A stretch of 64,000 bases of DNA from NCBI RefSeq assembly GCF_006874645.1, contig NZ_CP030082.1, positions 62,001 to 126,000 of the forward strand. The letters run 5' to 3'. Positions 1-64,000 of the stretch are shown in pieces. How positions within the stretch are numbered: the first letter of the stretch is position 1; the number at the start of each line of letters is the position of its first letter. A model generated the notes under the pieces. The model ran no database searches and was not told the DNA's origin. It saw only the letters and a list, made by a program, of their open reading frames with translations. The translations under genes and the position numbers were made by a program. This stretch comes from Bdellovibrio sp. ZAP7. GTDB lineage: Bacteria > Bdellovibrionota > Bdellovibrionia > Bdellovibrionales > Bdellovibrionaceae.

Positions 1-209
1 ACGGAAATTTGAATCTTGCCGCCTTTATCAAAGATGACTTGTGCAACACCCGCTTGATCTTCTTCGCCGGGGCTGCTGTGAACAACCTGATTGGTGTCGG
101 AATCATAAGTCAGATTAATGAAGGGCTCCGTAAAAAAGCAGTAGATCTTTTCGGCTTTCGCCGCTTGCGTAGCCAACAAAATTGCGAAAACAGGCAATAA
201 ACGTTTCAT
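1..209 (-). CDS. Exported hypothetical protein, 5' part only
   Basis: The minus strand reads from an ATG at 209 without a stop to the window edge, so only the first 69 or so residues are present. The N-terminus is a clear signal peptide (MKRLLPVFAILLATQAAKA, probable cleavage after AKA), followed by a polar stretch beginning EKIYCFF. An A-rich, weakly Shine-Dalgarno-like AAAGAGGAA lies just upstream. The protein is expected in the periplasm or outer membrane. The family is not recognised from this fragment. The plus-strand open frame over the same bases was discounted because the minus frame has a signal peptide and a ribosome site. Confidence 0.7.
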   Translation of the reverse strand, partial: MKRLLPVFAILLATQAAKAEKIYCFFTEPFINLTYDSDTNQVVHSSPGEEDQAGVAQVIFDKGGKIQIS

Positions 210-519
210 AAATTCCTCTTTGATTCGGGGAATATCTGTGAGGTGGCAGAAAATCACAAGTTTCAATCAGGCAACGGTGGTGGTGCAAATCAGGTCTGGT
301 TTTAAAGCCAAAAGGGGTCCTATTGGGAATTGACTGGTGGGCCCTGATAATTTGACTAAGATGCTGATATTATGAGATATTTTATAAACTATTTGTGGTA
401 AATTAAGGTCTTTCGGGTGCTAAAAAAAGCAGCGATTAATGCTCGACAGCGGGTAACCCCTGTGTTACATCCTTACAGCTTAAGACCCACAGGTTAAATT
501 ATTTAAAAGGAATCAGGTC
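210..519. other. Intergenic region with rpmE leader
   Basis: About 310 bases between two divergently oriented genes, AT-rich, with no supportable gene. Both genes' promoters should lie here, but no convincing -35/-10 pair could be assigned. Near the rpmE end a 6-bp stem (CCTGTG at 459-464 with CACAGG at 488-493) could form in the mRNA leader. Leader hairpins upstream of ribosomal protein genes are often autoregulatory sites, but this one is weak and unproven. Confidence 0.4.
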
Positions 520-765
520 ATGAAACAAAACCTTCATCCAAAAGTTAATACTGTAGTTTTCAAGGATATCTCTTGTGACTTCAGTTTCTTGGGAACTTCT
601 ACTCTTCACTCTAACGAAAAAGTTACGTGGGAAGACGGTAAAGAGTACCCTCTAGTTAAAGTTGAGATCTCTTCAGCATCTCACCCATTCTTCACTGGTA
701 AACAGCGTGTAATGGATACTGAAGGTCGTATCGATCGTTTCAAAAAACGTTACGGCAAAAAGTAA
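520..765 (+). CDS. rpmE: 50S ribosomal protein bL31, type B (zinc-independent)
   Basis: An 81-residue protein with the bL31 pattern: [10 protein letters not shown] at the N-terminus, a central SHPFFTGK block and a C-terminal RFKKRYGKK. It has a single cysteine (in DISCDF) and no CxxC zinc pairs, which places it in the type B, zinc-independent class. It is a component of the large ribosomal subunit near the central protuberance. The ATG follows AAAGGAATCAGGTC, which contains a ribosome-binding site. It is closely followed by a hairpin terminator, so it is probably transcribed alone ahead of prfA. In other bacteria type B forms are induced under zinc limitation; no Zur site was recognised here. 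Confidence 0.95.
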
Positions 766-801
766 ATTGCAGACCTCCATCAGGAGGACTCTCTTATGTG
801 A

Positions 802-833
802 AATGCGGTTCTTAACTCGAACCGCATTTTCAT
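802..833 (+). terminator. Intrinsic terminator after rpmE
   Basis: A 10-bp perfect stem (AATGCGGTTC at 802-811 with GAACCGCATT at 819-828) is followed by a T-rich TTTCATTT tail. It lies between the bL31 stop and the prfA start and probably ends the bL31 transcript. Confidence 0.75.
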
Positions 834-879
834 TTCTGAATACCAACTCGATCTTGCAGCTGACCTAGGAGCAATCCCC

Positions 880-1953
880 ATGTTCTCGAAATTGGAAGAA
901 GTTGAATCACGTTACGAAGAAGTGAATATGTCACTTCAGCGTCCTGACATTGCTTCAAACCAAACTCAGTACCGCGCTCTCATGAAAGAGCTAGGGAACT
1001 TGGAAAAGATTGTGGTCCCATTCCGCGATTACAAGAAAAAGACTGAGAACTTGAAAGCCAGCAAAGAACTTTTGACGGCCGAGCAAGATCCAGAAATGCG
1101 CGAGTTGATCCGTGAAGAAGTAAAAGAGCTTGAAGCAGCCCTTCCCATACTTGAAGCAGAGTTAAAAATCGCCCTAATTCCTAAAGATCCAAACGACGAC
1201 AAGAATATCATTCTTGAGATCCGGGCGGGTGCGGGTGGTGACGAAGCTTCATTGTTCGCCGAAGAAATGTTCCGTGGCTACACTCACTATGCTTCTTCTC
1301 AAGGCTGGAAAGTTGAAGTCATTTCTTTCTCCGAAGGTAACGTCGGGGGAGCAAAAGAGATCATCGCTTCTGTGTCTGGGGATTCCGTATTTAGCAAATT
1401 GAAATTCGAATCTGGTGTTCACCGTGTTCAGCGTGTTCCTGCTACTGAGGCTGCGGGTCGTATTCATACGTCCACCGTAACAGTTGCGGTGATCCCTGAA
1501 GTTGAAATCAAAGAAGTGAATATCCCAATGTCTGACGTACGCATCGAAACAATGCGTTCTCAAGGTTCGGGCGGTCAGTCTGTGAATAGAACTGAGTCAG
1601 CAGTGCGCGTTGTGCATTTGCCAACGGGCCTTGATGTAAAGTGCCAAGAGGGTAAATCTCAATCTGCCAACCGTGAGCGTGCATTCCAAATCCTTTACGC
1701 TAAACTTCAACAAATTGAAGACGAAAAAGCACGTAAAGAAGCTTCTGATGTTCGTTTGGACCAAATCGGTACTGGCGATCGTTCCGAACGTATCCGTACT
1801 TATAACTTCCCTCAGACACGTATCACTGATCACCGTATCGGTCTTACCATCCATCAGCTGGATCAAGTCATGAGCGGATCTTTTGGGTTGCTGATTGACC
1901 CACTCATTGCTAACTTCCAAGCAGAGGCTCTTAAAAAACAGACCTCTGCTTAG
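880..1953 (+). CDS. prfA: Peptide chain release factor 1 (RF1)
   Basis: A 357-residue protein of normal RF1 length. It carries the GGQ motif (about residues 231-233, in SGSGGQSVN context), which enters the peptidyl-transferase centre and triggers peptidyl-tRNA hydrolysis. It also has the RF1-type stop-codon tripeptide PAT (about residues 187-189), which distinguishes it from RF2 (SPF) and gives UAA/UAG specificity. It acts in the cytoplasm on the ribosome. The next gene, prmC, starts 5 bases downstream and encodes the methyltransferase that modifies the GGQ glutamine, a very common pairing. The AGGAGCAATCCCC ribosome site fits the ATG at 880. Confidence 0.98.
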
Positions 1954-1958
1954 GGCTA

Positions 1959-2840
1959 ATGAAACTCAAAGAAGTACTCGATAAGACCACCGCTTTTTTC
2001 AAAGATAAAAAACTAGAGACGCCTCGCCTCGATGCGGAGCTTTTATTCGCCCATAGTCTAAAGCTTGAGCGTATTCAGCTTTACTTAAAGTTCGACCAGC
2101 CTCTTTCCGAAGCCGAACTTGCAGGTCTGCGAGAATTGGTTCGCCGTCGTGGCCAGGGTGAACCCGTCGCATATATCCTGGGTTACCGTGATTTCTATAA
2201 ATCCCGTTTTGAAGTTTCCCCCGCAACTTTGATCCCTCGTCCAGAAACTGAACAAATAGTTGAAGAAGCTTTGGCGTGGGCCAAAGATAAAGATCAAGCT
2301 TACACCCTTTTGGATCTGGGAACCGGCACAGGTTGTTTGGGACTTAGCATTCTTAAAGAGCTTCCAAATGCCAAATTGGTTTCCGTTGATGTGTCGGCTG
2401 ATGCTATTGCGGTTGCAAAACGTAACGCTCAGTCCTTGGGTTTGGCTGATCGGGTGGAGTTTGTTAATGGCGATGCATCCAATGTCGATCTTGTAATGGC
2501 ATCTTGCAGGAACTTCATGGGACAGAACACGCTAGACATATTAGTCTCTAATCCTCCCTATATTGCGAACGATGATCCCGCGGTGCAGGAGAACGTAAGA
2601 AAGTTTGAACCATCTACTGCACTATTCGCAGAAGACAATGGATTAGCACTTTTGAAATCGTGGTCCAAGGCGTATGCTCCTTACTTGTCATCAGAGTCCG
2701 TGATGATGATGGAAATGGGCATGAGCCAAGGCTCTGCAATGCAGAGTTATTATTCTGATTTAAATATTTTTAAAAACGTGCGCGTACTGAAAGATCTTTC
2801 AGGGCTTGATAGAGTTATCGCAGGAGTGAAGCATGGATAA
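1959..2840 (+). CDS. prmC: Peptide chain release factor N5-glutamine methyltransferase
   Basis: A 293-residue PrmC/HemK protein. The N-terminal roughly 75 residues form the helical domain that binds the release factor. The Rossmann-type SAM-binding domain has the LDLGTGTGCLGL motif near residue 115 and the catalytic NPPY motif at about 198-201. It methylates the glutamine side chain of the GGQ motif in RF1/RF2. It starts 5 bases after prfA and its 3' end overlaps murA by 8 bases, so the three genes are almost certainly one translationally coupled operon. Confidence 0.96.
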   Translation: MKLKEVLDKTTAFFKDKKLETPRLDAELLFAHSLKLERIQLYLKFDQPLSEAELAGLRELVRRRGQGEPVAYILGYRDFYKSRFEVSPATLIPRPETEQIVEEALAWAKDKDQAYTLLDLGTGTGCLGLSILKELPNAKLVSVDVSADAIAVAKRNAQSLGLADRVEFVNGDASNVDLVMASCRNFMGQNTLDILVSNPPYIANDDPAVQENVRKFEPSTALFAEDNGLALLKSWSKAYAPYLSSESVMMMEMGMSQGSAMQSYYSDLNIFKNVRVLKDLSGLDRVIAGVKHG

Positions 2841-4086
2841 AATGGTTGTGATGGGCAATGGCCCACTTAAAGGTACAGTGGCAGCAAGCGGCGCAAAAAA
2901 TGCGGCACTTCCGATTTTGTTTTCCACGTTGCTGGCTGAAGGCAATCACGTTTTCACAAACATGCCTAAACTAAAAGACATCGAATCAACTTCTGAATTG
3001 TTGAATAGCCTTGGTTGCGCAACAAAATGGGTTGGTGACGAATTCCATGTGACTGTCAGCAAACCAGAATCTTTCGAAGCCTCTTACGACCTGGTTCGTA
3101 AAATGCGCGCAAGCTTCCTATGCATGGGCCCCATGCTTGCGAAATACGGTGAAGCCGTAGTTTCTCAGCCGGGTGGTTGTGCCATTGGCTCCCGTCCTAT
3201 CGATTTACACTTGGATGGTTTCAAAGCTTTGGGTGCAACTATCACTCAAAAAGAAGGTTACGTTCACGCAGCTTCTCCAAAACTTCAGGGTGCAACTTTC
3301 TTGTTTGAAACTGTGACAGTGGGTGGAACAGAGAACGTGATGATGGCAGCCACTCTTGCAAAAGGTGTGACTATTCTTGAAAACGCAGCGAAAGAACCAG
3401 AAATCGTAGACCTTGCTGAGTACCTAAATAAAATGGGTGCGAAAATCACGGGTCACGGTACTTCAGTTATCCGCATCGAAGGTGTTGATAAATTGCATCC
3501 AGCAAAACACGCGATCATGCCAGATCGTATCGAAGCAGGAACTTTGTTGATCGCTGGTGCTATCACAAAAGGCCAAGTAACAGTTACTAATTGCGTACCT
3601 GCACACTTGGAAGCTTTGATTTTGAAAATGCGTGAATCAGGTTTCAAAATCGAAACAACAAAAGACACAATGACCGTATTCCCTGCTGATAAATGGGAAG
3701 CAGTGGATGTTACAACGGCTCCGCACCCATTGTTCCCCACAGATCTTCAAGCGCAATTCATGGCCTTGATGACTGTTGCTAACGGAACAAGCGTGATTAC
3801 GGAAACAGTTTTCGAAAACCGCTTCATGCACGTAACCGAGCTTTGCCGCCTAGGATCTGACATCACTCCAAAAACCAGAGTAGCCGTCATCCGCGGAAAC
3901 CCAGGTCAACTTACTGGCGCTCCAGTAATGGCAACCGACCTACGCGCCTCAGCCTCCCTAGTACTAGCGGGCCTAGTAGCAAGCGGCGAAACAGTAGTAA
4001 GCCGCATCTATCACTTGGACCGCGGCTACGAAAAACTAGAAGATAAGCTTTCAAGCTTAGGCGCAAAAATCCGCCGCCAGGAATAG
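2833..4086 (+). CDS. murA: UDP-N-acetylglucosamine 1-carboxyvinyltransferase
   Basis: A 417-residue protein of the EPSP-synthase fold and usual MurA length. It transfers enolpyruvate from PEP to UDP-GlcNAc, the first committed step of peptidoglycan synthesis in the cytoplasm. Visible signatures are the N-terminal [10 protein letters not shown] block, which includes the conserved Lys-Asn, and the flexible loop [14 protein letters not shown] with the reactive cysteine at about residue 116. Because that cysteine is present rather than aspartate, the enzyme is predicted to be fosfomycin-sensitive. The start overlaps the prmC stop by 8 bases. Codon choice changes visibly in the last ~180 bases, with many CTA and GTA codons. 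Confidence 0.97.
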
Positions 4087-4110
4087 CCCTACAAAAAAAT
4101 CGGAAAACAA

Positions 4111-4143
4111 AAAAGGCAGGACCAAAAAATCCTGCCTTTTTTT
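4111..4143 (+). terminator. Bidirectional intrinsic terminator after murA
   Basis: The stem AAAAGGCAGGA / TCCTGCCTTTT (4111-4121 with 4130-4140) has an A-rich loop and continues into a T run. The A run on the other side makes it work for the convergent minus-strand gene at 4177 as well. Confidence 0.9.
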
Positions 4144-4176
4144 ATCGGGTTTGAGCCCCGTCTCCCGCTCAATACT

Positions 4177-4956
4177 TTAATAAGATAAATTCATATGAAA
4201 AGCATAAGCTAGATCGTGATCAGTGAGAGTATCGTATTCAGTCTGCTTAGGGTTGATCATGGGAGTGTAACAAGAAATCTCCTGAATAACTTCTCCAGCG
4301 GACCTATTGTCATACCAAAATCGAACGCCAGTAAATTTGGGCAGCAATCGAAAATCAGCTTTCTTCTCAATCACCGAGTAAGAACTCTTTAATTCTGTCT
4401 TAATATTTTCTTTGCGACGAACCGTTATTGAACAAAACGGAACATTCTTCACCGCCAACAAAGAAGTCATATGCCCTTCTTGAAAATAAAAAGTCCCAGC
4501 AGCTCCCGTATCAACCAGCTTCTGCAAAGCCACACCACTGTGCTCACAAAAATGCCCAAATAAAACACGGCCTCGATTTTCAAATATCAGCCGCTCATTT
4601 CGTTTATTTTCAATTCTAGAACCAATGTCGTAGTCCGGAAACTTAAACTTAGAAATAATTTTCTCAGAAGCGTCTGACCGACCTCTCCGCTCATGCACAT
4701 GCCGAGACTCAACAAGCCACTTACTCAATCGAGCCCGATAAGAACTATTGTTTTGAGGAGAAACAAATGAAGCCGACCACGGCATCGAAGCGGGAGATGA
4801 AACCACAGAAGCAACTCGCCGAACCGGCGAAGACTCAACAACCAAAGAAACAGGCTTACGAACAAGCGGAGCAGACTCATCCTCCCCAGAACGAACCCCA
4901 ACAAAAAAACAAACCCCAGCCAACCCTAAAAGAACCCAATTAGCTCTATCCACCAA
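4177..4956 (-). CDS. Membrane-anchored or exported hypothetical protein
   Basis: A 259-residue protein that I do not recognise. The N-terminus (RANWVLLGLAGVCFFVGV) is one hydrophobic segment, either a membrane anchor or an uncleaved signal. It is followed by about 70 Ser/Val/Pro-rich, probably unstructured residues and then a globular part containing several cysteines (FCEHSG, FCSITV, SCYTP). The frame opens with GTG at 4956 and no good ribosome site is visible, so the start is uncertain. It is convergent with murA and shares its terminator. The coding strand is unusually G+T-rich (plus strand A+C-rich), unlike the neighbouring housekeeping genes. Function unknown. Confidence 0.6.
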   Translation of the reverse strand: MVDRANWVLLGLAGVCFFVGVRSGEDESAPLVRKPVSLVVESSPVRRVASVVSSPASMPWSASFVSPQNNSSYRARLSKWLVESRHVHERRGRSDASEKIISKFKFPDYDIGSRIENKRNERLIFENRGRVLFGHFCEHSGVALQKLVDTGAAGTFYFQEGHMTSLLAVKNVPFCSITVRRKENIKTELKSSYSVIEKKADFRLLPKFTGVRFWYDNRSAGEVIQEISCYTPMINPKQTEYDTLTDHDLAYAFHMNLSY

Positions 4957-5159
4957 CTAAATGATACAACCAAGAACCAACAACCCAACTAAACATTTAA
5001 AAGATTATCAAAAAGAGATGGAATCCCCCGAACCAACAACGACTCTCACGAATCGATCCGGATCTAATCATGAAAAAGAGTCCGACAATCTTATAAATCC
5101 CCTCTTCTGACTGTTTTGTTTGAACATGTTTCAACAAGCCTAGCAAAATTCAGCGAAAG

Positions 5160-5278
5160 CAATTTGAGCTGCCCGTCCGAAGAGAGGCCTTCGGCGGCGC
5201 ATGGATGCGCGAACCGGCAAAGCCGGCGCCGATGAGTCACGATGACGTGCCGACCGAAGCGACGGGTAGAACAAATTG
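5160..5278. ncRNA. Candidate structured non-coding RNA (strand not determined)
   Basis: Nested inverted repeats close on each other. The outer stem is CAATTTG (5160-5166) with CAAATTG (5272-5278). The next is CCCGTC (5172-5177) with GACGGG (5261-5266). Inside are local hairpins CCGAAG/CTTCGG (5177-5182 with 5189-5194), GCGCA/TGCGC (near 5197-5210), CCGGC-AAA-GCCGG (5214-5226) and CACG-ATGA-CGTG (5238-5249). CTTCGG can alternatively pair with CCGAAG at 5254-5259, giving two competing folds. This multibranched arrangement inside an AT-rich gap is typical of a structured RNA, but it matches none of the RNA families I could recall. It could also be a palindromic repeat element. Confidence 0.45.
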
Positions 5279-5373
5279 ATTTCGATGAATCTTCGATCAA
5301 GGTCTCTAGTTGCAGAAAAAAGGCAAAAAAAAGGGCCAGCAAGGAGGGGATTTATGCTGACCCTGTTAGGACT

Positions 5374-5414
5374 AAAAAAAATGATCTCAGCCCACGGAGG
5401 GGATTGGGGCTGAG
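5374..5414 (-). terminator. Intrinsic terminator of the 5425-5823 gene
   Basis: Read on the minus strand, an 8-bp stem CTCAGCCC/GGGCTGAG (5407-5414 with 5386-5393) is followed within three bases by a run of eight T. It sits 11 bases past the stop codon of the minus-strand gene. Confidence 0.85.
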
Positions 5415-5424
5415 ACCTTTACGA

Positions 5425-5823
5425 TTACTGAGTAACCTCAGAGATACCGAACACTACGAAGACAATCGTCTTATTCCCAGAAGCCATTCCAGGGAGGGGA
5501 TCCACGGAATAACTTCCATATGCGGGAGCAAGCTGATGCTCTTGTTCGATACCGCTAATCATAACTTTGAAACCGATGAAAGGTGTAAGATCGAAGTCGG
5601 ATTGAAGAAGGATTGTGTTTTGTGCATCAAGAACTAAAACGAAAGTTCCATCAGCCAAAACCGCAACTTCACCTACACGTGTCTGATAGTTGTAGTTTGA
5701 GGATTCTGTTCCAGTGATTTCATCGCCGTTAACTGCATTGTTTGGTAATACACCAGCACGAGCCACTGCGGAAATCGCAAGGACTAGTAAGATGTATACT
5801 GCAATCAGAGCATTTTTAATCAC
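5425..5823 (-). CDS. Exported hypothetical protein
   Basis: A 132-residue protein with a signal peptide (IKNALIAVYILLVLAISAVARA, cleavage before GVLPNN), so it is periplasmic or surface-located. The mature part is a short beta-rich domain with no cysteines. I do not recognise the family. The GTG at 5823 is preferred over an upstream GTG at 5853 because it is preceded by GGGGGAA at suitable spacing and places the signal peptide directly at the N-terminus. It is followed by a clear terminator and appears monocistronic. Confidence 0.7.
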   Translation of the reverse strand: MIKNALIAVYILLVLAISAVARAGVLPNNAVNGDEITGTESSNYNYQTRVGEVAVLADGTFVLVLDAQNTILLQSDFDLTPFIGFKVMISGIEQEHQLAPAYGSYSVDPLPGMASGNKTIVFVVFGISEVTQ

Positions 5824-6082
5824 GAGAGATTCCCCCAAATAACTAAAAGACACTAATCCCTAGAGCAAGGTCTGTGCCAGACTGAGACACTCCCCATCTC
5901 GAACGTGCTCGATTTGGCGGCAACTCTGTCGGGGATACGCACTCAAATCGGAACTAGAGGTAATTCCAATATGGGTTTGCAGTTCAACTTTGGAACCAGT
6001 TTCCCGACTAAAGCACAGAGTGAGACATCGGAATCAGGGGAGCTTGGTTGTTTGACAAAAAAGCCAGTATTATTAAGCATCT

Positions 6083-8992
6083 ATGTCTCGCATTCAAATC
6101 ACCTGGGTAGTTCGAACACGCAGTGGGCAAGTTAAAGGCCCTTACTCTACTGAAGCCATTCTTCGCATGATTGGTGAGGGTGTTTTTTCGGGTCAGGAGA
6201 TGATTTCAAAATTGCCTGATGGTCAGTGGACGCAAATTTCTAAAGAGGCCGCGTTCTATGATAAGTTACTCGAAGCACTTGAGGGTGTTGTCGACGTCGA
6301 TCCAAAAAAAGTTCAAAAGATGGAAGCAGAAACGGTGATAATGAAACCACCGTCTGGCCAAACGAATTCTTCGTCAACGATCCCTGGTGGGCCGACGAAG
6401 GATAGCTTGGCAAATATCAAAGTCGATCCGAATGCGGGTCGAAAAATTGATATCTATGATTCTCCGTCGCACGTAGCACCCGTCACTATTCCGGGAACTA
6501 TTTCTTCGAATAAAACAAAAACGGATGCGAAAGCAACAGTCATCGATCTTTCAAATTTGAAAAACATGGAGAAAGATCAGCTCGTAAAAACCTTGAAGCT
6601 TCCATTGTTGGGGCTTGCTGCAGTCATTCTGATTGGTATCTGGTTGTTGATGGATGACGGTCCTGCGCGCGGAGATAAAATTCATCTTTTAGCTCCAGCC
6701 AAGCAGACGTCTCCGATGTCAGATGCTGACGTGAAAAAGAAACTGAACGAAGCCTTGGTCGCAATGGAGTACGATACTTTTGAATCGTATTTGGATGCAC
6801 AAAATAAACTTGTCTCTATCGTTGAAGGTTCTTCTTCTAATCTTGAAGTGCGTGGCTTACTGTGTGTGGTTTACAGAGAGCTTTGGCCTTTTGCCAAACA
6901 AGATGCCCAGGATTTTAAAACCATTTCTGCAGTGACGCAATCCACCCGCGCCATCAATGTCGTAAGCCCATTTGGGCGCGTGTGTGAGGCGGTCAAACTT
7001 TTAACGCTTGGTAAATACCGCGAAGCACGCAGTAACATCGAAGCGACCTTGGAAAGCCCCGAGCAATTCTCTTTGGTGCCGATTCTTTACACATATAAGG
7101 CTGAGCTTTTAGAATTAGAAAAAGACTATAACAACGCCGTCCCCTATTTTGAAAAAGCCAGTCAGATGTGGGACAAATGGCTTCACCCACAAGTGATGTT
7201 GGGTAAGCTTTATATGTCCGTGGATAAATACAACGAGGCATCGCAAGTTTTAAGAAACGTTCTGGCCAAGAATCCAAAGCATCGTGAAGCTAAAATTTTG
7301 ATGGGCATCACAGAATATCGCGGATTTAAAAAGTCAGATTCTGCATTTAGCTTTTTAAGTGCAGCGCTGGAATCAAAAAGCCAGGTTTCACCTATCGTCG
7401 AGTCGACAGGCTTGCAAGTTCTGGCTGAAATTTACGTCGAAAGAAATGAAAAGAAAAAAGCTCTAAGCATGGCGCAAAAGGCGTTCGCTCTGAACCCGAA
7501 CAACGGTGGTCTTCGTCAGTTGGTATTACGCCTGGGTGGTTCCGATAAAATTTCTGGTGGTAAAAATCAGACTAGCGACATTCTGTTCTTGGGTGACCAA
7601 TACGTCCGCCAAGGTGACTATCTTGCGGCACAAGCCGAATTTAAAGCGGCTTTTGAATCGGATCCCAAGAATGGGACTGCAGCTCTTAAAGCAGCAAAAG
7701 CATTGTGGCAATTAAATCAAAGTTTCGAAGCGATTGAGTGGCTTAACAAAGCTATTAAAGCTGAACCGAAACTGGTTTCTGCTTATGTGACTCAAGCCGA
7801 CTATCTGTCTCAGCGTTTTGACTTTGCAAAAGCCACGACGGTTTTAACGAATGCCATTCGTATCGCTCCAAATAACTATGAGGTTTTGCGTGGATTGGCG
7901 TTGTTAGAGTTCCGTAAAAACAATATGCCTGGCGCAGTTAATTACGGAATGCGTTCGTTGAAAGCTTATGATGGTGACATCGAAACGTATATTTTACTTT
8001 CGAAAGCAAATGGTGCTCTTGCCCTTTCGATCATGCCTTTAAATAAAAAGGAAATTGAACGCAAAGAAATCGCTGGGAAAGACGCGGTTCGCTTTGCAAC
8101 GAAAGCTGTCGAGGTTGATGGAACCAATCCAGAAGCGCAAATCACCTATGCAAAAATGTTGGCTGCCACGAATGGTGTGGATTCCGGCATCACGTATCTT
8201 AATGAGTTGATCAAACGATTCTCGTACACGTTAGATTACCGTATTGCCTTGGCAGAGGTGATGAAATCAGAAGATCGTTGGAACCAAGCCAAAGATATTT
8301 ATGAAAGAGTTGTCGAGGCAGATCAGCGTAATAAAAAAGGTTGGTTGGGTCTTGGTGAAAGCTATAAGGCGTTGGGACTTAACGATAAATCTTTGAAAGC
8401 GTTCCTTCAGGCGGCCATTCTTGATCCGTCTGATGGTGAAGCTTTATTTCAAGCAGGGAAATTGTATTTGGAAACGGCTCGTTATGACGATGCGATCAAA
8501 CAATTTAAACGTGTTCAGGCTACTAACCCGAACTACCCTCGTACCTGGTACAACATTGGTAAAGCGGCCTTTTCTTCGGGTGATTTGAATGGCGCAGTTG
8601 AAGCAGCGAAGATGGAAAAAAAACTAAATCCAAATATCGCAGACTCCTACATACTGGCGGCAGAAGTGTATGCGGCTCGCAAACAGTTTACAGAGTGTGC
8701 GGGTGAATACTCCCAGGCCATGAAACTCCGTCCTCAAGGGGCGGATATTTATGTACGGGCGGCGCAGTGTTACCGTCAGTCGGCATCATTGGAAGTGGCA
8801 GAAGACATGCTCGCGCTGGCTGCGGCTCGCGAAAGTGGATACGCGGAAATTTATCGGGAACAAGGGGCGATCTATGAGATCAAGGGTGATATTCGCTCCG
8901 CAGCACAAGCCTACAATAAATACTTAGGCCTCTCCCCAAATGCTCCAGATCGTGCTGAAATAGAAAACAAGTTAAATAGACTTGGTAATTAA
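6083..8992 (+). CDS. GYF_2-domain membrane protein with long TPR array
   Basis: A 969-residue protein. Residues 1-65 resemble a GYF_2 domain (WVVRTRSGQVKGPYS, with a later GQWTQI), a module often found at the N-terminus of bacterial scaffolding proteins. A Ser/Thr/Pro-rich linker leads to one membrane helix (about residues 172-190, LLGLAAVILIGIWLLMD). The remaining ~750 residues are tetratricopeptide repeats, recognisable by recurring A-x-x-Y/F...P-x-x-x-x-A patterns. The topology suggests a cytoplasmic GYF_2 domain and a periplasmic TPR scaffold, as in envelope or motility machines. Exact function is not determinable. It probably forms a transcription unit with the small membrane protein and serS downstream. 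Confidence 0.8.
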   Translation: MSRIQITWVVRTRSGQVKGPYSTEAILRMIGEGVFSGQEMISKLPDGQWTQISKEAAFYDKLLEALEGVVDVDPKKVQKMEAETVIMKPPSGQTNSSSTIPGGPTKDSLANIKVDPNAGRKIDIYDSPSHVAPVTIPGTISSNKTKTDAKATVIDLSNLKNMEKDQLVKTLKLPLLGLAAVILIGIWLLMDDGPARGDKIHLLAPAKQTSPMSDADVKKKLNEALVAMEYDTFESYLDAQNKLVSIVEGSSSNLEVRGLLCVVYRELWPFAKQDAQDFKTISAVTQSTRAINVVSPFGRVCEAVKLLTLGKYREARSNIEATLESPEQFSLVPILYTYKAELLELEKDYNNAVPYFEKASQMWDKWLHPQVMLGKLYMSVDKYNEASQVLRNVLAKNPKHREAKILMGITEYRGFKKSDSAFSFLSAALESKSQVSPIVESTGLQVLAEIYVERNEKKKALSMAQKAFALNPNNGGLRQLVLRLGGSDKISGGKNQTSDILFLGDQYVRQGDYLAAQAEFKAAFESDPKNGTAALKAAKALWQLNQSFEAIEWLNKAIKAEPKLVSAYVTQADYLSQRFDFAKATTVLTNAIRIAPNNYEVLRGLALLEFRKNNMPGAVNYGMRSLKAYDGDIETYILLSKANGALALSIMPLNKKEIERKEIAGKDAVRFATKAVEVDGTNPEAQITYAKMLAATNGVDSGITYLNELIKRFSYTLDYRIALAEVMKSEDRWNQAKDIYERVVEADQRNKKGWLGLGESYKALGLNDKSLKAFLQAAILDPSDGEALFQAGKLYLETARYDDAIKQFKRVQATNPNYPRTWYNIGKAAFSSGDLNGAVEAAKMEKKLNPNIADSYILAAEVYAARKQFTECAGEYSQAMKLRPQGADIYVRAAQCYRQSASLEVAEDMLALAAARESGYAEIYREQGAIYEIKGDIRSAAQAYNKYLGLSPNAPDRAEIENKLNRLGN

Positions 8993-9026
8993 AGACTGAG
9001 TAGGGACGTTCACGGAGGATGCCATC

Positions 9027-9335
9027 ATGGGAATCGGCGACAAACTAAGTAGCTTTTCAAATAATGTTCAAGAAGGCGTAAAATCCACAACGATGACAGT
9101 TTTGCATATTTCATTGCGAATGATCACGGGCTTCTTTGTCGGGATGACTCTGGCTTTGATCGGTCAGGAATTGATCGGTTATGGAACATTCGCCCTGATT
9201 TTCGCGACGATCGTTGTCATGGCAGTTATCATAAAACTTCTTTCCCAGTGGAGTTTTGCGCAAATCTTAATTTTTGATTTGATTGTCGTCCTTGTCGGGA
9301 TGCTTTTAAGAATGTATATACTGGTCGCACCTTAA
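9027..9335 (+). CDS. Small integral membrane protein
   Basis: A 102-residue protein with about three hydrophobic segments (residues ~30-50, 52-70 and 78-98) after a short amphipathic N-terminus. It starts 34 bases after the TPR gene with a GGAGGATGCCATC ribosome site and ends 17 bases before serS. The position suggests co-transcription with both. The family is not recognised; no catalytic motif is visible. Confidence 0.7.
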   Translation: MGIGDKLSSFSNNVQEGVKSTTMTVLHISLRMITGFFVGMTLALIGQELIGYGTFALIFATIVVMAVIIKLLSQWSFAQILIFDLIVVLVGMLLRMYILVAP

Positions 9336-9352
9336 CCGAGGACTTCTGAACA

Positions 9353-10645
9353 ATGATCGATATTAAACTTCTGGAAAAAAAAGCTGAAAATGGGGCTTCT
9401 TATTACGATGAGTATAAGCAGGCTTTGATCAATCGTGGTGGTACTCCGGAAATCCTGGATCAAATCATGGAGCTTAATAAAAAGCGCAAAGAGATGATCG
9501 CTCAGGCGGAAACTGCGAAAGCCAATCAAAATAAATTGAGTGGCGAGATCGGAAAACTAAAACGGGAAGGCAAAGATGCTTCCTCGCTATTAGCAGAAGT
9601 GGAAACAATCAAAGGTTCTGTAAAAGATCTTGAAACAAAAGCTTCTGAAGCTGACCAACAAGTTTTGAATTTGGCTCTTGTGATGCCAAACAAACCGCAC
9701 TCTTCTGTTCCGGTTGGTTCTTCTGAGAAGGAAAACCAAGTCATTAAAACTTGGGGTGAAATTCCAAAGTTTTCTTTCAAAGCGAAAGAGCACTGGGAAC
9801 TTGGCGAAAAGCTAAACATCATCGACTTCGAACGCGCTGGTAAAACTACTGGCACTCGCTTTGCTTTCCTTAAAGGGGCGGCGGCTCAGCTTGAGCGTTC
9901 ATTGATTCAGTTCATGATGGATATGCACTCTACTCGTCATGGTTATACTGAAATGATTCCGCCATTCATGGTGAACTCAAACAGTTTGACGGGTACAGGT
10001 AACTTCCCGAAATTTAAAGAAGACGTTTTCCACTTGGAAGGCTCTGATCTTTATTTGATTCCTACTGCGGAAGTTCCAGTTACGAATTACTACAATAACG
10101 AGATTTTGGATGAAAAAGATCTTCCACAAAGCTTTTGTGCTTACTCCCCTTGCTTCCGTTCTGAGGCTGGCAGTGCCGGTCGCGATACGAAGGGTTTGAT
10201 TCGTCAGCATCAGTTCGACAAAGTTGAGCTTATGACTTTCTGTCATCCTGATAAGTCTTATGAAGTTCACGAGGCTTTGACGTCTCATGCAGAGCAGGTT
10301 CTGATCGATCTTGAGCTTCCTTTCCGCCGTATGCTTTTGTGCACGGGTGATATGGGCTTTGGATCTGCTAGAACCCATGACCTTGAAGTATGGCTTCCGG
10401 GTCAAAACACATATCGCGAGATCAGTTCATGCTCGAACTTTGAAGACTTTCAAGCTCGTCGTGCGAATATCCGCTTCCGTTCTGCTGGTGGTAAGCCTCA
10501 GTTCGTTCATACATTGAACGGTTCTGCCCTGGCGGTGGGACGTACTTTGGTGGCGATTCTTGAGAACTACCAACGTGAAGATGGCTCAATCGCAGTTCCT
10601 AAAGCGCTTCAGAACTACATGGGCGGAAAAACCGAAATCAAATAG
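9353..10645 (+). CDS. serS: Seryl-tRNA synthetase
   Basis: A 430-residue class II aminoacyl-tRNA synthetase of normal length. Residues ~30-105 are the antiparallel coiled-coil arm that grips the long variable arm of tRNA-Ser. The catalytic domain shows motif 2 ([15 protein letters not shown]) and motif 3 ([16 protein letters not shown], with the conserved Arg). It charges tRNA-Ser with serine in the cytoplasm. A tRNA-Ser(TGA) gene follows 100 bases downstream, and a second tRNA-Ser lies at 35.7 kb. The ribosome site GAGGACTTCTGAACA precedes the ATG. Confidence 0.98.
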
Positions 10646-10745
10646 TGCGATTAGGGCCTCACAGATCGTGTGGGCCTTAAAATATGCTGCGCGTCATTAC
10701 AACAACCGCTTGATAACTCACGTCAAAACCCATAGAACGGTCGAC

Positions 10746-10835
10746 GGAGAGTTGGTAGAGTGGTTGAATACACCAGTCTTGAAAACTGGCAGCCCTTCGC
10801 GGGGCTCGAGGGTTCGAATCCCTCACTCTCCGCCA
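10746..10835 (+). tRNA. tRNA-Ser (anticodon TGA)
   Basis: A 90-base gene with acceptor GGAGAGT/ACTCTCC, a long variable arm (CAGCCCTTCGCGGGGCTC region) typical of serine tRNAs, the T arm GGGTTCGAATCCC, and encoded CCA. The anticodon TGA is at 10780-10782 between the CCAGT/ACTGG stem arms. It decodes UCA and other UCN codons and is the substrate of the adjacent serS product. Confidence 0.97.
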
Positions 10836-10880
10836 TTTGTTTGCTGGACAGCGAAGCTGAATGCAAACGCAAAAAACGAA

Positions 10881-10908
10881 AAAGCGATCCTTAGTGATCG
10901 CTTTTTTT
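10881..10908 (+). terminator. Intrinsic terminator after tRNA-Ser
   Basis: The stem AAAGCGATC/GATCGCTTT (10881-10889 with 10896-10904) is followed by a T run, 45 bases past the tRNA. Confidence 0.9.
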
Positions 10909-10994
10909 ATTTCTGAACATCGTAAGTCTGGTCTATTGGCAAGATTGTTTCGTTGGCCTTCCTCTGTAGTGAATTTCCCCTTTAACATATAGTT

Positions 10995-12089
10995 ATGAAA
11001 CTGTTTATGGCACTTGGATTGCTGACCTGTCTTGTGAGCCCTGCGGCTAAAGCATGGATGGGGTTTAACATCGTTGGTTCAGAGTATTCCCTTCAGAAGG
11101 ATTCAGAAGTTCCTAAGAATCCTATTTCTATGCCAGGCCTTCGATCACAAGATACTGTGGGGGTTTGCTATGCTTTCACGGCAGCCGCACTTTTTGATCA
11201 AGCTAATTGTGTCGCAAAAAAAATCTCAAACTGCGCCGAGATTCCCGAGAAGGATCGAGTTTCGCCATTGGATATTTCCAGATTTGGCAAAGTGTTAGCA
11301 GAAGATGAAGACCGAACTGACCGCTTTAATTATGAGGGCCTGAACTTCGGTGGGTCGAACGCGGCTTTGACTTTGCAAAATGCCATCGGATCCGGTGGGG
11401 TTGCACGCGAAACCTGTGCCCCGTTTGATCAATTCACGTCGAGCGTTTCAGATTTAAAAGAGGCGCAAAAAATTGAATCGGAAATTTGGAACAAATTCAC
11501 CAATGCCTATAATGAATACGTAAAAATCAAAAAGAAAAGCGGTCAGGGAGCCGCAGATATTTTTGCGGCAGAAAAATCAAAAGAGTTAGTGGAAACCTGC
11601 CGAATAAGAACGCCTCAAGAAGAAGTGCTTAAGGCGTTCTCTGAAGATACTTATGAAAGATTTTTAGATAAGGCTTTAGTTCCTGATAAATGTTGGGATT
11701 TCAAGGAACAGGTCAGCCTAAATGGAGATTGGAAATTAAATATATTTCCGTCTGTCGGTAAAAAATCAAACTACAAAGAAACGTCAGAAAAAATCAAAGA
11801 AATCCTGGCTACTGGCCAGCCCGTCGTTTTTGATTTTTGTGCTCAGGAGCCACTTACGGCAAAAAAAATCGCGCAATGTAAAGGCTATGGCCACTCAGTC
11901 GTGGTCACGGCATTTAGTAAAGCTTGTAACTCGAAAGGCAAGTGTGTTGATCGAGTGAAAGTGCACAATCCATGGGGTGCCGGCTGGCAGAAAAATTATA
12001 CAGATGATGGCTGGGTAGAGGCCAAGGTCCTTCTTGATCGTAGTTTTTACGAGAATCAGTCCTTGACCTGGTTATCAGAGAAAAAATAA
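10995..12089 (+). CDS. Secreted papain-like (C1 fold) cysteine peptidase
   Basis: A 364-residue protein with a signal peptide (LFMALGLLTCLVSPAAKA) and a papain-type catalytic layout. The nucleophile is in TVGVCYAFTAAALFD (Cys about residue 58), equivalent to the CGSCWAFS box. The histidine is in GYGHSVVV (about 300) and the asparagine in HNPWGAGW (about 325). Ten or so further cysteines could form disulfides. A roughly 110-residue insertion between Cys and His is specific to this and its paralogue at 17943. A secreted protease fits digestion of prey proteins, but the target is unknown. No strong ribosome site precedes the ATG. Confidence 0.8.
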   Translation: MKLFMALGLLTCLVSPAAKAWMGFNIVGSEYSLQKDSEVPKNPISMPGLRSQDTVGVCYAFTAAALFDQANCVAKKISNCAEIPEKDRVSPLDISRFGKVLAEDEDRTDRFNYEGLNFGGSNAALTLQNAIGSGGVARETCAPFDQFTSSVSDLKEAQKIESEIWNKFTNAYNEYVKIKKKSGQGAADIFAAEKSKELVETCRIRTPQEEVLKAFSEDTYERFLDKALVPDKCWDFKEQVSLNGDWKLNIFPSVGKKSNYKETSEKIKEILATGQPVVFDFCAQEPLTAKKIAQCKGYGHSVVVTAFSKACNSKGKCVDRVKVHNPWGAGWQKNYTDDGWVEAKVLLDRSFYENQSLTWLSEKK

Positions 12090-12095
12090 ATCCAA

Positions 12096-12647
12096 CTACT
12101 GATTTTTGTTCATCGTACAAAAGATTTTTGTACTTTGCGGGCCGAAGCCGCCGTATGTGATGTAGTAAATTGTTTTAGTCGCGGGATCTTGGCGCATGTA
12201 ATACACAACTGCCGGGCCTCCTTCAGAGTTCGTCATCACCACTCGTGAGGCGTTACTGCCTTCGGTAATGCGAGCGTTTTGTCTTGCATAGTCTGTTGCC
12301 TCTTGGCGTCCTTTTGTCAGATCCCAGCTTGCATACGGATTTTCTGGATAGAAGTAAGCAAACATAGTGGAGAAGTACGTGGTGCCGTTATCCAATTGAT
12401 CAATCATCAACTCGGCAAAGTGTTCGTGATCGGGATTTAGATTTCCCAGATGATAACAGCCCCCACTGTAGACTGCGGGCTCCAGGCTGACTGCATGTGG
12501 AGTGTTATTGAATCCGGAAAGAATGGATTTCATAACTTTTGTGCATTTCAAACTGTCGCAGGCGTCCTCAGGAAGCTCGGCAACAGCTGGCGCTGCATGA
12601 ATTGACAATGACCACAGTGCGGTAAGAATGATGATGAATTGTTTCAT
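12096..12647 (-). CDS. Exported hypothetical protein
   Basis: A 183-residue protein with a signal peptide (FIIILTALWSLSIHAAPAVA) and a compact mature domain containing four cysteines (CDSLKC, GGCYH, FCTMN). The GAGGGGACATAA ribosome site fits the ATG at 12647. It is convergent with the papain-like gene, with only 6 bases between stops. No catalytic motif is recognisable. Likely periplasmic; function unknown. Confidence 0.7.
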   Translation of the reverse strand: MKQFIIILTALWSLSIHAAPAVAELPEDACDSLKCTKVMKSILSGFNNTPHAVSLEPAVYSGGCYHLGNLNPDHEHFAELMIDQLDNGTTYFSTMFAYFYPENPYASWDLTKGRQEATDYARQNARITEGSNASRVVMTNSEGGPAVVYYMRQDPATKTIYYITYGGFGPQSTKIFCTMNKNQ

Positions 12648-12735
12648 TTATGTCCCCTCGTACTAAAAGCATAAATTTTCTTTGGGGACCGTCAATCGGT
12701 TTGTTATGCTCGATTGAATTTAAAAAGGAAACTCT

Positions 12736-13368
12736 ATGTCTCACCTTATCGATATTATTTTGCATCTTGATCAGCATTTGGTTCAGTGGATGGCGTATTT
12801 TGGGCCGTGGATCTATGTGATCATGTTTTTGGTGATTTTCTGTGAAACAGGATTGGTAGTGACACCGTTCTTGCCTGGGGATTCTTTATTGTTCGCATTG
12901 GGTGCTTTGACGACGGTTGAGGGCGGTTTGAATCTTTGGATTTTGCTAGGCTCTTTGACGATTGCCGGGATCTTGGGTGATACCGTCAACTATCACTTGG
13001 GTAAGAAGTTCGGTCCCAAGGTCTTTGAAATCGACAGTCGCTTCTTTAAAAAGCAGTACTTAATCGATACGCAAAATTTTTATGATAAATGGGGAGCATT
13101 CACGATCGTGGCGGCTCGCTTTGCACCGATTGTTAGAACATTCGCGCCGTTTGTGGCGGGTATCGGAAACATGAAGTACAGAAAGTTTATTTCGTACAAC
13201 GTGATTGGGGCGATTGCTTGGGTTTTCATCTTTATCCTGGCGGGACATTTTTTCGGAAACTTGCCAGTGGTAAAAAGAAACTTCCACATCGTGATCTTTG
13301 GTGTGATCGGTGTATCTTTGATTCCGATGGTATGGCCTTGGATTTCTTCTCGCCTGAAAAAGGCATAG
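12736..13368 (+). CDS. DedA-family membrane protein
   Basis: A 210-residue protein with five to six membrane segments and DedA/SNARE-associated family motifs: the re-entrant region TPFLPGDSLLFALGA, the FxxRFxPxxR-like element AARFAPIVRTFAPFVAG, and GDTVNYHLGKKFG. DedA proteins act in the inner membrane in lipid-carrier recycling (for example C55-P translocation) and membrane potential homeostasis. The AAAAAGGAAACTCT ribosome site fits the start. It is monocistronic between a divergent secreted protein and a terminator hairpin. Confidence 0.9.
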   Translation: MSHLIDIILHLDQHLVQWMAYFGPWIYVIMFLVIFCETGLVVTPFLPGDSLLFALGALTTVEGGLNLWILLGSLTIAGILGDTVNYHLGKKFGPKVFEIDSRFFKKQYLIDTQNFYDKWGAFTIVAARFAPIVRTFAPFVAGIGNMKYRKFISYNVIGAIAWVFIFILAGHFFGNLPVVKRNFHIVIFGVIGVSLIPMVWPWISSRLKKA

Positions 13369-13374
13369 AAAAAA

Positions 13375-13403
13375 GCTGCTTGAGTTATCGGTACTCAAGC
13401 AGC
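13375..13403. terminator. Intrinsic terminator shared by convergent genes
   Basis: A perfect 10-bp stem GCTGCTTGAG/CTCAAGCAGC (13375-13384 with 13394-13403). The T tract is best on the minus strand (six T), so it chiefly terminates the small minus gene at 13385, whose stop codon lies in its loop. It can also hinder read-through from the DedA gene. Confidence 0.85.
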
Positions 13404-13603
13404 ATTTCGTTTGCTTGCCCAGAGTTATAGTTGATTCTTCCATCAACTCCCACAGACAAGTAATGATTTGAATTTTCGTGAAGATGGGAAGAATGCATAT
13501 CCCAATTTTCTTCACGGCACTTGTTTTCGTCGCCAAGAATGGCTTCTTTGATAGCGTCTCTAAGATAATAAATAACCTTTGATGAGTGAGCTTTTAGTTC
13601 CAT
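13385..13603 (-). CDS. Small hypothetical protein
   Basis: A 72-residue acidic and His-rich protein without a signal peptide or membrane segment. It looks real because an AAGGAGAAGATCA ribosome site precedes the ATG at 13603, and a strong terminator overlaps its last codons. The terminator stem encodes the final residues and the stop codon sits in its loop. I do not recognise it. A short CCGG-containing inverted motif (TTGTCCGG / CCGGTTGA) lies just upstream and could be an operator. Confidence 0.6.
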   Translation of the reverse strand: MELKAHSSKVIYYLRDAIKEAILGDENKCREENWDMHSSHLHENSNHYLSVGVDGRINYNSGQANEMLLEYR

Positions 13604-13726
13604 TGATCTTCTCCTTTGTTGTCCGGATGTCCGGTTGATTAGGAGTAAAGCAAGGGGCTTGCCGTCCGAAACTGGTGCTCAAGTCTTATATATGGGATTT
13701 GATAAGGTTGGTTCTGATTTTAGAAA

Positions 13727-13745
13727 CCCAATTCTAGGAATTGGG
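13727..13745 (-). terminator. Intrinsic terminator of the cyclase-like gene
   Basis: An 8-bp stem CCCAATTC/GAATTGGG with a 3-base loop. On the minus strand it is followed by TTTCTAAAATC, an imperfect T tract. It lies 18 bases past the stop of the 13764 gene. Confidence 0.65.
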
Positions 13746-13763
13746 TATTTCGCAGAAAGGTTC

Positions 13764-15716
13764 TTACGCCGCTTTTTTAAGAAGCTTTTTAAGATCCGTA
13801 TTCGTTTCAAAGAAGACTGGATCAGTTGATTTATAATGGTCAGCCAAATGCTTCACCACAAAGCTTCCGCTCGCACGGAAAAGTGGATTTTTGGATTCCA
13901 GGAACTCAAAAAGTTTTTTCGCAAGCTCAGTGTCAAAGTTCTGCTTACCCGTAACCAGCAATGCATCGGCAGAGACACGATTATGGCTTGCATAGATGTA
14001 TTGACGAAGGAAACTAACGTCGCGAGCAAGGTCACCAAGAACAATGATGGTGTTTGCTTGAGTGCGTGGATCCTTGTGATCAAGACATTTTTCCAGAACC
14101 GCCAACAAAGAGCTTTCAACGAAAGCATGTGGGATCAAGTTCGAAGCCAAAGAAACCACTGATGCTAGGACTTTGTCAGAAATGTCTTTTTGCTTATTAA
14201 GTTTGTAAGCAGTTTCCACAAGTTTTTCAAAACCGGCCACTTGTTGCAGGCTTGTTTGGTTTACTTTGAAAGTTTTTAAAACTGAGAATACGCGGAAGAA
14301 ACTGATTTCATCTTTTTCTTGCAACGACTTTTCCAAGAAACGATAGATACAAATCAAATCGCTATCGCTGCGATAGTAAGTCAGCTTTTCAAGCTGATGA
14401 CGACCCAAAAGCCTGTCAATAGATGTAAAATCATTTACTTTGCACAAAGTTGCTGGAGTCGAGAAACCTTTTAGCATTGTGCTTTTCGTCTCAGCGATCG
14501 TGCAAAGATCATTTACCGACGAACTTGCTTCGCTATAGAAAGTGATTGAGCTTTTCGCTTTTTCATCTACTTGGCTTAATAGGCGCGCAGATTCGATAAG
14601 TGGCAACCCAGAAAGTCCGTAACCAGAATCCTGAGGGACGAAGCGAATTTTGCCAATAACGAAAGAGCCTTTAACTTTGAAATAGTGATCTGCTCCCGCT
14701 GGAAGATGATCTTCGATGTCTTGAGCCACTTCAAAAATCGCGCGCAAGCACGCAAGAGACATAGCTTGAGAATTAACACCCTGACATTCTTTAACGTGGA
14801 ACACGATTTCGTCACCCACGTATTGGTAAATCAAACCATTATAGCGCTCAATGATTTCACGAGAGCGGATGAAGTATTGATTCATCATATCGCTTACGTA
14901 TTCGTCTTTTTTATCCAGGAAGATTTGTGTGTAACCGTTTAGATCCACGCGCACCATGGAAGTCTGGAATGCGTAAGGCGCTTTTCTGCCGGACTTCAGT
15001 TCGTGAACAATCGCAGGAGTCAAAGTCTCGGTATAGACCTTGTTCTCATAGGCCAGAGTTCTTTGCGTCGCTTCGTAAGTTTGTGCCGCATGCAGAAGAG
15101 TCGCGCCTTCTTTAGAAAGAGAGCGGATCTTTGTCATCTTTTCGCGATCGCGAGAAGAAAGTATCTTTGTTAGATCGATAATGTCTTTTAAGAACAACCA
15201 AACAATCAATGACAAGAATACTGTCACAGAAACTAGATCGCGCAGAATCATGCCTTTATAGTCCCAAGCTGTTTGCATGATGATGCGGGGTTTGTTTTGG
15301 AAAACGCCAACTGTCAGGCGGTAGTCCATGATCTTAATTGTTCTAAAGGCGATGTTTTTCGTCGCTAGAATTTCGTTAAAGACTTTATAGTCTGCATTGA
15401 TGCTTTCAGCATCGCCGTTGTTGTTGTGGAAGCTCACAAGGTCACTGCCTTTTTGCAGAATATAGAAATGAATTAGATTTAGTTCGCGAGCTTTATCAAG
15501 ATTGGCTTTTACCAGATCTGTGTTTTCACCAACAAGCGCAGAAATCTGACTGTCTTCAACGAAAGTCATTTGCGCATGTTTTGTTTCAATCACTTGCTCA
15601 GTCATTTCAGCAACGTTGAAATAAAATTGAGTCGCAGTAATGCCTACGTAAGCAACCCAAAAGGTTCCCACGATTAACAGCACCATTGATTTGTTGCGCT
15701 TACCCTTCGCAAACAA
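13764..15716 (-). CDS. Membrane-bound class III nucleotide-cyclase-like protein with HEAT-like tail
   Basis: A 650-residue protein. Two membrane helices (about residues 10-30 and 155-177) flank a ~120-residue periplasmic sensor. A class III cyclase homology domain runs from ~250 to 425. Metal-binding aspartates are in RVDLNGYT (about 258) and YVGDEIVF (about 302), and the typical end MLKGFSTPATL is present. The adenine-contacting Lys is replaced by Gln (QYVGD), and in the segment aligned with GDxVN...R the Asp and Asn are replaced (GLPLIESAR), leaving only the Arg. Catalysis is therefore doubtful. The last ~130 residues look like HEAT repeats (DPRTQANTIIVLGDLA). It may be a signalling pseudoenzyme. 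Monocistronic. Confidence 0.8.
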   Translation of the reverse strand: MFAKGKRNKSMVLLIVGTFWVAYVGITATQFYFNVAEMTEQVIETKHAQMTFVEDSQISALVGENTDLVKANLDKARELNLIHFYILQKGSDLVSFHNNNGDAESINADYKVFNEILATKNIAFRTIKIMDYRLTVGVFQNKPRIIMQTAWDYKGMILRDLVSVTVFLSLIVWLFLKDIIDLTKILSSRDREKMTKIRSLSKEGATLLHAAQTYEATQRTLAYENKVYTETLTPAIVHELKSGRKAPYAFQTSMVRVDLNGYTQIFLDKKDEYVSDMMNQYFIRSREIIERYNGLIYQYVGDEIVFHVKECQGVNSQAMSLACLRAIFEVAQDIEDHLPAGADHYFKVKGSFVIGKIRFVPQDSGYGLSGLPLIESARLLSQVDEKAKSSITFYSEASSSVNDLCTIAETKSTMLKGFSTPATLCKVNDFTSIDRLLGRHQLEKLTYYRSDSDLICIYRFLEKSLQEKDEISFFRVFSVLKTFKVNQTSLQQVAGFEKLVETAYKLNKQKDISDKVLASVVSLASNLIPHAFVESSLLAVLEKCLDHKDPRTQANTIIVLGDLARDVSFLRQYIYASHNRVSADALLVTGKQNFDTELAKKLFEFLESKNPLFRASGSFVVKHLADHYKSTDPVFFETNTDLKKLLKKAA

Positions 15717-15828
15717 AATGAATCTCCTTATTAAAGACTAGCGACTTCATTTTGTTTATCGGTTTGGTCTGGGAACAACTTAAGTGTTTGTTTTATCTGG
15801 ATTAATAATTTTTGAAAATATGAGGGAA

Positions 15829-17823
15829 CTATCGCTGACGTATGAAACGGTTGCCATCATCGTAATAGATAGTCGTACCGGACTTCGCACCCCAGCTGCT
15901 GCCGTTCCCGTCGACGACCTTCACATTGTTGGCCTCAAGCTCGCTTAAGAAGCTTGGATCTTTCAGTTTTCGCTTCGTTAAAACGTAGTCGTTGTTTGTT
16001 AAAGTCGTCATGATTTCCTGCCTTTGTGCAGGGCTACCTTGCTGATTTGTTGAAGCCGGGCCCCGGCTTGCTGACGTAGCTGAGCGGGCTCGGTTTTGTG
16101 CCGATTGCGTACCGCCTCCCCCTCCAGAATTGGAACTTATGTTGAGATCTGCTGCGCCCCCGGCGCTGCCGGTTGCGATGGATCCACCGCCGCTTCCGAT
16201 GTCGCCATTCGAAGCTGAGCCCGTTCTTTTTCTGCCCGTGGTAACTTCGGGATCAACAGATGCTGGCCCCCGAGAGTTTGTCTGACCAGGTTCGACAGGA
16301 GCTAAAGTTGCAGGTTGATATGTACCAGATCGAGACACTTGTGTTCTTGTGGTGTTTGCGGCTTTCTTTGCCTGGGATTCAGTATTCTTCGTTAAATCAA
16401 TTTCTTCCGCTACGTATTCGTCAGCTCCAACTCCACCATTGGACTTAGATTGATAGCGTCCGTAACGCGATTGATATCGTTGGCCAGATGAGGAACTTGA
16501 TGAACCGCGCGATGATGATCCTGTTTCGGAATCCCCTGATGCATAAGAAGGCGATGAAGACCAAGAAGAAGACGACGATAAGTCTGCCAGTGCGGGCGTA
16601 TTACTAATGCCCATTGCTTGATTCGCCATTCTAAAAACGGGAGCACTTTCTTGAACGCTATCGCGAAGGGCTTGCTCTTTCCCCGCCGGTGACTTGTCAA
16701 CTTTCGCAACACTCAACTTCTCTGCGGATGGAATTACTTTTTCAGCATTCGCAATTTCCGATTTCATATCTAATTCGCCGCCGGTTTTCGCAGCCGCGCT
16801 TGCAACGCCCCGTTCAATTTTTTTGGGGGTCTTTTTCGTTGTGGATTCTCCGACAATCTTTCCATCGGCTGTTTTTGTAACAGCTGTGCTGCTTCCCAAG
16901 TTACTGAGCACACCGGCCTGATTCTCAGGGGTTAGTATGGGAGCTTCGCTTGAGATGTTTTCGGAGTATGTTCCAGATTTCAGGCAGGCCGATACCATGT
17001 TTTCCACTCTTGACTCGTCTTTGATCCCTGCGGCATGTAGCAGTTCATGATGAAGAAGTGGTGCTAATTTATTGGGATTTACAATTGGGTCTTGGGAGGA
17101 AGTTGGTACCACCAACGTAACACTACCGTCTTCTTTGGTTTGACCATGGAAGCTTCCTTTTTCAATCGCCTGGCAAGTGAATATGCTATTTGCTTGTCCT
17201 AAAGAGATTTTGTCATAACTAGCTAATAGTTTCGCAGAAACTAAGTTAACGTCTACGTTTTTAATATTCTTGGCTTCTTGCACGCATTTCGCGAGCTTTA
17301 TTCCCTCTGAAGGCAGCTTTTGCACGACCCTTGCTAGATTCTTTGAGAATGCAGGTCGTTGTTCAATGTTACAGGAGCTTTTTTGAGTTCCTATAATTGC
17401 TGAGATGTCTTCATTTAGCTGAGATGCCTTTGAGATCAATAGCTCGGTCGGAGAACAAACTGAGGGTTGGCCGAACATAGTGATAGTTTGTCTTTGGATG
17501 TTAGAAGTGATCTCGAATTTACCATTTACATTCTCAAATCTTTTGAAAGAGAAAATATCATTCTCGACTTTTGAAAATGAGATGCTGCTTTTAATTCCAT
17601 TTTTATAGCTAATACGAATTTCAAAGCTGCCCTTTTTAAGATACCACTCATCAATCTTCCCATCCAAATTAGAGTCGACGCGAATGTCCTCATAAGACTT
17701 AAAGCTTAGAATTCGCTGACTGATTGAAGTGCCATAAGGATTATATGTAATACCAACGTCGTTTCCCGCACGAGCTAGAATAGAAAAAAACAAAAGAATA
17801 GTAATTAGAAACGTGGTTCGCAT
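15829..17823 (-). CDS. Exported HExxH metallopeptidase-like protein with low-complexity tail
   Basis: A 664-residue protein. A signal peptide (FLITILLFFSILARA) is followed by a beta-rich domain with an EF-like DSNLDGKIDEW sequence. A probable zinc-protease core contains HHELLHAAGIKDE (HELLH at about residues 257-261), where the second His plus downstream Asp/Glu could complete the metal site. From about 390 to 600 it is Ser/Gly/Ala/Pro-rich and probably unstructured, and the last 55 residues appear globular. ATG 17823 is chosen over GTG 17826. It is divergent from the papain-like gene at 17943, with 119 bases between, suggesting shared control. The substrate is unknown. Confidence 0.7.
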   Translation of the reverse strand: MRTTFLITILLFFSILARAGNDVGITYNPYGTSISQRILSFKSYEDIRVDSNLDGKIDEWYLKKGSFEIRISYKNGIKSSISFSKVENDIFSFKRFENVNGKFEITSNIQRQTITMFGQPSVCSPTELLISKASQLNEDISAIIGTQKSSCNIEQRPAFSKNLARVVQKLPSEGIKLAKCVQEAKNIKNVDVNLVSAKLLASYDKISLGQANSIFTCQAIEKGSFHGQTKEDGSVTLVVPTSSQDPIVNPNKLAPLLHHELLHAAGIKDESRVENMVSACLKSGTYSENISSEAPILTPENQAGVLSNLGSSTAVTKTADGKIVGESTTKKTPKKIERGVASAAAKTGGELDMKSEIANAEKVIPSAEKLSVAKVDKSPAGKEQALRDSVQESAPVFRMANQAMGISNTPALADLSSSSSWSSSPSYASGDSETGSSSRGSSSSSSGQRYQSRYGRYQSKSNGGVGADEYVAEEIDLTKNTESQAKKAANTTRTQVSRSGTYQPATLAPVEPGQTNSRGPASVDPEVTTGRKRTGSASNGDIGSGGGSIATGSAGGAADLNISSNSGGGGGTQSAQNRARSATSASRGPASTNQQGSPAQRQEIMTTLTNNDYVLTKRKLKDPSFLSELEANNVKVVDGNGSSWGAKSGTTIYYDDGNRFIRQR

Positions 17824-17942
17824 CACTTTGTTAAATCGGCGTAAAATTAAACTTAGTTGAGTTCACGCGGCAAAACTTTAGTCTTGTTTTTAGTGAGTTA
17901 ACTATTATTTAAGAGGTAAATTTAAGAACATTGAGGAATATG

Positions 17943-19082
17943 ATGCGCCAGATTTTGGTTTTATTTTCTATCTTAATTATTCTTTGTAATGCGAATGCAA
18001 AAGAATCGGATTGGGCGACAACGGCTCAATGGGTTCCTAAAGGTGAAGATCAGCAGAATCCTTATGAACTTCCGGGGAAATCCCTTCCTCCAAAAACAAC
18101 GATAGATACCTTTGGCATCTGCTTTGCGGCATCTGCTGCGACCGTATTGAACTACGAGATGTGCAAGCAAGGGTCAATTAAAGACTGCTCGACTCTTCCA
18201 GAGGAGAAGCGTGTTTCTACTCTTGGTATAGCCAGATACGCAGCCAAACCTATTGAAGATGGTCTCACTGATTACGACGATAGTTACCAGCAATTGAAAG
18301 AAGGAAGTTCGGGAGCGAAGGTTCTTACTCTAGCTTCCAACATGTTTAAAATGCCAACGGAGAAATGTGTTTCCCTGCAAAGAATCGCCTCAAAAATTCC
18401 AGTAGAAGGTGCGAATGATGCAGTGGCGGCCCAACAAGCAATTTGGAAGGATCTTGAAGCCGCATATAAGGGCTATAGAAAGGCTCTTTCAGAGAAATGC
18501 GATAGCTGCGCCTCAAAGTTCTATGCAACTGCCGTCGAAACTGTCTCAAAGGGTATCAAACTTGAAGATGATCAGATGATCGATCCAAATCTTAGGAACG
18601 ATCAAGCAAGAGTTATGCAGGCATTCAAAGAGGATACTTATGAAAAGGCCCTGAATACTCTTCTTTATCCGAAAGCATGTAGTGAAAATGGAATTTCACT
18701 TCCCAAGCCTTCTGATGTTACGGTCCGATACTTCCCGCAGAAGGAAAAAATCCTAGATGGCCAATCGCTTATTCCTCAAATAAAGAAAATTCTTGAATCA
18801 AAGCAACCTGTAATTCTCGATGGCATTTGCGTTCAGGATTGTGAAACAACGAGGCCGCTATATCACTCAATTGTAGTTGCGGGCTATCGGAAAATTTGTC
18901 CTAAAGGCGATACAAAACAGCAGAATTGCCGCGAAGCCTTAAAGGTTGTTAACAGTGCAGGCGCCGGCTGGCAGGCTATCCACAACGATGGGTGGGTAGA
19001 AGCTAAGTCATTGATGAAAAATGTTAAAGTTGTTGCCGGAACTTTGAGCTGGTTAGAAGACACATCGAAAAAGGCTCAGTAA
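17943..19082 (+). CDS. Secreted papain-like cysteine peptidase, paralogue of the 10995 gene
   Basis: A 379-residue protein with a signal peptide (MRQILVLFSILIILCNANA). It has the same unusual papain-like layout as the 10995 product: Cys in TFGICFAASAA (about residue 60), His in YHSIVVAGY (about 308), Asn in VVNSAGAGWQ (about 337). Shared blocks include EEKRVSTLGIARY and the segment ending in FKEDTYEKAL. The usual Asn-Ser/Pro-Trp is changed to Asn-Ser-Ala here. ATG 17943 is 5 bases past GAGGA; ATG 17940 and TTG 17931 are alternatives. It is divergent from the metalloprotease-like gene. Probably a periplasmic or secreted hydrolase. Confidence 0.78.
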   Translation: MRQILVLFSILIILCNANAKESDWATTAQWVPKGEDQQNPYELPGKSLPPKTTIDTFGICFAASAATVLNYEMCKQGSIKDCSTLPEEKRVSTLGIARYAAKPIEDGLTDYDDSYQQLKEGSSGAKVLTLASNMFKMPTEKCVSLQRIASKIPVEGANDAVAAQQAIWKDLEAAYKGYRKALSEKCDSCASKFYATAVETVSKGIKLEDDQMIDPNLRNDQARVMQAFKEDTYEKALNTLLYPKACSENGISLPKPSDVTVRYFPQKEKILDGQSLIPQIKKILESKQPVILDGICVQDCETTRPLYHSIVVAGYRKICPKGDTKQQNCREALKVVNSAGAGWQAIHNDGWVEAKSLMKNVKVVAGTLSWLEDTSKKAQ

Positions 19083-19146
19083 CCTGAGGTGTACTCGGGC
19101 GATGAGGCTTGACTCCAATACTGACTCTGATAGGGTCAGCTCCCTT

Positions 19147-19614
19147 ATGAATAAAGACTTCATGATTAGAGCGGTTGAGCTCTCTAGAAAAAATATGCAA
19201 GGTGGCGCTGGCGGTCCTTTTGGGGCTGTGGTTGTTAAGGATGGTAAGATCATCGGTGAGGGTTGGAACAAGGTTACTTCTTCCAATGATCCGACGGCAC
19301 ATGCTGAGGTTTCGGCTATTCGTGATGCTTGCGCTAATGTTAAGAACTTTTCTTTAGAGGGCGCCGAGATTTACACCAGCTGCGAGCCTTGTCCTATGTG
19401 CTTGGCCGCGATTTATTGGGCGCGTATTTCTACGATCTATTACGGCAACACTCGCAAAGATGCTGCTGACATTCATTTCGATGATGATTTTCTTTATCAG
19501 GAAATTCCCAAAGACATTAAGGATCGCAAAGTCCCGATGATTCAGTGTGGTCATACAGAAGCTCTTGCCGTATTTAAAGAGTGGGAAAACAAAACTGACA
19601 AGATCCCCTACTAA
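19147..19614 (+). CDS. guaD: Guanine deaminase (CDA-fold, GuaD type)
   Basis: A 155-residue zinc-dependent deaminase. It has the HAE motif (DPTAHAEVSAIRDAC) and the PCxxC motif (SCEPCPMCLAAIYWAR), supplying the zinc ligands and catalytic Glu. The GGPFGAVVVKDG and FDDDFLYQEI segments and the terminal tyrosine match the domain-swapped Bacillus-type guanine deaminase rather than TadA. It converts guanine to xanthine in the cytoplasm. ATG 19147 aligns with the family N-terminus (NKDFMIRAVELS); an in-frame ATG at 19102 would add 15 residues with no homology value. Guanine salvage fits an organism that degrades host nucleic acid. Confidence 0.88.
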   Translation: MNKDFMIRAVELSRKNMQGGAGGPFGAVVVKDGKIIGEGWNKVTSSNDPTAHAEVSAIRDACANVKNFSLEGAEIYTSCEPCPMCLAAIYWARISTIYYGNTRKDAADIHFDDDFLYQEIPKDIKDRKVPMIQCGHTEALAVFKEWENKTDKIPY

Positions 19615-19675
19615 GGTCTTGTCGAGTTTATAAACAGGACTCCAATCGAGCTTAGCTTTTGGAGACAATAGAGGA

Positions 19676-21712
19676 ATGAAGTACTTTTCATTCCTCTTTT
19701 TATTTTCAGCGTTTTTTATATTCACTTCCTGCGCAACCGTCGAAAAGCAGATTCCTCGAGACATCGCCTCGCTACAATCATCAGGTGCGATGGAAGGAAT
19801 TTGGTTCCTGCAAGGCACCAGCTCTACACGTGGTCCTTACAATGGTGAACTTGAGTTAAGAAAATCCAGTGATGGCACATACGATGCTATTCGTGTGATC
19901 ACGTATATCAACTATTTCTATGATGGTTTGAAAGTTCAAGAAGTCTGGTCAGGTAAAGCCGTTGCCGCTGGCGACACTTTGGTGATGAGCTATGATTTAC
20001 GCCAAGCGGACTTTATTGAAAAGCTGGGAACGCAAAAAAGAGAACCTAGCGATTTTAAAAACCCGATCACGGTGGTCACCCGGTTCGCAGTAACTGATAA
20101 AGGTTTGTCGTCGCAATTTTCTGACAAAAAAGTTTCAAATTATACCGAGTGGATTACGACACGCAGAAATCTTGAAGCAAAACCATTGTGGATAAATTTA
20201 CGCACCAATATCGATGCTCAAGGACCGAAAGTTCCTTTAGCAGTTCGTGGAGTAATCAATTTATTTAAACGTGATGTTGGTTTTACCAAAGATCCCTTTG
20301 TACAATCCTTTAAAAACAGAAAAGAATTCAAAGAAGAACGTCCTTTCATCGTTTTCGATCCGACTGATTACGTCTTCTATCAAAACAATAAAGACATCAT
20401 CCGTGTCGTCAATAAAGTGACCGATGATATTTCAATCACGGAAGCATCCGTAAAAAGAAATGCCTATTCACCGACGTTGAAAGAAAAAGCTGCGAGTTAC
20501 GAAAAGAACACCGTCACTCATCACATCAACGAAATTGGGATGGTTTCGAAAGCTGATGTCGATGCCAACGGGAAATTGGTTGCGTATCGCTATGACGGTG
20601 ATTCTGCGTTGTGGACGGGAATGTATATTGGCTCGCAATCGATGCGCTATCTCGCGACCAAAGATCCAGAAGCCTTGGCAAATGTACGTAAATCATTGCG
20701 TGCGATCTTTATGCTTATTGATATCACAGATGATCCCAAGGAATTTGCGCGAACCTTGATGCCGTATTCTCCGGGTGAACCGATTCCGAATAAATGGCAT
20801 CAAGGTAAAGGCATTTATTCAAACGTGCTTTGGTTAGAAGGTGGCAATAACGATATGTACAAGGGCCTGACTCACTCGATGATGTGGGCAAGCTTGGTAA
20901 TTCCTGAAACAGATCAGGAAATCTGGTCTCACCTTCGTGATAAGTCACGCCGCTTAATGGGATTAAGAACATTCGATGAAAAACCCCAGAATCAGGCTCC
21001 CACGTATGGCCTTGTGGCTCTTATAAACAAAGATAAAAATGCTCGTGATAAATACGAATCAACTTATAAAAAATTAAGCTGGAAGCCATCAAGCTATAGC
21101 TTGGATACAACGTTCTATTGGCATGGCAGTGCTGACTGGAGTGGTATTAATTTAGGATTGGTTGGTGACATCACAGATATCATGATTGCTGACCGTATGG
21201 GCGAATCCAAAATCCGAGATCGTCTGCGCGAGCGCTTGATGGATTCCTGGGTGACGTACAGCCCGGCTCAAAGACATTTGCTGACAATGGTGGCCTATGG
21301 TTTTGCATACTCCCATGGGACCCGTGGTGGTAACTTTAGGGAAGAAAGCAGCGACGATAAGTTCATGACGTCTTTGGCGCAGTCAGTTTGGGGCTTGCGT
21401 GAGATTCCATATCCACGGCCAAATTTGGATGTATCGATCAATCACTCCCTGCGCCCGGATTGGTGTATTTCTCCGATCCCTCGCCTTTTCTGGAAGGGTT
21501 TAAAGCGCCCCGAACCACCGGTGGAGTACTTCTATCAGGGTCTTTATAACTACCCGGTATTCGAGCACCAGGCCTTTACTTCCAACTTTGTCTGGAAAGA
21601 CACGGCCTTTGGATTTAAGGATGATCACTCCCGTGGTTCAGAAAATGCGGGCGTAGATTATCTGTATGCGTATTGGCTCGCTAAATACGTAGGTATTCCT
21701 AACTTTGAATAG
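19676..21712 (+). CDS. Large exported lipoprotein of unknown function
   Basis: A 678-residue protein with a lipoprotein signal peptide (FLFLFSAFFIFTSC, lipobox FTSC, Cys about residue 19). The first ~150 mature residues look like a beta-rich domain. The central and C-terminal parts are Trp/Tyr-rich, with segments such as GDSALWTGMYIGSQSMRYL and GGNNDMYKGLTHSMMWASL that resemble helical alpha/alpha-barrel glycan-processing proteins. No family could be named, so enzyme activity is only a possibility. The GGAGACAATAGAGGA ribosome site supports the start. It is followed by a weak hairpin (GATCTTT/AAAGATC) with no T run. Confidence 0.7.
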   Translation: MKYFSFLFLFSAFFIFTSCATVEKQIPRDIASLQSSGAMEGIWFLQGTSSTRGPYNGELELRKSSDGTYDAIRVITYINYFYDGLKVQEVWSGKAVAAGDTLVMSYDLRQADFIEKLGTQKREPSDFKNPITVVTRFAVTDKGLSSQFSDKKVSNYTEWITTRRNLEAKPLWINLRTNIDAQGPKVPLAVRGVINLFKRDVGFTKDPFVQSFKNRKEFKEERPFIVFDPTDYVFYQNNKDIIRVVNKVTDDISITEASVKRNAYSPTLKEKAASYEKNTVTHHINEIGMVSKADVDANGKLVAYRYDGDSALWTGMYIGSQSMRYLATKDPEALANVRKSLRAIFMLIDITDDPKEFARTLMPYSPGEPIPNKWHQGKGIYSNVLWLEGGNNDMYKGLTHSMMWASLVIPETDQEIWSHLRDKSRRLMGLRTFDEKPQNQAPTYGLVALINKDKNARDKYESTYKKLSWKPSSYSLDTTFYWHGSADWSGINLGLVGDITDIMIADRMGESKIRDRLRERLMDSWVTYSPAQRHLLTMVAYGFAYSHGTRGGNFREESSDDKFMTSLAQSVWGLREIPYPRPNLDVSINHSLRPDWCISPIPRLFWKGLKRPEPPVEYFYQGLYNYPVFEHQAFTSNFVWKDTAFGFKDDHSRGSENAGVDYLYAYWLAKYVGIPNFE

Positions 21713-21762
21713 GATCTTTTGAAAGATCTACCCTGTCGCAAGAATGATTGAATTTCGGTCTC

Positions 21763-21782
21763 GGGGGAGTTAAAAATCCCCC
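21763..21782 (+). promoter_or_regulatory. Hairpin over the queF ribosome-binding region
   Basis: A 6-bp stem GGGGGA/TCCCCC (21763-21768 with 21777-21782) with an A-rich loop ends one base before the queF ATG. The G run is the only Shine-Dalgarno-like sequence, so folding would control or reposition initiation. It does not match the preQ1 riboswitch classes known to me. Confidence 0.4.
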
Positions 21783-21783
21783 T

Positions 21784-22293
21784 ATGAAAAAGACTGGCAG
21801 AGACTCAAAAGAGCTAAAGAACTTCGCCCTGGGTGAAGCTAAAACAGACTACGCACAAACTTATTCTCCAGAATCCCTTGAGGCATTCGACAACAAAAAT
21901 CCAGGCAAGATTGCTTGGACGACTTTTGTTTGCACAGAGTTCACATCACTTTGTCCAAAAACAGGCCAACCTGATTTTGCGAAAGTTTTTATTAACTATA
22001 TCGCTGATAAAAAGATGGTGGAGTCTAAATCTTTGAAACTTTATTTATTCAGCTTCCGTAACCACGGCGACTTCCACGAAGACTGTATTCAAACAATTTG
22101 TGACGACTTGGTTAAACTTATGAAGCCTAAGTACATCGAAGTTATTGGTGAGTTCACTCCGCGCGGAGGGATTGCGATCTTCCCTTATGCAAGCTACGCT
22201 TGTAAAGACAAGTTCTATCAGGACTTGTGGAAAAAACGTCTGAGTGAGTTCGCTCCTGGGAAGTATTCTATGGAGTTGAGCAAGCTCTACTAA
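21784..22293 (+). CDS. queF: NADPH-dependent 7-cyano-7-deazaguanine reductase
   Basis: A 169-residue QueF of the short, unimodular type. It reduces preQ0 to preQ1 in queuosine biosynthesis. The catalytic cysteine (about residue 57) lies in EFTSLCPKTGQPDFA. The NADPH-binding QueF motif is in ESKSLKLYLFSFRNHG, followed by the conserved DFHEDC. ATG 21784 matches the usual family length; a TTG at 21748 would add 12 residues and run through the leader hairpin. Only 9 bases separate it from the next gene, so the two are probably co-transcribed, although no functional link between them is evident. Confidence 0.95.
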   Translation: MKKTGRDSKELKNFALGEAKTDYAQTYSPESLEAFDNKNPGKIAWTTFVCTEFTSLCPKTGQPDFAKVFINYIADKKMVESKSLKLYLFSFRNHGDFHEDCIQTICDDLVKLMKPKYIEVIGEFTPRGGIAIFPYASYACKDKFYQDLWKKRLSEFAPGKYSMELSKLY

Positions 22294-22302
22294 GAGGGCT
22301 TC

Positions 22303-24648
22303 ATGAAACAAAATCTTCCCCAAGAACTTACGAAAATTGTTGATTGGTCAGTAACGGAATTGGGGAAGGTGATTGAGTTCGAAGTCGGTAAATCCGGCTT
22401 CAATCGGATCGAACGAATTCGGCGCTATATCAAATCCCCTGCGGGTCAGTCCCTTGAAGGGCTTAAATCACTTCAAGAAGAGCTCGCAAGCCTTTCTGAA
22501 AAAGAACAATATCAAATTGCCCATGCCTTTGCCTTGATGCTGGAAATTATTAATTCCTGTGAGGCCGCATATCGCACGTACCGACTTAGAATCGAAGATC
22601 GTGATATTGAAGCCATAACTCACAGTTATGGGCGTATCATTCACGTCTTGACTGCACATCCTACAGAATCCAGAAACCCCGATGCTCTGTACTACTTTAA
22701 AAAAATTCAAAAGTTGCTAGAACGTCGCTTGGAGAGAATTTCTGAATTAGATGAACCCGAACTGAATATTTTAATCAAATGGGTTTGGAACATCCCGATG
22801 TCGAAACAACGTAAGCCATCGGTCATGGACGAAGCTGAATACATTTATAATCTGGGCCTGCAGGACGAAATTATTGAAATGTACATCAAGCAACGCCTTG
22901 CCAAGCATCCGTTTTACATTCGCACGTGGGTCGGGGGAGATAAGGACGGCCATCCGGGAGTTGACGAAAAGACGATGTTGCAAAGCTTGAACATGTCGCG
23001 AGGACTTTTGGTGAAATGGCTCAGTCGAGCATTTAAGGAATATCAAAAGGACCTGGAGCCGTTGATTCGCAACAAAGGTTTCGAAGCGGCAAAGTCGAAA
23101 CTGATTAAACAGCTAGGCGCCGAAATTGCTCAGACTTTGGTGCGTTTGAAAAGAATTGAATCAAAAGATGCGAATAAACTTCATCGACTTAAGGAAGCGT
23201 TCCTTCATTTAAGTGTCGAGCAAAGAAAAAGTTTTGGAGTGGATTCGCCCGTTTTGATTCGTATCCAAGCATTTTTAAAATCATTTCCTGGCATGGTGGT
23301 GCCACTAGAACTTCGGGAAGACAGTGGTCTTGTGCATGAAGCTGTGGATAACCCGGGAAAGAGCTTCAATATTTCTCGCATGATAAAAACTCTTTCTAGA
23401 ATATCTCCGGATCATGATCCGAAATTCTATGTGCGCGGCTTTGTTTTAAGTAATTGCGAATCAGTAAAAGACATTGTTGCGGGCATGAAATTGACTAAGA
23501 AATATCTGGGAGAGTATCGCCTGCCCGTAGTCCCGCTGTTTGAAAGTGCACATTCATTATCTGAAGGTAAATCAATCATCACAGAATTCTTAAGTAGCAA
23601 ATCTCATCGCTCCATAATTGCTAAGAAATGGTCGGGGAAACTTGAAGTAATGCTGGGGTATTCTGATTCGTCAAAAGAAAACGGTGCATTTGCTTCCAGG
23701 TTCTTAATTAAATCTGCAGTGTCAGACCTAGAAAAGGTTATTAGCTCCCATGATATCAAGCCCATCTTCTTTCATGGTTCTGGTGGAAGTATTGAAAGGG
23801 GCGGAGGCTCTGTGCAGGAACAAACCGATTGGTGGCCACTGTCAGCTTTGGAAGTGGTTAAGGTCACCATTCAAGGTGAAATGATCTATCGAAGCTATAC
23901 ATCTGCTGAGATCTTAGAAAGACAGCTTGAACGCTTTATGGTTGCTAGGGATCGACAGGCAAAGTCAGCTCGCAAACCTTCATCTGTTCGTATCGATAAA
24001 GCATTAAAGCGCATGGCTGAGGCAACCAAAGCCAAATATCAAGATACTTTAAAGCAACCTGAATTTCTGCAGATGATCGAAGAGGCAACGCCGTATTCAT
24101 ATCTTAAAGATTTGCGTATGGGTTCTCGTCCCTCGAAGCGCCAGGGCCCGGTCCAATTGAAAAGCTTACGCGCAATTCCCTGGGTTTTGTGTTGGACACA
24201 GACACGCACGTTGTTTCCAACTTGGTGGGGAGTTGGAAGTTTTTGGAAGACTCTGAATAAGCCTGAGAAGGCTGTATATAAAAAAGCTTTTAAGGAATCC
24301 CAGCTCTTTAGTTCTTACATAAAGGTATTGGGATTTACGCTTGAGAAAATGGATTTAAATATCTTTGGTTTGTATTTAGCGAATTCCAAATTGTCTCAGA
24401 ATCAACAAGAGAAATACCTGAAAGACTTTATTCAAGAATTTAAAGAGTGTAAAAAAGCGATGTACGAAATCACGGGAGAAAGAAATCTGTTGTGGTATCG
24501 ACCGTGGTTGGGAAAAAGCATTTCCCTTCGCTCGCCCCTGATTCATCCTTTGAATGTCTTGCAACTAATAGCTCTGAAGGAGCGCAATTTACTGCTGCTT
24601 AGAGAGACCGTTACAGGGGTCGCAAGTGGTATGCTGACGACGGGATAA
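22303..24648 (+). CDS. ppc: Phosphoenolpyruvate carboxylase, divergent form
   Basis: A 781-residue protein, about 100 shorter than common PEP carboxylases. Family blocks are in order: VLTAHPTESRN (catalytic His about 119), GYSDSSKENGAF, FHGSGGSIERGGG, QGEMIYRSY, SLRAIPWVLCWTQTR, and the C-terminal ASGMLTTG. The enzyme forms oxaloacetate from PEP and bicarbonate in the cytoplasm. In the glycine-rich loop the first of two conserved active-site arginines (R581 in E. coli numbering) is serine (about residue 493), while the second is kept (about 499). The canonical C-terminal GMRNTG is GMLTTG. Activity or regulation may therefore differ. Confidence 0.85.
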   Translation: MKQNLPQELTKIVDWSVTELGKVIEFEVGKSGFNRIERIRRYIKSPAGQSLEGLKSLQEELASLSEKEQYQIAHAFALMLEIINSCEAAYRTYRLRIEDRDIEAITHSYGRIIHVLTAHPTESRNPDALYYFKKIQKLLERRLERISELDEPELNILIKWVWNIPMSKQRKPSVMDEAEYIYNLGLQDEIIEMYIKQRLAKHPFYIRTWVGGDKDGHPGVDEKTMLQSLNMSRGLLVKWLSRAFKEYQKDLEPLIRNKGFEAAKSKLIKQLGAEIAQTLVRLKRIESKDANKLHRLKEAFLHLSVEQRKSFGVDSPVLIRIQAFLKSFPGMVVPLELREDSGLVHEAVDNPGKSFNISRMIKTLSRISPDHDPKFYVRGFVLSNCESVKDIVAGMKLTKKYLGEYRLPVVPLFESAHSLSEGKSIITEFLSSKSHRSIIAKKWSGKLEVMLGYSDSSKENGAFASRFLIKSAVSDLEKVISSHDIKPIFFHGSGGSIERGGGSVQEQTDWWPLSALEVVKVTIQGEMIYRSYTSAEILERQLERFMVARDRQAKSARKPSSVRIDKALKRMAEATKAKYQDTLKQPEFLQMIEEATPYSYLKDLRMGSRPSKRQGPVQLKSLRAIPWVLCWTQTRTLFPTWWGVGSFWKTLNKPEKAVYKKAFKESQLFSSYIKVLGFTLEKMDLNIFGLYLANSKLSQNQQEKYLKDFIQEFKECKKAMYEITGERNLLWYRPWLGKSISLRSPLIHPLNVLQLIALKERNLLLLRETVTGVASGMLTTG

Positions 24649-24784
24649 GTGCCCCAAAAAGCATGCTGTAAATATCTTTTACACTCCCCTTTGCCCTGGC
24701 TCAAATAGGATGCAGAGGGCGGAGGCCCGTTATTTGAACATAGGTTCGTGGAATCAATCATTTACGAACCAAAGGATCTTTCAA

Positions 24785-25522
24785 ATGTTCAAACAATCAC
24801 TTCGCGGCGCCGTTACAGTTTCCCTTCTTCTGATCGGCCAAACTTCTTTCGCTAGTTTGAAACTTTCTGAAATTAAAAAGTGCATTTCAAACGAAATGGA
24901 CGTGGTTCGTGTTGTTCACCCTTTGAAGGCTGAATACCTAAGAGCTGAGCGTGAAGGATCAGTGGCCGAATTAATCAATATGCTGAAAGAAGACACGGAA
25001 GACCTGGATATGCTTTCTGAAGCAGAAGCTTCAAGCACACGCGGTAAAGCTTTGACTAAAGAAATCAGCGAAATAGAAGATGTGTTGGAAAACTCAAAGT
25101 CATGTGCTGATGCTCGAAAGGCGATGTTAAAGTTTGCCAATATCTATGAAAAGAAACCGCTTCTTTCATTGAGTGTGTTCTTCGAAAAAGATGTGCACGG
25201 TGATTCAGAGTTGCCGCAGTGGAATGCGGAAGCGAAAGAATCTTTGAAAAATGCAGGATATTCTAAGGCTCTTGCGAATTTCGAGGCTTCTCGTCACCCC
25301 GCTTTGGCTTTGTTTTTAGCGTCTGGTGAGACGACATCTGTTCTTGATGAACAGTTTATGCTTGAGCGCGATGAAACTATGAGATCTGCATTGAAAGCTA
25401 TTGTTGGTGACGACGCCTCTGCGGATATCTTGGAAGAGCGACTTGCAGAAAAAATGCGTAAAGAAAGCTTAGTTCGTATGTCGGCAGTATCAGCTGCGGC
25501 TAACGAGCTTATTAGAAAGTAA
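24785..25522 (+). CDS. Exported helical hypothetical protein
   Basis: A 245-residue protein with a signal peptide (FKQSLRGAVTVSLLLIGQTSFA) and a mature region that is charged and alpha-helical, with two cysteines (KKCISNE, KSCADAR). ATG 24785 follows AAAGGATCTTTCAA and directly precedes the signal peptide; the longer frame from 24710 lacks support. Its 3' end overlaps the convergent gene at 25490 by 33 bases, so antisense interaction of the two transcripts is possible. No family recognised. Confidence 0.7.
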   Translation: MFKQSLRGAVTVSLLLIGQTSFASLKLSEIKKCISNEMDVVRVVHPLKAEYLRAEREGSVAELINMLKEDTEDLDMLSEAEASSTRGKALTKEISEIEDVLENSKSCADARKAMLKFANIYEKKPLLSLSVFFEKDVHGDSELPQWNAEAKESLKNAGYSKALANFEASRHPALALFLASGETTSVLDEQFMLERDETMRSALKAIVGDDASADILEERLAEKMRKESLVRMSAVSAAANELIRK

Positions 25523-26557
25523 TCGGAATTCTTTAAAGTTTTTGACTAGCAATCGAGTCACGATCTCGGTTGCTAGCAACAAACCTAGCCAATAGAGATC
25601 AATTAATCTGGGGTGCTCCTTAAAGTGAAGCGACCAATCAGAAGCCCACGGCAGAAATGCAAACTCCACAAAATAGCAAAGTCCAAAAAATCTATTCCAT
25701 GCCAAATCAGAGATGAATTTTACTGCCTTAAAGTTTCCTAAAAATTCATTCACTTGATTTAAGCATGCAAGTCGAATCCAAATGAACAGAACAATGAAGC
25801 GGCTCCAAAAAAACCAAAGGTCACCAGAAAATACGTAATAGTAAAATCCAGTCGGCGTGATGGAGATATTGGGATTCGTGGGGAATACACAAATAAGAGC
25901 AAATGCAATACCCAGTAAATACCAGGCTTCGTTCTTCAATCCCTGGTAGACCCACGATTGCTCAGGCTCTAGTCTGATGATCTTTCCCATACTGCATCCC
26001 AAAACAGGTATTGCAAGCCAAGGCAGCAGTCCCCAACCAATAGTGGCGTTGACGTCCAGATCCCCGACAAGCATCTGACTTAGAAAAGGGCTTAGATTTG
26101 GTTTTAAGATCTGGTACCAATCGATCGGAATGCACAAGGAAGCTATAGCAATAATACTTGCAGCAGACAGAAACTTTCTATTTTGTGGAAAGACCTGAAC
26201 CACTAATAGACTTACAAAAAGATAGGCGTAAAGATTCCAGCTCCATGTCGTGATATCTGCATTTTCCTGATCATGGACCATCATTCCAATCAATCCGGTT
26301 CCAACCAAAAGATATCTTTTCCAGTTAAACTGTGTTCTGGAATACCCAATCAAGAAAAACGAAACCAAAGCTAGGATGAGTCCCGAGTATCCCCAGTAGT
26401 TCAAAAAAAATGGCGTCAATAATCCAAAGACTGATTCTGATGCGGTAAAGAGCATTTTGGATTCACCAAAAGATGTTTCCCACACGTGATAAAAGGTCAC
26501 GACCAGAATCGCACATGTTCTTAGCAAATCTAAAGCATAGAATCTTTGACTCTTCAT
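25490..26557 (-). CDS. Acyltransferase-3-like polytopic membrane protein (first paralogue)
   Basis: A 355-residue protein with about ten hydrophobic helices. The N-terminal RFYALDLLRTCAILVVTFYHVW resembles the Arg/His-bearing first helix of acyltransferase-3 or related DUF1624-type membrane acyltransferases. It is clearly paralogous to the 33439 product: matching blocks are the DILR/DLLR start, TTW(S/D)WN/DxY, LLPWLAIPVL and ISDLAWNRFFGLCYF. ATG 26557 overlaps the upstream stop as ATGA, indicating translational coupling. It is the last gene of the minus-strand pilin operon. It may transfer acyl groups to a surface polymer or pilin glycan; this is inference. Confidence 0.6.
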   Translation of the reverse strand: MKSQRFYALDLLRTCAILVVTFYHVWETSFGESKMLFTASESVFGLLTPFFLNYWGYSGLILALVSFFLIGYSRTQFNWKRYLLVGTGLIGMMVHDQENADITTWSWNLYAYLFVSLLVVQVFPQNRKFLSAASIIAIASLCIPIDWYQILKPNLSPFLSQMLVGDLDVNATIGWGLLPWLAIPVLGCSMGKIIRLEPEQSWVYQGLKNEAWYLLGIAFALICVFPTNPNISITPTGFYYYVFSGDLWFFWSRFIVLFIWIRLACLNQVNEFLGNFKAVKFISDLAWNRFFGLCYFVEFAFLPWASDWSLHFKEHPRLIDLYWLGLLLATEIVTRLLVKNFKEFRLLSNKLVSRS

Positions 26558-28089
26558 TCCCACATCCTGGGCAGTTGCGGTTTGAATAAAGAATTCACTA
26601 GATCACTACTGGCATCTGGTAATTGAACCGTTTTATAGTTATCCCCCAGATTGTGATTTAGATCAGCAGAAGTACGGTCTGAGGCAAAAACAAAGCTTTC
26701 AGTATTTTCATATGCGATTACGCTAGCGAATGGGACTGCCTTAAGCGTGGAGTTAATAATCGACGCACTTTCATTCGTTGGAAAGTCAAAAACGATAAAT
26801 CCACTCGGGGCTAAACGGTTTTTGATAATGCGATAAAACTCTAAGCTGTAGAGTTTGGAAAGTTCAACACTATAGGGATACGGAAAATCTAAAAAGATTG
26901 CGTCCCAGGATCTTTCGGATTTTCTTAAGAAATGAAAGGCATCATCTGTAATAAGCTCAACACGTTTGTCGCTGAGAGAGTTTTCATTAAGGGCCACCCA
27001 GCGTGCATCTTCTTTGGCCATTTTTAAAATTTGAGGATCCAACTCTACCATTGTGATTTCAGATTCGCCTGGGAGAGTTTTAAGGGCGTCTCTAAGAAGA
27101 AGTCCATCCCCTGCTCCCAAGATGAGGATCTTCTTTGGAATGCTTTGCGCGATCTTTAAAGAACCCTGCAAGAAAGCCTCGTGGTAAGACTTTTCATAAC
27201 GGGAATCAAACTGAAATTGCCCATTTAACCACAGACTAAAAAAAGGACCATTTTCATCGCGCCCATCCACCAGGTCAATTGCTTGGTAGGGACTGAGGTG
27301 TCTGGTGACTTTGATTTCACTATTTAATCCACTGAAGTATTCATTAAGATCATTTTTGCTGGTCACATTCTTAGGGTAATCCCCGTAATAGCGTATTCTT
27401 AAAGAAAGCTGTTGTAGAGGGCTTTGTACTAAAGAGAACAACAGGATGGCTATGATGCCGATCGAAACAATTCTAAAGCGGCTTGTGGTCTTTTGAGTTT
27501 GTGTCGTTAGATACAGACAAACGCCGCCGCTGGCCAGAGCAATCAAGATCGCGGTTCCATAAATTTCAAATCTGGGAATTAAGATCACCGGCACCACGGC
27601 GGAGGCAACCAAAGCTCCAAAGTAGCTGAAGGCAAGAATTTGGTTTAGATGCGTTTGATTGTCTAAATCCTTACGCAATCTAAAGAGCAAAGGAGTTTCA
27701 AATCCAGTTAAGAATCCCAGCGCAAGAGAGATAGATCCCGCTGCCAAAACAAAGATCATCATCAACGGGCCTGCAGGCAGCCGGATTCCTGAAAATTCAA
27801 TTAATTCGAGACTTGGGATAAAAAAAAGATAAGTAACCAGCATGGGAGCGATAGCACCCAGGAACATCAATATCATTTCGATCTTTAATAAATCATGCAG
27901 AGGATTTCTGGCGTTTGCTGACCTCTTACTGCCAAGACCAACTCCGTAAATAAATAAAGCTGAAGAAAGGCAAAAGCCTATGATCTCTTCCTGCAAAAAC
28001 ACCGCAAAGGTTTTGGCCATCAGACTTTGATAAGCAAATCCACAAAATGACAAAGCAAAAGCCAGGGCTTTTAATTTACGATGATCCAT
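26554..28089 (-). CDS. Membrane-spanning spermidine-synthase-like protein
   Basis: A 511-residue fusion. Residues 1-230 hold about seven membrane helices like those preceding spermidine synthase domains in bacteria. The remainder is a SpeE-type Rossmann domain: LWLNGQFQF and YHEAF in the substrate region, ILGAGDGLLLRDA (nucleotide-binding glycine motif), MVELDPQIL, and LDFPYP. The family's usual D-x-x-D-P acid pair in that last motif is reduced to one Asp, so true aminopropyl transfer is uncertain. ATG 28089 is preferred and overlaps the upstream gene by 19 bases; it is coupled to the next gene by ATGA. The pilin-operon context suggests a role in surface-structure assembly or modification. 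Confidence 0.72.
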   Translation of the reverse strand: MDHRKLKALAFALSFCGFAYQSLMAKTFAVFLQEEIIGFCLSSALFIYGVGLGSKRSANARNPLHDLLKIEMILMFLGAIAPMLVTYLFFIPSLELIEFSGIRLPAGPLMMIFVLAAGSISLALGFLTGFETPLLFRLRKDLDNQTHLNQILAFSYFGALVASAVVPVILIPRFEIYGTAILIALASGGVCLYLTTQTQKTTSRFRIVSIGIIAILLFSLVQSPLQQLSLRIRYYGDYPKNVTSKNDLNEYFSGLNSEIKVTRHLSPYQAIDLVDGRDENGPFFSLWLNGQFQFDSRYEKSYHEAFLQGSLKIAQSIPKKILILGAGDGLLLRDALKTLPGESEITMVELDPQILKMAKEDARWVALNENSLSDKRVELITDDAFHFLRKSERSWDAIFLDFPYPYSVELSKLYSLEFYRIIKNRLAPSGFIVFDFPTNESASIINSTLKAVPFASVIAYENTESFVFASDRTSADLNHNLGDNYKTVQLPDASSDLVNSLFKPQLPRMWE

Positions 28090-28763
28090 CTTGCGATTTG
28101 CTCCTCGTAAATTATTAGATTTTGAATAACAGCCCAAGTGACCACTAGAAAAATGACGCTGACTAGAGGAACTTCAAATTTTCTAAGATGCTTATCGTGA
28201 AATCCCCAGACTAATCCACATATCCAGGCAAGTCCGAGATTTGCCAACGCCAGAAAAAGATTCACTTGAAGAGACCCAAACTGGCGGTTTAGAAAAAGTG
28301 CGAACAACAGGCCCGCAATGAACATTCCGAAATAGTCCGCAAAGAGTGCTTTTTCAGTTCTATCACCTGTTGCTGAGTCCGAGTCGAGAATTCGTAGCAA
28401 AAGAGGTAGTTCCATACCAGATAGAAATCCAATGGAGACGATCAGAGCATAGCAAACCGCGGGGGAAATAGATTTCAAATGAACGTCGCTATACACAAAT
28501 AGGAGTGGAGAAACGATTGCCAGCGCCGCAAGAGTAACTTCAATCCAGATGAAAACTTTCTTAGCATTCAACCGAACAGGGGTAAAGTAAGCACCAGCCC
28601 CCATAGATGCGATATAGATCCCGGTTGTTACCGTGTATTGTTGAACAACGTTGCCCCAAAGAACAGAAAGCACATTCGCCAAAACGAGTTCATACGCATA
28701 GCTGCAAAATGCTGTGATAAATACTAGCAGCAAAATGAAGCGAAAGCGAAAAATGCCATTCAT
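28071..28763 (-). CDS. Membrane protein related to the N-terminal half of spermidine-synthase fusions
   Basis: A 230-residue protein with about seven membrane helices and no soluble domain. The helical pattern and short motifs (SYAYELVLANVLSVLWGN, and GMELPLLLRIL comparable to GFETPLLFRLR in the next gene) show it is homologous to the membrane half of the 26554-28089 protein. It starts directly after the stop of the PilX-like gene, with no gap, and overlaps the next gene by 19 bases. The two proteins could form a heteromeric membrane complex carrying one synthase-like domain. No function can be assigned. Confidence 0.7.
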   Translation of the reverse strand: MNGIFRFRFILLLVFITAFCSYAYELVLANVLSVLWGNVVQQYTVTTGIYIASMGAGAYFTPVRLNAKKVFIWIEVTLAALAIVSPLLFVYSDVHLKSISPAVCYALIVSIGFLSGMELPLLLRILDSDSATGDRTEKALFADYFGMFIAGLLFALFLNRQFGSLQVNLFLALANLGLAWICGLVWGFHDKHLRKFEVPLVSVIFLVVTWAVIQNLIIYEEQIARWIIVN

Positions 28764-29531
28764 CTAATAACCTTGAGTGGTGGTTGCTGGCCGAGAAAAG
28801 ATATATGTTTGACGAATCAGATCGGCGTTAGAGCAAGAACTTCCGTTTTTCACGCAAAACGAAACTTTTAAACATTGGTATTGAGCCAGATCGCAATCCG
28901 GTGCCTCGGGGCGGTTTCGCATCGCCATATTAATAGGAATGCTATTCACCGAGGGCGTAGCGGGTAGAGCCGGTGCGAAACTATCAAGAGCCGCGTGCGC
29001 AGTTTGAAATGACATTTCTTGAACAACTTGGCGAGTGGCTTCTTTAAATATCTCAAGTTGTTGATCGAAAGATTTAGCTTTCGGTGAATAGGCCACCATC
29101 CACTCATCAGATGATTGAAGATTCACCTGCAAGCTTCCGGCTTCAAGGCAGATATCAAGTCCCGCATTCAGAGATCGCTTGCTGCAAATGCCTTTCGCGT
29201 ATTCCCAGCACAGTCGCACGGCTTTTGAGCCGCTACCGATGGTAATGATTTTTCCAGGGCAACCATAGTCGTCTTTGACGGCGGTGCCGCCACTTTGGGG
29301 TGGAGTATCTTGAAGATAGTTGGCTTTGTCATACGCATTCTTTAGTGAGACTCCGAAACTTTCGATGGCATTTTCTGAATCATAGAATGCGCGAGCTTTA
29401 TCGTAGCTTTTATTTAAAGTTCCCATTTTGGAGACCACACCGACGATGATGACCCCGATAACCACGGCGATTGCAACCACCAGCATCGCTCCTGCAAAAC
29501 CTTTTTCAGAATTGAGATTTTTAGGCATCAT
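28764..29531 (-). CDS. PilX-like type IV pilus minor pilin
   Basis: A 255-residue protein. A short charged leader ending in KG precedes a hydrophobic helix (GFAGAMLVVAIAVVIGVIIVGVV) in the manner of PilX-type minor pilins, which lack the usual Glu5. The helix is followed by a helical spine and a globular C-terminal part with paired cysteines (CPGK, RLCWE, CSKRS, DCDLAQYQC, FCVKNGSSC). It lies between a PilW-like gene (12 bases upstream) and the spermidine-synthase-like pair. It is predicted to be processed by prepilin peptidase and to take part in a pilus tip or priming complex. Confidence 0.72.
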   Translation of the reverse strand: MMPKNLNSEKGFAGAMLVVAIAVVIGVIIVGVVSKMGTLNKSYDKARAFYDSENAIESFGVSLKNAYDKANYLQDTPPQSGGTAVKDDYGCPGKIITIGSGSKAVRLCWEYAKGICSKRSLNAGLDICLEAGSLQVNLQSSDEWMVAYSPKAKSFDQQLEIFKEATRQVVQEMSFQTAHAALDSFAPALPATPSVNSIPINMAMRNRPEAPDCDLAQYQCLKVSFCVKNGSSCSNADLIRQTYIFSRPATTTQGY

Positions 29532-29542
29532 AAAATAAACTC

Positions 29543-30568
29543 CTAGTTTCTCTTAAGCTGCCCGCTCGGGTAAGAAGGTTTTAAGAAATAAATTAAATCA
29601 TAAGGCCTGCGGTACAATGGACGTCTTTGCGCACGCAAAGTATTGGGGGTTTCTGCAGTTACGCTCATCTGTGCAGATGAAAAACCAAGAACGTTATCTC
29701 TGAAGACCACTCGAATCACGCGCTCAACATCTTTGTAGGGACTTGTGGTCTTACAGGCTGTTTGGGTCATAGCGGCAGGAGGACACCAAGTGAAATCACG
29801 CTTACTATTTGTTTGCGGGAGGTATTCTCTCACCGTCACTTTGAATGTTACGGAGGAAAGACGATAGCGGGGAGACGTGCTCGGGTCCTGATCGGGATTA
29901 TTCTGGTCGAAGCGTTCAACTTCTTTTTCGGTTGTTTGAAAATCGACGATGGAGCCAAACCACAGGTCGTCCCGCGTGGGAGAGATACTGACTGTTCCCG
30001 CAGCCTGAGATTTTCCAAGGTCGATGTATAAAATCCCGAACGTTTTTGCCGTGGGTTTTTGAAAATAAATTCCCGTAGGCAAAAAACGATCTCCGACACT
30101 GGGAACACTCGTGTAGGTGCTGATCAATGTGTCTCGTAAGAAGAAACCAATGGTATCAATAGACGCGGTGGCAGAGGCGGCATTAAACCCTGTGGATGCC
30201 AAATAATCTGCTCTGACAAATCCGGTGTTCTGGCTGGATCCGGAAGGACTCCAGTTGTTAAGATTTTTTCCACTGCCGTCTTCAACGTTAATTCCCTGTG
30301 AAGCAAAGTGTTTCAAGTAAAAGGAAATTTCGTTTAGCTCTGATTCCGATTGGATTCGGTTGGTGATCGCCTCGTTTTGATTCGTGGCCATGCTGATCAA
30401 GGCGCCAACACCATACATAAGCACCGAACCCAGGACGACGGAAAGAAGAAGTTCTACAAGTGAAAAACCTTGTTGACCCAAATACCCACTGTTAGAATTA
30501 AGAAAGCAACTTGATTGGCTTTCTGTGGGGGATTTCAAATGTTTCGTAGAGACAGGTCTATTAATCAT
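29543..30568 (-). CDS. PilW-like prepilin
   Basis: Up to 341 residues. The prepilin signature LGQQG|FSLVELLLSVVLGSVLMYGVGALI has Phe+1 and Glu+5, so it should be cleaved and methylated by a PilD-type peptidase. A long globular PilW-like domain follows. The start is uncertain. ATG 30568 gives a 34-residue leader and runs 30 bases into the divergent gene. TTG 30538 abuts that gene's ATG. TTG 30481 gives a 5-residue leader. None has a good ribosome site. It is the first gene of the minus-strand operon. Confidence 0.75.
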   Translation of the reverse strand: MINRPVSTKHLKSPTESQSSCFLNSNSGYLGQQGFSLVELLLSVVLGSVLMYGVGALISMATNQNEAITNRIQSESELNEISFYLKHFASQGINVEDGSGKNLNNWSPSGSSQNTGFVRADYLASTGFNAASATASIDTIGFFLRDTLISTYTSVPSVGDRFLPTGIYFQKPTAKTFGILYIDLGKSQAAGTVSISPTRDDLWFGSIVDFQTTEKEVERFDQNNPDQDPSTSPRYRLSSVTFKVTVREYLPQTNSKRDFTWCPPAAMTQTACKTTSPYKDVERVIRVVFRDNVLGFSSAQMSVTAETPNTLRAQRRPLYRRPYDLIYFLKPSYPSGQLKRN

Positions 30569-33436
30569 AAAGGTGTCTCGGGCTTTTCTGCTCTTGAGAT
30601 GATGGTTGCGATCGGTATCCTTGCCACGATCTTCATTCTAGCAATGCCTTTCTTTAGCCAACAAGGAAAAATTATCAAAGAGATGAGAACGTCTGCGAGC
30701 TGCCAGGCCGTTCTTGATACAGCCTTCTCGAGAATCAATTCTTTCGGAAACTCTTTAGACAGTTATCAACCAAAAATTAATGCATCAATGGCGAACGCGA
30801 CAGGCGCTATGGCTGCGGGTTCCAGAGTGTTTTTGCCGCCCGATATTCCAGTCGATGCATATGCGTTTGATCCTGATTTTAAAGGTCAAAGAAACAAGAT
30901 GTTTGATCTGGCCCCGGGTCGCATTTTGTATTCTACAAATCCAGGCAAGCAGATTAAAATTCCTCAAAATGGAGGAACAACTAAGAATGTGCCGATTCAG
31001 CACGACGGTATTACATTATATACGCCACTCTTGCTTAAAGGTTCAATGGAGTACCTGGCGACGAAGTACAATTCTGGCTATTGCTCGGCATTCTCTCCCG
31101 TAAAACTGTTAACAGCTGTGGACAGTCAAGCTTTGAACAATCAGTTTCAAGGCGGTCTTAAAAATTTAGATATCTCTATGAAAGTGAATCGCTACGATCT
31201 GGCTTCGAATAATGCCAGTGGTAATTGCGGCACCTTTTGGCCACGACCACGCAACGGTGGTCGTACCAACGTTACTTATGAACCGCAATTTGGCTATTCT
31301 CCGACGACTCGTCAGATAATAGGAATTTTCCCCAGCTGGATGGATGATAAAGATGGATTTCGCGTCACTTTGAGGGCCAACTTTACCAACGACAAGGGCC
31401 AATCAGAAACTTGCGAGGGCACGAAAGATTTTTCTTTGCCAGAAGATAAGCAAAACGTTGTCGATTATTTCTATGACGTAAACTATGTGAAGAATTCGGC
31501 GGCCTCTCCGGGTGCTATCGTTGATAACATCAGTCGTATCAATGGACTTCGCAAAGGGACTGAGTGTTCAGGTAAACCCGATTGCTTAGGACATCCCTTT
31601 GAAACAATTCTGACGAACTTGCAGCCTTGGAATAATAGTCCAAAGTGGCCCGAGAATCGTGATAGGCCACTATGTTCTCAAACGCCTGCGAACTCCATGA
31701 AAATGGTGATCACATTCCGTGTTTACAACACTCAGAAAGATGGCGGCGTCATCCCGATGTGCTTGGATACATCATATCAGTGGTTTAAAGGTACTAAAGG
31801 TAATTGGTGTCCTGGTTCATATAATGGCGGTGCAGAAACAAGCTTTGATAAATCCTGGGACACTCGTTACACAGGCTGGGTTCCTTGCGAACAAATGCAA
31901 TTCTGTAACTCGCGACCAGATAAGGTTGAGGTTATCAAGTCTGCTGACAAGAACTTTAAATTTCCAGGTCTAAATGCGAATCAGCCCTATGTGGAATATA
32001 AATATACTTACGAAAAGATTTCCGGAGACAAAGCGAATCCTCGCATGTGGGGTTGTGAGCTGAAGTTCGGTATTGCTTCAATCGATCTTGCGGGGAATTT
32101 AAGTTACGTTCCTGCTCAAGAAAAAATGATGGACTCCCCTGGTATTGCAGGCGACCGTCGTCCCCCACTCAAAGAAATCAATCCGCATGTCTATTTCAAA
32201 CCGCCGCCTTGTTACACATGTAATTGTAAGCCTTGTAAAGGTGGTAAGGGACTTTTCGGTGGATTGTTTAATTGGATTCTTTTTGCAGTTTTAGTCATCG
32301 TATCCGCGGGTACAGCTTTGGCTGTGACGGCATTGATCACGGCAGCAGTCATCGCCGGGGCAACAGCAGGTGTTCTTTGCTATAATGGTGGTTTGGGTTG
32401 CAGCAGTGATGGTGGTAAAAACTATGCCCCAGATTCGTCGGGAGGAAAATATCGATCCTGCGACGATAGTAACAATGGGTGTAAGTGCGGTAAAAAATGT
32501 AACATCATCAGGCCACCAAGCCCTGGGTGGTCATCGCCACTTGATGATGCGATGGATATTTCTCAGCTAGAAAAGAATTCTTGTGTGCCTGGCAATACTT
32601 TCTATGTCGATAACACTGCTTATTCGAGTTTGAATGGTATTAAACCGATGTTTGGATACAAAACATCCAAAGGACCCGGTAAAGGCTACGATTACAACAT
32701 GGATCCAAATGCGAAAGTTACTCCGGGTGATGAGCTTCTGTATTCCGTGTTTGATTCTAAAAACAAGCAGTTCTGTTATGCGGCTGTTCGTTGTTCCGGC
32801 GGAAAATTCCAAGCTATTAAAGAAAGCAGCGAGATTTCGGGTGATAATAACCTTTATCCACTGATGGGATGTTTCCCGGTCAAAGTGGGTAAGAGAATTG
32901 CCTTTAATAGTGGTAGTCCGGGCATTGCTCAGGGTGGAAACGCTTGCTTGGAAGTTCAGTTTAATAAAGGTCCGCAGAATCCAACGAACCTGAAGCTTTG
33001 GAAGTGGTCTGATTATAACGAACAATGTAGTGTCACCTCCTCAACTGGTTCTTTATCGTCCGATCCGCGCGTGGTCGGTGGGTTCTGTCCAACAACGTCG
33101 ACAACGGCCCTGGTCGGCGCACAGTACAGCAATACCGGAGCTGGATGTTCTAATCCTACTGCCGATCCAAATGATCTGGTGGGAGTGAATTTTGCTTGTA
33201 AGGATACGAAAATTTATTGGGACCCTTGTGCAGCCACGTCATCCAATTCCAAAAACGGTACGATGAGCTGTGCGAAGTGGTGCTATGCAGACTGTAAAGT
33301 CCCTGAATACGTTCCAGAGCATCCTTGGTTGGATGCTCCACACAATGTTCAGCGCTATTACGAAGACATGGGATCGAGTGACGCAGGATTGCCATTCTGC
33401 ACGATGGACCGTACGTTGTTTGATGATAACCTTTAA
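30539..33436 (+). CDS. Very large prepilin-like protein with internal membrane segment
   Basis: A 965-residue protein. The N-terminus carries a class III signal peptide, KGVSG|FSALEMMVAIGILATIFILAM, with Phe+1 and Glu+5. About 560 residues of mostly beta, cysteine-containing sequence follow, then a CYTCNCKPC cluster at about 560-568. A second long hydrophobic stretch lies at about 575-616 (NWILFAVLVIVSAGTALAV then Ala-rich), and a further ~350-residue cysteine-rich domain ends the protein. The size is far beyond a normal pilin and recalls a PilY1-like tip protein, but no PilY1 propeller signature was recognised. ATG 30539 follows GGGGGATTTCAA. It is coupled (2-base gap) to an acyltransferase-like gene. 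Confidence 0.75.
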   Translation: MFRRDRSINHKGVSGFSALEMMVAIGILATIFILAMPFFSQQGKIIKEMRTSASCQAVLDTAFSRINSFGNSLDSYQPKINASMANATGAMAAGSRVFLPPDIPVDAYAFDPDFKGQRNKMFDLAPGRILYSTNPGKQIKIPQNGGTTKNVPIQHDGITLYTPLLLKGSMEYLATKYNSGYCSAFSPVKLLTAVDSQALNNQFQGGLKNLDISMKVNRYDLASNNASGNCGTFWPRPRNGGRTNVTYEPQFGYSPTTRQIIGIFPSWMDDKDGFRVTLRANFTNDKGQSETCEGTKDFSLPEDKQNVVDYFYDVNYVKNSAASPGAIVDNISRINGLRKGTECSGKPDCLGHPFETILTNLQPWNNSPKWPENRDRPLCSQTPANSMKMVITFRVYNTQKDGGVIPMCLDTSYQWFKGTKGNWCPGSYNGGAETSFDKSWDTRYTGWVPCEQMQFCNSRPDKVEVIKSADKNFKFPGLNANQPYVEYKYTYEKISGDKANPRMWGCELKFGIASIDLAGNLSYVPAQEKMMDSPGIAGDRRPPLKEINPHVYFKPPPCYTCNCKPCKGGKGLFGGLFNWILFAVLVIVSAGTALAVTALITAAVIAGATAGVLCYNGGLGCSSDGGKNYAPDSSGGKYRSCDDSNNGCKCGKKCNIIRPPSPGWSSPLDDAMDISQLEKNSCVPGNTFYVDNTAYSSLNGIKPMFGYKTSKGPGKGYDYNMDPNAKVTPGDELLYSVFDSKNKQFCYAAVRCSGGKFQAIKESSEISGDNNLYPLMGCFPVKVGKRIAFNSGSPGIAQGGNACLEVQFNKGPQNPTNLKLWKWSDYNEQCSVTSSTGSLSSDPRVVGGFCPTTSTTALVGAQYSNTGAGCSNPTADPNDLVGVNFACKDTKIYWDPCAATSSNSKNGTMSCAKWCYADCKVPEYVPEHPWLDAPHNVQRYYEDMGSSDAGLPFCTMDRTLFDDNL

Positions 33437-33438
33437 GC

Positions 33439-34467
33439 ATGTCTGAAAAAAGTACGAGAATTTACGGTTTTGATATTCTAAGAATCGCCACGGTGATGGC
33501 GATTCTTTATTTTCACGTCTGGCAGTACACGTTTTTTCAAGACGTGATCTCGCTTCCTGCTGAAATTTCTAACTATCACAACCTTACGGGTTGGGTCGGC
33601 GACGTATTTAAGTACGGCGGTCTTTTCATTGTCGCTTTAAGTTTCTTTTTGATTGGTTTAAAAGTGCGCTCCCAGCACAAAATGAGATTTTTTGTGTTGA
33701 TCGCAGGACTGATAGCTTTGCAGGTTTCAACGGCCGACAATCCTATGGACCCGACAACCTGGGACTGGGATGTTTATTCCTATTTAGTATTATCCTATAT
33801 TCTCGTACTAGCGCTTCCGCGTAAAGCGATGTTGCGATGGCCGTTGATTGTGGCAAGTATCGCGCTGTTGTGTATTCCCTACGAACAATATGCTGCATTA
33901 CTAAATATTCCTGAAGCCGTTCAATTCTCGGGTTGGAATTTAATGCCATGGTTAGCACTGCCGGTTTTGTTTCACTCGGCTGGCGTCTTGTGGTCGCAAA
34001 ACTCCCCACGCCTATTTCAAGTTATGCGCAAGTGGGAGTGGCCAGTGTGGGGTGTTTTGATTGCGTTGCTATTCGTGATGACGCCGGATTATGGACCTTT
34101 TCCCGCGGGACCTGGATACGAGGGCTACGTTTTTAAAATGAAGCCTTTGATGTTCTGGAAGCACTTCATCGGGTTTTCTTTCCTGATGAGGCTAAGCATG
34201 GATCCAATGATTAATTCGGCACTCGCAAGAATCAAAGGAATGTCGCAATTCTCAAATCTTTCATGGAATAAGCACTTGGGTGTTTCGTATTTTATGCATT
34301 TGGCGTTCTTGCCTATGGGACAACATCTGATGGAATTCTGGGGACACTACCCAGGGACGTTTGATTGGTTCTGGTTATTTATTTTTATTGCTGTGGAAAT
34401 CATTGTCAGAGCCATGTTCGCCATGCGCTTAACTGTTAAAACTAAAGTTGCCCAGCTGATGCGCTAG
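33439..34467 (+). CDS. Acyltransferase-3-like polytopic membrane protein (second paralogue)
   Basis: A 342-residue protein with about ten membrane helices, paralogous to the 25490-26557 product: YGFDILRIATVMAILYFHVW at the N-terminus, TTWDWDVYSYL, WNLMPWLALPVL, and FSNLSWNKHLGVSYFMHLAFLP. The Arg and His of the first helix fit an acyltransferase-3-type active site. It starts 2 bases after the giant prepilin stop, so it is translationally linked. The two paralogues close the two divergent pilin operons. It probably modifies a substrate tied to the pilin system; this is inference. Confidence 0.6.
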   Translation: MSEKSTRIYGFDILRIATVMAILYFHVWQYTFFQDVISLPAEISNYHNLTGWVGDVFKYGGLFIVALSFFLIGLKVRSQHKMRFFVLIAGLIALQVSTADNPMDPTTWDWDVYSYLVLSYILVLALPRKAMLRWPLIVASIALLCIPYEQYAALLNIPEAVQFSGWNLMPWLALPVLFHSAGVLWSQNSPRLFQVMRKWEWPVWGVLIALLFVMTPDYGPFPAGPGYEGYVFKMKPLMFWKHFIGFSFLMRLSMDPMINSALARIKGMSQFSNLSWNKHLGVSYFMHLAFLPMGQHLMEFWGHYPGTFDWFWLFIFIAVEIIVRAMFAMRLTVKTKVAQLMR

Positions 34468-35376
34468 TTACTTACTGACAGGAACCGCGATCACCTTCAA
34501 ATAGAAATGACCTTTAGTCGTAGAGAATGGGATCAGCATACCAGCAGATCCCTGTTTGCATTCAATCATGCTATCGGCGCCGATCAAAACTTTTGGTACA
34601 GTTAATTGAACACCAAAGTTTGTAATTTCAGATTTAGCATTACCAAAAATGATATTGTTGATCTCACCGACGGCATCCTGATTTTCGGAGTTCAGTTCTG
34701 TTTGCTCTTCCATCAGCATTGTTGAAACGACTTCCAGGTAACTCGCTTTATCAAAAGAGATGGCAAGATATCCTTGGTAAGACTGAGACTTGATTTCTAC
34801 CACGGATGAAATTTCACCCTTAAGTGCGTCATGGGGAGATTTCGTTTCTGGCTTCCCCATCGTGATATTCTGAACACCAAATTGAGCAAAGACATTCATA
34901 GTCGCTTTAATCACAGCATTGATCACGCGAACGTCGACAGCATATTTTGCTTGCGGAGCTGCAGAAGCCGACGCTGGTGCGGCGGAAGGAGCGCCTTGGT
35001 TTAGGCATTTTACCATCGCATTTACAAGTTCATCCGGATTGATCGGTTTTTTCAGTAAGACACAGCTTTGTAAAGTGTCTGGGAGTTCCGAGCTATCTTT
35101 TTGCGTAACGACGATAAGATTTGCGTCTTGGGTATTTTTGTACGAGTGAAGTCCATAGACAAAACCACCGTCCATCAGGCGTGGGACTTCGGTGTCGATC
35201 AAGACAACATCAAATTTTTGATTTTCAGTTTTAATAGCGGCTTCGGCACCATCTTTTGCGCGAACTAAAATGGGCGCAACAGTTGAATCACGGAAACGAT
35301 CGCTCAACGGTTCACGCACTAGATTTTCTAGGCCTGAATTGTTATCAACAATGAGGATGGTTTTTCTTGTCTTCAT
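34468..35376 (-). CDS. Response regulator with C-terminal CheX-like phosphatase domain
   Basis: A 302-residue protein. Residues 1-125 are a receiver domain with acidic pocket VDNN, phospho-acceptor in VVLIDTEVP and the Lys in LLKKP. An Ala/Pro-rich linker (~130-150) follows. The C-terminal ~150 residues match CheX: DAVGEINNIIFGNAKS supplies the E-x-x-N phosphatase signature. CheX dephosphorylates CheY-P, so the protein may set its own or another regulator's phosphorylation level in chemotaxis-like signalling. ATG 35376 begins the receiver fold cleanly; the upstream 15 residues of the longer frame were left out. Its stop abuts the convergent gene with no intervening base. Confidence 0.85.
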   Translation of the reverse strand: MKTRKTILIVDNNSGLENLVREPLSDRFRDSTVAPILVRAKDGAEAAIKTENQKFDVVLIDTEVPRLMDGGFVYGLHSYKNTQDANLIVVTQKDSSELPDTLQSCVLLKKPINPDELVNAMVKCLNQGAPSAAPASASAAPQAKYAVDVRVINAVIKATMNVFAQFGVQNITMGKPETKSPHDALKGEISSVVEIKSQSYQGYLAISFDKASYLEVVSTMLMEEQTELNSENQDAVGEINNIIFGNAKSEITNFGVQLTVPKVLIGADSMIECKQGSAGMLIPFSTTKGHFYLKVIAVPVSK

Positions 35377-35604
35377 GTTCGATCCGCTCAAGTTCTTTCT
35401 GCAAGGGTGAGGGAATTGCATGAAGTTACCTGTTTCCCAATTAAGGTATCGGCTTCAAGAAAAACTACTTTAACATTCTGTAATTGATCCGATCTGGTTT
35501 AATTTTCTCAAGATGAGACGGCGCCAAATGGTTTATAAAGGTCTCATTTCGAACATAAATGAATATTTTCAGAGATAGTGATTGCCGGGTGGAGCTCTAA
35601 AAAC

Positions 35605-35631
35605 AGAAAAACCTGCTCGAGGCAGGTTTTT
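35605..35631 (-). terminator. Intrinsic terminator after tRNA-Ser(GCT)
   Basis: On the minus strand, AAACCTGC/GCAGGTTT with a 5-base loop is followed by a T-rich tail, 11 bases past the tRNA. Confidence 0.85.
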
Positions 35632-35641
35632 GTAGTCAAAA

Positions 35642-35732
35642 TGGCGGAGAAGGAGGGATTCGAACCCTCGGTACACTTTTGGTGTACGAGCATTTAGCAA
35701 ACGCTTGGATTCAGCCACTCTCCCACTTCTCC
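35642..35732 (-). tRNA. tRNA-Ser (anticodon GCT)
   Basis: A 91-base gene on the minus strand with acceptor GGAGAAG/CTTCTCC, a long class II variable arm (stem TACAC/GTGTA), T-arm GGGTTCGAATCCC and encoded CCA. The anticodon GCT (AGC at 35696-35698 on the plus strand) decodes AGC/AGU. Spurious protein frames run across this gene and were not annotated. Confidence 0.96.
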
Positions 35733-35886
35733 GCGAGACTCTTTTTTGAGCTGAGACGTTAAATTGCCATAGGCCTCCACCCAAATCAAGGATTGGGGGC
35801 CTTATAACGGGGTGCTTTTTGCAAATTTCTTTAAGAATGCTTGATTTTTTGATTACTGCGGCTTAAACATACGTCTCTTTCACAGT

Positions 35887-35963
35887 GCACTCGTAGCTCA
35901 GCTGGATAGAGTACTTGACTACGAATCAAGTGGTCAGAGGTTCGAATCCTCTCGAGTGCACCA
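35887..35963 (+). tRNA. tRNA-Arg (anticodon ACG)
   Basis: A 77-base gene with acceptor GCACTCG/CGAGTGC, D arm TAGCTCAGCTGGATAGAG, anticodon ACG at 35921-35923 between CTTGA/TCAAG, T arm AGAGGTTCGAATCCTCT and encoded CCA. The A34 is expected to be edited to inosine by TadA to read CGU/CGC/CGA. Confidence 0.97.
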
Positions 35964-36043
35964 TTTTTTCCCTAAATTCCCCTAAAAAATCAATACCTTA
36001 GAAAAAAGAATCACTATAGACTCTGTTTTGCAACGGAGGACTT

Positions 36044-36496
36044 ATGGGTTTTAAATTTTGGCTGAAGGTCGCTTTCATGATTGGTTCGTTTGGGCTGGTG
36101 ATCTATGGAATGCAGCAACTCCGTTCTTCGGACTTTGCCCGTGAGGCACAAAAAGATGACAGTGCCTTATCACTCCTTTTAGGCGGAGAAACCCGCCCAC
36201 TGAACTGGTGTTTGCCAGAGACGAAAAAGGTCGAAATCCTCTCTGAAAAAGGTGAAGTCTTAAAAGCACTGACGAGTACCCAAGATATCAGTTCCGTGTG
36301 TGAAATCTTGATTGGTCCAATCTCCACGGATGTGGTTCAAAAATCTCAATTTAATCGTCGATTAGTCGCATCTGACGCCAAGGGTGCCACTAAAACTTTG
36401 GAACAAGCGGCCAACTCCCCATATTTTAGAGCGGATGAGATGCCGATGAGCTCGGTGATGCTGGAAAAAGTCCTGCAGCGCCTGTTGCAGCCCTGA
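36044..36496 (+). CDS. Membrane-anchored hypothetical protein
   Basis: A 150-residue protein with one N-terminal membrane helix (FWLKVAFMIGSFGLVIYGM) and a soluble domain that should face the periplasm, containing two cysteines (NWCLPE, SVCEIL). A clear CGGAGGACTT ribosome site precedes the ATG. It sits alone between tRNA-Arg and tRNA-Asn. The family is not recognised. Confidence 0.7.
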   Translation: MGFKFWLKVAFMIGSFGLVIYGMQQLRSSDFAREAQKDDSALSLLLGGETRPLNWCLPETKKVEILSEKGEVLKALTSTQDISSVCEILIGPISTDVVQKSQFNRRLVASDAKGATKTLEQAANSPYFRADEMPMSSVMLEKVLQRLLQP

Positions 36497-36549
36497 TTTC
36501 TGTTTGACAAGATAGGCCCAAAATAATAGTTTGGCTTTCACCGAAACGT

Positions 36550-36625
36550 TCAGAAGTAGCTCAGTCGGTAGAGCAAGCGGCTGTTAACCGCTGGGTCGGG
36601 GGTTCGAGTCCCTCCTTCTGAGCCA
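36550..36625 (+). tRNA. tRNA-Asn (anticodon GTT)
   Basis: A 76-base gene with acceptor TCAGAAG/CTTCTGA, D arm TAGCTCAGTCGGTAGAG, anticodon GTT at 36583-36585 between AGCGG/CCGCT, T arm GGGGGTTCGAGTCCCTC and encoded CCA. The first-position G34 is a target for queuosine, whose pathway enzyme queF is in this window. Confidence 0.97.
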
Positions 36626-36650
36626 TTTTTTCTTACTTCGGTAAGACACC

Positions 36651-36675
36651 AAAACCAGCCTAGAGCTGGTTTTTT
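36651..36675 (+). terminator. Intrinsic terminator after tRNA-Asn
   Basis: The stem AAAACCAGC/GCTGGTTTT with loop CTAGA, followed by further T. It ends the tRNA-Asn transcript. The following ~210 bases before the next ATG hold no gene and should contain the promoter of the 36888 operon. Confidence 0.9.
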
Positions 36676-36887
36676 CGTTTCTGGGGTACCTCTTAAATAC
36701 CTGTAATTTCTAAAGATATGCCGAACTGCTGCCACTCTCGGGCACTGTCATGAGCCTATGCAGGTTATCCTACTTCAGAGCGTTCCTATTGCTCCTAAGA
36801 GCCCCCTTTTAGGGCACAAAAGCTGCATTTCTTGGCCATGCAACCCCTTTAAGCAACTTTAACCATTAGGATTTTCAAGGACTACTC

Positions 36888-37640
36888 ATGAAAACATTCC
36901 TTGTGAGCTCTACCGTCACTTTTGTCCCTGGCAACTACGAGGGATTTATCAATCATCTTGCAAAAAGTGATCGTGTGCATGGCCTGATCTTAGTTGAAAA
37001 TCGTGATTGGAAAATTGCAGCAAAAGCCTTGCTGCTAATTATCTCCTTCGCGGCGCCTCGCATGGGGATGCATCTTTTGAAAAATTACTTCGGTAAATCA
37101 AACGCACGCAAAAAAGCGATGTTTGAAAAACACGGAAAAGCATTTCGAATTGTTTCAGATATTAATTCCGTTGAGACATTGAACTTCATCCAAGAAGAAA
37201 ACGTTGAACTCATAGTTAACGCTCGCACGCGTTCTTTCTTCAAAAAAAATCTTTTGAAAACTCCACGCTATGGTTGCATCAACATTCATCACGGCCTTCT
37301 TCCCGAGCAACGCGGCCTTATGTGCGACTTCTGGGCACATATGGAAAAAACTAAGTTTGGATTTTCGATTCATCAGATGACTTCCAAATTGGACGATGGA
37401 CCTATTCTTCATGTGGGCGAGGTCAAGACCTCTCCTTCAAACTATATGACATCTATATTCGAAGGGTCTTTAATAGAATCTCAAGCGATCGAAAAGTTAC
37501 TTAAAGATCTCGAGAAGAATAAAGCTTCAGAGAATATTTTTTCAGGCTTGGAAAATATCAAAACTGAGAAAACAAAATATCGCAGCAATCCCGGCTTGAT
37601 GGACTTTTACAAACTTCAGTGGAGAGGTACTAAAATATGA
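36888..37640 (+). CDS. Formyltransferase-fold protein
   Basis: A 250-residue protein of the Formyl_trans_N fold. The family's catalytic Asn-x-His is seen in INIHHGLLPEQRG, and the Asp in SKLDDGPIL, so the Asn-His-Asp triad of N10-formyl-THF-dependent formyltransferases appears intact. It lacks the C-terminal tRNA-recognition domain of methionyl-tRNA formyltransferase and the usual PurN layout, so a small-molecule or amino-sugar acceptor is more likely. It opens a four-gene plus-strand operon; its stop overlaps the next ATG (ATGA). The acceptor is unknown, but the context points to a lipid or head-group precursor. Confidence 0.75.
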   Translation: MKTFLVSSTVTFVPGNYEGFINHLAKSDRVHGLILVENRDWKIAAKALLLIISFAAPRMGMHLLKNYFGKSNARKKAMFEKHGKAFRIVSDINSVETLNFIQEENVELIVNARTRSFFKKNLLKTPRYGCINIHHGLLPEQRGLMCDFWAHMEKTKFGFSIHQMTSKLDDGPILHVGEVKTSPSNYMTSIFEGSLIESQAIEKLLKDLEKNKASENIFSGLENIKTEKTKYRSNPGLMDFYKLQWRGTKI

Positions 37641-40018
37641 AAATCATCTTTGCTCTTCATGGCAATCCTGGCGCTCCTCAAGATTGGTCCTTGCTACAAA
37701 ATCAGAATGTGAAAATTAAGGCTGTTGATGCTTATTCAGACGATTGGATTAGGGAAATTCAACAAAGCCCCGAGAAAGTGATTTTGTTGGGCCACTCCTG
37801 GGGTGCTTATCGTATTTTGAAAGCATTGCCGAAGGTTGCTGCGCACGTTGAAAGAGTCGTTTTGCTTGCTCCTTACGTGAATATCGAAAGACCCCTTTCT
37901 GGAGTCGCACAAGCTCTTTTAAAAACACCATGGCTCGGAGAGAAACTGATTCAGGGTAATCATAAGAAAAGCAAAGACGTCTTTTTGAATGATTTGATTT
38001 ATCCTTTTAAAGTTGAAGGCCTGCCCTACTATAAAGAAATCGAAAACCGCATGCAGCATTGGCAAATGTGGCAGAAAACGGCCTTCGTAAAAATGCAAAT
38101 GCAAGCAAACCCTTTGAGTAAAGCTGATGTCAGGCAGACACCAATCACGGTGATCTATGGTAATGACGATAAAATCAGCAGTGCCGATTCTCAGAATAAA
38201 ATCTTAAAACAATATCCAAACATCACGATTAAATATCTAGAAAATGCAGGTCACGGCATGCTGTGGTCTCATCCGGAAATGATCTCGAAGGAGCTTTTAA
38301 TGACGTCCACAAAAATCGGATATCACGCTGGCGAAAGCGAACAAAACAACGTTATCAGCTATATGGAGAAACATTTGCGTGAATTTCCTGATCGTGTGGC
38401 TTTGCGATGGGCTCGTCGTGAATCATTGATGCAATGGAATGGCGATCCGAAAACTCCGTTCCAGCATGATGAAATTAACTATAAAGACTTTTCCACACGT
38501 ATTTCCTCATTCGCTCAAGGTCTGATTGATATCGGTATCCAAAAAGGCGACAGAGTTATTATCTTTTTGCCAATGAGTCTGGATATGTACACGGCGATGT
38601 TCGCCGTTCAAAAAATCGGTGCAATTGCCGTTTTCCTGGATTCCTGGGCGCGCTCTCATCACTTGGGGGCTTCTGCTGAATGTGTGGGCCCTAAAGCCAT
38701 GATCAGCTTTAAAATGGCGTTTGATTTGGTAGATCAAGTTCCTGAATTTAACTCGATGCCAATCCGTATTCTTTATGGTCCTGGCGAGAAATTCACTCAT
38801 AAGTTTGAAACTTTATTGAAGGCCCCGATTTCTCCAGTGTGTGCGGTTGAATCTGAATTCTCGGCACTTATTACTTTCACGACGGGTTCGACTGGTAAAC
38901 CTAAGGGTGCCAACCGTACTCACCGTTTCTTGTCAGCGCAACACCACGCCTTGTCGCATGTTATTCCGTATACTGAGCAAGATCGCGATATGCCAGCTTT
39001 CCCTATTTTCAGTTTGAATAACCTGGCTTCAGGTGTAACTACGATTTTGCCAGCGTTGGACTTATCGGCTCCTTCAGAGCGTGATTCCGCGATCCTGGCT
39101 TGTCAGATCATTAATGAAAATATTAATTGCACAACGCTTTCGCCTTCTATGTTGGTTGGGCTTGCAAAGTTCTGTAAAGAAAAAAGCATTATCCTAAATA
39201 AGCTTCGTCGCGTGGTTACGGGTGGGGCTCCGATTTCAAAAGACGACGTTAAAGCGTTCTATGAAATTGCACCTCAGACGGAACTTTGGATTTTGTATGG
39301 TTCTACTGAAGCAGAACCAATGGCCCATATTGAAGGCCGTGACATGTTGAAAGAAACAAAACAAACAGATCCAGAGATTATCGAAGAGGGCGTGAACGTC
39401 GGTCATATCAGTGAAGACGTTGATTTTAAATTCGTGATTAGAAAAGACGGTCCAATTGAACTGAAGAATGGCTCATGGACGGGAGTTGAGGTTTCTAAGG
39501 GTGAAGTCGGCGAGTTCATCTGTACCGGGGATCATGTGTGCCGCGAGTACTACAATAATGAAGCAGCCTTTAAGACGACTAAAATCATGGATGCTGAAAA
39601 TCGCGTATGGCACCGCACGGGTGACCTTGCTTATATCGACCAAGATAAAAACTTGTGGATCGTGGGTCGCGTGAATAATGCGATTCAAAGAGCTGGTAAG
39701 TACTTCTTCCCGGTGACGGCTGAAGTATTGTTAAAACGCATGCCTTTTGCGTATCGTTGTGCATTTCTGGGTATGGCTGATGAAAAGCTGGGTGAAGCGA
39801 CTTATGCGGCGATTGAGCTAAAGGCCGAAATCGACAAAGCAACATTTGATTTCGAAGGGGCTCGCAAAGAAATCCAACGCGTCTTTGGGAAAAATGGAAT
39901 TCCTTTGGACAAAATTCTTTTTGTCGACAAAGTACCGATGGATCCACGCCATCACTCTAAAGTTGAGTATAAAGTACTGCGTGACCAACTTTCTCAACCT
40001 GGAGTTGTGATTGCGTAA
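37637..40018 (+). CDS. Alpha/beta-hydrolase fused to AMP-dependent acyl ligase (OleBC-like)
   Basis: A 793-residue two-domain protein. Residues 1-230 are an alpha/beta hydrolase: HGNPGAP oxyanion region, nucleophile in GHSWGAY, and a C-terminal GHGMLW His. From ~240 to the end is an ANL-family adenylating enzyme: P-loop TFTTGSTGKPKGA, YGSTEAEP, TGDLAYID, GR hinge and a near-terminal catalytic-type Lys in HHSKVEYK. The same domain order is known from OleBC fusions of long-chain olefin biosynthesis (beta-lactone synthetase plus beta-lactone decarboxylase). No OleA thiolase is present in this window, so the exact reaction may differ. It is translationally coupled to both neighbours. Confidence 0.8.
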   Translation: MKIIFALHGNPGAPQDWSLLQNQNVKIKAVDAYSDDWIREIQQSPEKVILLGHSWGAYRILKALPKVAAHVERVVLLAPYVNIERPLSGVAQALLKTPWLGEKLIQGNHKKSKDVFLNDLIYPFKVEGLPYYKEIENRMQHWQMWQKTAFVKMQMQANPLSKADVRQTPITVIYGNDDKISSADSQNKILKQYPNITIKYLENAGHGMLWSHPEMISKELLMTSTKIGYHAGESEQNNVISYMEKHLREFPDRVALRWARRESLMQWNGDPKTPFQHDEINYKDFSTRISSFAQGLIDIGIQKGDRVIIFLPMSLDMYTAMFAVQKIGAIAVFLDSWARSHHLGASAECVGPKAMISFKMAFDLVDQVPEFNSMPIRILYGPGEKFTHKFETLLKAPISPVCAVESEFSALITFTTGSTGKPKGANRTHRFLSAQHHALSHVIPYTEQDRDMPAFPIFSLNNLASGVTTILPALDLSAPSERDSAILACQIINENINCTTLSPSMLVGLAKFCKEKSIILNKLRRVVTGGAPISKDDVKAFYEIAPQTELWILYGSTEAEPMAHIEGRDMLKETKQTDPEIIEEGVNVGHISEDVDFKFVIRKDGPIELKNGSWTGVEVSKGEVGEFICTGDHVCREYYNNEAAFKTTKIMDAENRVWHRTGDLAYIDQDKNLWIVGRVNNAIQRAGKYFFPVTAEVLLKRMPFAYRCAFLGMADEKLGEATYAAIELKAEIDKATFDFEGARKEIQRVFGKNGIPLDKILFVDKVPMDPRHHSKVEYKVLRDQLSQPGVVIA

Positions 40019-40880
40019 CTGGCTGATTCTTATTAAAGAACGCTTTAGTCCGTTCCAATATATTCCTATGATTGTCGCCTTTACGGTGGCGAATGGTTTG
40101 TATTTGGCGAAAATAGAAAGCCATGATTGGAGCTGGAGCCGTTTTGCGATGGCTTTTGTTTTGATGTTGTCGTTCTTTTTCAGGATGCGTCTGTTTGATG
40201 AGATTAAAGACTATGAAGTTGATTTAAAAATCAACCCAACACGTCCCTTGGCTCGCGGTATCTTATCCGTTACGCAGGTGAAGCACGCATTAATGATTTT
40301 GATCCTGCTTGAGTTAGTGGTTGTATCGCAATTGGGTTTGCCAAGTTTTTTGGTACATGTTCTGGGAATTGGTTATAGCCTTCTCATGTACGAAGAGTTT
40401 TTTATCGGAGATATTCTTCGCCCTCACCTGACGACGTACGCTGTCTCTCATACATTCGTTAGTGTGCTGTTGGGGATTTCTGCAGCGGTGGGAATTTCTG
40501 GAGCTACAGATCTATCGATTTTGTGTAAACACGCCGCTTTCTTTTTAGTGAACTGGTGTTTCTTTAACCTGTTCGAATTTGCCAGAAAGACCTTTGCTCC
40601 TGAGGAAGAAAAAGAAAACGTTCCAAGCTATTCAAATATCTTTGGAACTAAAGGCGCTTATCTTTTGTCGATCAGTCAGGTCGTGTTGGGCTTGGCACTG
40701 CTAAGATATCAATTCGGTGAATTCTTGATGTGGCCTTGTCTGCTGGCGGCTGTTTATTTGGTCGCAACTATTGCCTATTTATTTAAGCCGAAAGCGGTAA
40801 ACGCAAAACTTTTCCGCGGTGTTACGGGTGCCTATTTGCTGGGTCACTTCATCGTTATGTCTATTGTGCTAGGAGCGTAA
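40011..40880 (+). CDS. UbiA-family prenyltransferase-like membrane protein
   Basis: A 289-residue protein with seven to nine membrane helices. The first Asp-rich motif is RLFDEIKDYEVD followed by NPTRPLARG, as in UbiA enzymes that bind prenyl diphosphate via magnesium. The second motif is the variant EFARKTFAPEEE seen in a UbiA subgroup rather than the classical DxxxD. It begins with TTG at 40011, inside the stop region of the ligase gene (8-base overlap), preceded by GGAG. It would attach an isoprenoid or related chain to an acceptor in the inner membrane. Substrates are unknown. Confidence 0.75.
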   Translation: MRNWLILIKERFSPFQYIPMIVAFTVANGLYLAKIESHDWSWSRFAMAFVLMLSFFFRMRLFDEIKDYEVDLKINPTRPLARGILSVTQVKHALMILILLELVVVSQLGLPSFLVHVLGIGYSLLMYEEFFIGDILRPHLTTYAVSHTFVSVLLGISAAVGISGATDLSILCKHAAFFLVNWCFFNLFEFARKTFAPEEEKENVPSYSNIFGTKGAYLLSISQVVLGLALLRYQFGEFLMWPCLLAAVYLVATIAYLFKPKAVNAKLFRGVTGAYLLGHFIVMSIVLGA

Positions 40881-40881
40881 A

Positions 40882-43563
40882 ATGTTGGTCACAAAAAAAT
40901 CCACATTGTTATTTGCAAAGAATGAAGCCGGCGGAAAAGGGTATAACCTTTATTTGATGTCTCAAGCCGGGGTGCCAGTTCCTGAGTGGGTGGTATTCGG
41001 TAAAAAGTATTTTAATGAATTCCTGGATGCAAAGAATGTCCGTGCGGCTGTCTCTGCGAAAGTGGATCAGGTGATGGCGGGTACTTTGTCTCCGGCTCAG
41101 GCCGAGAAAGACATTCTGGCAATCTTTGAATCCACGGCGGCGACTGAATACTTAAGTCAATCTGTGGACCAAGCGCTGACGATGTTAAATCAAAGCACGG
41201 TCTTTTCTGTGCGCTCATCGGCGGCAGACGAAGACAGCGTGTCTCATTCATTTGCGGGTCAGTTAAGCAGCTTCCTTTATGTGAGTGGTAAGCAGGACAT
41301 TTTAGATTTTATTAAAAAGTGCTGGGCGTCGGCTTTCAGCGAGCGTGCTTTGGTTTATCGTCAGGAAAACGGGATTGATCTTAAAAAGATCTCTGTATCC
41401 GTCGTCCTTCAGCGCATGCTTGATCCAGATAAATCAGGGGTGATGTTCACTTGTGATCCCGTTGCTAAAAATCTTACGAACTTTGTGATCTCCTCGGTCT
41501 ATGGTGTCGGCGAAGGCCTGGTTTCAGGTGCATTGGATGCGGATTCTTATTGGTTAAATTCCGCGACGGGTGCTTTGGATAAAAAAGAGATCGTGGAAAA
41601 GTCAGAGCAGATGAAAAAGTCTTCTTCTGGCCACTGTCAGTTATTACCAGTTGAGGAATCTAAAAAGAATGCGTCGTCATTGACGGATTCAGAATTGAAT
41701 GACCTTTATAAATGGGGCATGAAAATTCAAAATAGCTATTACCGTCCTCAGGATATCGAGTGGGCTATTCAAGACGGAAAGCTTTATATTCTACAAACCC
41801 GTCCTGTGACGAATCTGGAATCTGATTTAGTCGGCTACCCAAATCTGTGGGATAACTCCAACATCATTGAATCGTATGGTGGTTTGACGTCGCCATTGAG
41901 CTTTAGCTTTGCTTTGCGCAACTATAAAGCCGTATATGTGCAGTTCTGCGAAGTTCTGGGTGTCCCTTCCGAAATCATTAAGGATATGGATAACTATTTG
42001 TCGTACATGTTGGGTTCGATCAACGGCCGCGTGTATTACAACCTGTTCAACTGGTACAAACTGGTCGGTGTTCTTCCAGGGTTTAAGCAAAACCGCGAGT
42101 TTATGGAAACGATGATGGGTGTTTCTGAGTCATTGACGGATGAAATCGCAAATCGCATTAAGCCGCACCCGTCTTGGGATACTCCAGCTGGGAAACTTCG
42201 TCAGATGGTGACGGGTTTCAATTTTATTAAGTATCACTTTACGATTCAGACTGTGGTGGATGATTTCCTAAAAACCTTCCATCGCGATTATGACAGGTAC
42301 CGTGCAATGCCTCTTAAGAGAATGCGTGGCGACCAGTTGATTCAGATCTACGCAGAGCTTGAAAGAAACATGCTGGGTCGTTGGAAAGCACCGATCATTA
42401 ATGACTTCCTGTGCATGGTGCATTTTGGTTTGCTGAAAAAGCTTACGAATAAATGGCTTTCTGGTTTGGATTCGACAATTCAAAACGACCTGCTTGCGGG
42501 CGAAGGCGGTCTTGAGAGTGCAGAGCCGACGAAAGCATTACTTCGTTTGGCAAGCATTGCCGCTAAAAATCCTGGTTTAAAGACATTGATTGAAACGACA
42601 GATCCAAAAGATGGTCTGGAAGCTTTGAATCAGTCTAACTATGAAAACTTCTATCATCTGGTATTGGACTACTTGGATAAATACGGTTTCCGCTGTATGA
42701 GCGAAATGAAGCTTGAAGAAATCGACCTTTTGACGGATCCAAGCTACTTATTCGTTTGTTTAAAGAACTATCTAAAAGCTGGTAAAGTTGAAGTCCACGA
42801 CGATGCCCATGAAAAATCATTGCGTGCTCAGGCCGAAGAAAAAGTTGCGGGTCATCTTTCTGGATTCCGTCGCAGCATGTACTTCTGGGTGTTAAAACAC
42901 GCTCGTAAGGCTGTGAAAAACCGCGAGAACACGCGTTTTGCAAGAACTCGCATCTATGGTATTGCACGCACGATCTTTCAAGCTATCGGCGAAGATCTTG
43001 CCAGTTTGAGTGCTTTGGAAAATCCACGTGATATTTTCTGGCTGACGATCGAGGAAGTATTCGGAATCTACAATGGCACTTTGCCAGCGTACAATTTGAA
43101 TAACTTCGTTCAGCTCCGTAAAAAAGAGTACGATGGCTTCACTGAAGATACGGATCCACGTATTATGACTCGTGGTGCGGCTTATTGGAATAATACGTTC
43201 GTAAAACCGGTGGAAGAAGCTCCAATTGATCCAAATGCAACTTACGATCTAAAAGGTCTTCCATGCTGCCCAGGTATTTTAGAGGGCGTGGTGAAAGTTA
43301 TCCTTAATCCAGGTGATAACTTGGATTTGAATGGCGAGATTTTGGTGACGGCGAGAACAGATCCAGGATGGGTTCCATTGTATCCTGCGATTTCAGGTTT
43401 GCTGGTTGAGCGTGGAAGTTTGCTATCGCACTCAGCGATCGTAGCCCGAGAGATGGGTATTCCTGCGGTGGTCAGTATTCCGGGTCTGACGAAGACTTTG
43501 AAAACCGGCATGCGCATCCGTATGGATGGCAAAGCCGGTACAGTGGAAATCCTCAGCGAATAG
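40882..43563 (+). CDS. PEP-synthase/rifampicin-phosphotransferase-like dikinase
   Basis: An 893-residue protein. Residues 1-320 are the ATP-grasp PPDK_N domain (GGKGYNLYLM, FSVRSSAADED, GVMFTCDP, DIEWAIQDGKLYILQTRP). A ~450-residue helical middle domain follows. The C-terminal swivelling domain carries the phospho-histidine in LLSHSAIVAREMGIPAVV. There is no PEP-binding TIM barrel, so it is not PEP synthase or PPDK; the architecture equals rifampicin phosphotransferase, which splits ATP into AMP plus Pi and phosphorylates a small molecule. AGGAG precedes the ATG, one base after the UbiA-like stop. The substrate is probably an intermediate of the neighbouring pathway. Confidence 0.82.
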   Translation: MLVTKKSTLLFAKNEAGGKGYNLYLMSQAGVPVPEWVVFGKKYFNEFLDAKNVRAAVSAKVDQVMAGTLSPAQAEKDILAIFESTAATEYLSQSVDQALTMLNQSTVFSVRSSAADEDSVSHSFAGQLSSFLYVSGKQDILDFIKKCWASAFSERALVYRQENGIDLKKISVSVVLQRMLDPDKSGVMFTCDPVAKNLTNFVISSVYGVGEGLVSGALDADSYWLNSATGALDKKEIVEKSEQMKKSSSGHCQLLPVEESKKNASSLTDSELNDLYKWGMKIQNSYYRPQDIEWAIQDGKLYILQTRPVTNLESDLVGYPNLWDNSNIIESYGGLTSPLSFSFALRNYKAVYVQFCEVLGVPSEIIKDMDNYLSYMLGSINGRVYYNLFNWYKLVGVLPGFKQNREFMETMMGVSESLTDEIANRIKPHPSWDTPAGKLRQMVTGFNFIKYHFTIQTVVDDFLKTFHRDYDRYRAMPLKRMRGDQLIQIYAELERNMLGRWKAPIINDFLCMVHFGLLKKLTNKWLSGLDSTIQNDLLAGEGGLESAEPTKALLRLASIAAKNPGLKTLIETTDPKDGLEALNQSNYENFYHLVLDYLDKYGFRCMSEMKLEEIDLLTDPSYLFVCLKNYLKAGKVEVHDDAHEKSLRAQAEEKVAGHLSGFRRSMYFWVLKHARKAVKNRENTRFARTRIYGIARTIFQAIGEDLASLSALENPRDIFWLTIEEVFGIYNGTLPAYNLNNFVQLRKKEYDGFTEDTDPRIMTRGAAYWNNTFVKPVEEAPIDPNATYDLKGLPCCPGILEGVVKVILNPGDNLDLNGEILVTARTDPGWVPLYPAISGLLVERGSLLSHSAIVAREMGIPAVVSIPGLTKTLKTGMRIRMDGKAGTVEILSE

Positions 43564-43567
43564 TCGC

Positions 43568-44668
43568 TTAGGATTTCTTATAAATGTGGAATTGATAAAC
43601 GCCTGTGCCGTCAGTTTTAGCGGCCCAGGCGTTTTTGTCTTTAAGCTCCTGCCAACCCGTCAAATCCATTTCTTTTGCAGCACGCATGAAAGAACGGATC
43701 ACCATGCAAGTTCCTGAAGTATTTTCTTTGTTCAGTTTTTGCAAAACCTGATTCGCATCCTGGTCACTTAAGTAAGAGATCGTGTCAGACAGAGAAATGA
43801 AGCTGTATTTTTGCTTTGGCAAATACTCGAGCAAGTTACCCAACAGGTAGTTCACTTTTGTATTCGATTTCTTTACCGCTTCAAAGATATGGTGGTGTGC
43901 TTCCAGTGGAAGACCTTCTTCGTGACGGATGCTGCCTAAGAATAGAATCTGCATGAAGTAGTTCTTGCGAACTAATTGTGTGCGAAAGATACGGTCAAAC
44001 TCTTCAACGATGAACTGGCTTGGTGGGCGAGACTCTGTTTTGTGTCCATCGCTACCGCTGAAGTGACCTTTATAAAGGTATTTGTTAAACACAAACTCAC
44101 TTGCCGCGACCTTGATGAAAGTGTTCCAACGAATTTTTGGCCAGTGTTTTTCATACAGCTCAATTTGTTCAGACAAGCTTTGCGCTGCAAAAACTTTTGA
44201 GAAATCACACTTAAGAACTTCGCGGAACAAGTAACCCAATTTTTGGAAGTGAGATTCCCAGCGGCCCAAAAGGATAAAGCCATGGGGAGCCCAACCATTT
44301 TTGCGTTCTTCCCAATATTTTTTGGCTGCTTCCGAGAGGTTCAATTTATTGAACATAGCAACACGATCGTCGCCAGTGTCGCTGCCGGATTGCAAAGCAC
44401 CCCGGTAACCCATAAAGAACAAGTATTCTTCATAAGTCAGAGACTTCATACTTTGGAAGCGTAATTCGCAAAGATAATTTTGGCTTACCGACATATCGAT
44501 TACATCCAGAACCGCAGGATTTTTGGCAATCAAAGGCATGCAACGTGCGCCGGAGCCCGCAATACTAAATACGCGGTCACAGTTTTCTGGAAGAAGATCA
44601 AACTCGATACGAGTGTCTTCGTTGGACAGAGTGTAATTTAAATCTGAAAAATATTCGCTCGCCATCAT
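43568..44668 (-). CDS. BtaA-like (DUF3419) 3-amino-3-carboxypropyl transferase
   Basis: A 366-residue protein of the DUF3419/BtaA type. The start SDLNYTLSNEDTRIEFDLL parallels the YxQxWEDP region, RVFSIAGSGARCMPLI parallels the SAM-binding glycine motif, and VIDMSVSQNYL is the following acidic strand. BtaA moves the 3-amino-3-carboxypropyl group of SAM to diacylglycerol to make homoserine lipids; no BtaB N-methylase is adjacent. ATG 44668 (or 44665) follows CGAGGA; the longer frame enters the upstream gene. It is third in the minus operon with the barrel and LolA-like genes and is convergent with the dikinase (4 bases apart). Confidence 0.75.
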   Translation of the reverse strand: MMASEYFSDLNYTLSNEDTRIEFDLLPENCDRVFSIAGSGARCMPLIAKNPAVLDVIDMSVSQNYLCELRFQSMKSLTYEEYLFFMGYRGALQSGSDTGDDRVAMFNKLNLSEAAKKYWEERKNGWAPHGFILLGRWESHFQKLGYLFREVLKCDFSKVFAAQSLSEQIELYEKHWPKIRWNTFIKVAASEFVFNKYLYKGHFSGSDGHKTESRPPSQFIVEEFDRIFRTQLVRKNYFMQILFLGSIRHEEGLPLEAHHHIFEAVKKSNTKVNYLLGNLLEYLPKQKYSFISLSDTISYLSDQDANQVLQKLNKENTSGTCMVIRSFMRAAKEMDLTGWQELKDKNAWAAKTDGTGVYQFHIYKKS

Positions 44669-44678
44669 GTCCTCGTTT

Positions 44679-45764
44679 CTAAAAAGGTAAGTTTCCAGTA
44701 ACTTCAAATCGAATTCCAGCAACAGAGCCGCCGGTCATGTTTTTATAAACTGTAAAAAGACTGTCCTCGGTGCCTTCGTAATACTGTACGAATCCAGTCA
44801 GCGTAAACCAATCTGTAATGTTGTATCCGTAACTCAAACTTGCAAAGGCATCTTGGTTGATTGAGTTATAATATATTTGCGCCTGTAGATCGTGACGGTT
44901 GGGATTCCAGACCATGCTTACGTAGTACAAAGCCTTATAGTCATGCGTGTTCGTACTAAATCTTCCCGAATCATAGAAAGTGACCATGGGAAGGATAACG
45001 AAATTACCCAAAAATAAATCAACGCCCAGTGATCCGAAGTATTCGTCCTCGTAATCAGGATCTGCATGAATCGAATAGTCGCGACTTCCACCGATTTCAA
45101 TCTTAGGAACGGCTTTTTCAAAGGCATAGTTCGCCGTCATTCCATACACGTTTTTCATCGCCACGCGCGCGGCTAAAGCAGTGAATGCGATTCCTTTACC
45201 GTTAATTTTAACTCGTGCTCCATAACCTGACGTACCGTCGTCATCGTAGGTCAGGGTTTCCGGCAAAGGTTCAGGGTAATAGGTTTGTGCAAGTTTACTG
45301 ACGCCGACCAAATCCAACCCGAATGTCTCGGATTCATAGGAATAAGATGCGCCTTGCGAATGTGTTAGCTGGTCCGCAAAGGGATCAAAGAACAACCGGT
45401 TGTAGCGTCGGCCTGTCCACACATCCAAAGATGGCACGACCCAGCTATCACTCCAGCGCATGGCTTGTTGACCGACGCGGAAATAGGAAGATCCCGCTCT
45501 TAACTCCAAATAGGCTTCTTGAAGATAACCGCGATGCGGAGATCTGCGTTCTTCAGCATTTTGGGCATAATCGAAGTCGCCGAATCCGTCTGCAAACAGT
45601 TTGAAATGACCGGCCTCTGCATTCAGTTTTGAATGCAGTATTAGGCGGTTCGCCATCTCTTCCTTGTTTTCCCCACCGATATATTCGTATCGAGAGCCTA
45701 AGGTCAGATCAGCACGTGCAGAAAGTGAGGCTAACAATAAAGCCCAGGCAAGCCAAAACCTCAC
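44679..45764 (-). CDS. Outer-membrane beta-barrel protein
   Basis: A 361-residue protein. The signal peptide (FWLAWALLLASLSARA) is followed by alternating aromatic/polar beta strands over the whole length, ending in the C-terminal Phe typical of BAM substrates (TGNLPF). It begins with GTG at 45764, overlapping the LolA-like stop (GTGA). It is predicted to be an outer-membrane channel or acceptor working with the LolA-like carrier and the ABC transporter of the same region. The pattern resembles barrels paired with LolA-like proteins in lipid or RND export clusters. Confidence 0.75.
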   Translation of the reverse strand: MRFWLAWALLLASLSARADLTLGSRYEYIGGENKEEMANRLILHSKLNAEAGHFKLFADGFGDFDYAQNAEERRSPHRGYLQEAYLELRAGSSYFRVGQQAMRWSDSWVVPSLDVWTGRRYNRLFFDPFADQLTHSQGASYSYESETFGLDLVGVSKLAQTYYPEPLPETLTYDDDGTSGYGARVKINGKGIAFTALAARVAMKNVYGMTANYAFEKAVPKIEIGGSRDYSIHADPDYEDEYFGSLGVDLFLGNFVILPMVTFYDSGRFSTNTHDYKALYYVSMVWNPNRHDLQAQIYYNSINQDAFASLSYGYNITDWFTLTGFVQYYEGTEDSLFTVYKNMTGGSVAGIRFEVTGNLPF

Positions 45765-46468
45765 TTCATGCTTTCCATATTGCGGGTCGTGAAGAAGCTG
45801 TCATCGAAAGTTTTAGGTTTCATGCTTTTGATGCGGATGTAGCTAACCTGTTTGTTCACGTCTTGAATTTTAATAGTCGTTGGACGAACCGCGCCTGCGA
45901 TATTTTTATAATCTTCAAAAGAAGCACGCTTCAAGATCGTTTTCCCATCAAGACCCAAGTAATCAGCACGGAGTGGCTGCGCATTTGATTTTTTCAACCA
46001 CAGACGAATCCATGCATAAGTTAGGTTTTCTTTGGATCCTTTAAGTAACAATTGTACTTCGTTAGCATTCTCAGATTCTTTGGTAACAGTGTAGTCACCA
46101 GCCCATCTGGTTCTGGAGATATCACCGTTTGCAACCTGGCCAGAAAGTTTTTGCGCCAAGGATAAGCGCATCGATCTTTTTAAGTTAGGAATGTAGGCAT
46201 GAAAATCACGGTCAAGCATCAGCATGTTGCGGCCTTTATCGCGAGCCGGTTCTTTCGTGATGATCATTGTTTTATCTTGGCCTTTAAGAGAAACGTCAAA
46301 AACGGAAGTGCCCTCTGAAGTTTCCACTTGGATTTGCATTTCGTAGGAATCTGAAGGATTACGAATTTTGTCTGCGGCTTGAATCATTTGGTCGGGAGAT
46401 GCGGCCTTCGCTGCTAACGCTGAAAAAACCAGACCGAAGATAATTAGTTTAGCCTTTAGGATTTTCAT
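45761..46468 (-). CDS. LolA-like periplasmic (lipo)protein or lipid carrier
   Basis: A 235-residue protein with a signal peptide (ILKAKLIIFGLVFSALAAKA) and the outer-membrane-lipoprotein-sorting fold: TSVFDVSLKGQDKTMII, GRNMLMLDRDFHAYIPNLKRSMRL and WIRLWLKKSNAQPLRADYLG are typical half-barrel strands. Proteins of this type carry hydrophobic cargo across the periplasm. ATG 46468 follows GGAGATCATC. It is divergent (64-76 bases) from the LolD-like ATPase and is first in an operon with the barrel and BtaA-like genes. That arrangement suggests a dedicated transport route rather than general lipoprotein sorting. Confidence 0.82.
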   Translation of the reverse strand: MKILKAKLIIFGLVFSALAAKAASPDQMIQAADKIRNPSDSYEMQIQVETSEGTSVFDVSLKGQDKTMIITKEPARDKGRNMLMLDRDFHAYIPNLKRSMRLSLAQKLSGQVANGDISRTRWAGDYTVTKESENANEVQLLLKGSKENLTYAWIRLWLKKSNAQPLRADYLGLDGKTILKRASFEDYKNIAGAVRPTTIKIQDVNKQVSYIRIKSMKPKTFDDSFFTTRNMESMK

Positions 46469-46544
46469 GATGATCTCCACAATTTAAGTATCTATACTGT
46501 TTGAGCCTCCTCCACTTTAACCTTCCGTATTCAAAGGAGCAACT

Positions 46545-47225
46545 GTGAGTGCGCTATACAGACTTCAAAACCTAGATTACTCCTATGAGTGGAATAAACA
46601 AAAAGTGCCCGTTTTGAAGACTTTGAATATCTCTTTTGATGAGGCCTGTTTTTGTTGCATCGTCGGTCCCAGTGGATCCGGTAAAACCACGCTATTAAAT
46701 CTTCTTGGATTATTGGATTCCCCGACAAATGGCCAAATCATTTTTGGGGGTCAAGATGTGGGCAACCTTCCAGAGCGTGAAAAGGAAAATATCCGTCTTC
46801 ATCAAGTGGGATTTGTTTTTCAAAGCTTCTACTTAATTCCGACTCTGACGATTTTGGAAAATACGTCTTATTTCTTACCATCTTTGGGTTATTCCCAGGC
46901 AGATGCAAAAAAGACGGCACTAGAAACTTTGGATTTACTGGGAATTGCGAATCACGCGCACAAAAAACCGTTGGAGTTATCTGGTGGTCAACGTCAAAGG
47001 GCAGCGATTGCCCGTGCGATTGCTAAAAAACCATCCGTGGTTCTGGCGGACGAGCCGACCGCGAACTTGGATTCTGAAACGTCTGAAAAAATCATTGGTG
47101 CCTTCAAGGAACTTCAGAAATCTCAACGCACTAGTTTTATTTTCTCCACGCACGACGCTCATCTAGTTAAGTATGCAGAGACGATCCATCACATCAAAGA
47201 CGGCCAAATTTCTACAGGAGCATAA
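46545..47225 (+). CDS. LolD/MacB-type ABC transporter ATP-binding protein
   Basis: A 226-residue ATPase with Walker A GPSGSGKTT, Q-loop FVFQSFYLIP, signature LSGGQRQR, Walker B VVLADEPTANLD and switch His STHD. It groups by motif with LolD/MacB/FtsE ATPases that power extraction or mechanotransmission rather than classical transport. It begins with GTG at 46545 after AAAGGAGCAACT. The permease follows after 4 bases. Together with the divergent LolA-like and barrel genes it forms an envelope delivery module. Confidence 0.93.
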   Translation: MSALYRLQNLDYSYEWNKQKVPVLKTLNISFDEACFCCIVGPSGSGKTTLLNLLGLLDSPTNGQIIFGGQDVGNLPEREKENIRLHQVGFVFQSFYLIPTLTILENTSYFLPSLGYSQADAKKTALETLDLLGIANHAHKKPLELSGGQRQRAAIARAIAKKPSVVLADEPTANLDSETSEKIIGAFKELQKSQRTSFIFSTHDAHLVKYAETIHHIKDGQISTGA

Positions 47226-47229
47226 GCAC

Positions 47230-48438
47230 ATGACTGAGATTTTTAAAATTGCCTGGAGAAATCTTTTCCGTAACCCGCGCAGAACAGCAGCAAGTCTGTT
47301 AACCGTATGTTTGGGTGCTGCCGCTCTTTTGATCTACCAAGGATTCAACAGCGGGATCATGAATCAATACCGCGAGAATACCATCCACGGTTACTATGGT
47401 TTTGGCCAAGTTTTTCCTAAAGGTTATTACGGAAAAGTATTCGAACAACCTTGGAAGATGTGGATTGAAAATCCGGAAGAGGCCGAGAAGAAGCTTTTGT
47501 CGGCTACCGGTGTGGAACAAGTCTTCCCCCGTCTTTCATTTTATAGCTTTCTAGCCAAGGGTGGAATCACGCTGGGTGGACGTGGCGAGGGGGTTTTGCC
47601 GGAAAGAGAAAATAAGTTCTTTGATAAGATGAACTTTATTTCCGGTGGCGACCTTAAAGATGAAAGCGAAATCATTCTTGGTAAGGGTTTGGCTGATTCT
47701 TTGGACGTTAAAGCGGGCGACACACTGACTCTTTTAACTCAAACGATCAATGGTCAGCTAAATGGTGCTGATTTAAAAGTTGCCGGTGTTTTTCATATGG
47801 GTATTAAGGCCATCGATGATGGTTACTATCGCTTGCACCTGAAGCAAGCTCAACGCCTGCTTGATACTCAGCGCGTGGAATTGTTCTCGCTTGCGACAAC
47901 GGGTGTGGATCACTGGGATGAAGTAGCCAAGAACATCACTCAAGCGGATCCAAATCTTGAGCCTGTGCGCTTTGAAATTCTGGATAAAGTATACTATCAA
48001 AATTCGGTGGACTTTTTGTCAGCACAGTTTGCCTTTATCCGTATGATTATTTTGTTGATCGTGGCATTGGGTATTTTCAATACCATCGCAGTCGGCTTGC
48101 TTGAGCGTGGTGGCGAGATTGGTGCCCTAAGAGCCAATGGTGAAAAGCGCAGTCGTCTGTTTAAAATTCTTTTGCTGGAGAATTCATTCTTGGGATTGTT
48201 CGGCGGGATCTTGGGGATTTTACTGGCCTTGCTTTGCACGAAGACGGTTTTGGCATCTGGAATCCCGATGCCTCCAGGCCCAGGGATTACTCGTCAGTAT
48301 TTGATTTTCATTGAGATTCAAGGAAGTCATTATGTGCAGGCATTGTTGTTGCCGATGTTTACGGCGATCATTGCCAGCTGCTGGCCGATCTTCAAACTTT
48401 TGCGCAGATCCATTCCAGAATTACTGCGCTCGACGTAA
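47230..48438 (+). CDS. LolC/E-type (MacB_PCD/FtsX) ABC permease
   Basis: A 402-residue membrane protein of the FtsX/LolC class. A cytoplasmic amphipathic start IFKIAWRNLFRNPRRTA is followed by the first helix (SLLTVCLGAAALLIYQG), a ~230-residue periplasmic domain, and three C-terminal helices with the usual LIVALGIFNTIAVGLLERGGEIGALRANG coupling region. ATG 47230 is chosen because the longer frame from 47173 runs inside the ATPase gene. It pairs with the LolD-like ATPase. It probably extracts a lipid or lipoprotein from the inner membrane for the neighbouring LolA-like carrier. Confidence 0.9.
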   Translation: MTEIFKIAWRNLFRNPRRTAASLLTVCLGAAALLIYQGFNSGIMNQYRENTIHGYYGFGQVFPKGYYGKVFEQPWKMWIENPEEAEKKLLSATGVEQVFPRLSFYSFLAKGGITLGGRGEGVLPERENKFFDKMNFISGGDLKDESEIILGKGLADSLDVKAGDTLTLLTQTINGQLNGADLKVAGVFHMGIKAIDDGYYRLHLKQAQRLLDTQRVELFSLATTGVDHWDEVAKNITQADPNLEPVRFEILDKVYYQNSVDFLSAQFAFIRMIILLIVALGIFNTIAVGLLERGGEIGALRANGEKRSRLFKILLLENSFLGLFGGILGILLALLCTKTVLASGIPMPPGPGITRQYLIFIEIQGSHYVQALLLPMFTAIIASCWPIFKLLRRSIPELLRST

Positions 48439-48442
48439 AAGA

Positions 48443-50566
48443 TTATCTTTTCAAAAGAGCAAGTTGGCGGGTTAGTTCAAACTCACGGTCGGTGATAACA
48501 CCCATGTGACCTTGGATTTCCGCCAATTCGACCCCGTGTTTTACAGCCATCTTATAGATCTGCTTCACTTTGTCCCATTCGATATCACGGCCCATCGTGA
48601 ATGATTCGTGACGACCTTCCATTGCTAACAGCGCCGTTTCTGCGAGGCAGGCATAAACGGTTTTTCCCGGTAAGCCCAAATCACAAGACATTTGCATTGG
48701 ACCTGGCAAATTCACTTCGCCGGATTCCATGATCAAAACGTCAGGACGTTTTCTAACGTCTTCCATTTCGAAATCCAATGGACGAGAACAGTCCGCGACA
48801 ACGCAGCCGGGTTTCAAAAGCATCACATCCACGATTTTTTGATCGAAGGATGAAGTCGCCGTCAACAGCGCATCCGCTTGGGAAGCCAGTTCATTTGCGT
48901 TCGTCGATAAAATGATTTCACAGTTTGGCGCAATTTGACGGATCTCTTCACGCAGTTCTTCCAAGCGATTCATTCTTGGCGCCACCAAGCAAAGTTTTTT
49001 AAATGTCAGTGCGAGAAGTTTTGCCGAAACCTTACCAATAGAACCCGTCGCACCGATAACCATCGCCATGCCGTTTACGCGATTGTCACTTGGGTCGATG
49101 GTAACAAAACCCATTTTTCTAACAGCTTGGTTAAGACCCCACAAAGTCGCAGAAGCACTTAGACTGTTACCAGTGGTCACAGGAATCGGACTGTTTTGAT
49201 TGATCGTGATACCTTGGTCACCGACGATCTTAGTGTAGGCGCCAAGACCCGCGATCTTAGCACCACGAGCAGCGGCGTCTCGACAGATGCCTTCGATTTG
49301 GCGATAGATCACTTCAGGATCAGATTCTTTTAATACTTTTGGTGTCGCCATTAACCCATAGATGATACCGCTGACTTCCTTGCCATTGTGCTGACTGATC
49401 ACGTGTTTGATTTCACCGTAAACAATCGGTGGAGCTTTAGAAATCAGGCGATCAAATGGATCATTCCATGATTTAGGCATTTGTTTTAAAATTCCAAATC
49501 CTGGAACACGTGTAAAGTCATTGTGAGAAAGAGCATGCACAACGAATGCGAAATCAGGTGGCTCTTCTTTTTTAAGTTTACCTCTGACGAAATTGATTCC
49601 TTTTGAAACCTTTGCCTGAGTGGAAGTCTGGCGCGTAGTCGTATACTGGCGAGCCACATCACGAACTTCTGTTTCAGTCGCCAGGAGTTGTTCCCACTCC
49701 TCATTGGAAAGCGGAGCCGTTCTGTTGTGAGTTAAACGAAGGACGGCGTCCAAGATCGAATAGTTCATATATGGGCTGACGTTAAATTCTTCAGGGAAAA
49801 GATTGATGATGGATCTTGGTTCGTATTTTTTAAGCTCTTGCTCCATCAATGGATGATGTGACCAGACGATTACATCTTTGTTGCGAACAACGTCAGCACC
49901 AGAGTCATAAAGTAAAATAATCGGAAGATCACCGCAGACGTATTGCAGGTGCTCAGCTTGAGAAACCAAAGATGAACGCATCATCTTTTGAAATTTATTT
50001 TCTGCAAAAGGAGTGTTGTTACGCAGGTCACGCATTGTCGCAAAATTAAGAGCTGTTTTGGTGACTGTCTTAAGGCCTTTGAAGGGACGAATAACAAAAG
50101 GCAGCCCTAAAAGCGCAAAAGCATCCCCCATGTGCACTGATTTTGGGTAACGATGACGAAGAAACTCTTCTATTTCCAGATTGAGAATTGCAGTTGGAAA
50201 GAATACACCCTGTTCCGGCTGAACTTTACCTTGATCGATCATTTTTACGAGTGAATTGATATTGGCAATTTCACGAAGCCCCGTGCCGTCACAAATGGGT
50301 ACCGAAGACGGTAAACCCATGATCTCAAGATACTGACTGTGAACGTAGCTTTTTCCATCCATGCGGATGACAGGAGGAAGACTTGTCAAAGCGAAGGCAT
50401 CAACTTGATCACGCAAACTTGTGATCAGATTTTTCATCAGATCGACGGAGAATTGCACTCCAAAGCGTTGTACTTCAAAGTGATTGCCACCGTAATCAAA
50501 TTCAAAGGAAGCATCCCAGAAGGGGCGACCGAAACTAATCTCTGCGATGCGATATGTACTTTTCAT
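48443..50566 (-). CDS. Acyl-ACP-reductase-like enzyme with extra N-terminal domain
   Basis: A 707-residue protein. The last ~340 residues resemble cyanobacterial long-chain acyl-ACP reductase (AAR): GLGAYTKIVGDQGITI, TTGNSLSASATLWGL, NADPH motif GATGSIGKVSA, and VYACLAETALLAMEG, where the Cys aligns with the catalytic Cys294 of AAR and forms the acyl thioester. AAR makes fatty aldehydes from acyl-ACP. The N-terminal ~370 residues have no domain I recognise. ATG 50566 follows GGAGAGGCT and lies 32 bases inside the upstream reductase gene. It is last of three minus-strand genes. Confidence 0.75.
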   Translation of the reverse strand: MKSTYRIAEISFGRPFWDASFEFDYGGNHFEVQRFGVQFSVDLMKNLITSLRDQVDAFALTSLPPVIRMDGKSYVHSQYLEIMGLPSSVPICDGTGLREIANINSLVKMIDQGKVQPEQGVFFPTAILNLEIEEFLRHRYPKSVHMGDAFALLGLPFVIRPFKGLKTVTKTALNFATMRDLRNNTPFAENKFQKMMRSSLVSQAEHLQYVCGDLPIILLYDSGADVVRNKDVIVWSHHPLMEQELKKYEPRSIINLFPEEFNVSPYMNYSILDAVLRLTHNRTAPLSNEEWEQLLATETEVRDVARQYTTTRQTSTQAKVSKGINFVRGKLKKEEPPDFAFVVHALSHNDFTRVPGFGILKQMPKSWNDPFDRLISKAPPIVYGEIKHVISQHNGKEVSGIIYGLMATPKVLKESDPEVIYRQIEGICRDAAARGAKIAGLGAYTKIVGDQGITINQNSPIPVTTGNSLSASATLWGLNQAVRKMGFVTIDPSDNRVNGMAMVIGATGSIGKVSAKLLALTFKKLCLVAPRMNRLEELREEIRQIAPNCEIILSTNANELASQADALLTATSSFDQKIVDVMLLKPGCVVADCSRPLDFEMEDVRKRPDVLIMESGEVNLPGPMQMSCDLGLPGKTVYACLAETALLAMEGRHESFTMGRDIEWDKVKQIYKMAVKHGVELAEIQGHMGVITDREFELTRQLALLKR

Positions 50567-51566
50567 AGCCTCTCCAGAAAGTAGCTTCGTACTCTTTGAA
50601 CTCAGGACACCAGTTTGCACCTAAAACTGCTTCAGTATCACTGGAGTCGTATTTAGGAAAATGCAGAAGATAGTTTAGTTCTTCCTGGGGAAACTTCAAG
50701 GCTAGTTCAGAGACGGCCTTCAGCAGTGTCTCCGGAACGTTATCTACAAGTTTAATGCCCTTGTTGCTGATACTTCGATTTTCCAAAGTCGATTTATAAA
50801 GTTCTTCGATATCAAGTCCATGCTTTGGCGTGATATGAAAGCTTCGATAAGAAGTATTGTCTGAATTCAAAGACCAATTACAAAATTTAACAATAGCTTC
50901 AGCCGCTTTATCAACGGGTACCAAAGGCAAAGTTCTACCGACTGTTCCAGGAACCGGTAGTACTGTGGGGAATGCTTCAATAACTTTTTTCAAACGATCG
51001 AAAGCCACGGGTGCTTGATAAGGGCCATCGATACGTTGAATTTCACCGTCAACGGTGTCCCCGACTAAAACTCCTAGACGAAAATTAACTTTCAAACGGA
51101 ATTCGTGATTCCAGTTTTGAATGGTTTTTTCGGCTAAAGCTTTGGATTCAGAATAGGGATCGGGGAATGAACTTGAGAAATTTAAATCGTAAGGTTTCAC
51201 GGCAGGCAATTTTGAATTCACAGCTGCTGCAACGGAGCTTGTATTCATGAACACAGGAATATTTAAAAGACTTGCAACCTTAAGAGCGGTACCAGTTCCA
51301 GTGATATTGTGGTGAAAACATTCTTCGTGTGTAGCAGTTAGATCATAAAGACCTGCCATGTGTAACAAGATATCAAATTTTTCAGCTTTTAAAGCTTCAA
51401 TGTCCAAGCCCGCATTCCACTTGCGCAAGTCACCTTGAACTTCGGTATTGTCCGAGCGGGACATCACGTAAACCTGAAAATTTTCACGCAGCAATGGAAC
51501 AACCTTCTGACCCAGAAAGCCCGTACCACCCGTCACCAAAATTTTAGGTTTTGATTTGTTCGTCAT
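50535..51566 (-). CDS. NAD(P)-dependent epimerase/3-beta-HSD-type reductase
   Basis: A 343-residue extended short-chain dehydrogenase. The N-terminal nucleotide motif is TGGTGFLGQK, a conserved NTSSVAA strand follows, and the catalytic YxxxK is YSESKALAEK. This class includes OleD, which reduces beta-keto acids in olefin synthesis, as well as thioester reductase-like domains. ATG 51566 overlaps the upstream stop (ATGA), so it is coupled to the lipid kinase gene, and it overlaps the acyl-reductase gene by 32 bases. It may reduce a keto or aldehyde intermediate produced by its neighbours. Confidence 0.82.
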   Translation of the reverse strand: MTNKSKPKILVTGGTGFLGQKVVPLLRENFQVYVMSRSDNTEVQGDLRKWNAGLDIEALKAEKFDILLHMAGLYDLTATHEECFHHNITGTGTALKVASLLNIPVFMNTSSVAAAVNSKLPAVKPYDLNFSSSFPDPYSESKALAEKTIQNWNHEFRLKVNFRLGVLVGDTVDGEIQRIDGPYQAPVAFDRLKKVIEAFPTVLPVPGTVGRTLPLVPVDKAAEAIVKFCNWSLNSDNTSYRSFHITPKHGLDIEELYKSTLENRSISNKGIKLVDNVPETLLKAVSELALKFPQEELNYLLHFPKYDSSDTEAVLGANWCPEFKEYEATFWRGYEKYISHRRD

Positions 51567-52570
51567 TTTGCTGCCACCACGATTGGTAAGAAACGGTGCA
51601 GACATTTCACAGTCAGTTCACTGACACCTTTATGCAGAACTTCGCCGTCACCAAAGAACGTCAGTGGACGTTTTGAGTTTTTAGTTTTCAATGAAAACTC
51701 TTTCAACTCGTAAGATTTAGAATACGGTAGTCTTGCAGCTGTCCCACGACGGATGTTCAAAGCCGTGCGAACGTGTTCTGCTTGAGAGCTAGATTCAGAA
51801 ATCAATAGGTTCATGGTTCCATCAGTATTTGAGGTAAAAGGAGCAGGAGTAAATGTGGAAGCCACATTCGGTTGATTGTTCACTAGAATGATGGGAGCTG
51901 TTGTTTCAAACTTCGATTTATTGGGAATATTAACTTCTAAATTCCAATCTGTGGGATCCCAAGTGCGAATGGCTTCAAGGGCCATCATCGAATAGATCTG
52001 TGGTCCCATCTTTTTAACCATCGAATAACTTTGTTTTGCTAAGAACTTGAATGCCAATGTTGCCTTCGGGCAGTCGGATCTTTTTTGCAAATAGCTGCGG
52101 AAGTCATTAGACATTTCGGCCGTCATTGCTGGTAGTCCCAATCCACCATTCGTTAGCATATAGGATTTTTTGCCATCACCTGTGACTTCAATCACATCGA
52201 TATTTTTTGTCGTTCCTTCAAGAATATTGCGCACGGCTTGGTGAATTTTAGTTGAAATACCCATTCTTTCCGCAAGGTCGTTGGCAGTCCCAGAGCGCAC
52301 CAGAGTAACTGGTGGCATATCGAAACCCAATCTTTCATGGATTCGGATCATAGTTTGGAATGTCACATTGATCGTACCATCACCGCCACAGATGATCAGG
52401 GCGTTGGTTTTATTCAACATTTCATGGGCTAAAAAGAGGTCCAATTCCTCAAGAGTTTTGGGGGCAGCAAAATGCAAATCACAACGGAAAAGCGCTTCGC
52501 GAACAATAGCTTCCACTTGCCCTTGATTGGACGAGCCTGCCTTCGGATTGATTAGGATCGAAACTCTCAT
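51563..52570 (-). CDS. Diacylglycerol-kinase-family lipid kinase
   Basis: A 335-residue DAGK_cat protein. The start INPKAGSSNQG is the typical phosphate-contacting loop, CGGDGTINV is the GGDGT nucleotide-binding motif, and RSGTANDLAERMG is the third signature. A C-terminal beta-rich domain ends with FFGDGEVL. Such enzymes phosphorylate diacylglycerol, sphingosine-like or other lipid alcohols at the inner membrane. First gene of a three-gene coupled operon with the SDR and acyl-reductase-like genes, preceded by a 260-base leader with possible hairpins. Confidence 0.88.
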   Translation of the reverse strand: MRVSILINPKAGSSNQGQVEAIVREALFRCDLHFAAPKTLEELDLFLAHEMLNKTNALIICGGDGTINVTFQTMIRIHERLGFDMPPVTLVRSGTANDLAERMGISTKIHQAVRNILEGTTKNIDVIEVTGDGKKSYMLTNGGLGLPAMTAEMSNDFRSYLQKRSDCPKATLAFKFLAKQSYSMVKKMGPQIYSMMALEAIRTWDPTDWNLEVNIPNKSKFETTAPIILVNNQPNVASTFTPAPFTSNTDGTMNLLISESSSQAEHVRTALNIRRGTAARLPYSKSYELKEFSLKTKNSKRPLTFFGDGEVLHKGVSELTVKCLHRFLPIVVAAK

Positions 52571-52832
52571 GACATACCTCTATGAATGATCCCCTTAATT
52601 GCATGTTATGTGCCCCTACCTGGGAGCGCCGTCTAGCAATAGTTTCTAGGTGGGAAGCTCTAGCTGTCTTAAAGTTAGACAGGGTGACAGGCAGGGCCTA
52701 TACAGCCGAATTAAGGTAAACCAAATGTAACCAGTTGAAAACACTGGTAGAGGTCTAATTCCATCTCGATAGAGGTATAGTTCCGTGGGTTGGGACTTGT
52801 TAAATGAAATGGTGAAAAATACGATATTGTTT
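52571..52832. promoter_or_regulatory. Divergent leader region with small inverted repeats
   Basis: About 260 bases between the lipid-kinase operon and a lipoprotein gene, without a gene. It contains the hairpin CTGTCT/AGACAG (52664-52669 with 52677-52682) and nested GAGC...CTAG...CTAG...GCTC repeats (about 52624-52660). Divergent promoters should lie here; none could be assigned with confidence. Confidence 0.4.
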
Positions 52833-53297
52833 ATGAAAAACACTGTTCTAATTTTAGCGTTCTTGGGGCTTTCCGCTTGCGCGGGAAAATATAACATCAA
52901 ATCTTCGGAAGCAGCCATGAACTACGTTGCCCATACTGCGCACGTGATTAACCAGGGTGGTAATTCCAAAGATATGGATACTCACGTGTCTCGTGCATTG
53001 ATGGTGCGCGGACTTAAGGTGACTGACAGTGAGTCTGTAGCGAATCTGCCTAAGACCGATATTTTGGTTAAGTACACGGATAGCTGGCAGTGGGATATCA
53101 CGATGTACCTAAGAGCCGTGGACATTACTTTTTATGATAGAAGCGGAAATATCTTAGCTTCTGGAAATTACACGAACTCGTTTTTTCACGAATGGCCAAA
53201 TGAGGGCCAAGTCGTACAAAAAGTTGTCGATGATATGTTTGCTAAGCTTGGAATCACACCAGGAAAAAGACAGGCTTCGAATCCAACTAAGCCTTAA
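52833..53297 (+). CDS. Small lipoprotein
   Basis: A 154-residue protein with a lipoprotein signal (NTVLILAFLGLSAC, lipobox LSAC). The mature part has a repeated beta pattern (TDILVKYTDSWQWDITMYLRAV) like DUF4136-type small lipoproteins, though this is not certain. The ATG at 52833 is selected because it places the signal at the N-terminus; in-frame starts at 52785 and 52809 exist and no clear ribosome site decides. Its stop is 2 bases from the convergent barrel gene. Confidence 0.7.
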   Translation: MKNTVLILAFLGLSACAGKYNIKSSEAAMNYVAHTAHVINQGGNSKDMDTHVSRALMVRGLKVTDSESVANLPKTDILVKYTDSWQWDITMYLRAVDITFYDRSGNILASGNYTNSFFHEWPNEGQVVQKVVDDMFAKLGITPGKRQASNPTKP

Positions 53298-53299
53298 TC

Positions 53300-53836
53300 C
53301 TAAAACAGGTACTGCAAGGTCACGCCAGAGGAAATGTAGTACTGAACATCGCGATTGGAATTGTTAAACATCGCAGTCAATCCATTGTCGAAAATTCGGA
53401 TTCGGTAGCCAATACCGAATCCACTCGGTAAAAACGTATACGTCGTGCCGAATTCAAGCCCATAGCGAAATGCCGTTTCATCATAGTAACCCTTAGATGG
53501 ATACTTGTCTGGAGATCGCATAAAGTAACGATCAGTATTGAGGGCATAAACAGCAAATATCCCAAATTGCAACGGTCTCCAAATATTGCCATTGGTGGGA
53601 GAGTTCCAGCGCGAATATCTGTAAGCGATGTTGGTTTGATAAAAGATTTCGTGTTCAATTTGATAGCCACCTAAAGTCACATCGATGGCATGTTCTGGAA
53701 CCCACTCGTAACTTGCACCGGCCGCAAGAGTTCCCATAAAACCTGCGCGCTCCAAAATCACGCGCCAGTCGTCTGCGTGAGCTGAAGAATTCCACAAGAG
53801 AGAAAATAAAATTAGGGCTTTAGCGAAAGGCTGCAA
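53300..53836 (-). CDS. Small outer-membrane barrel-like protein
   Basis: A 178-residue protein. A signal peptide (FAKALILFSLLWNSSAHA) is followed by aromatic beta strands ending in VTLQYLF, a C-terminal outer-membrane signature. The TTG at 53836 is preferred since GGAGGAAGA precedes it and the signal peptide starts there; it lies 25 bases inside the upstream gene. Last gene of the 55607-53300 operon. Similar in layout to lipid A-modifying or small porin-like barrels, but no active-site motif was recognised. Confidence 0.65.
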   Translation of the reverse strand: MQPFAKALILFSLLWNSSAHADDWRVILERAGFMGTLAAGASYEWVPEHAIDVTLGGYQIEHEIFYQTNIAYRYSRWNSPTNGNIWRPLQFGIFAVYALNTDRYFMRSPDKYPSKGYYDETAFRYGLEFGTTYTFLPSGFGIGYRIRIFDNGLTAMFNNSNRDVQYYISSGVTLQYLF

Positions 53837-54642
53837 TCTTCCTCCAAAGTATCCATGCGTTTGACACAAAACTGTTTCGATGTTGTGTCGATAGTGATAA
53901 TCAACCAGTGTGCACCGTACTCGCTGTCAGATCTCCCGCACTGCATGGTGATCGTGCCATTGTCAGTTCCTAGCTGGTACACATGATTGTGACCATTAAA
54001 GACGACTTTGACCTTAGAGTTCGTCATGACGGCGTCCATGTTGGCAGCATCATCACCAAAGAAACGTTCGGGGTCGCGAAGCGGCGTGTGTGTGAAAATA
54101 AAAACGTTATTCGGCGCAGACGCACCGGTTGCAGTTTCTTTTAACCAGGCGGAATCAAAGTTTTCCGGGCTTTCAAGATTATTGGTATTAAAGAAAATGA
54201 AGCGGTAGTCGCCGCGATCAAAATACATATTCAAGGGACCGAAGGCTTTTTTGAAAAGTTCGGGCCCGGCGCCGATAGAATCGTGATTGCCAATCGCCAT
54301 GACACTAATACCATTCAGACGAGAAATCGCTTCGATGAAAGAGTCATATTCAAGGTTATAGGCAGAATTGGTATAGTCGCCCAGCCCCGCGATAAAATCG
54401 AACGGTTCATTTTGATTGATACCGTATGTGACCTTATCTATGGCTTTATAATTTTGGTGTGGATCTGCAAAAACCGCCAGACGAATTTTACCATCACTAT
54501 CAACTGCTCCAATTTGACCGACATTTTGGGCGTTCAAATTTCTTTCCGGACGAAGAAGCTTGTCCGAAAAAGGTGAATCAACAAACGGAGCGCACGAGCT
54601 TAATGTGACAAAAAATACCAGGTGCAGAAGAATTTTTGTCAT
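53812..54642 (-). CDS. Calcineurin-like metallophosphatase lipoprotein
   Basis: A 276-residue protein with a lipoprotein signal (LHLVFFVTLSSC). It carries the metallophosphoesterase motifs in order: D-x-H in FADPH, GDYTN, GNHD, H in FTHTP and GHNH. The bimetal active site appears complete, so it should hydrolyse phosphomono- or diesters in the periplasm or at the membrane. It overlaps the upstream outer-membrane gene (ATGA) and the downstream barrel gene. The substrate could be a lipid, nucleotide or phosphoprotein. Confidence 0.85.
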   Translation of the reverse strand: MTKILLHLVFFVTLSSCAPFVDSPFSDKLLRPERNLNAQNVGQIGAVDSDGKIRLAVFADPHQNYKAIDKVTYGINQNEPFDFIAGLGDYTNSAYNLEYDSFIEAISRLNGISVMAIGNHDSIGAGPELFKKAFGPLNMYFDRGDYRFIFFNTNNLESPENFDSAWLKETATGASAPNNVFIFTHTPLRDPERFFGDDAANMDAVMTNSKVKVVFNGHNHVYQLGTDNGTITMQCGRSDSEYGAHWLIITIDTTSKQFCVKRMDTLEEDCSLSLKP

Positions 54643-55607
54643 AAACGGAACTCCAAAGCTAATCTGCCGTAAAAGTCTCCCTTAATAGTTTGAGTTTTCG
54701 CATCCGGATGATACAGATGGTCTGTTTGATAAATGCGACGATCACCCGATCCACCGACGGCAAAGGTCACTTGTGTGGTCGAAGTCACGTCACGGGTAAG
54801 ATACGCCTCGGCCAGGATTTCCTGATAGTAGAGACGATGATTGTCTTCGATACGCTCGTTCAGAAGATAGGAGCGCACGGTGAATGCGGTAAAGGCCCCG
54901 ACAGTAGTGTTATCTCCGACATCTGTGGAAACTCGTAAATTAGTTCCAAATGGTGTGGTGAAGAACTGGCCGTGCCAGTCATCTTTGAATATCCAATCAA
55001 CTTTTACATAGGGAAATCCGAAAGAAACCGTTTTGTCTTCAAGTTCGAACGTCATCCCGAAATATGGAAAAGGCTTCCCGTTGTGAAGGCCCCGATTCCC
55101 CGACTGATCAATTCCCAGAAGGTAGCTGTGATCGTTGAATTTTTTAGTGCGATAAATCAGCGCACCATAAAAATAGTTATTGCGGGGTGCACCCCAAGGA
55201 CTGTCGCTGGCGGTGGCATAGGCTGCAAAGACGCTCATCTCGCTACCATCAGTAAAATTTTTCCTGACGCCAAAACCGCCGATCTGATTACTTAAAGAGT
55301 TCGCGATGAAAACGCTTTGATCCCCCAATTCAAAATCGGCACGTCCCAAATTAAGCGCTTCATCGTAAAGTAATGCGGAGGCGGACCACGTCTCTGAATG
55401 AAAAAGTGGAATACGAATACTGCCGCCAGATATACGCACCGGGGAGTTTTTGTAAGTATAAGGCGAAGTCCATAAATCCGAGCGTAAATCGAACATGATC
55501 TCGAGATTCTGATCTTGAATAGTCGGCACGGTACCCAATGGGCCCGCGACTGCAATGGATTGTTGGATTAGAAATCCTGCGATGATGATGGAAAATATTT
55601 TGAGCAC
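54639..55607 (-). CDS. Outer-membrane barrel-like protein
   Basis: A 322-residue protein with a signal peptide (FSIIIAGFLIQQSIAVAG) and long amphipathic beta strands, ending in YGRLALEFRL; the terminal residue is Leu rather than Phe, still compatible with a barrel. First gene of a three-gene operon with the metallophosphatase and the small barrel. No family identified. Confidence 0.65.
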   Translation of the reverse strand: MLKIFSIIIAGFLIQQSIAVAGPLGTVPTIQDQNLEIMFDLRSDLWTSPYTYKNSPVRISGGSIRIPLFHSETWSASALLYDEALNLGRADFELGDQSVFIANSLSNQIGGFGVRKNFTDGSEMSVFAAYATASDSPWGAPRNNYFYGALIYRTKKFNDHSYLLGIDQSGNRGLHNGKPFPYFGMTFELEDKTVSFGFPYVKVDWIFKDDWHGQFFTTPFGTNLRVSTDVGDNTTVGAFTAFTVRSYLLNERIEDNHRLYYQEILAEAYLTRDVTSTTQVTFAVGGSGDRRIYQTDHLYHPDAKTQTIKGDFYGRLALEFRL

Positions 55608-55714
55608 TTTTAATTTTTAAATTTGCTACTCGATAGAGTCATCTGAAATATCGCACGAGTGTTTTATAATACATCTTGTACCCCAAAACTCTTTTAGTTA
55701 GCATTTCACAGTAC

Positions 55715-56290
55715 ATGAGTTGTTTTAAATTTTTTGCCAAATGGCTGTTGAGCTTGTTAGTGATTGGACTTGTTGCATGTGCAGATCAAGGTTCATCCTC
55801 TCCAGCGATTCCAGATAATTCAAATCAGAATAACGGGGATAGTCCCGACGTTATCGAATACGCGCGTGGGTCTATCAAAGGTCGCGACTGGAGCTATGTT
55901 CAAGGCCGTGCGGTTATCTTTAAAAGAAATAACAAAAACTTTTTAGAGATTCGTTTATGGAATGAGCGATTCGATAATCCATGCGCCGTTGCGGTTGGAA
56001 CGAACACTCAAGTGCGAATGTATGCCCCCTACTCGCAAGGTACCTGGCGAATTGATCCTTTGGATCCCTTTTCATTGATTCCGACTGTGATCTTTTCTGA
56101 CTACTCTGCCGGTTCTCATGCGCGTGGAAATTTGATTGCTGATCAGGGCGCTATATCCGTGAATGTCATAAAAAATGATATGGTAAGCGGGGTGGTCCAA
56201 GGACGCTTTACCCCTGCTGATGTGGGTGCGACACATATATATGGAAGATTTAGTGTTCCATTGTGTACGCCCTTATTCGGCTCATATTGA
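55715..56290 (+). CDS. Lipoprotein of unknown function
   Basis: A 191-residue protein with a lipoprotein signal (FAKWLLSLLVIGLVAC, lipobox LVAC) and a polar Asn/Ser linker (SSSPAIPDNSNQNNGDS), then a ~140-residue beta-rich domain with two cysteines (NPCAVAV, PLCTP). ATG 55715 gives the best signal peptide; upstream TTG 55676 is possible. There is no good ribosome site. It is divergent from the 54639 operon. I do not recognise it. Confidence 0.65.
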   Translation: MSCFKFFAKWLLSLLVIGLVACADQGSSSPAIPDNSNQNNGDSPDVIEYARGSIKGRDWSYVQGRAVIFKRNNKNFLEIRLWNERFDNPCAVAVGTNTQVRMYAPYSQGTWRIDPLDPFSLIPTVIFSDYSAGSHARGNLIADQGAISVNVIKNDMVSGVVQGRFTPADVGATHIYGRFSVPLCTPLFGSY

Positions 56291-56410
56291 CACAAAAAGG
56301 CCCTGAATACGTTTCAAATCTTATATATTGCTTATGGAGCCTAAATAGGCCGGGCATAAACATTGAATTCCTGGAATCCGAATCACGTATGTTGGAAACT
56401 TGGAGGATCG

Positions 56411-56989
56411 ATGAACCTTGTTAAGCACCTTTCTTTGGTGGCCGTTATTTATGTAACTGCAACAGCTTTGTCTGTGCAGGCGGCGGCGCCATCGAAACAA
56501 TTCATCATCCCAATGCGTTCGACGGTGGCTGCTCCTCAAGTTCAAGCGCCAAAGTTTAAAAGTTATCGTGAGTGGAAAACTGAAATGGTTAGCACTGCTC
56601 AAATGAAAGTTACCTACCTGAAAACTCAAATTGATTCTAAGAAAATGAACCGTCGTGCTGCTTCTGGTACAGATCCGAATCTTGCTCGTGGAAGAAATAA
56701 TCTTGAAGCGGTGGCATCTCAGGATATCTCTGTGGAAAAAATGGAAAAGCAACTTCGCGAAGAGCAGTATGACCTGGAAGTTGCGAAAGATTTGTCAGTG
56801 ACGGACTATTTTGCCGGCTATTTGACAAAGGTTCCAGATAAGAAAGCGGCTTTCAAGGAAGTGGCTGGTAAGCTTTCTCCTGAAGAAGTGGCCGAGTTGA
56901 TGAATGCCTATGCGAACTCTGTATTTGGCGCCCATGCGTCAGACCTTCCTGTGAGTGCTACGAACACAAGCAAAGAGTCCGTTCGATAA
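56411..56989 (+). CDS. Exported helical hypothetical protein
   Basis: A 192-residue protein with a signal peptide (LVKHLSLVAVIYVTATALSVQA) and a charged, mainly helical mature region, including a possible coiled coil (SVEKMEKQLREEQYDLEVAKDL) and a KLSPEEVAELMNAYA segment. ATG 56411 follows a strong TTGGAGGATCG site. Monocistronic, upstream of groES. Family unknown. Confidence 0.7.
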   Translation: MNLVKHLSLVAVIYVTATALSVQAAAPSKQFIIPMRSTVAAPQVQAPKFKSYREWKTEMVSTAQMKVTYLKTQIDSKKMNRRAASGTDPNLARGRNNLEAVASQDISVEKMEKQLREEQYDLEVAKDLSVTDYFAGYLTKVPDKKAAFKEVAGKLSPEEVAELMNAYANSVFGAHASDLPVSATNTSKESVR

Positions 56990-57116
56990 TCTGACTTTCC
57001 CCTCTTTAATTCCCTACAAATCATCTTAGCTTTGCGCGTTAAGCGTGCGGAGCTGCTGGTTTTCAATCAAACCGAGTCCAAAGTCATTTTACCGCAAAAA
57101 ATTTCACTCCCGCGGC

Positions 57117-57146
57117 TTGACGTTTTCTCAGGGGGGTTCATATTAC
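57117..57146 (+). promoter_or_regulatory. Possible groES promoter
   Basis: TTGACG (57117-57122) is followed at 17-18 bases by ATATTAC (57140-57146), a plausible housekeeping-type -35/-10 pair about 50 bases upstream of groES. The intervening GGGGGG does not fit the consensus heat-shock (sigma-32) element well. No CIRCE operator was found in the ~200-base gap. Confidence 0.35.
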
Positions 57147-57197
57147 CTCCATCTATAATTATAACTTAATCAGTTCTAATAACCGGAGGAATACACA

Positions 57198-57500
57198 ATG
57201 GCTAAGAACGAAATCGGCGTTCGTCCGCTTCATGACAGAATTCTTGTTCGCAGAATGGCGGAAGAAGAAAAAACTGCAGGCGGTCTTTTCATCCCTGATA
57301 CAGCAAAAGAAAAACCACAAAAAGGTGAAATCATCGCGACTGGTAAAGGTCGTGTAACTGAAGACGGCAAAATTTTGCCTCTTGAAGTTAAAGTTGGCGA
57401 CAAAGTTCTTTTCAGCAAATACGCAGGAACTGAGTTGAAACTTGAAGGCGCAGAATACTTGATGATGCGCGAAGAAGACATCCTAGGCGTTTTTAACTAA
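57198..57500 (+). CDS. groES: Co-chaperonin GroES
   Basis: A 100-residue protein with the GroES layout: [12 protein letters not shown] start, mobile loop around [17 protein letters not shown] with the GroEL-binding GGLFIP residues, and C-terminal [16 protein letters not shown]. It forms the heptameric lid of GroEL. GGAGGAATACACA precedes the ATG. groEL follows after 28 bases. Confidence 0.98.
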
Positions 57501-57525
57501 TCGAATAAATTTAAGTACGGAGTAA

Positions 57526-59175
<1,650 letters not shown>

Positions 59176-59207
59176 GCCCCAAGCTTACATTAGCTTTCCA
59201 AAAAAAT

Positions 59208-59240
59208 AAAAAGCCTGAGTTTTGCGACTCAGGCTTTTTT
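59208..59240 (+). terminator. Intrinsic terminator after groEL
   Basis: The stem AAGCCTGAGT/ACTCAGGCTT (59211-59220 with 59227-59236) with a T run; A-rich on the other side, so it could also act on the convergent minus gene at 59278. Confidence 0.92.
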
Positions 59241-59277
59241 TATGCGCTGTTTGCTATCAAAAAGCGGCAGGCACTTT

Positions 59278-60846
59278 TTAGAAGAGGTACTGGATGCCTC
59301 CCATGAGGGTTGTCATTTTGTGGCTGACGGTGCTGCGATCGGCGCCACCCTTGTAGTCGGAACTGAAGTTTTCAAATAGCAACTCACCTTTAATCGCAAA
59401 TTTCTGTCTTAGGCGATAGTTTCCAAAGAAACTGAAGCTGTTGATTTTGCTGCTGTTACCGCCACCGGAATTTGGGCTTTCGCTCATGGTTGGATTTAGG
59501 AATAAATCAAAACGACCACCAAGCTCCACCGGGATTTCTGGGCCCAGTGGGAATGAGCCACCCAGGCTCATCAGCAACCCACCATACTTGTTGGATGTGA
59601 AGGCCAGCGGTGTGCTGTCGTCGATTTTAAAGTTGGTATCTTGGTATCCAGCGCTGACTTGGATTTTCGGTCCAAAGAAATCGTTGCTCAGTAAAAAATT
59701 ATATCCTCCCGTTACGGAATACTGGGACATCGATTCATTCAAAGAGCTGGGAGAAGAGCCTGCAAGGCTGTTGTCGATAGAGAATACCGATTGACGAAGG
59801 GATGCGCCCACGAACCATTCTGGGTTCAACCACAGCTCGCCACGGATCAATAAATTAGGAGCAAGGCTGGCGTTACCAGAGATCGATTGTGCTGAAGGCG
59901 AAGTGATCTTTACGTTTTGAGTATACGAAGAAAAGCCTGCAAGCACTTCCACTTTACCGTATTGGGGAGCTGGTTCCGGAGTCCACTCTTTAGGGTCGTC
60001 ACCGAAAGCCACGTCTTTATCAGGGCGTGTTGTAACATCGGTCAGAATTTTTCCAGATGGAGTCGTGATGGGTGTTGCGTATTTTACGAATTCATCTGGC
60101 ATGACTTTCGAGCCGACTGCGATCACTCCTGGTTCTTTTTCAAGTTCAATGTAACCAAAGCTTAGGTACGGTTCCACTTTGAAAAGCTTTACGCGTCCCA
60201 ATACTTCTTTTTCAGTGCTCACCAGAATCTTCAATTTCGGATGACGATTTACCTTGATGATTTGAACAACAGAAACGCGGCTATCGGGTTTTAAACCATA
60301 GTTGCTACCTAAGTTCAAAGTCACTTGCTGACCACGACGACTTAGAATAACCGCGCGGAATGGCATGCGGTTCTTGATATTGTTAAACAAAATGCTCGCC
60401 TGCATTTTGATATCAGCCGTATCAAAGCCTTTGTAATCTGTTAGTGTTTCTTGAGTCAGCGGCAAACCTTCGCGGCCGACAAATAAAGTCAGGGTTATGG
60501 AAATACCGCGAGGTCCACGAATAATTTTTGAAGTGATGGCAGCATCCGCTTTTGCCGTTTGCAAAAGTTTTTGAACTTCGGCGGGGTTCTCATCCAAAGT
60601 CTCTGATTTTATTTCCAGGTTTTTTGGATAATTCACCAAAGACCACTGTTTGTCTTCGTTCAATTGAGTGCGAATTTGCTCCTCAACGGGTTTCGCGTAA
60701 ATGCCACCAATGTTGTCCGTAGTGGGAACTAAAACGATAGACTTGATCGCCAGATCTTGGTCGACAGTGCTGACGTATGCGTTCTGGGCAAAGGTCTTAA
60801 AGCTAAGTGCAAAAACCACGGTGCTAATGAGCATTTTTATTTTCAT
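59278..60846 (-). CDS. Exported two-domain protein with C-terminal outer-membrane barrel
   Basis: A 522-residue protein. The signal peptide (MLISTVVFALSFKTFAQ) is followed by a ~270-residue periplasmic-type domain, beginning with a TolB-N-like sequence (SIVLVPTTDNIGGIYAKPVEEQI) and including a strand region with GSNYGLKPDSRVSVVQ. The final ~220 residues look like an eight-stranded barrel ending in MGGIQYLF. It may tether a periplasmic domain to the outer membrane. Divergent from the 60923 barrel gene with 76 bases between. No family name can be given. Confidence 0.7.
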   Translation of the reverse strand: MKIKMLISTVVFALSFKTFAQNAYVSTVDQDLAIKSIVLVPTTDNIGGIYAKPVEEQIRTQLNEDKQWSLVNYPKNLEIKSETLDENPAEVQKLLQTAKADAAITSKIIRGPRGISITLTLFVGREGLPLTQETLTDYKGFDTADIKMQASILFNNIKNRMPFRAVILSRRGQQVTLNLGSNYGLKPDSRVSVVQIIKVNRHPKLKILVSTEKEVLGRVKLFKVEPYLSFGYIELEKEPGVIAVGSKVMPDEFVKYATPITTPSGKILTDVTTRPDKDVAFGDDPKEWTPEPAPQYGKVEVLAGFSSYTQNVKITSPSAQSISGNASLAPNLLIRGELWLNPEWFVGASLRQSVFSIDNSLAGSSPSSLNESMSQYSVTGGYNFLLSNDFFGPKIQVSAGYQDTNFKIDDSTPLAFTSNKYGGLLMSLGGSFPLGPEIPVELGGRFDLFLNPTMSESPNSGGGNSSKINSFSFFGNYRLRQKFAIKGELLFENFSSDYKGGADRSTVSHKMTTLMGGIQYLF

Positions 60847-60922
60847 ATTTTAATTCTGCACGGTGAATGAAAAGTCGTCAATTTTGGGTCAAGTAATTCG
60901 GACCGTTGCCGAAACTATTTTT

Positions 60923-62086
60923 ATGAAATTTCATTCTCAAATTACTTTATTGATCGCCGCTGCTTTGATGTCTTCAACTTCTTATGCACAGTCTAGTCTG
61001 GAAGGGTTTTCGACTGGACGTTATGAGGTTCGTAAGACGGTAACTCCGCCTGCAAAAACAAAGCGAAATCCTGCGCAAGCGGTAACAGCTGAATCTGTGG
61101 AAGCAAAAAAAGCGGACCCAGGGGTAGCAACTTCAGCCGCGGTAGCAGCCGCGACGACAGCGGCACCTCAAGCATCAGCGACGACGGCGACAGCGGTGGC
61201 CGTTGTAACTACGACACCAGCCACGACACCGGCTCCATCAGTTGCTCCCGGACCCTCTGCGACTCCTGTCGTGATGGCAGAACCAAGCATCGGGGATCAG
61301 GCCGAAGCTTTATTCACGAATAAAGCTGATAAAATCTATGACTACTATGCGGAAGCTATTCACCCAGATGATATTCGTAACAATCGCTTGGAAGTCGAGA
61401 TTTCTCCTGTGGCAGTTTATAATGAATCAAAATCAAACTATTCATTCCGGGAGTATCAAAGCTTTTATGATGCCCTTCGCTTTAAAGCGAACGTTTGGCT
61501 AACACCTCTAATTGGGGTGAGCGGAAAATTTATGTTCTCGATGACTTCGGACATTGATTCTATGGAAGCGGATAAATCCCGTGTACCAGCCAAATATGAA
61601 TTTTTAGATTTAGGTTTGAATTTCCGTAAGTACTTCGGTAATTCTCGCAAGTCAAACTCCCTGGAGTTTTCAATTCTTTATAGCCAGAATAAAATGAACA
61701 CGCCAAGCGATGCTGAAAACCGTATGCGTATCAGCAGCACAGGATTTGGCTTGGGTCTGAAAGCCCGCATTCCAACTTCGGTGGAATACGCTTGGGTATT
61801 GGGCGGAAGTTTCTTTCCGCGTTTACAACATAAAGAGTCAACAACCAGCACGGGTGTAAACTCGGGCAACGTGGAGGAGAGCTCTCGCTTAGGTGTTGAG
61901 TTCGGTGGGGAGTGGCGTCTGTCACGCTCTAGCCAGCTTCTATGGGGTCTGGAAGCATCTGCTGAACGAAATATGTTTGATGGACCTACCAGTCAACCCG
62001 ACCCAAGTACGGGTTCTACCCCTAAGAACGTCAGCGTGACGAATTCGTTGTATCTGTTCTCCCTAGGCTATCGTTGGGGCCAATAA
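60923..62086 (+). CDS. Outer-membrane barrel with Ala/Thr/Pro-rich linker
   Basis: A 387-residue protein. A signal peptide (FHSQITLLIAAALMSSTSYAQ) is followed by a ~100-residue low-complexity Ala/Thr/Pro/Val stretch (residues ~50-135), then a barrel-like domain with paired amphipathic strands ending in LFSLGYRWGQ. The linker may cross or contact peptidoglycan. ATG 60923 is preferred; the upstream 20 codons lack signal-peptide character. The adjacent divergent gene also encodes a barrel, so the two might be co-regulated. Confidence 0.68.
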   Translation: MKFHSQITLLIAAALMSSTSYAQSSLEGFSTGRYEVRKTVTPPAKTKRNPAQAVTAESVEAKKADPGVATSAAVAAATTAAPQASATTATAVAVVTTTPATTPAPSVAPGPSATPVVMAEPSIGDQAEALFTNKADKIYDYYAEAIHPDDIRNNRLEVEISPVAVYNESKSNYSFREYQSFYDALRFKANVWLTPLIGVSGKFMFSMTSDIDSMEADKSRVPAKYEFLDLGLNFRKYFGNSRKSNSLEFSILYSQNKMNTPSDAENRMRISSTGFGLGLKARIPTSVEYAWVLGGSFFPRLQHKESTTSTGVNSGNVEESSRLGVEFGGEWRLSRSSQLLWGLEASAERNMFDGPTSQPDPSTGSTPKNVSVTNSLYLFSLGYRWGQ

Positions 62087-62128
62087 AATCCACTCATCAA
62101 AAGGCTGCATGGCTTCTATACTGAAGCC

Positions 62129-62521
62129 ATGAAGATACGTTTCACTGTTATCGATGATGCCGCATTTCTGCGCGAGCTGATTAAAAATATCATGAGCTCT
62201 GCTGGACACATTTGTGTCGGTGAAGCAGAAAATGGAAACGATGGCATTCGCCTGGTTTCTTCTGTTCTGCCCGATCTTGTATTCCTGGATATGGTAATGC
62301 CGTTACGTAATGGCTTAGAGTCTGCCCGCGCGATCAAAGAATCTCATCCTGACATTATGATCATTGGATGCTCGACGATTGATAGCGACGCCATGATTGA
62401 AAAAGCGCACGAAGCTGGCTTTGATGCCTATATCACTAAGCCGTTCACCAAAGAGAATTTATTAATGGTCGTTTCAAAAGTGTTACCGCAGGCGGGAGAA
62501 TCAACACATGGAAGAACTTAA
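62129..62521 (+). CDS. Single-domain CheY-like response regulator
   Basis: A 130-residue receiver domain only: acidic pair in VIDDAAFLR, phospho-acceptor Asp in LVFLDMVMP, and the conserved Lys in ITKPFTKENL. With no output domain it must act by protein contact, for example on a flagellar switch, kinase or motility system. Its end overlaps the next gene by 14 bases, so the two are coupled. Confidence 0.92.
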   Translation: MKIRFTVIDDAAFLRELIKNIMSSAGHICVGEAENGNDGIRLVSSVLPDLVFLDMVMPLRNGLESARAIKESHPDIMIIGCSTIDSDAMIEKAHEAGFDAYITKPFTKENLLMVVSKVLPQAGESTHGRT

Positions 62522-62768
62522 ATTTGTATTGAAGACTTTGGCATTCACGATGGTTTTGATTGTGCTTGCTCAGGTAAAAGTTGGTGGGGCTTCAATTGAA
62601 TCCTACACATTTCGCTGGTTGCAAAGATCGACGGTGTCTCAGTACATTCAAAGTGCGGCTGCAGGTGGCGCAATGGCTTTAAAAAATCTGACAGTTCACG
62701 TAAAAGATGGCGTGGTTAGCACTGTCGACGGTTTCCAGGAAGGCTCTCACGAAAAGGCTGTTCGTTAA
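62508..62768 (+). CDS. Small membrane-anchored protein coupled to the response regulator
   Basis: An 86-residue protein with one N-terminal hydrophobic segment (FVLKTLAFTMVLIVLAQV) and a short soluble tail rich in Ala, Val and Gly. It overlaps the CheY-like gene by 14 bases. Its stop abuts the stop of the minus-strand gene at 62769. The family is not recognised; the coupling suggests a partner of the regulator. Confidence 0.65.
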   Translation: MEELKFVLKTLAFTMVLIVLAQVKVGGASIESYTFRWLQRSTVSQYIQSAAAGGAMALKNLTVHVKDGVVSTVDGFQEGSHEKAVR

Positions 62769-62951
62769 TTATCTAACGGCTTTTGTTGTTTTAGTAGAAG
62801 CAACAGATACAGATGATTGAGTCTTAGCAGCGATATTTGAAGATGTTGCTGCTGTGTTTTTGAAAAGACCGTTGTTAGAGCGTGGGCATGAACCGTAAGA
62901 AGTTGAAGACATTGCCAAAGCTGCGATTACGATAAGTGTTGCTAGTTTCAT
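62769..62951 (-). CDS. Very small secreted Ser/Thr/Ala-rich protein
   Basis: A 60-residue precursor: signal peptide (KLATLIVIAALAMSSTSYG) plus a ~40-residue polar tail with one cysteine near the cleavage site and a C-terminal TKTTKAVR. ATG 62951 follows AAAGGAGTTCAC, which fixes the start; the longer frame from 62996 is rejected. The tail resembles that of the 63198 product (STKTKAVKGIR). Confidence 0.65.
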   Translation of the reverse strand: MKLATLIVIAALAMSSTSYGSCPRSNNGLFKNTAATSSNIAAKTQSSVSVASTKTTKAVR

Positions 62952-63133
62952 GTGAACTCCTTTGTGCGTTGGATACTTACATCTAATGCATCCCACATGC
63001 CAAAGAAGGCGTTTCAGACTGAGAATTCAGTCACGAAGAATCAAGGACTTAGAAATTTCAAATCTCAAAATGAGACACGCGTGCCAAGCGACGCCGTTTT
63101 GCGCGCACCTGTGACAAGGCATTGATCATTACC

Positions 63134-63176
63134 CAAAAAGGAGTGAACGACCTGGGGGTTGAAGGTCGCTCACTCG
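63134..63176 (-). terminator. Intrinsic terminator of the 63198 gene
   Basis: Interrupted stem GAGTGA-CGACCT / AGGTCG-TCACTC (63141-63153 with 63163-63175). On the minus strand it is followed by CTTTTTGGG. It lies 22 bases past the stop of the minus gene. The remainder of the 62952-63197 gap holds no gene. Confidence 0.75.
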
Positions 63177-63197
63177 GTAAGGGCTTTAATCAACATT

Positions 63198-63407
63198 TTA
63201 AGAGCCTCGAATACCTTTAACAGCTTTGGTTTTTGTTGAACCAGAAGATGAAGTGTTCTTGGCCATCTTGTAGTCGGAAGCTGTTTTATCCATCATGCGA
63301 CCCGCGATCTTTTGATTGCAAATTGGCGCTGCCGTGGATACAGATGCATGGGATACAGACGCAGCTGTGGCAATAGTTACCGCGATCATCAATGTAATAG
63401 CTTTCAT
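63198..63407 (-). CDS. Very small secreted protein, relative of the 62769 product
   Basis: A 69-residue precursor with a signal peptide (KAITLMIAVTIATAASVSHA), one cysteine (PICNQK) and a Ser/Thr/Lys-rich tail. AAAGGAGATAGT precedes the ATG. The tail motif and layout match the neighbouring 62769 gene, suggesting an old duplication. Own terminator downstream. Function unknown; a small periplasmic or surface peptide. Confidence 0.65.
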   Translation of the reverse strand: MKAITLMIAVTIATAASVSHASVSTAAPICNQKIAGRMMDKTASDYKMAKNTSSSGSTKTKAVKGIRGS

Positions 63408-63532
63408 ACTATCTCCTTTGAAGTGAAATAAGACTTCATAGAGGTGTATTGCAGCGGGTGTGCCAGAATGCCCGTCTCAGGGTGGGATGTAATCTTTGTG
63501 ATATCAATAGGTTAGGGATTAGAGGGGCGAAA

Positions 63533-63564
63533 TAAAAAAGGCTCTCTTTGCAGAGAGCCTTTTT
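63533..63564 (-). terminator. Intrinsic terminator of the 63594 gene
   Basis: The stem GGCTCTC/GAGAGCC (63540-63546 with 63553-63559) is flanked by A and T runs on both sides; it ends the small secreted-protein operon on the minus strand. Confidence 0.88.
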
Positions 63565-63593
63565 AGGCGCTTCCATTGTTTAGGAAGTTAACA

Positions 63594-63866
63594 CTAATCG
63601 TTTAAGCCGCCTTGGCCTTTTGCAGGTGTAGTGTCTGAAGACCCAGCGCCTGTCTTTTGAGAAGGATTTGTGTTTTTTGTAAGAGGTACGTCAGTTACGT
63701 GTTTGTTTGCGCAATTAGCACAGCCTTCTTTATTGAGTCCGCCAGTTGTTCCTGTTTTTTGATCAGGATAGCCAATCTTTTCATTGGATTGGTCACCGCT
63801 AACTGACTGCGCTTGAGCCGCTGTTGCCATCAGAGTACATACCGCCACTAACAATATTTTCTTCAT
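63594..63866 (-). CDS. Small secreted protein with CxxC motif
   Basis: A 90-residue precursor with a signal peptide (KKILLVAVCTLMATAAQAQ) and a Gly/Ser/Thr/Asn-rich mature chain containing CANC, a possible metal or redox site. AAGGAGAGATTGTT precedes the ATG and overlaps the stop of the upstream partial gene by two bases, so the two genes form an operon. Family unknown. Confidence 0.65.
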   Translation of the reverse strand: MKKILLVAVCTLMATAAQAQSVSGDQSNEKIGYPDQKTGTTGGLNKEGCANCANKHVTDVPLTKNTNPSQKTGAGSSDTTPAKGQGGLND

Positions 63867-63878
63867 AACAATCTCTCC

Positions 63879-64000
63879 TTAGAGATATAGCTCTGCAGTT
63901 GCAGGCGCGATAATGTCGAGCAAGTTATTGAATGTAGAGGCTACTTGCATTGCCACTGATGGACCTTCTTTACTATCGACCTTGTTAATCTCACCATTTG
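63879..64000 (-). CDS. 3' end of an unidentified gene (partial)
   Basis: On the minus strand an open frame enters from the window edge and ends with TAA at 63879-63881. The last ~40 residues end in NNLLDIIAPATAELYL. The coding sense is supported by the ribosome site of the following small secreted-protein gene, which overlaps this stop. Too little is visible to name it. Confidence 0.55.
   Translation of the reverse strand, partial: NGEINKVDSKEGPSVAMQVASTFNNLLDIIAPATAELYL

Follow-up and report, generated by a model that had tools for sequence, protein, structure and literature searches.

The window, a stretch of 64,000 nucleotides from the single-contig, 4.12-Mb genome of Bdellovibrio sp. ZAP7, presumably a Bdellovibrio-type predator, contains a cassette of genes built around a giant prepilin (Table 1). 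The giant gene opens with an ATG at 30539, with the sequence gtggggga just 5' of it, and closes with a TAA ending at 33436, which gives the 965-residue reading frame of the original prediction; the prepilin and membrane-enzyme genes around it go unmentioned there.

Table 1. Genes and protein features of the giant-prepilin cassette, in window coordinates
Feature	Position	Strand	Evidence
Acyltransferase-3-like membrane protein, 357 aa	25490..26563	-	Weak PF01757 (E 0.058); paralog of 33439-34467
Long polytopic spermidine-synthase-like protein, 511 aa	26554..28089	-	PF01564 2.2e-17; PRK03612 8.9e-74, below cut-off
Short polytopic half-protein, relative of the PRK03612 membrane part	28071..28763	-	NCBIfam PRK03612 1.4e-34, residues 9-223, below cut-off
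GspK/PilX-like prepilin without Glu5 (GFAGAMLV), 255 aa	28764..29531	-	Sequence; orthologs in the same place; slot inferred
GspJ/PilW-like prepilin, 341 aa, divergent partner	29543..30568	-	N_methyl 1.3e-5; PRK10557 5e-5; TIGR02532
Giant prepilin, 965 aa, 36 Cys	30539..33436	+	ORF list; homologs; dN/dS 0.019
Class III leader peptide, residues 1-15, cleavage between G15 and F16	30539..30583	+	G15/E20 invariant, 9/9 aligned homologs
Conserved core, residues 371-665	31649..32533	+	G135, G077, G078 match about 371-672; invariant columns
N-terminal Cys arm CYTCNCKPC (558-566)	32210..32236	+	C558, C561 invariant 9/9; all four Cys 7/7
Second hydrophobic Ala/Gly-rich stretch (about 575-613)	32261..32377	+	Length and hydrophobicity vary among homologs
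C-terminal Cys arm (C614, 621, 641, 648, 650, 654)	32378..32500	+	All invariant, 7/7 orthologs
Acyltransferase-3-like paralog directly 3' of the giant gene	33439..34467	+	Paralogy; no Pfam match of its own

The protein carries a canonical class III prepilin leader, with MFRRDRSINHKGVSG before the cleavage site and FSALEMMVAIGILATIF directly after it; written out further, the N-terminus continues past the site as FSALEMMVAIGILATIFILAMPFF. The predicted G|F junction and Glu+5 are thus present as G15, F16 and E20, of which G15 and E20 are invariant in all nine homologs aligned, and together with the hydrophobic alpha1 they give the protein the features expected of a prepilin. The likely major pilin of the genome, judged by its leader, has 188 residues, in agreement with the estimate that the giant is roughly five times as long as a pilin. 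In a whole-genome scan the N-terminus matched N_methyl (PF07963) with 20.8 bits (E 0.0019), reaching the cut-off when scanned with its neighbours (21.3 vs 21.2), and a standard Pfam scan with the full-length protein returned no family. NCBIfam ComGE aligned to residues 11-65 (E 6.6e-6, under its curated cut-off). Beyond the N-terminus we found no relative in Pfam, PHROGs or the PDB sequence set, and a PDB profile search gave 0 matches. At 3.8%, the cysteine content is the highest of the 41 window ORFs of at least 200 aa (median 0.9%). Two AlphaFold models, computed from an input to which two relatives had been added, were too poor for use (pLDDT 30.1 and 42.1), the thin input being the probable cause; the pilin fold and the binding fold of the giant are accordingly putative. 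They place helices at 574-588 and about 597-612, which we do not count as evidence.

A protein search recovered relatives of the giant in 7 of 66 family genomes, the window genome included, the other six having identities of 99, 81, 76, 65, 35 and 31%. In a profile search of the order, 28 of 140 genomes matched at E<=1e-3: seven matches are full length, three (G135, G077 and G078) retain the core at about 371-672, and most of the others are limited to the N-terminus of the prepilin or to some short segment. At the level of the phylum, 12 of 368 genomes matched at E<=1e-6. Comparison with the 99%-identical ortholog (G017) gave a dN/dS of 0.019, and the ORF is therefore a real gene under strong purifying selection. 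The ratio was 0.10 for G034 at a dS of 2.7; for G022 and G013 no ratio is given because dS is saturated. A locus-relationship search with the giant protein alone found nothing, and one with query A1 found two named loci in genome contigs and none in viral contigs. The cassette is flanked by a PEP carboxylase gene and a CheX-type gene. Each is matched in 23 of 24 genus genomes, but the two lie close together solely in the four cassette bearers, and no empty site for comparison was found.

Conservation is concentrated in a cysteine-rich core. Across the seven orthologs, 23 of the 36 cysteines are invariant, and the hallmark of the family is a block of the form FKPPPCYxCxC, followed by a hydrophobic segment, NGG and a Cys-rich region; the three core-only relatives retain the CYxC, the basic stretch and the hydrophobic segment. 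The CxxCxCxxC cluster seen earlier is the N-terminal arm of this block, and the internal, Ala-rich hydrophobic stretch of about 40 residues lies between the two arms. By the hydrophobicity scale applied, it is the only part of the protein besides alpha1 in which any 19-residue window falls below 2.5. On a membrane-insertion scale, it scores -1.24 in the window protein vs -1.25 for alpha1 and is thus membrane-helix-like. The corresponding scores are -4.4 in G027, -2.2 in G022, -1.7 in G013, -1.2 in G034, -0.9 in G135, +0.4 in G077 and +3.1 in G065, the last containing an internal Arg; the stretch is about 26 residues long in G034 and is split in G027 into two parts with a long loop between them. 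As the stretch varies in this way among homologs while the Cys arms stay, a fixed membrane topology or number of crossings is unlikely, and our preferred view is of a disulfide-framed segment that is either buried or presented. That it inserts into a prey membrane is a possible but speculative role.

The giant gene is one of three adjacent prepilin genes, one of them lacking Glu5, and this arrangement is found in the window and in all six ortholog neighbourhoods, the giant, 341-like and 255-like genes thus being kept in 7 of 7 genomes. At their listed starts, the 341-aa and giant ORFs share exactly 30 bases in head-to-head orientation in the window and in four orthologs; in G027 the cassette forms a unidirectional string in the order 341-like, 255-like, short, long, giant and acyltransferase-like. 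The 341-aa protein also has a weak NCBIfam match to ComGF. By sequence, it would fit the J slot of a minor pilin complex and the 255-aa protein the K slot. We assign the giant to the I slot because J and K are taken and its N-terminus is nearest to ComGE; drawn from elimination and from sub-cut-off matches to a generic N-terminal helix, this is the best reading of the likely slot. Table 1 of PMC10191384 lists ComGE as an I, ComGF as a J and ComGG as a K subunit. The genome encodes one PilD, of 263 aa, and three other large-prepilin trios, with large members of 875, 1060 and 1037 aa. These large members lack Glu5, and it is therefore the K slot that is enlarged in the other three trios.

The enzyme genes of the cassette form the second part of the locus. 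The long enzyme resembles PRK03612 in having a membrane N-terminal part and a C-terminal spermidine-synthase domain with GxGDG, VELD and YHE, but differs in its sub-cut-off score (248.7 vs a curated cut-off of 472), its altered DxxDP and its split short partner. The GxGDG and acidic VELD-type motifs make up the cofactor site of spermidine synthases, and the second Asp of DxxDP helps to hold the acceptor amine. YHE, GxGDG and the VELD-type motif persist in the cassette enzymes, apart from slight changes such as VDLD in one of the G062 copies, and the window enzyme thus has the cofactor-site motifs. In place of the second Asp of DxxDP the window enzyme has Tyr, and 12 of the 14 cassette sequences aligned (G017 and G040 excluded) have an aromatic residue or Leu; the exceptions are G027, with Asp, and a single G062 copy, with Glu. 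This Asp is also present in the SpeE of the genome itself and in two proteins of the control type. As the residue is replaced, the acceptor of the cassette enzymes is probably not putrescine.

With the long enzyme as query, the 66 family genomes yielded 24 hits at E<=1e-30, distributed over 23 loci, all of which were inspected. Fifteen loci are of the window type, with a short partner or a fused form, and eight encode proteins of about 500 aa with other neighbours, which we treat as controls. Prepilins adjoin 13 of the 15 cassette-type loci, and the two without them (L127 and L134) lie on contigs that end near the gene; all window-type loci except L127 have an acyltransferase-like neighbour. 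Of the eight control-type loci, none has prepilins and none has an acyltransferase-like neighbour. Fisher's exact test gave P = 9e-5 with the truncated loci scored as misses and 0.002 without the six giant loci, values that serve only as a guide because the genomes are related and the types were split after the neighbourhoods had been seen. The window genome has five PF01564 genes above the cut-off, and four of these have a prepilin cluster nearby: one is in the window, and the other three are close to the 875-aa prepilin of L079. The linkage is not universal, as G065 has the giant and acyltransferase-like genes without a long-enzyme match at E<=1e-30. The linkage of prepilins and enzymes is the most novel part of the finding: among titles and the starts of abstracts, we found no paper linking a prepilin to a spermidine-synthase-like protein, the papers retrieved being genome surveys or unrelated.

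The closest functional parallel lies in the Kil Tip complexes of Myxococcus xanthus (KilL/KilM/KilN). As described in PMC12075869, four minor-pilin Tips detect and kill different prey, and each has a large member with many predicted disulfides; the study also reports a structural analogue of a Tip in Bdellovibrio bacteriovorus. The likeness to the window consists in paralogous minor-pilin trios with one large member, a distal domain on that member, the many predicted disulfides and the predatory host (PMC12075869). The Kil tips are TadE/F/G-like, whereas the three window prepilins match no TadE-, TadF- or TadG-type Pfam family at E<=1, and the enzyme genes that accompany the window trio go unmentioned in the available text of PMC12075869. 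By analogy, the best reading is that the giant may work like the Kil Tips but would not be of the Tad type. Another parallel is provided by PilB and PilC of Streptococcus sanguinis (PMC8179133), which share with the giant a prepilin N-terminus and a sizeable C-terminal module that is probably displayed at the tip; modular pilins are described there as carrying adhesive domains. The giant's module differs in that it matches no known domain and that its Cys arms enclose a hydrophobic stretch. In length the giant exceeds the 860-residue example that PMC8179133 presents as the most extreme for its number of extra domains. A modular pilin in the strict sense of that paper has a recognised extra domain, and for the giant no match was found in Pfam, PDB or PHROGs. 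The J-like and Glu5-less K-like partners recall GspI-GspJ-GspK and PilHIJK, but in the T2SS it is K that carries an additional domain (PMC8179133), whereas here the giant is the putative I-slot subunit. PilY1/PilC tip adhesins are, like the giant, large presumed tip proteins; PilY1, however, is not a pilin, and the giant is a prepilin without a PF05567 match, and homology to PilY1 was rejected by sequence. The PilY1-like domain raised in the original prediction found no counterpart in the genome, where PF05567 had no match at E<=1. The 66 family genomes likewise gave none, in a search whose control produced no signal in any of its control genomes; as the giant-less genomes also lack a PF05567 match, we make no claim that the giant replaces PilY1.

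Together, the conserved leader, the trio with GspJ-like and Glu5-less GspK/PilX-like members and the single PilD lend good, if indirect, support to a tip-type pilin. Of the proposal of a new type of pilus-tip protein, then, the tip type is supported by leader, trio and PilD, and the novelty by the absence of relatives beyond the N-terminus in the collections searched, but the link to PilY1 is not supported; the suggested prey-contact adhesin would be a hypothetical role. We consider it reasonably probable that the giant is a modular minor type IV pilin in an I-J-K tip complex, with a disulfide-rich binding module at the tip and enzymes acting on the prepilins. PilD would cleave the giant prepilin after G15, and its alpha1 would dock with those of the 341-aa (J/PilW-like) and 255-aa (K/PilX-like) prepilins. 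The resulting I-J-K type complex would prime and cap a type IV filament, as in the account of PMC10191384, where a tip complex with a Glu5-less subunit as its cap initiates the filament. The disulfide-rich ectodomain of about 900 residues would then be presented at the tip as an exchangeable binding module, and the polytopic spermidine-synthase-like and acyltransferase-like proteins may act on these prepilins, or on their ligand, ahead of assembly.

The J- and K-like partners stand as close to T2SS as to T4aP minor pilins, the genome also encodes its own GspGHIJ-like set, and HIJK is reported to contact effectors directly (PMC10191384), all of which would suit a trio that caps a short periplasmic pseudopilus and uses its large domain to select secreted cargo, as proposed for GspHIJK, instead of gripping prey. 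We find this improbable, as the cassette has no recognised gene for a secretion ATPase, a secretin or a cargo protein. Less probable again is that the second hydrophobic stretch is a true anchor that keeps the giant in the inner membrane, where the protein would serve in assembly or signalling. The stretch could hold the protein there, scoring in the window as alpha1 does; its shortness in G034 and its positive scores in G065 and G077 count against this, and the spans would be odd or even depending on the ortholog, though both Cys arms are kept. By the positive-inside rule, basic residues are expected on the inner side of a membrane, whereas those on the N-terminal side of the stretch would face the periplasm.

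The trio may also be just as described, with enzymes that serve an unrelated pathway, of envelope lipids or polyamines, and are neighbours by chance. Large prepilin trios do occur without them: the 684-aa prepilin trio of G012 and the two tandem prepilin trios of L080 have no cassette-type enzyme beside them. The excess of prepilins at cassette-type over control-type loci (13/15 vs 0/8, by a split made post hoc) and the placement of the window genome's PF01564 genes speak against coincidence, and we judge it possible though doubtful. Even with unrelated enzymes, the giant could still be a tip protein.

If the giant is a modular tip pilin, Bdellovibrio-like predators would own several alternative pilus tips, like Myxococcus with its Kil pilus but on a non-Tad (N_methyl) filament, and the cassette offers a concrete gene set for testing prey gripping or selection. 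The repeated linkage of trios and enzymes would point to a pilin modification absent from the literature searched. More speculatively, the cassette might be a new pilin maturation unit, in which altered-acceptor enzymes derived from spermidine synthase, together with the acyltransferases, modify the tip prepilins before capping, perhaps at the N-terminal amine on the cytosolic side after PilD, and in which the giant's disulfide-framed hydrophobic segment, with its basic N-terminal flank, may insert into or press on the prey membrane; as a whole, we hold this to be unlikely. The three further large-prepilin trios of the genome resemble the multi-Tip arrangement described in PMC12075869.

Judged from their predicted sequences, very large cysteine-rich prepilins are recurrent within the order, as represented by the prepilin-like ORFs of genomes G139 and G138 (see the table). 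In G012, a genome of the same genus as the window genome, no cassette enzymes adjoin the 684-residue prepilin. Besides the window trio, the window genome (G000) contains three additional trios with a large prepilin, placed at about 1.82 and 1.85 Mb; the two at L080 form a tandem pair. After each trio comes an exported protein of about 400 residues, and the motif CFGTNLR is common to these proteins. Every member of a further prepilin-like trio in G000 has exactly 8 cysteines.

Coordinates of the prepilin loci, numbered within each locus
Locus (genome)	Coordinates	Feature
L053 (G012)	9264-13283	684-aa, 26-Cys prepilin, then PilW-like prepilin and 419-aa, 20-Cys protein
L052 (G139)	9384-12956	prepilin-like ORF, 1190 aa, 72 Cys
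L049 (G138)	1521-4664	prepilin-like ORF, 1047 aa, 58 Cys
L082 (G000, about 3.167 Mb)	8901-11946	prepilin-like trio, 309, 339 and 347 aa
L079 (G000)	9265-11892	large prepilin, 875 aa, without Glu5
L080 (G000)	2988-6170	large prepilin, 1060 aa, without Glu5
L080 (G000)	9142-12255	large prepilin, 1037 aa, without Glu5

Eight loci (L135-L142) carry a second type of polytopic spermidine-synthase-like protein, about 500 residues long; its set of neighbours recurs from locus to locus, and no prepilins lie nearby.

In the window, the ORFs of the giant and 341-residue prepilins overlap head to head by 30 bases (30539-30568), and the overlap is identical in five genomes. With an alternative TTG start, close to the cleavage site of the 341-residue prepilin, the two ORFs would not overlap.

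Follow-up and report, generated by a model that had tools for sequence, protein, structure and literature searches.

The twelve genes at positions 36888–52570 of the window (the whole stretch of 64,000 nucleotides analysed, positions 62001–126000 of a single contig of 4.12 Mb from Bdellovibrio sp. ZAP7) were found to be a jointly inherited biosynthetic system that recurs in about a third of the phylum. On balance, we favour the view that they form one gene cluster for a so far undescribed specialised lipid. The best reading of the chemistry is a lipid that would carry a SAM-derived aminocarboxypropyl group and be N-formylated or N-acylated, and in Bdellovibrio the product is probably carried towards the outer membrane. 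The families of the cluster proteins were assigned by Pfam and NCBIfam searches, and the features are as follows.

36550–36625, + strand: tRNA-Asn (gtt), left border of the island, found with ARAGORN; the flanks of an island-free genome join just past it
36888–37640, + strand: formyltransferase-fold enzyme, N-terminal catalytic domain only (Formyl_trans_N PF00551, E 1.7e-13)
37637–40018, + strand: serine hydrolase (S54-D178-H206) fused to an acyl-AMP ligase (K775) (Hydrolase_4, AMP-binding)
40011–40880, + strand: UbiA-family membrane transferase (PF01040, E 4.4e-15)
40882–43563, + strand: ATP-dependent phosphotransferase/ligase of RPH/PigC architecture (PPDK_N and PEP-utilizers)
43568–44722, − strand: BtaA-like (DUF3419) probable SAM 3-amino-3-carboxypropyl transferase (PF11899, E 4.4e-59)
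44679–45764, − strand: predicted outer-membrane barrel, 361 aa, kept in place in 26 loci
45761–46480, − strand: LolA-like periplasmic carrier (LolA_like PF17131, E 2.7e-33; PDB 3buu, E 1e-35)
46545–47225, + strand: LolD-type ABC ATPase (ABC_tran; TIGR02211)
47173–48438, + strand: LolC/MacB-type permease (FtsX and MacB_PCD; TIGR02212)
48443–50620, − strand: two-domain reductase with a C half of AAR/PigE type (Cys658, GATGSIG)
50535–51605, − strand: extended SDR of the fatty-acyl reductase/OleD/epimerase superfamily (NAD_binding_4/Epimerase; S123-Y151-K155)
51563–52570, − strand: YegS/DAGK-type lipid kinase (DAGK_cat PF00781 and YegS_C PF19279; GGDGT motif)

Each of the twelve reading frames was present and open. 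The first unit (+ strand) contained the formyltransferase, hydrolase-ligase, UbiA and RPH/PigC-like genes, followed by the LolA-like, barrel and BtaA-like genes in the second (− strand), the LolD-like and LolC-like genes in the third (+ strand) and the kinase, SDR and reductase genes in the fourth (− strand). Overlaps of 4 nt were found at 37637 and 45761, and also at 51563 if the start suggested by homologues is used; the alignments placed the likely starts of LolC (47230), BtaA (44668), the reductase (~50566) and the SDR (51566) downstream of those of the longest reading frames. The first-pass annotation had described twelve adjacent genes in four tight units with 4-base gaps between the convergent ones, and this layout was borne out, the overlaps being real and the gaps lying at 43564–43567 and 48439–48442. 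The families that it had read from motifs were upheld by Pfam and NCBIfam, except for the 'OleB' part and a single-domain reductase, and the barrel had no Pfam match.

A profile search with the reductase was positive in 91 of the 293 Bdellovibrionota genomes, and 80 loci were named. The neighbourhood was conserved across Bdellovibrionia, Bacteriovoracia and Oligoflexia, even where identity falls to 25–50%. It was counted in the 44 named loci (among L045–L124) with at least 6 kb on each side of the reductase, where the companions of the reductase were the kinase (43 loci), the SDR (42), the BtaA-like gene (41), the RPH/PigC-like gene (35) and the ligase (33); UbiA was also usual nearby in Bdellovibrionota loci. 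This search, which covered Bdellovibrionota and other phyla, found that the set is not scattered in Bdellovibrionota, the reductase lying nearly always beside the kinase, SDR and BtaA-like genes. At L061, L068 and L073, the genes were present in one single-direction operon with mostly overlapping ends, and the ligase and UbiA were one fused protein at these three loci and at L122. Only the kinase, SDR, reductase and BtaA-like genes were within reach at L096 and L108, so a second module, made up of the remaining enzymes, may decorate a core product.

The same 60 relatives were examined for the reductase, BtaA-like, RPH/PigC-like (orthologue-level) and LolC-like genes. Among the 24 genomes of the genus, all four genes were found in 16, including that of the window, and none in 8. 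The RPH/PigC-like gene was retained on a contig other than that of the reductase in G001, G009 and G018; the two were also on separate contigs in G003 and G013, but these assemblies are fragmented. Outside the genus, G031 (72% complete) was devoid of the BtaA-like gene and G035 of the LolC-like gene, the LolC-like gene of G047 sat on another contig, and G036 contained more distant BtaA-like and RPH/PigC-like relatives and no reductase match. The earlier claim of a single system is thus sustained by the conserved neighbourhood, the co-inheritance, the block-wise absence and the gene fusion.

The block begins directly past the tRNA-Asn gene, the terminator-like stem of which lies at 36651–36673. 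In G011, a close relative without the block, the counterparts of window positions 36688 and 53300 lie at locus positions 4710 and 4727, with only 16 bases in between, whereas in G021 the left flank stopped at 36638 and was followed by a relative of the small gene at 52785–53297. These empty-site junctions place the borders of the block close to 36888 and 52570, the limits first drawn for it. Three tRNA genes (Ser, Arg and Asn; 35642–36625) precede the island, and the same three were present at the empty sites. No direct repeats of at least 11 bp were found at the borders and the GC content of the island was no different, so there was no sign of how the block moved. The cluster needs at least three changes within the genus on the rpoB protein tree, where the genome of the window and G022 were placed among genomes without the cluster; in the reductase tree, these two branched outside the other members of the genus. 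Loss in relatives and fresh gain by transfer both fit this pattern.

Further genes were found inside or beside the cluster in other genomes. Several Bdellovibrio genomes (L026:7857–10727, L028, L029, L030 and L036) contained a gene with a Peptidase_S74 fibre chaperone domain, and such genes resemble the MAT adhesins (PMC10769870). HD100-type loci (L031:3–2603) contained a second AMP-ligase (593 aa) and a gene of the Ser/Thr kinase-PEGA type upstream of the formyltransferase. Ribonucleotide reductase genes adjoined the cluster at L065:14805–18139, and the same ORF families were found in 15–18 loci.

The catalytic residues of the enzymes were conserved in alignments of 24–86 sequences. N132, H134 and D169 of the formyltransferase were conserved in 31 sequences, S54-D178-H206 of the hydrolase, which contains a GHSWG motif, and K775 of the ligase in 24 hydrolase-ligase fusions, the conserved residues of the BtaA-like protein in 71 sequences and the GGDGT motif of the kinase in 86, and the D63xxxD67xxxD71 motif of the UbiA-like protein and the phosphohistidine H850 of the RPH/PigC-like protein were conserved as well. 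OleB requires an Asp nucleophile. The hydrolase-ligase had been called an OleBC-like fusion and, since its hydrolase contains a Ser nucleophile, that label was wrong. The ligase scored 210 bits against OleC (cut-offs 850/900) and the SDR 40 bits against OleD (cut-off 580), both far below the cut-offs, and no thiolase or ketosynthase (OleA) was found among the twelve genes. Membership of the OleABCD olefin/beta-lactone pathway was therefore rejected, although a hydrolase-AMP-ligase fusion and an SDR are found in the cluster too.

The reductase (725 aa) had been described as acyl-ACP-reductase-like. Its C-terminal half kept the AAR fold, the NADPH motif (GATGSIG) and the acyl-cysteine (Cys658, aligned with C294 of AAR), whereas the protein as a whole has two domains and reached 67 bits against the single-domain AAR family TIGR04058 (cut-off 449.7). 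The model of the C half matched AAR 6jzq with a Z of 30.0 (329 aligned, 4.0 Å) and gave a Z of 30 with the reductase domain of carmabin as well. The N half matched no sequence family. Modelled alone, it gave a pLDDT of 86, and AAR-type folds were at the top of the fold search with a modest Z of 10.6 and 8% identity, only about 2 above unrelated rows; a profile comparison of the N half, as a possible duplicated AAR domain, gave a probability of 6%. Full-length two-domain relatives with about 30% identity were also carried by Armatimonadota (L117 and L118). The L117 locus was rejected as the same cluster, its reductase relative sitting among unrelated genes (folate, pantothenate kinase).

PigE was the closest named relative of the C half (163 bits; PDB 4ppm, E 4e-32), and it is reported to reduce a thioester (PMC8341465). 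The RPH/PigC-like protein contained an ATP-grasp domain and a C-terminal phosphohistidine domain with no further Pfam domain, and thus no pyruvate-binding barrel, and was related to the RPH structures 5fbs/5hv1. It passed the cut-off of NF004881, named PEP synthase (1272 bits, cut-off 883), fell below the equivalog cut-offs of RPH (349/999 bits) and PigC (372/1300 bits), and matched PigC/RedH with 372–383 bits. Three steps of the tambjamine/prodiginine pathways (TamA, TamH/PigE and TamQ/PigC) are therefore represented in the cluster, namely an acyl-AMP ligase, an AAR-type thioester reductase and an ATP-dependent ligase of RPH architecture, and the product could be a secreted amphiphilic antibiotic or pigment of this sort, exported by the ABC transporter, and not a membrane lipid. 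G028, of the family of the window, contained a PigE-like aminotransferase-reductase fusion (L044:9563–14639; 295 bits, cut-off 850) overlapping a PigC/RPH-like gene, a TamH-TamQ-like pair. However, Pfam found no aminotransferase domain in the 725-aa reductase of the cluster, the cut-offs of PigE and PigC were missed by a wide margin, and the block contained no pyrrole, ketosynthase or carrier-protein genes. The kinase, BtaA-like and LolA-like proteins have no place in the tambjamine/prodiginine pathways, to which the cluster also adds a UbiA-like protein and the other Lol-like parts. A secreted product was considered unlikely.

We gave somewhat less credence still to two separate adjacent pathways, in which the kinase, SDR, reductase and BtaA-like proteins, with the Lol export, would make a lipid and the formyltransferase, ligase, UbiA and RPH/PigC-like proteins another compound. 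The second of these modules was found on another contig in several genomes, and L096, L097, L107, L108 and L110 contained the first with no second within 10 kb. However, the presence or absence of the two modules coincided in 24 of 24 genomes of the genus, and genes of both were interleaved in the overlapping operons of L061, L068 and L073. The formyltransferase was found in 30 loci and a GNAT-like gene (called from a weak Pfam match that fell short of the gathering score, E 0.0016) in 20, and the two were never found together (Fisher p 5e-7 among the RPH/PigC-like loci, in a test that ignores relatedness). The ligase of the formyltransferase loci carried the hydrolase, either fused or as two adjacent ORFs, whereas the GNAT-like loci contained a ligase without hydrolase and were often joined by a P450 or a metallo-hydrolase. 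On the simplest reading, the formyltransferase and the GNAT-like enzyme would both modify the same amine. The fusion of ligase with UbiA and the mutual exclusion of the two modifying genes thus argue for one pathway with two product types.

The BtaA-like protein matched PF11899 (DUF3419) near full length with 201 bits (cut-off 28.2), and a PDB sequence search found no relative of it. BtaA/BtaB betaine-lipid synthesis shares this DUF3419 enzyme, whose expected role is to transfer the aminocarboxypropyl group from SAM. It is nevertheless very improbable that BtaA makes an ordinary homoserine (betaine-type) glycerolipid as a way of sparing phosphate and that the other genes are accessories to it. 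No BtaB-like methyltransferase was found in the cluster of the window or in that of L068, and the conserved companions, the ligase and the almost always present thioester reductase and lipid kinase, would be unneeded. We know of no DUF3419 acceptors besides diacylglycerol. The idea that unrelated lipid-metabolism genes lie together by chance, in favour of which one can say only that each family is common by itself, was rejected on the neighbourhood, co-inheritance, fusion and empty site.

The export parts were found to be less constant than the enzymes. The LolD-type ATPase scored 206 bits against TIGR02211 (cut-off 307.75) and the LolC-type permease 88.7 bits against TIGR02212 (cut-off 362.45). 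The barrel protein had no Pfam or PDB sequence match, and the gene in its position at L107 had a weak DUF1302 match, so the outer-membrane barrel stays a prediction. Lol lipoprotein sorting also uses a LolD/LolC-type ABC transporter and a LolA-fold carrier; in the cluster, however, the carrier is of PF17131, the LolD and LolCE cut-offs were missed, a barrel gene is adjacent and the parts are tied to lipid enzymes. The aryl polyene/xanthomonadin clusters, which are likewise specialised-lipid clusters with their own LolA-like carrier, contain ketosynthase genes and an RND-type exporter, whereas here ketosynthase genes are lacking and a LolCD-type ABC transporter replaces the exporter. The genes of the dedicated export route proposed in the first-pass annotation go with the enzymes in Bdellovibrio, where the LolC-like gene strictly tracked them, and not everywhere. 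In the Bacteriovoracaceae-like family f12, a LolA-like match (E 1e-25) was found in 8 of the 21 tested reductase-positive genomes and was missing from 13, and it was found in 2 of 19 genomes without the reductase. The LolC-like, LolA-like and barrel genes were all missing from G035. L097 (Silvanigrella) and L107 contained the kinase, reductase, BtaA-like, LolA-like and barrel-like genes in a row, so the export link extends beyond Bdellovibrio, though it is optional.

The reaction sequence given here is a proposal, as are the product and its location, and is drawn from the families and the conserved active sites. The reductase would convert an acyl thioester to a fatty aldehyde via Cys658, the SDR would reduce a carbonyl, and the YegS/DAGK-type kinase would phosphorylate a lipid hydroxyl. 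The BtaA-like enzyme would transfer the 3-amino-3-carboxypropyl group of SAM to the lipid, and the formyltransferase, or the GNAT-like enzyme in other genomes, would acylate the amine. The hydrolase-ligase may provide an acyl group in activated form, the RPH/PigC-like enzyme may activate a partner by ATP-dependent phosphorylation, and the UbiA-like membrane enzyme may couple the pieces. In Bdellovibrio, delivery of the product to the outer membrane would fall to the LolCD-like ABC transporter, LolA-like carrier and barrel, export parts that often do not accompany the enzymes elsewhere. Only tentatively can the full proposal be made of a new outer-membrane lipid class. Such a lipid would combine a reduced fatty chain with an aminocarboxypropyl group from SAM, would exist as an N-formylated and an N-acylated chemotype, and would be assembled by the ligase, UbiA and PigC-like enzymes and loaded by its own Lol-type parts.

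The earlier statement that no pathway with this gene set has been described agrees with the open-licence literature on BtaA/DUF3419 with Bdellovibrio or acyl-ACP reductase and on HD100 locus tags, in which no description of the cluster was found. In a comparison of NC01 with HD100, Bd3162, a kinase listed under lipid metabolism or transport, was missing from NC01 (PMC7137782). ftsZ is Bd3189 (PMC12546842), and in G006 ftsZ lies about 30 kb from the cluster kinase gene, so Bd3162 may be the cluster kinase. A secreted-looking protein of 110 aa was found between the modules of an HD100-like genome (L031:10849–11181); by position it could be Bd3155, the numbering being a guess. Bd3155 is strongly raised on prey attachment (PMC12546842).

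We found no earlier case of a pathway that links BtaA-like, AAR/PigE-like and PigC-like enzymes, as this cluster does. The envelopes of predatory bacteria are unusual. A lipid cluster inherited as a set in about a third of the phylum, with the type strain HD100 probably among the carriers, would give a defined genetic handle on such an envelope. A possible role for Lol-type transporters in carrying lipids besides lipoproteins is also suggested by the cluster.
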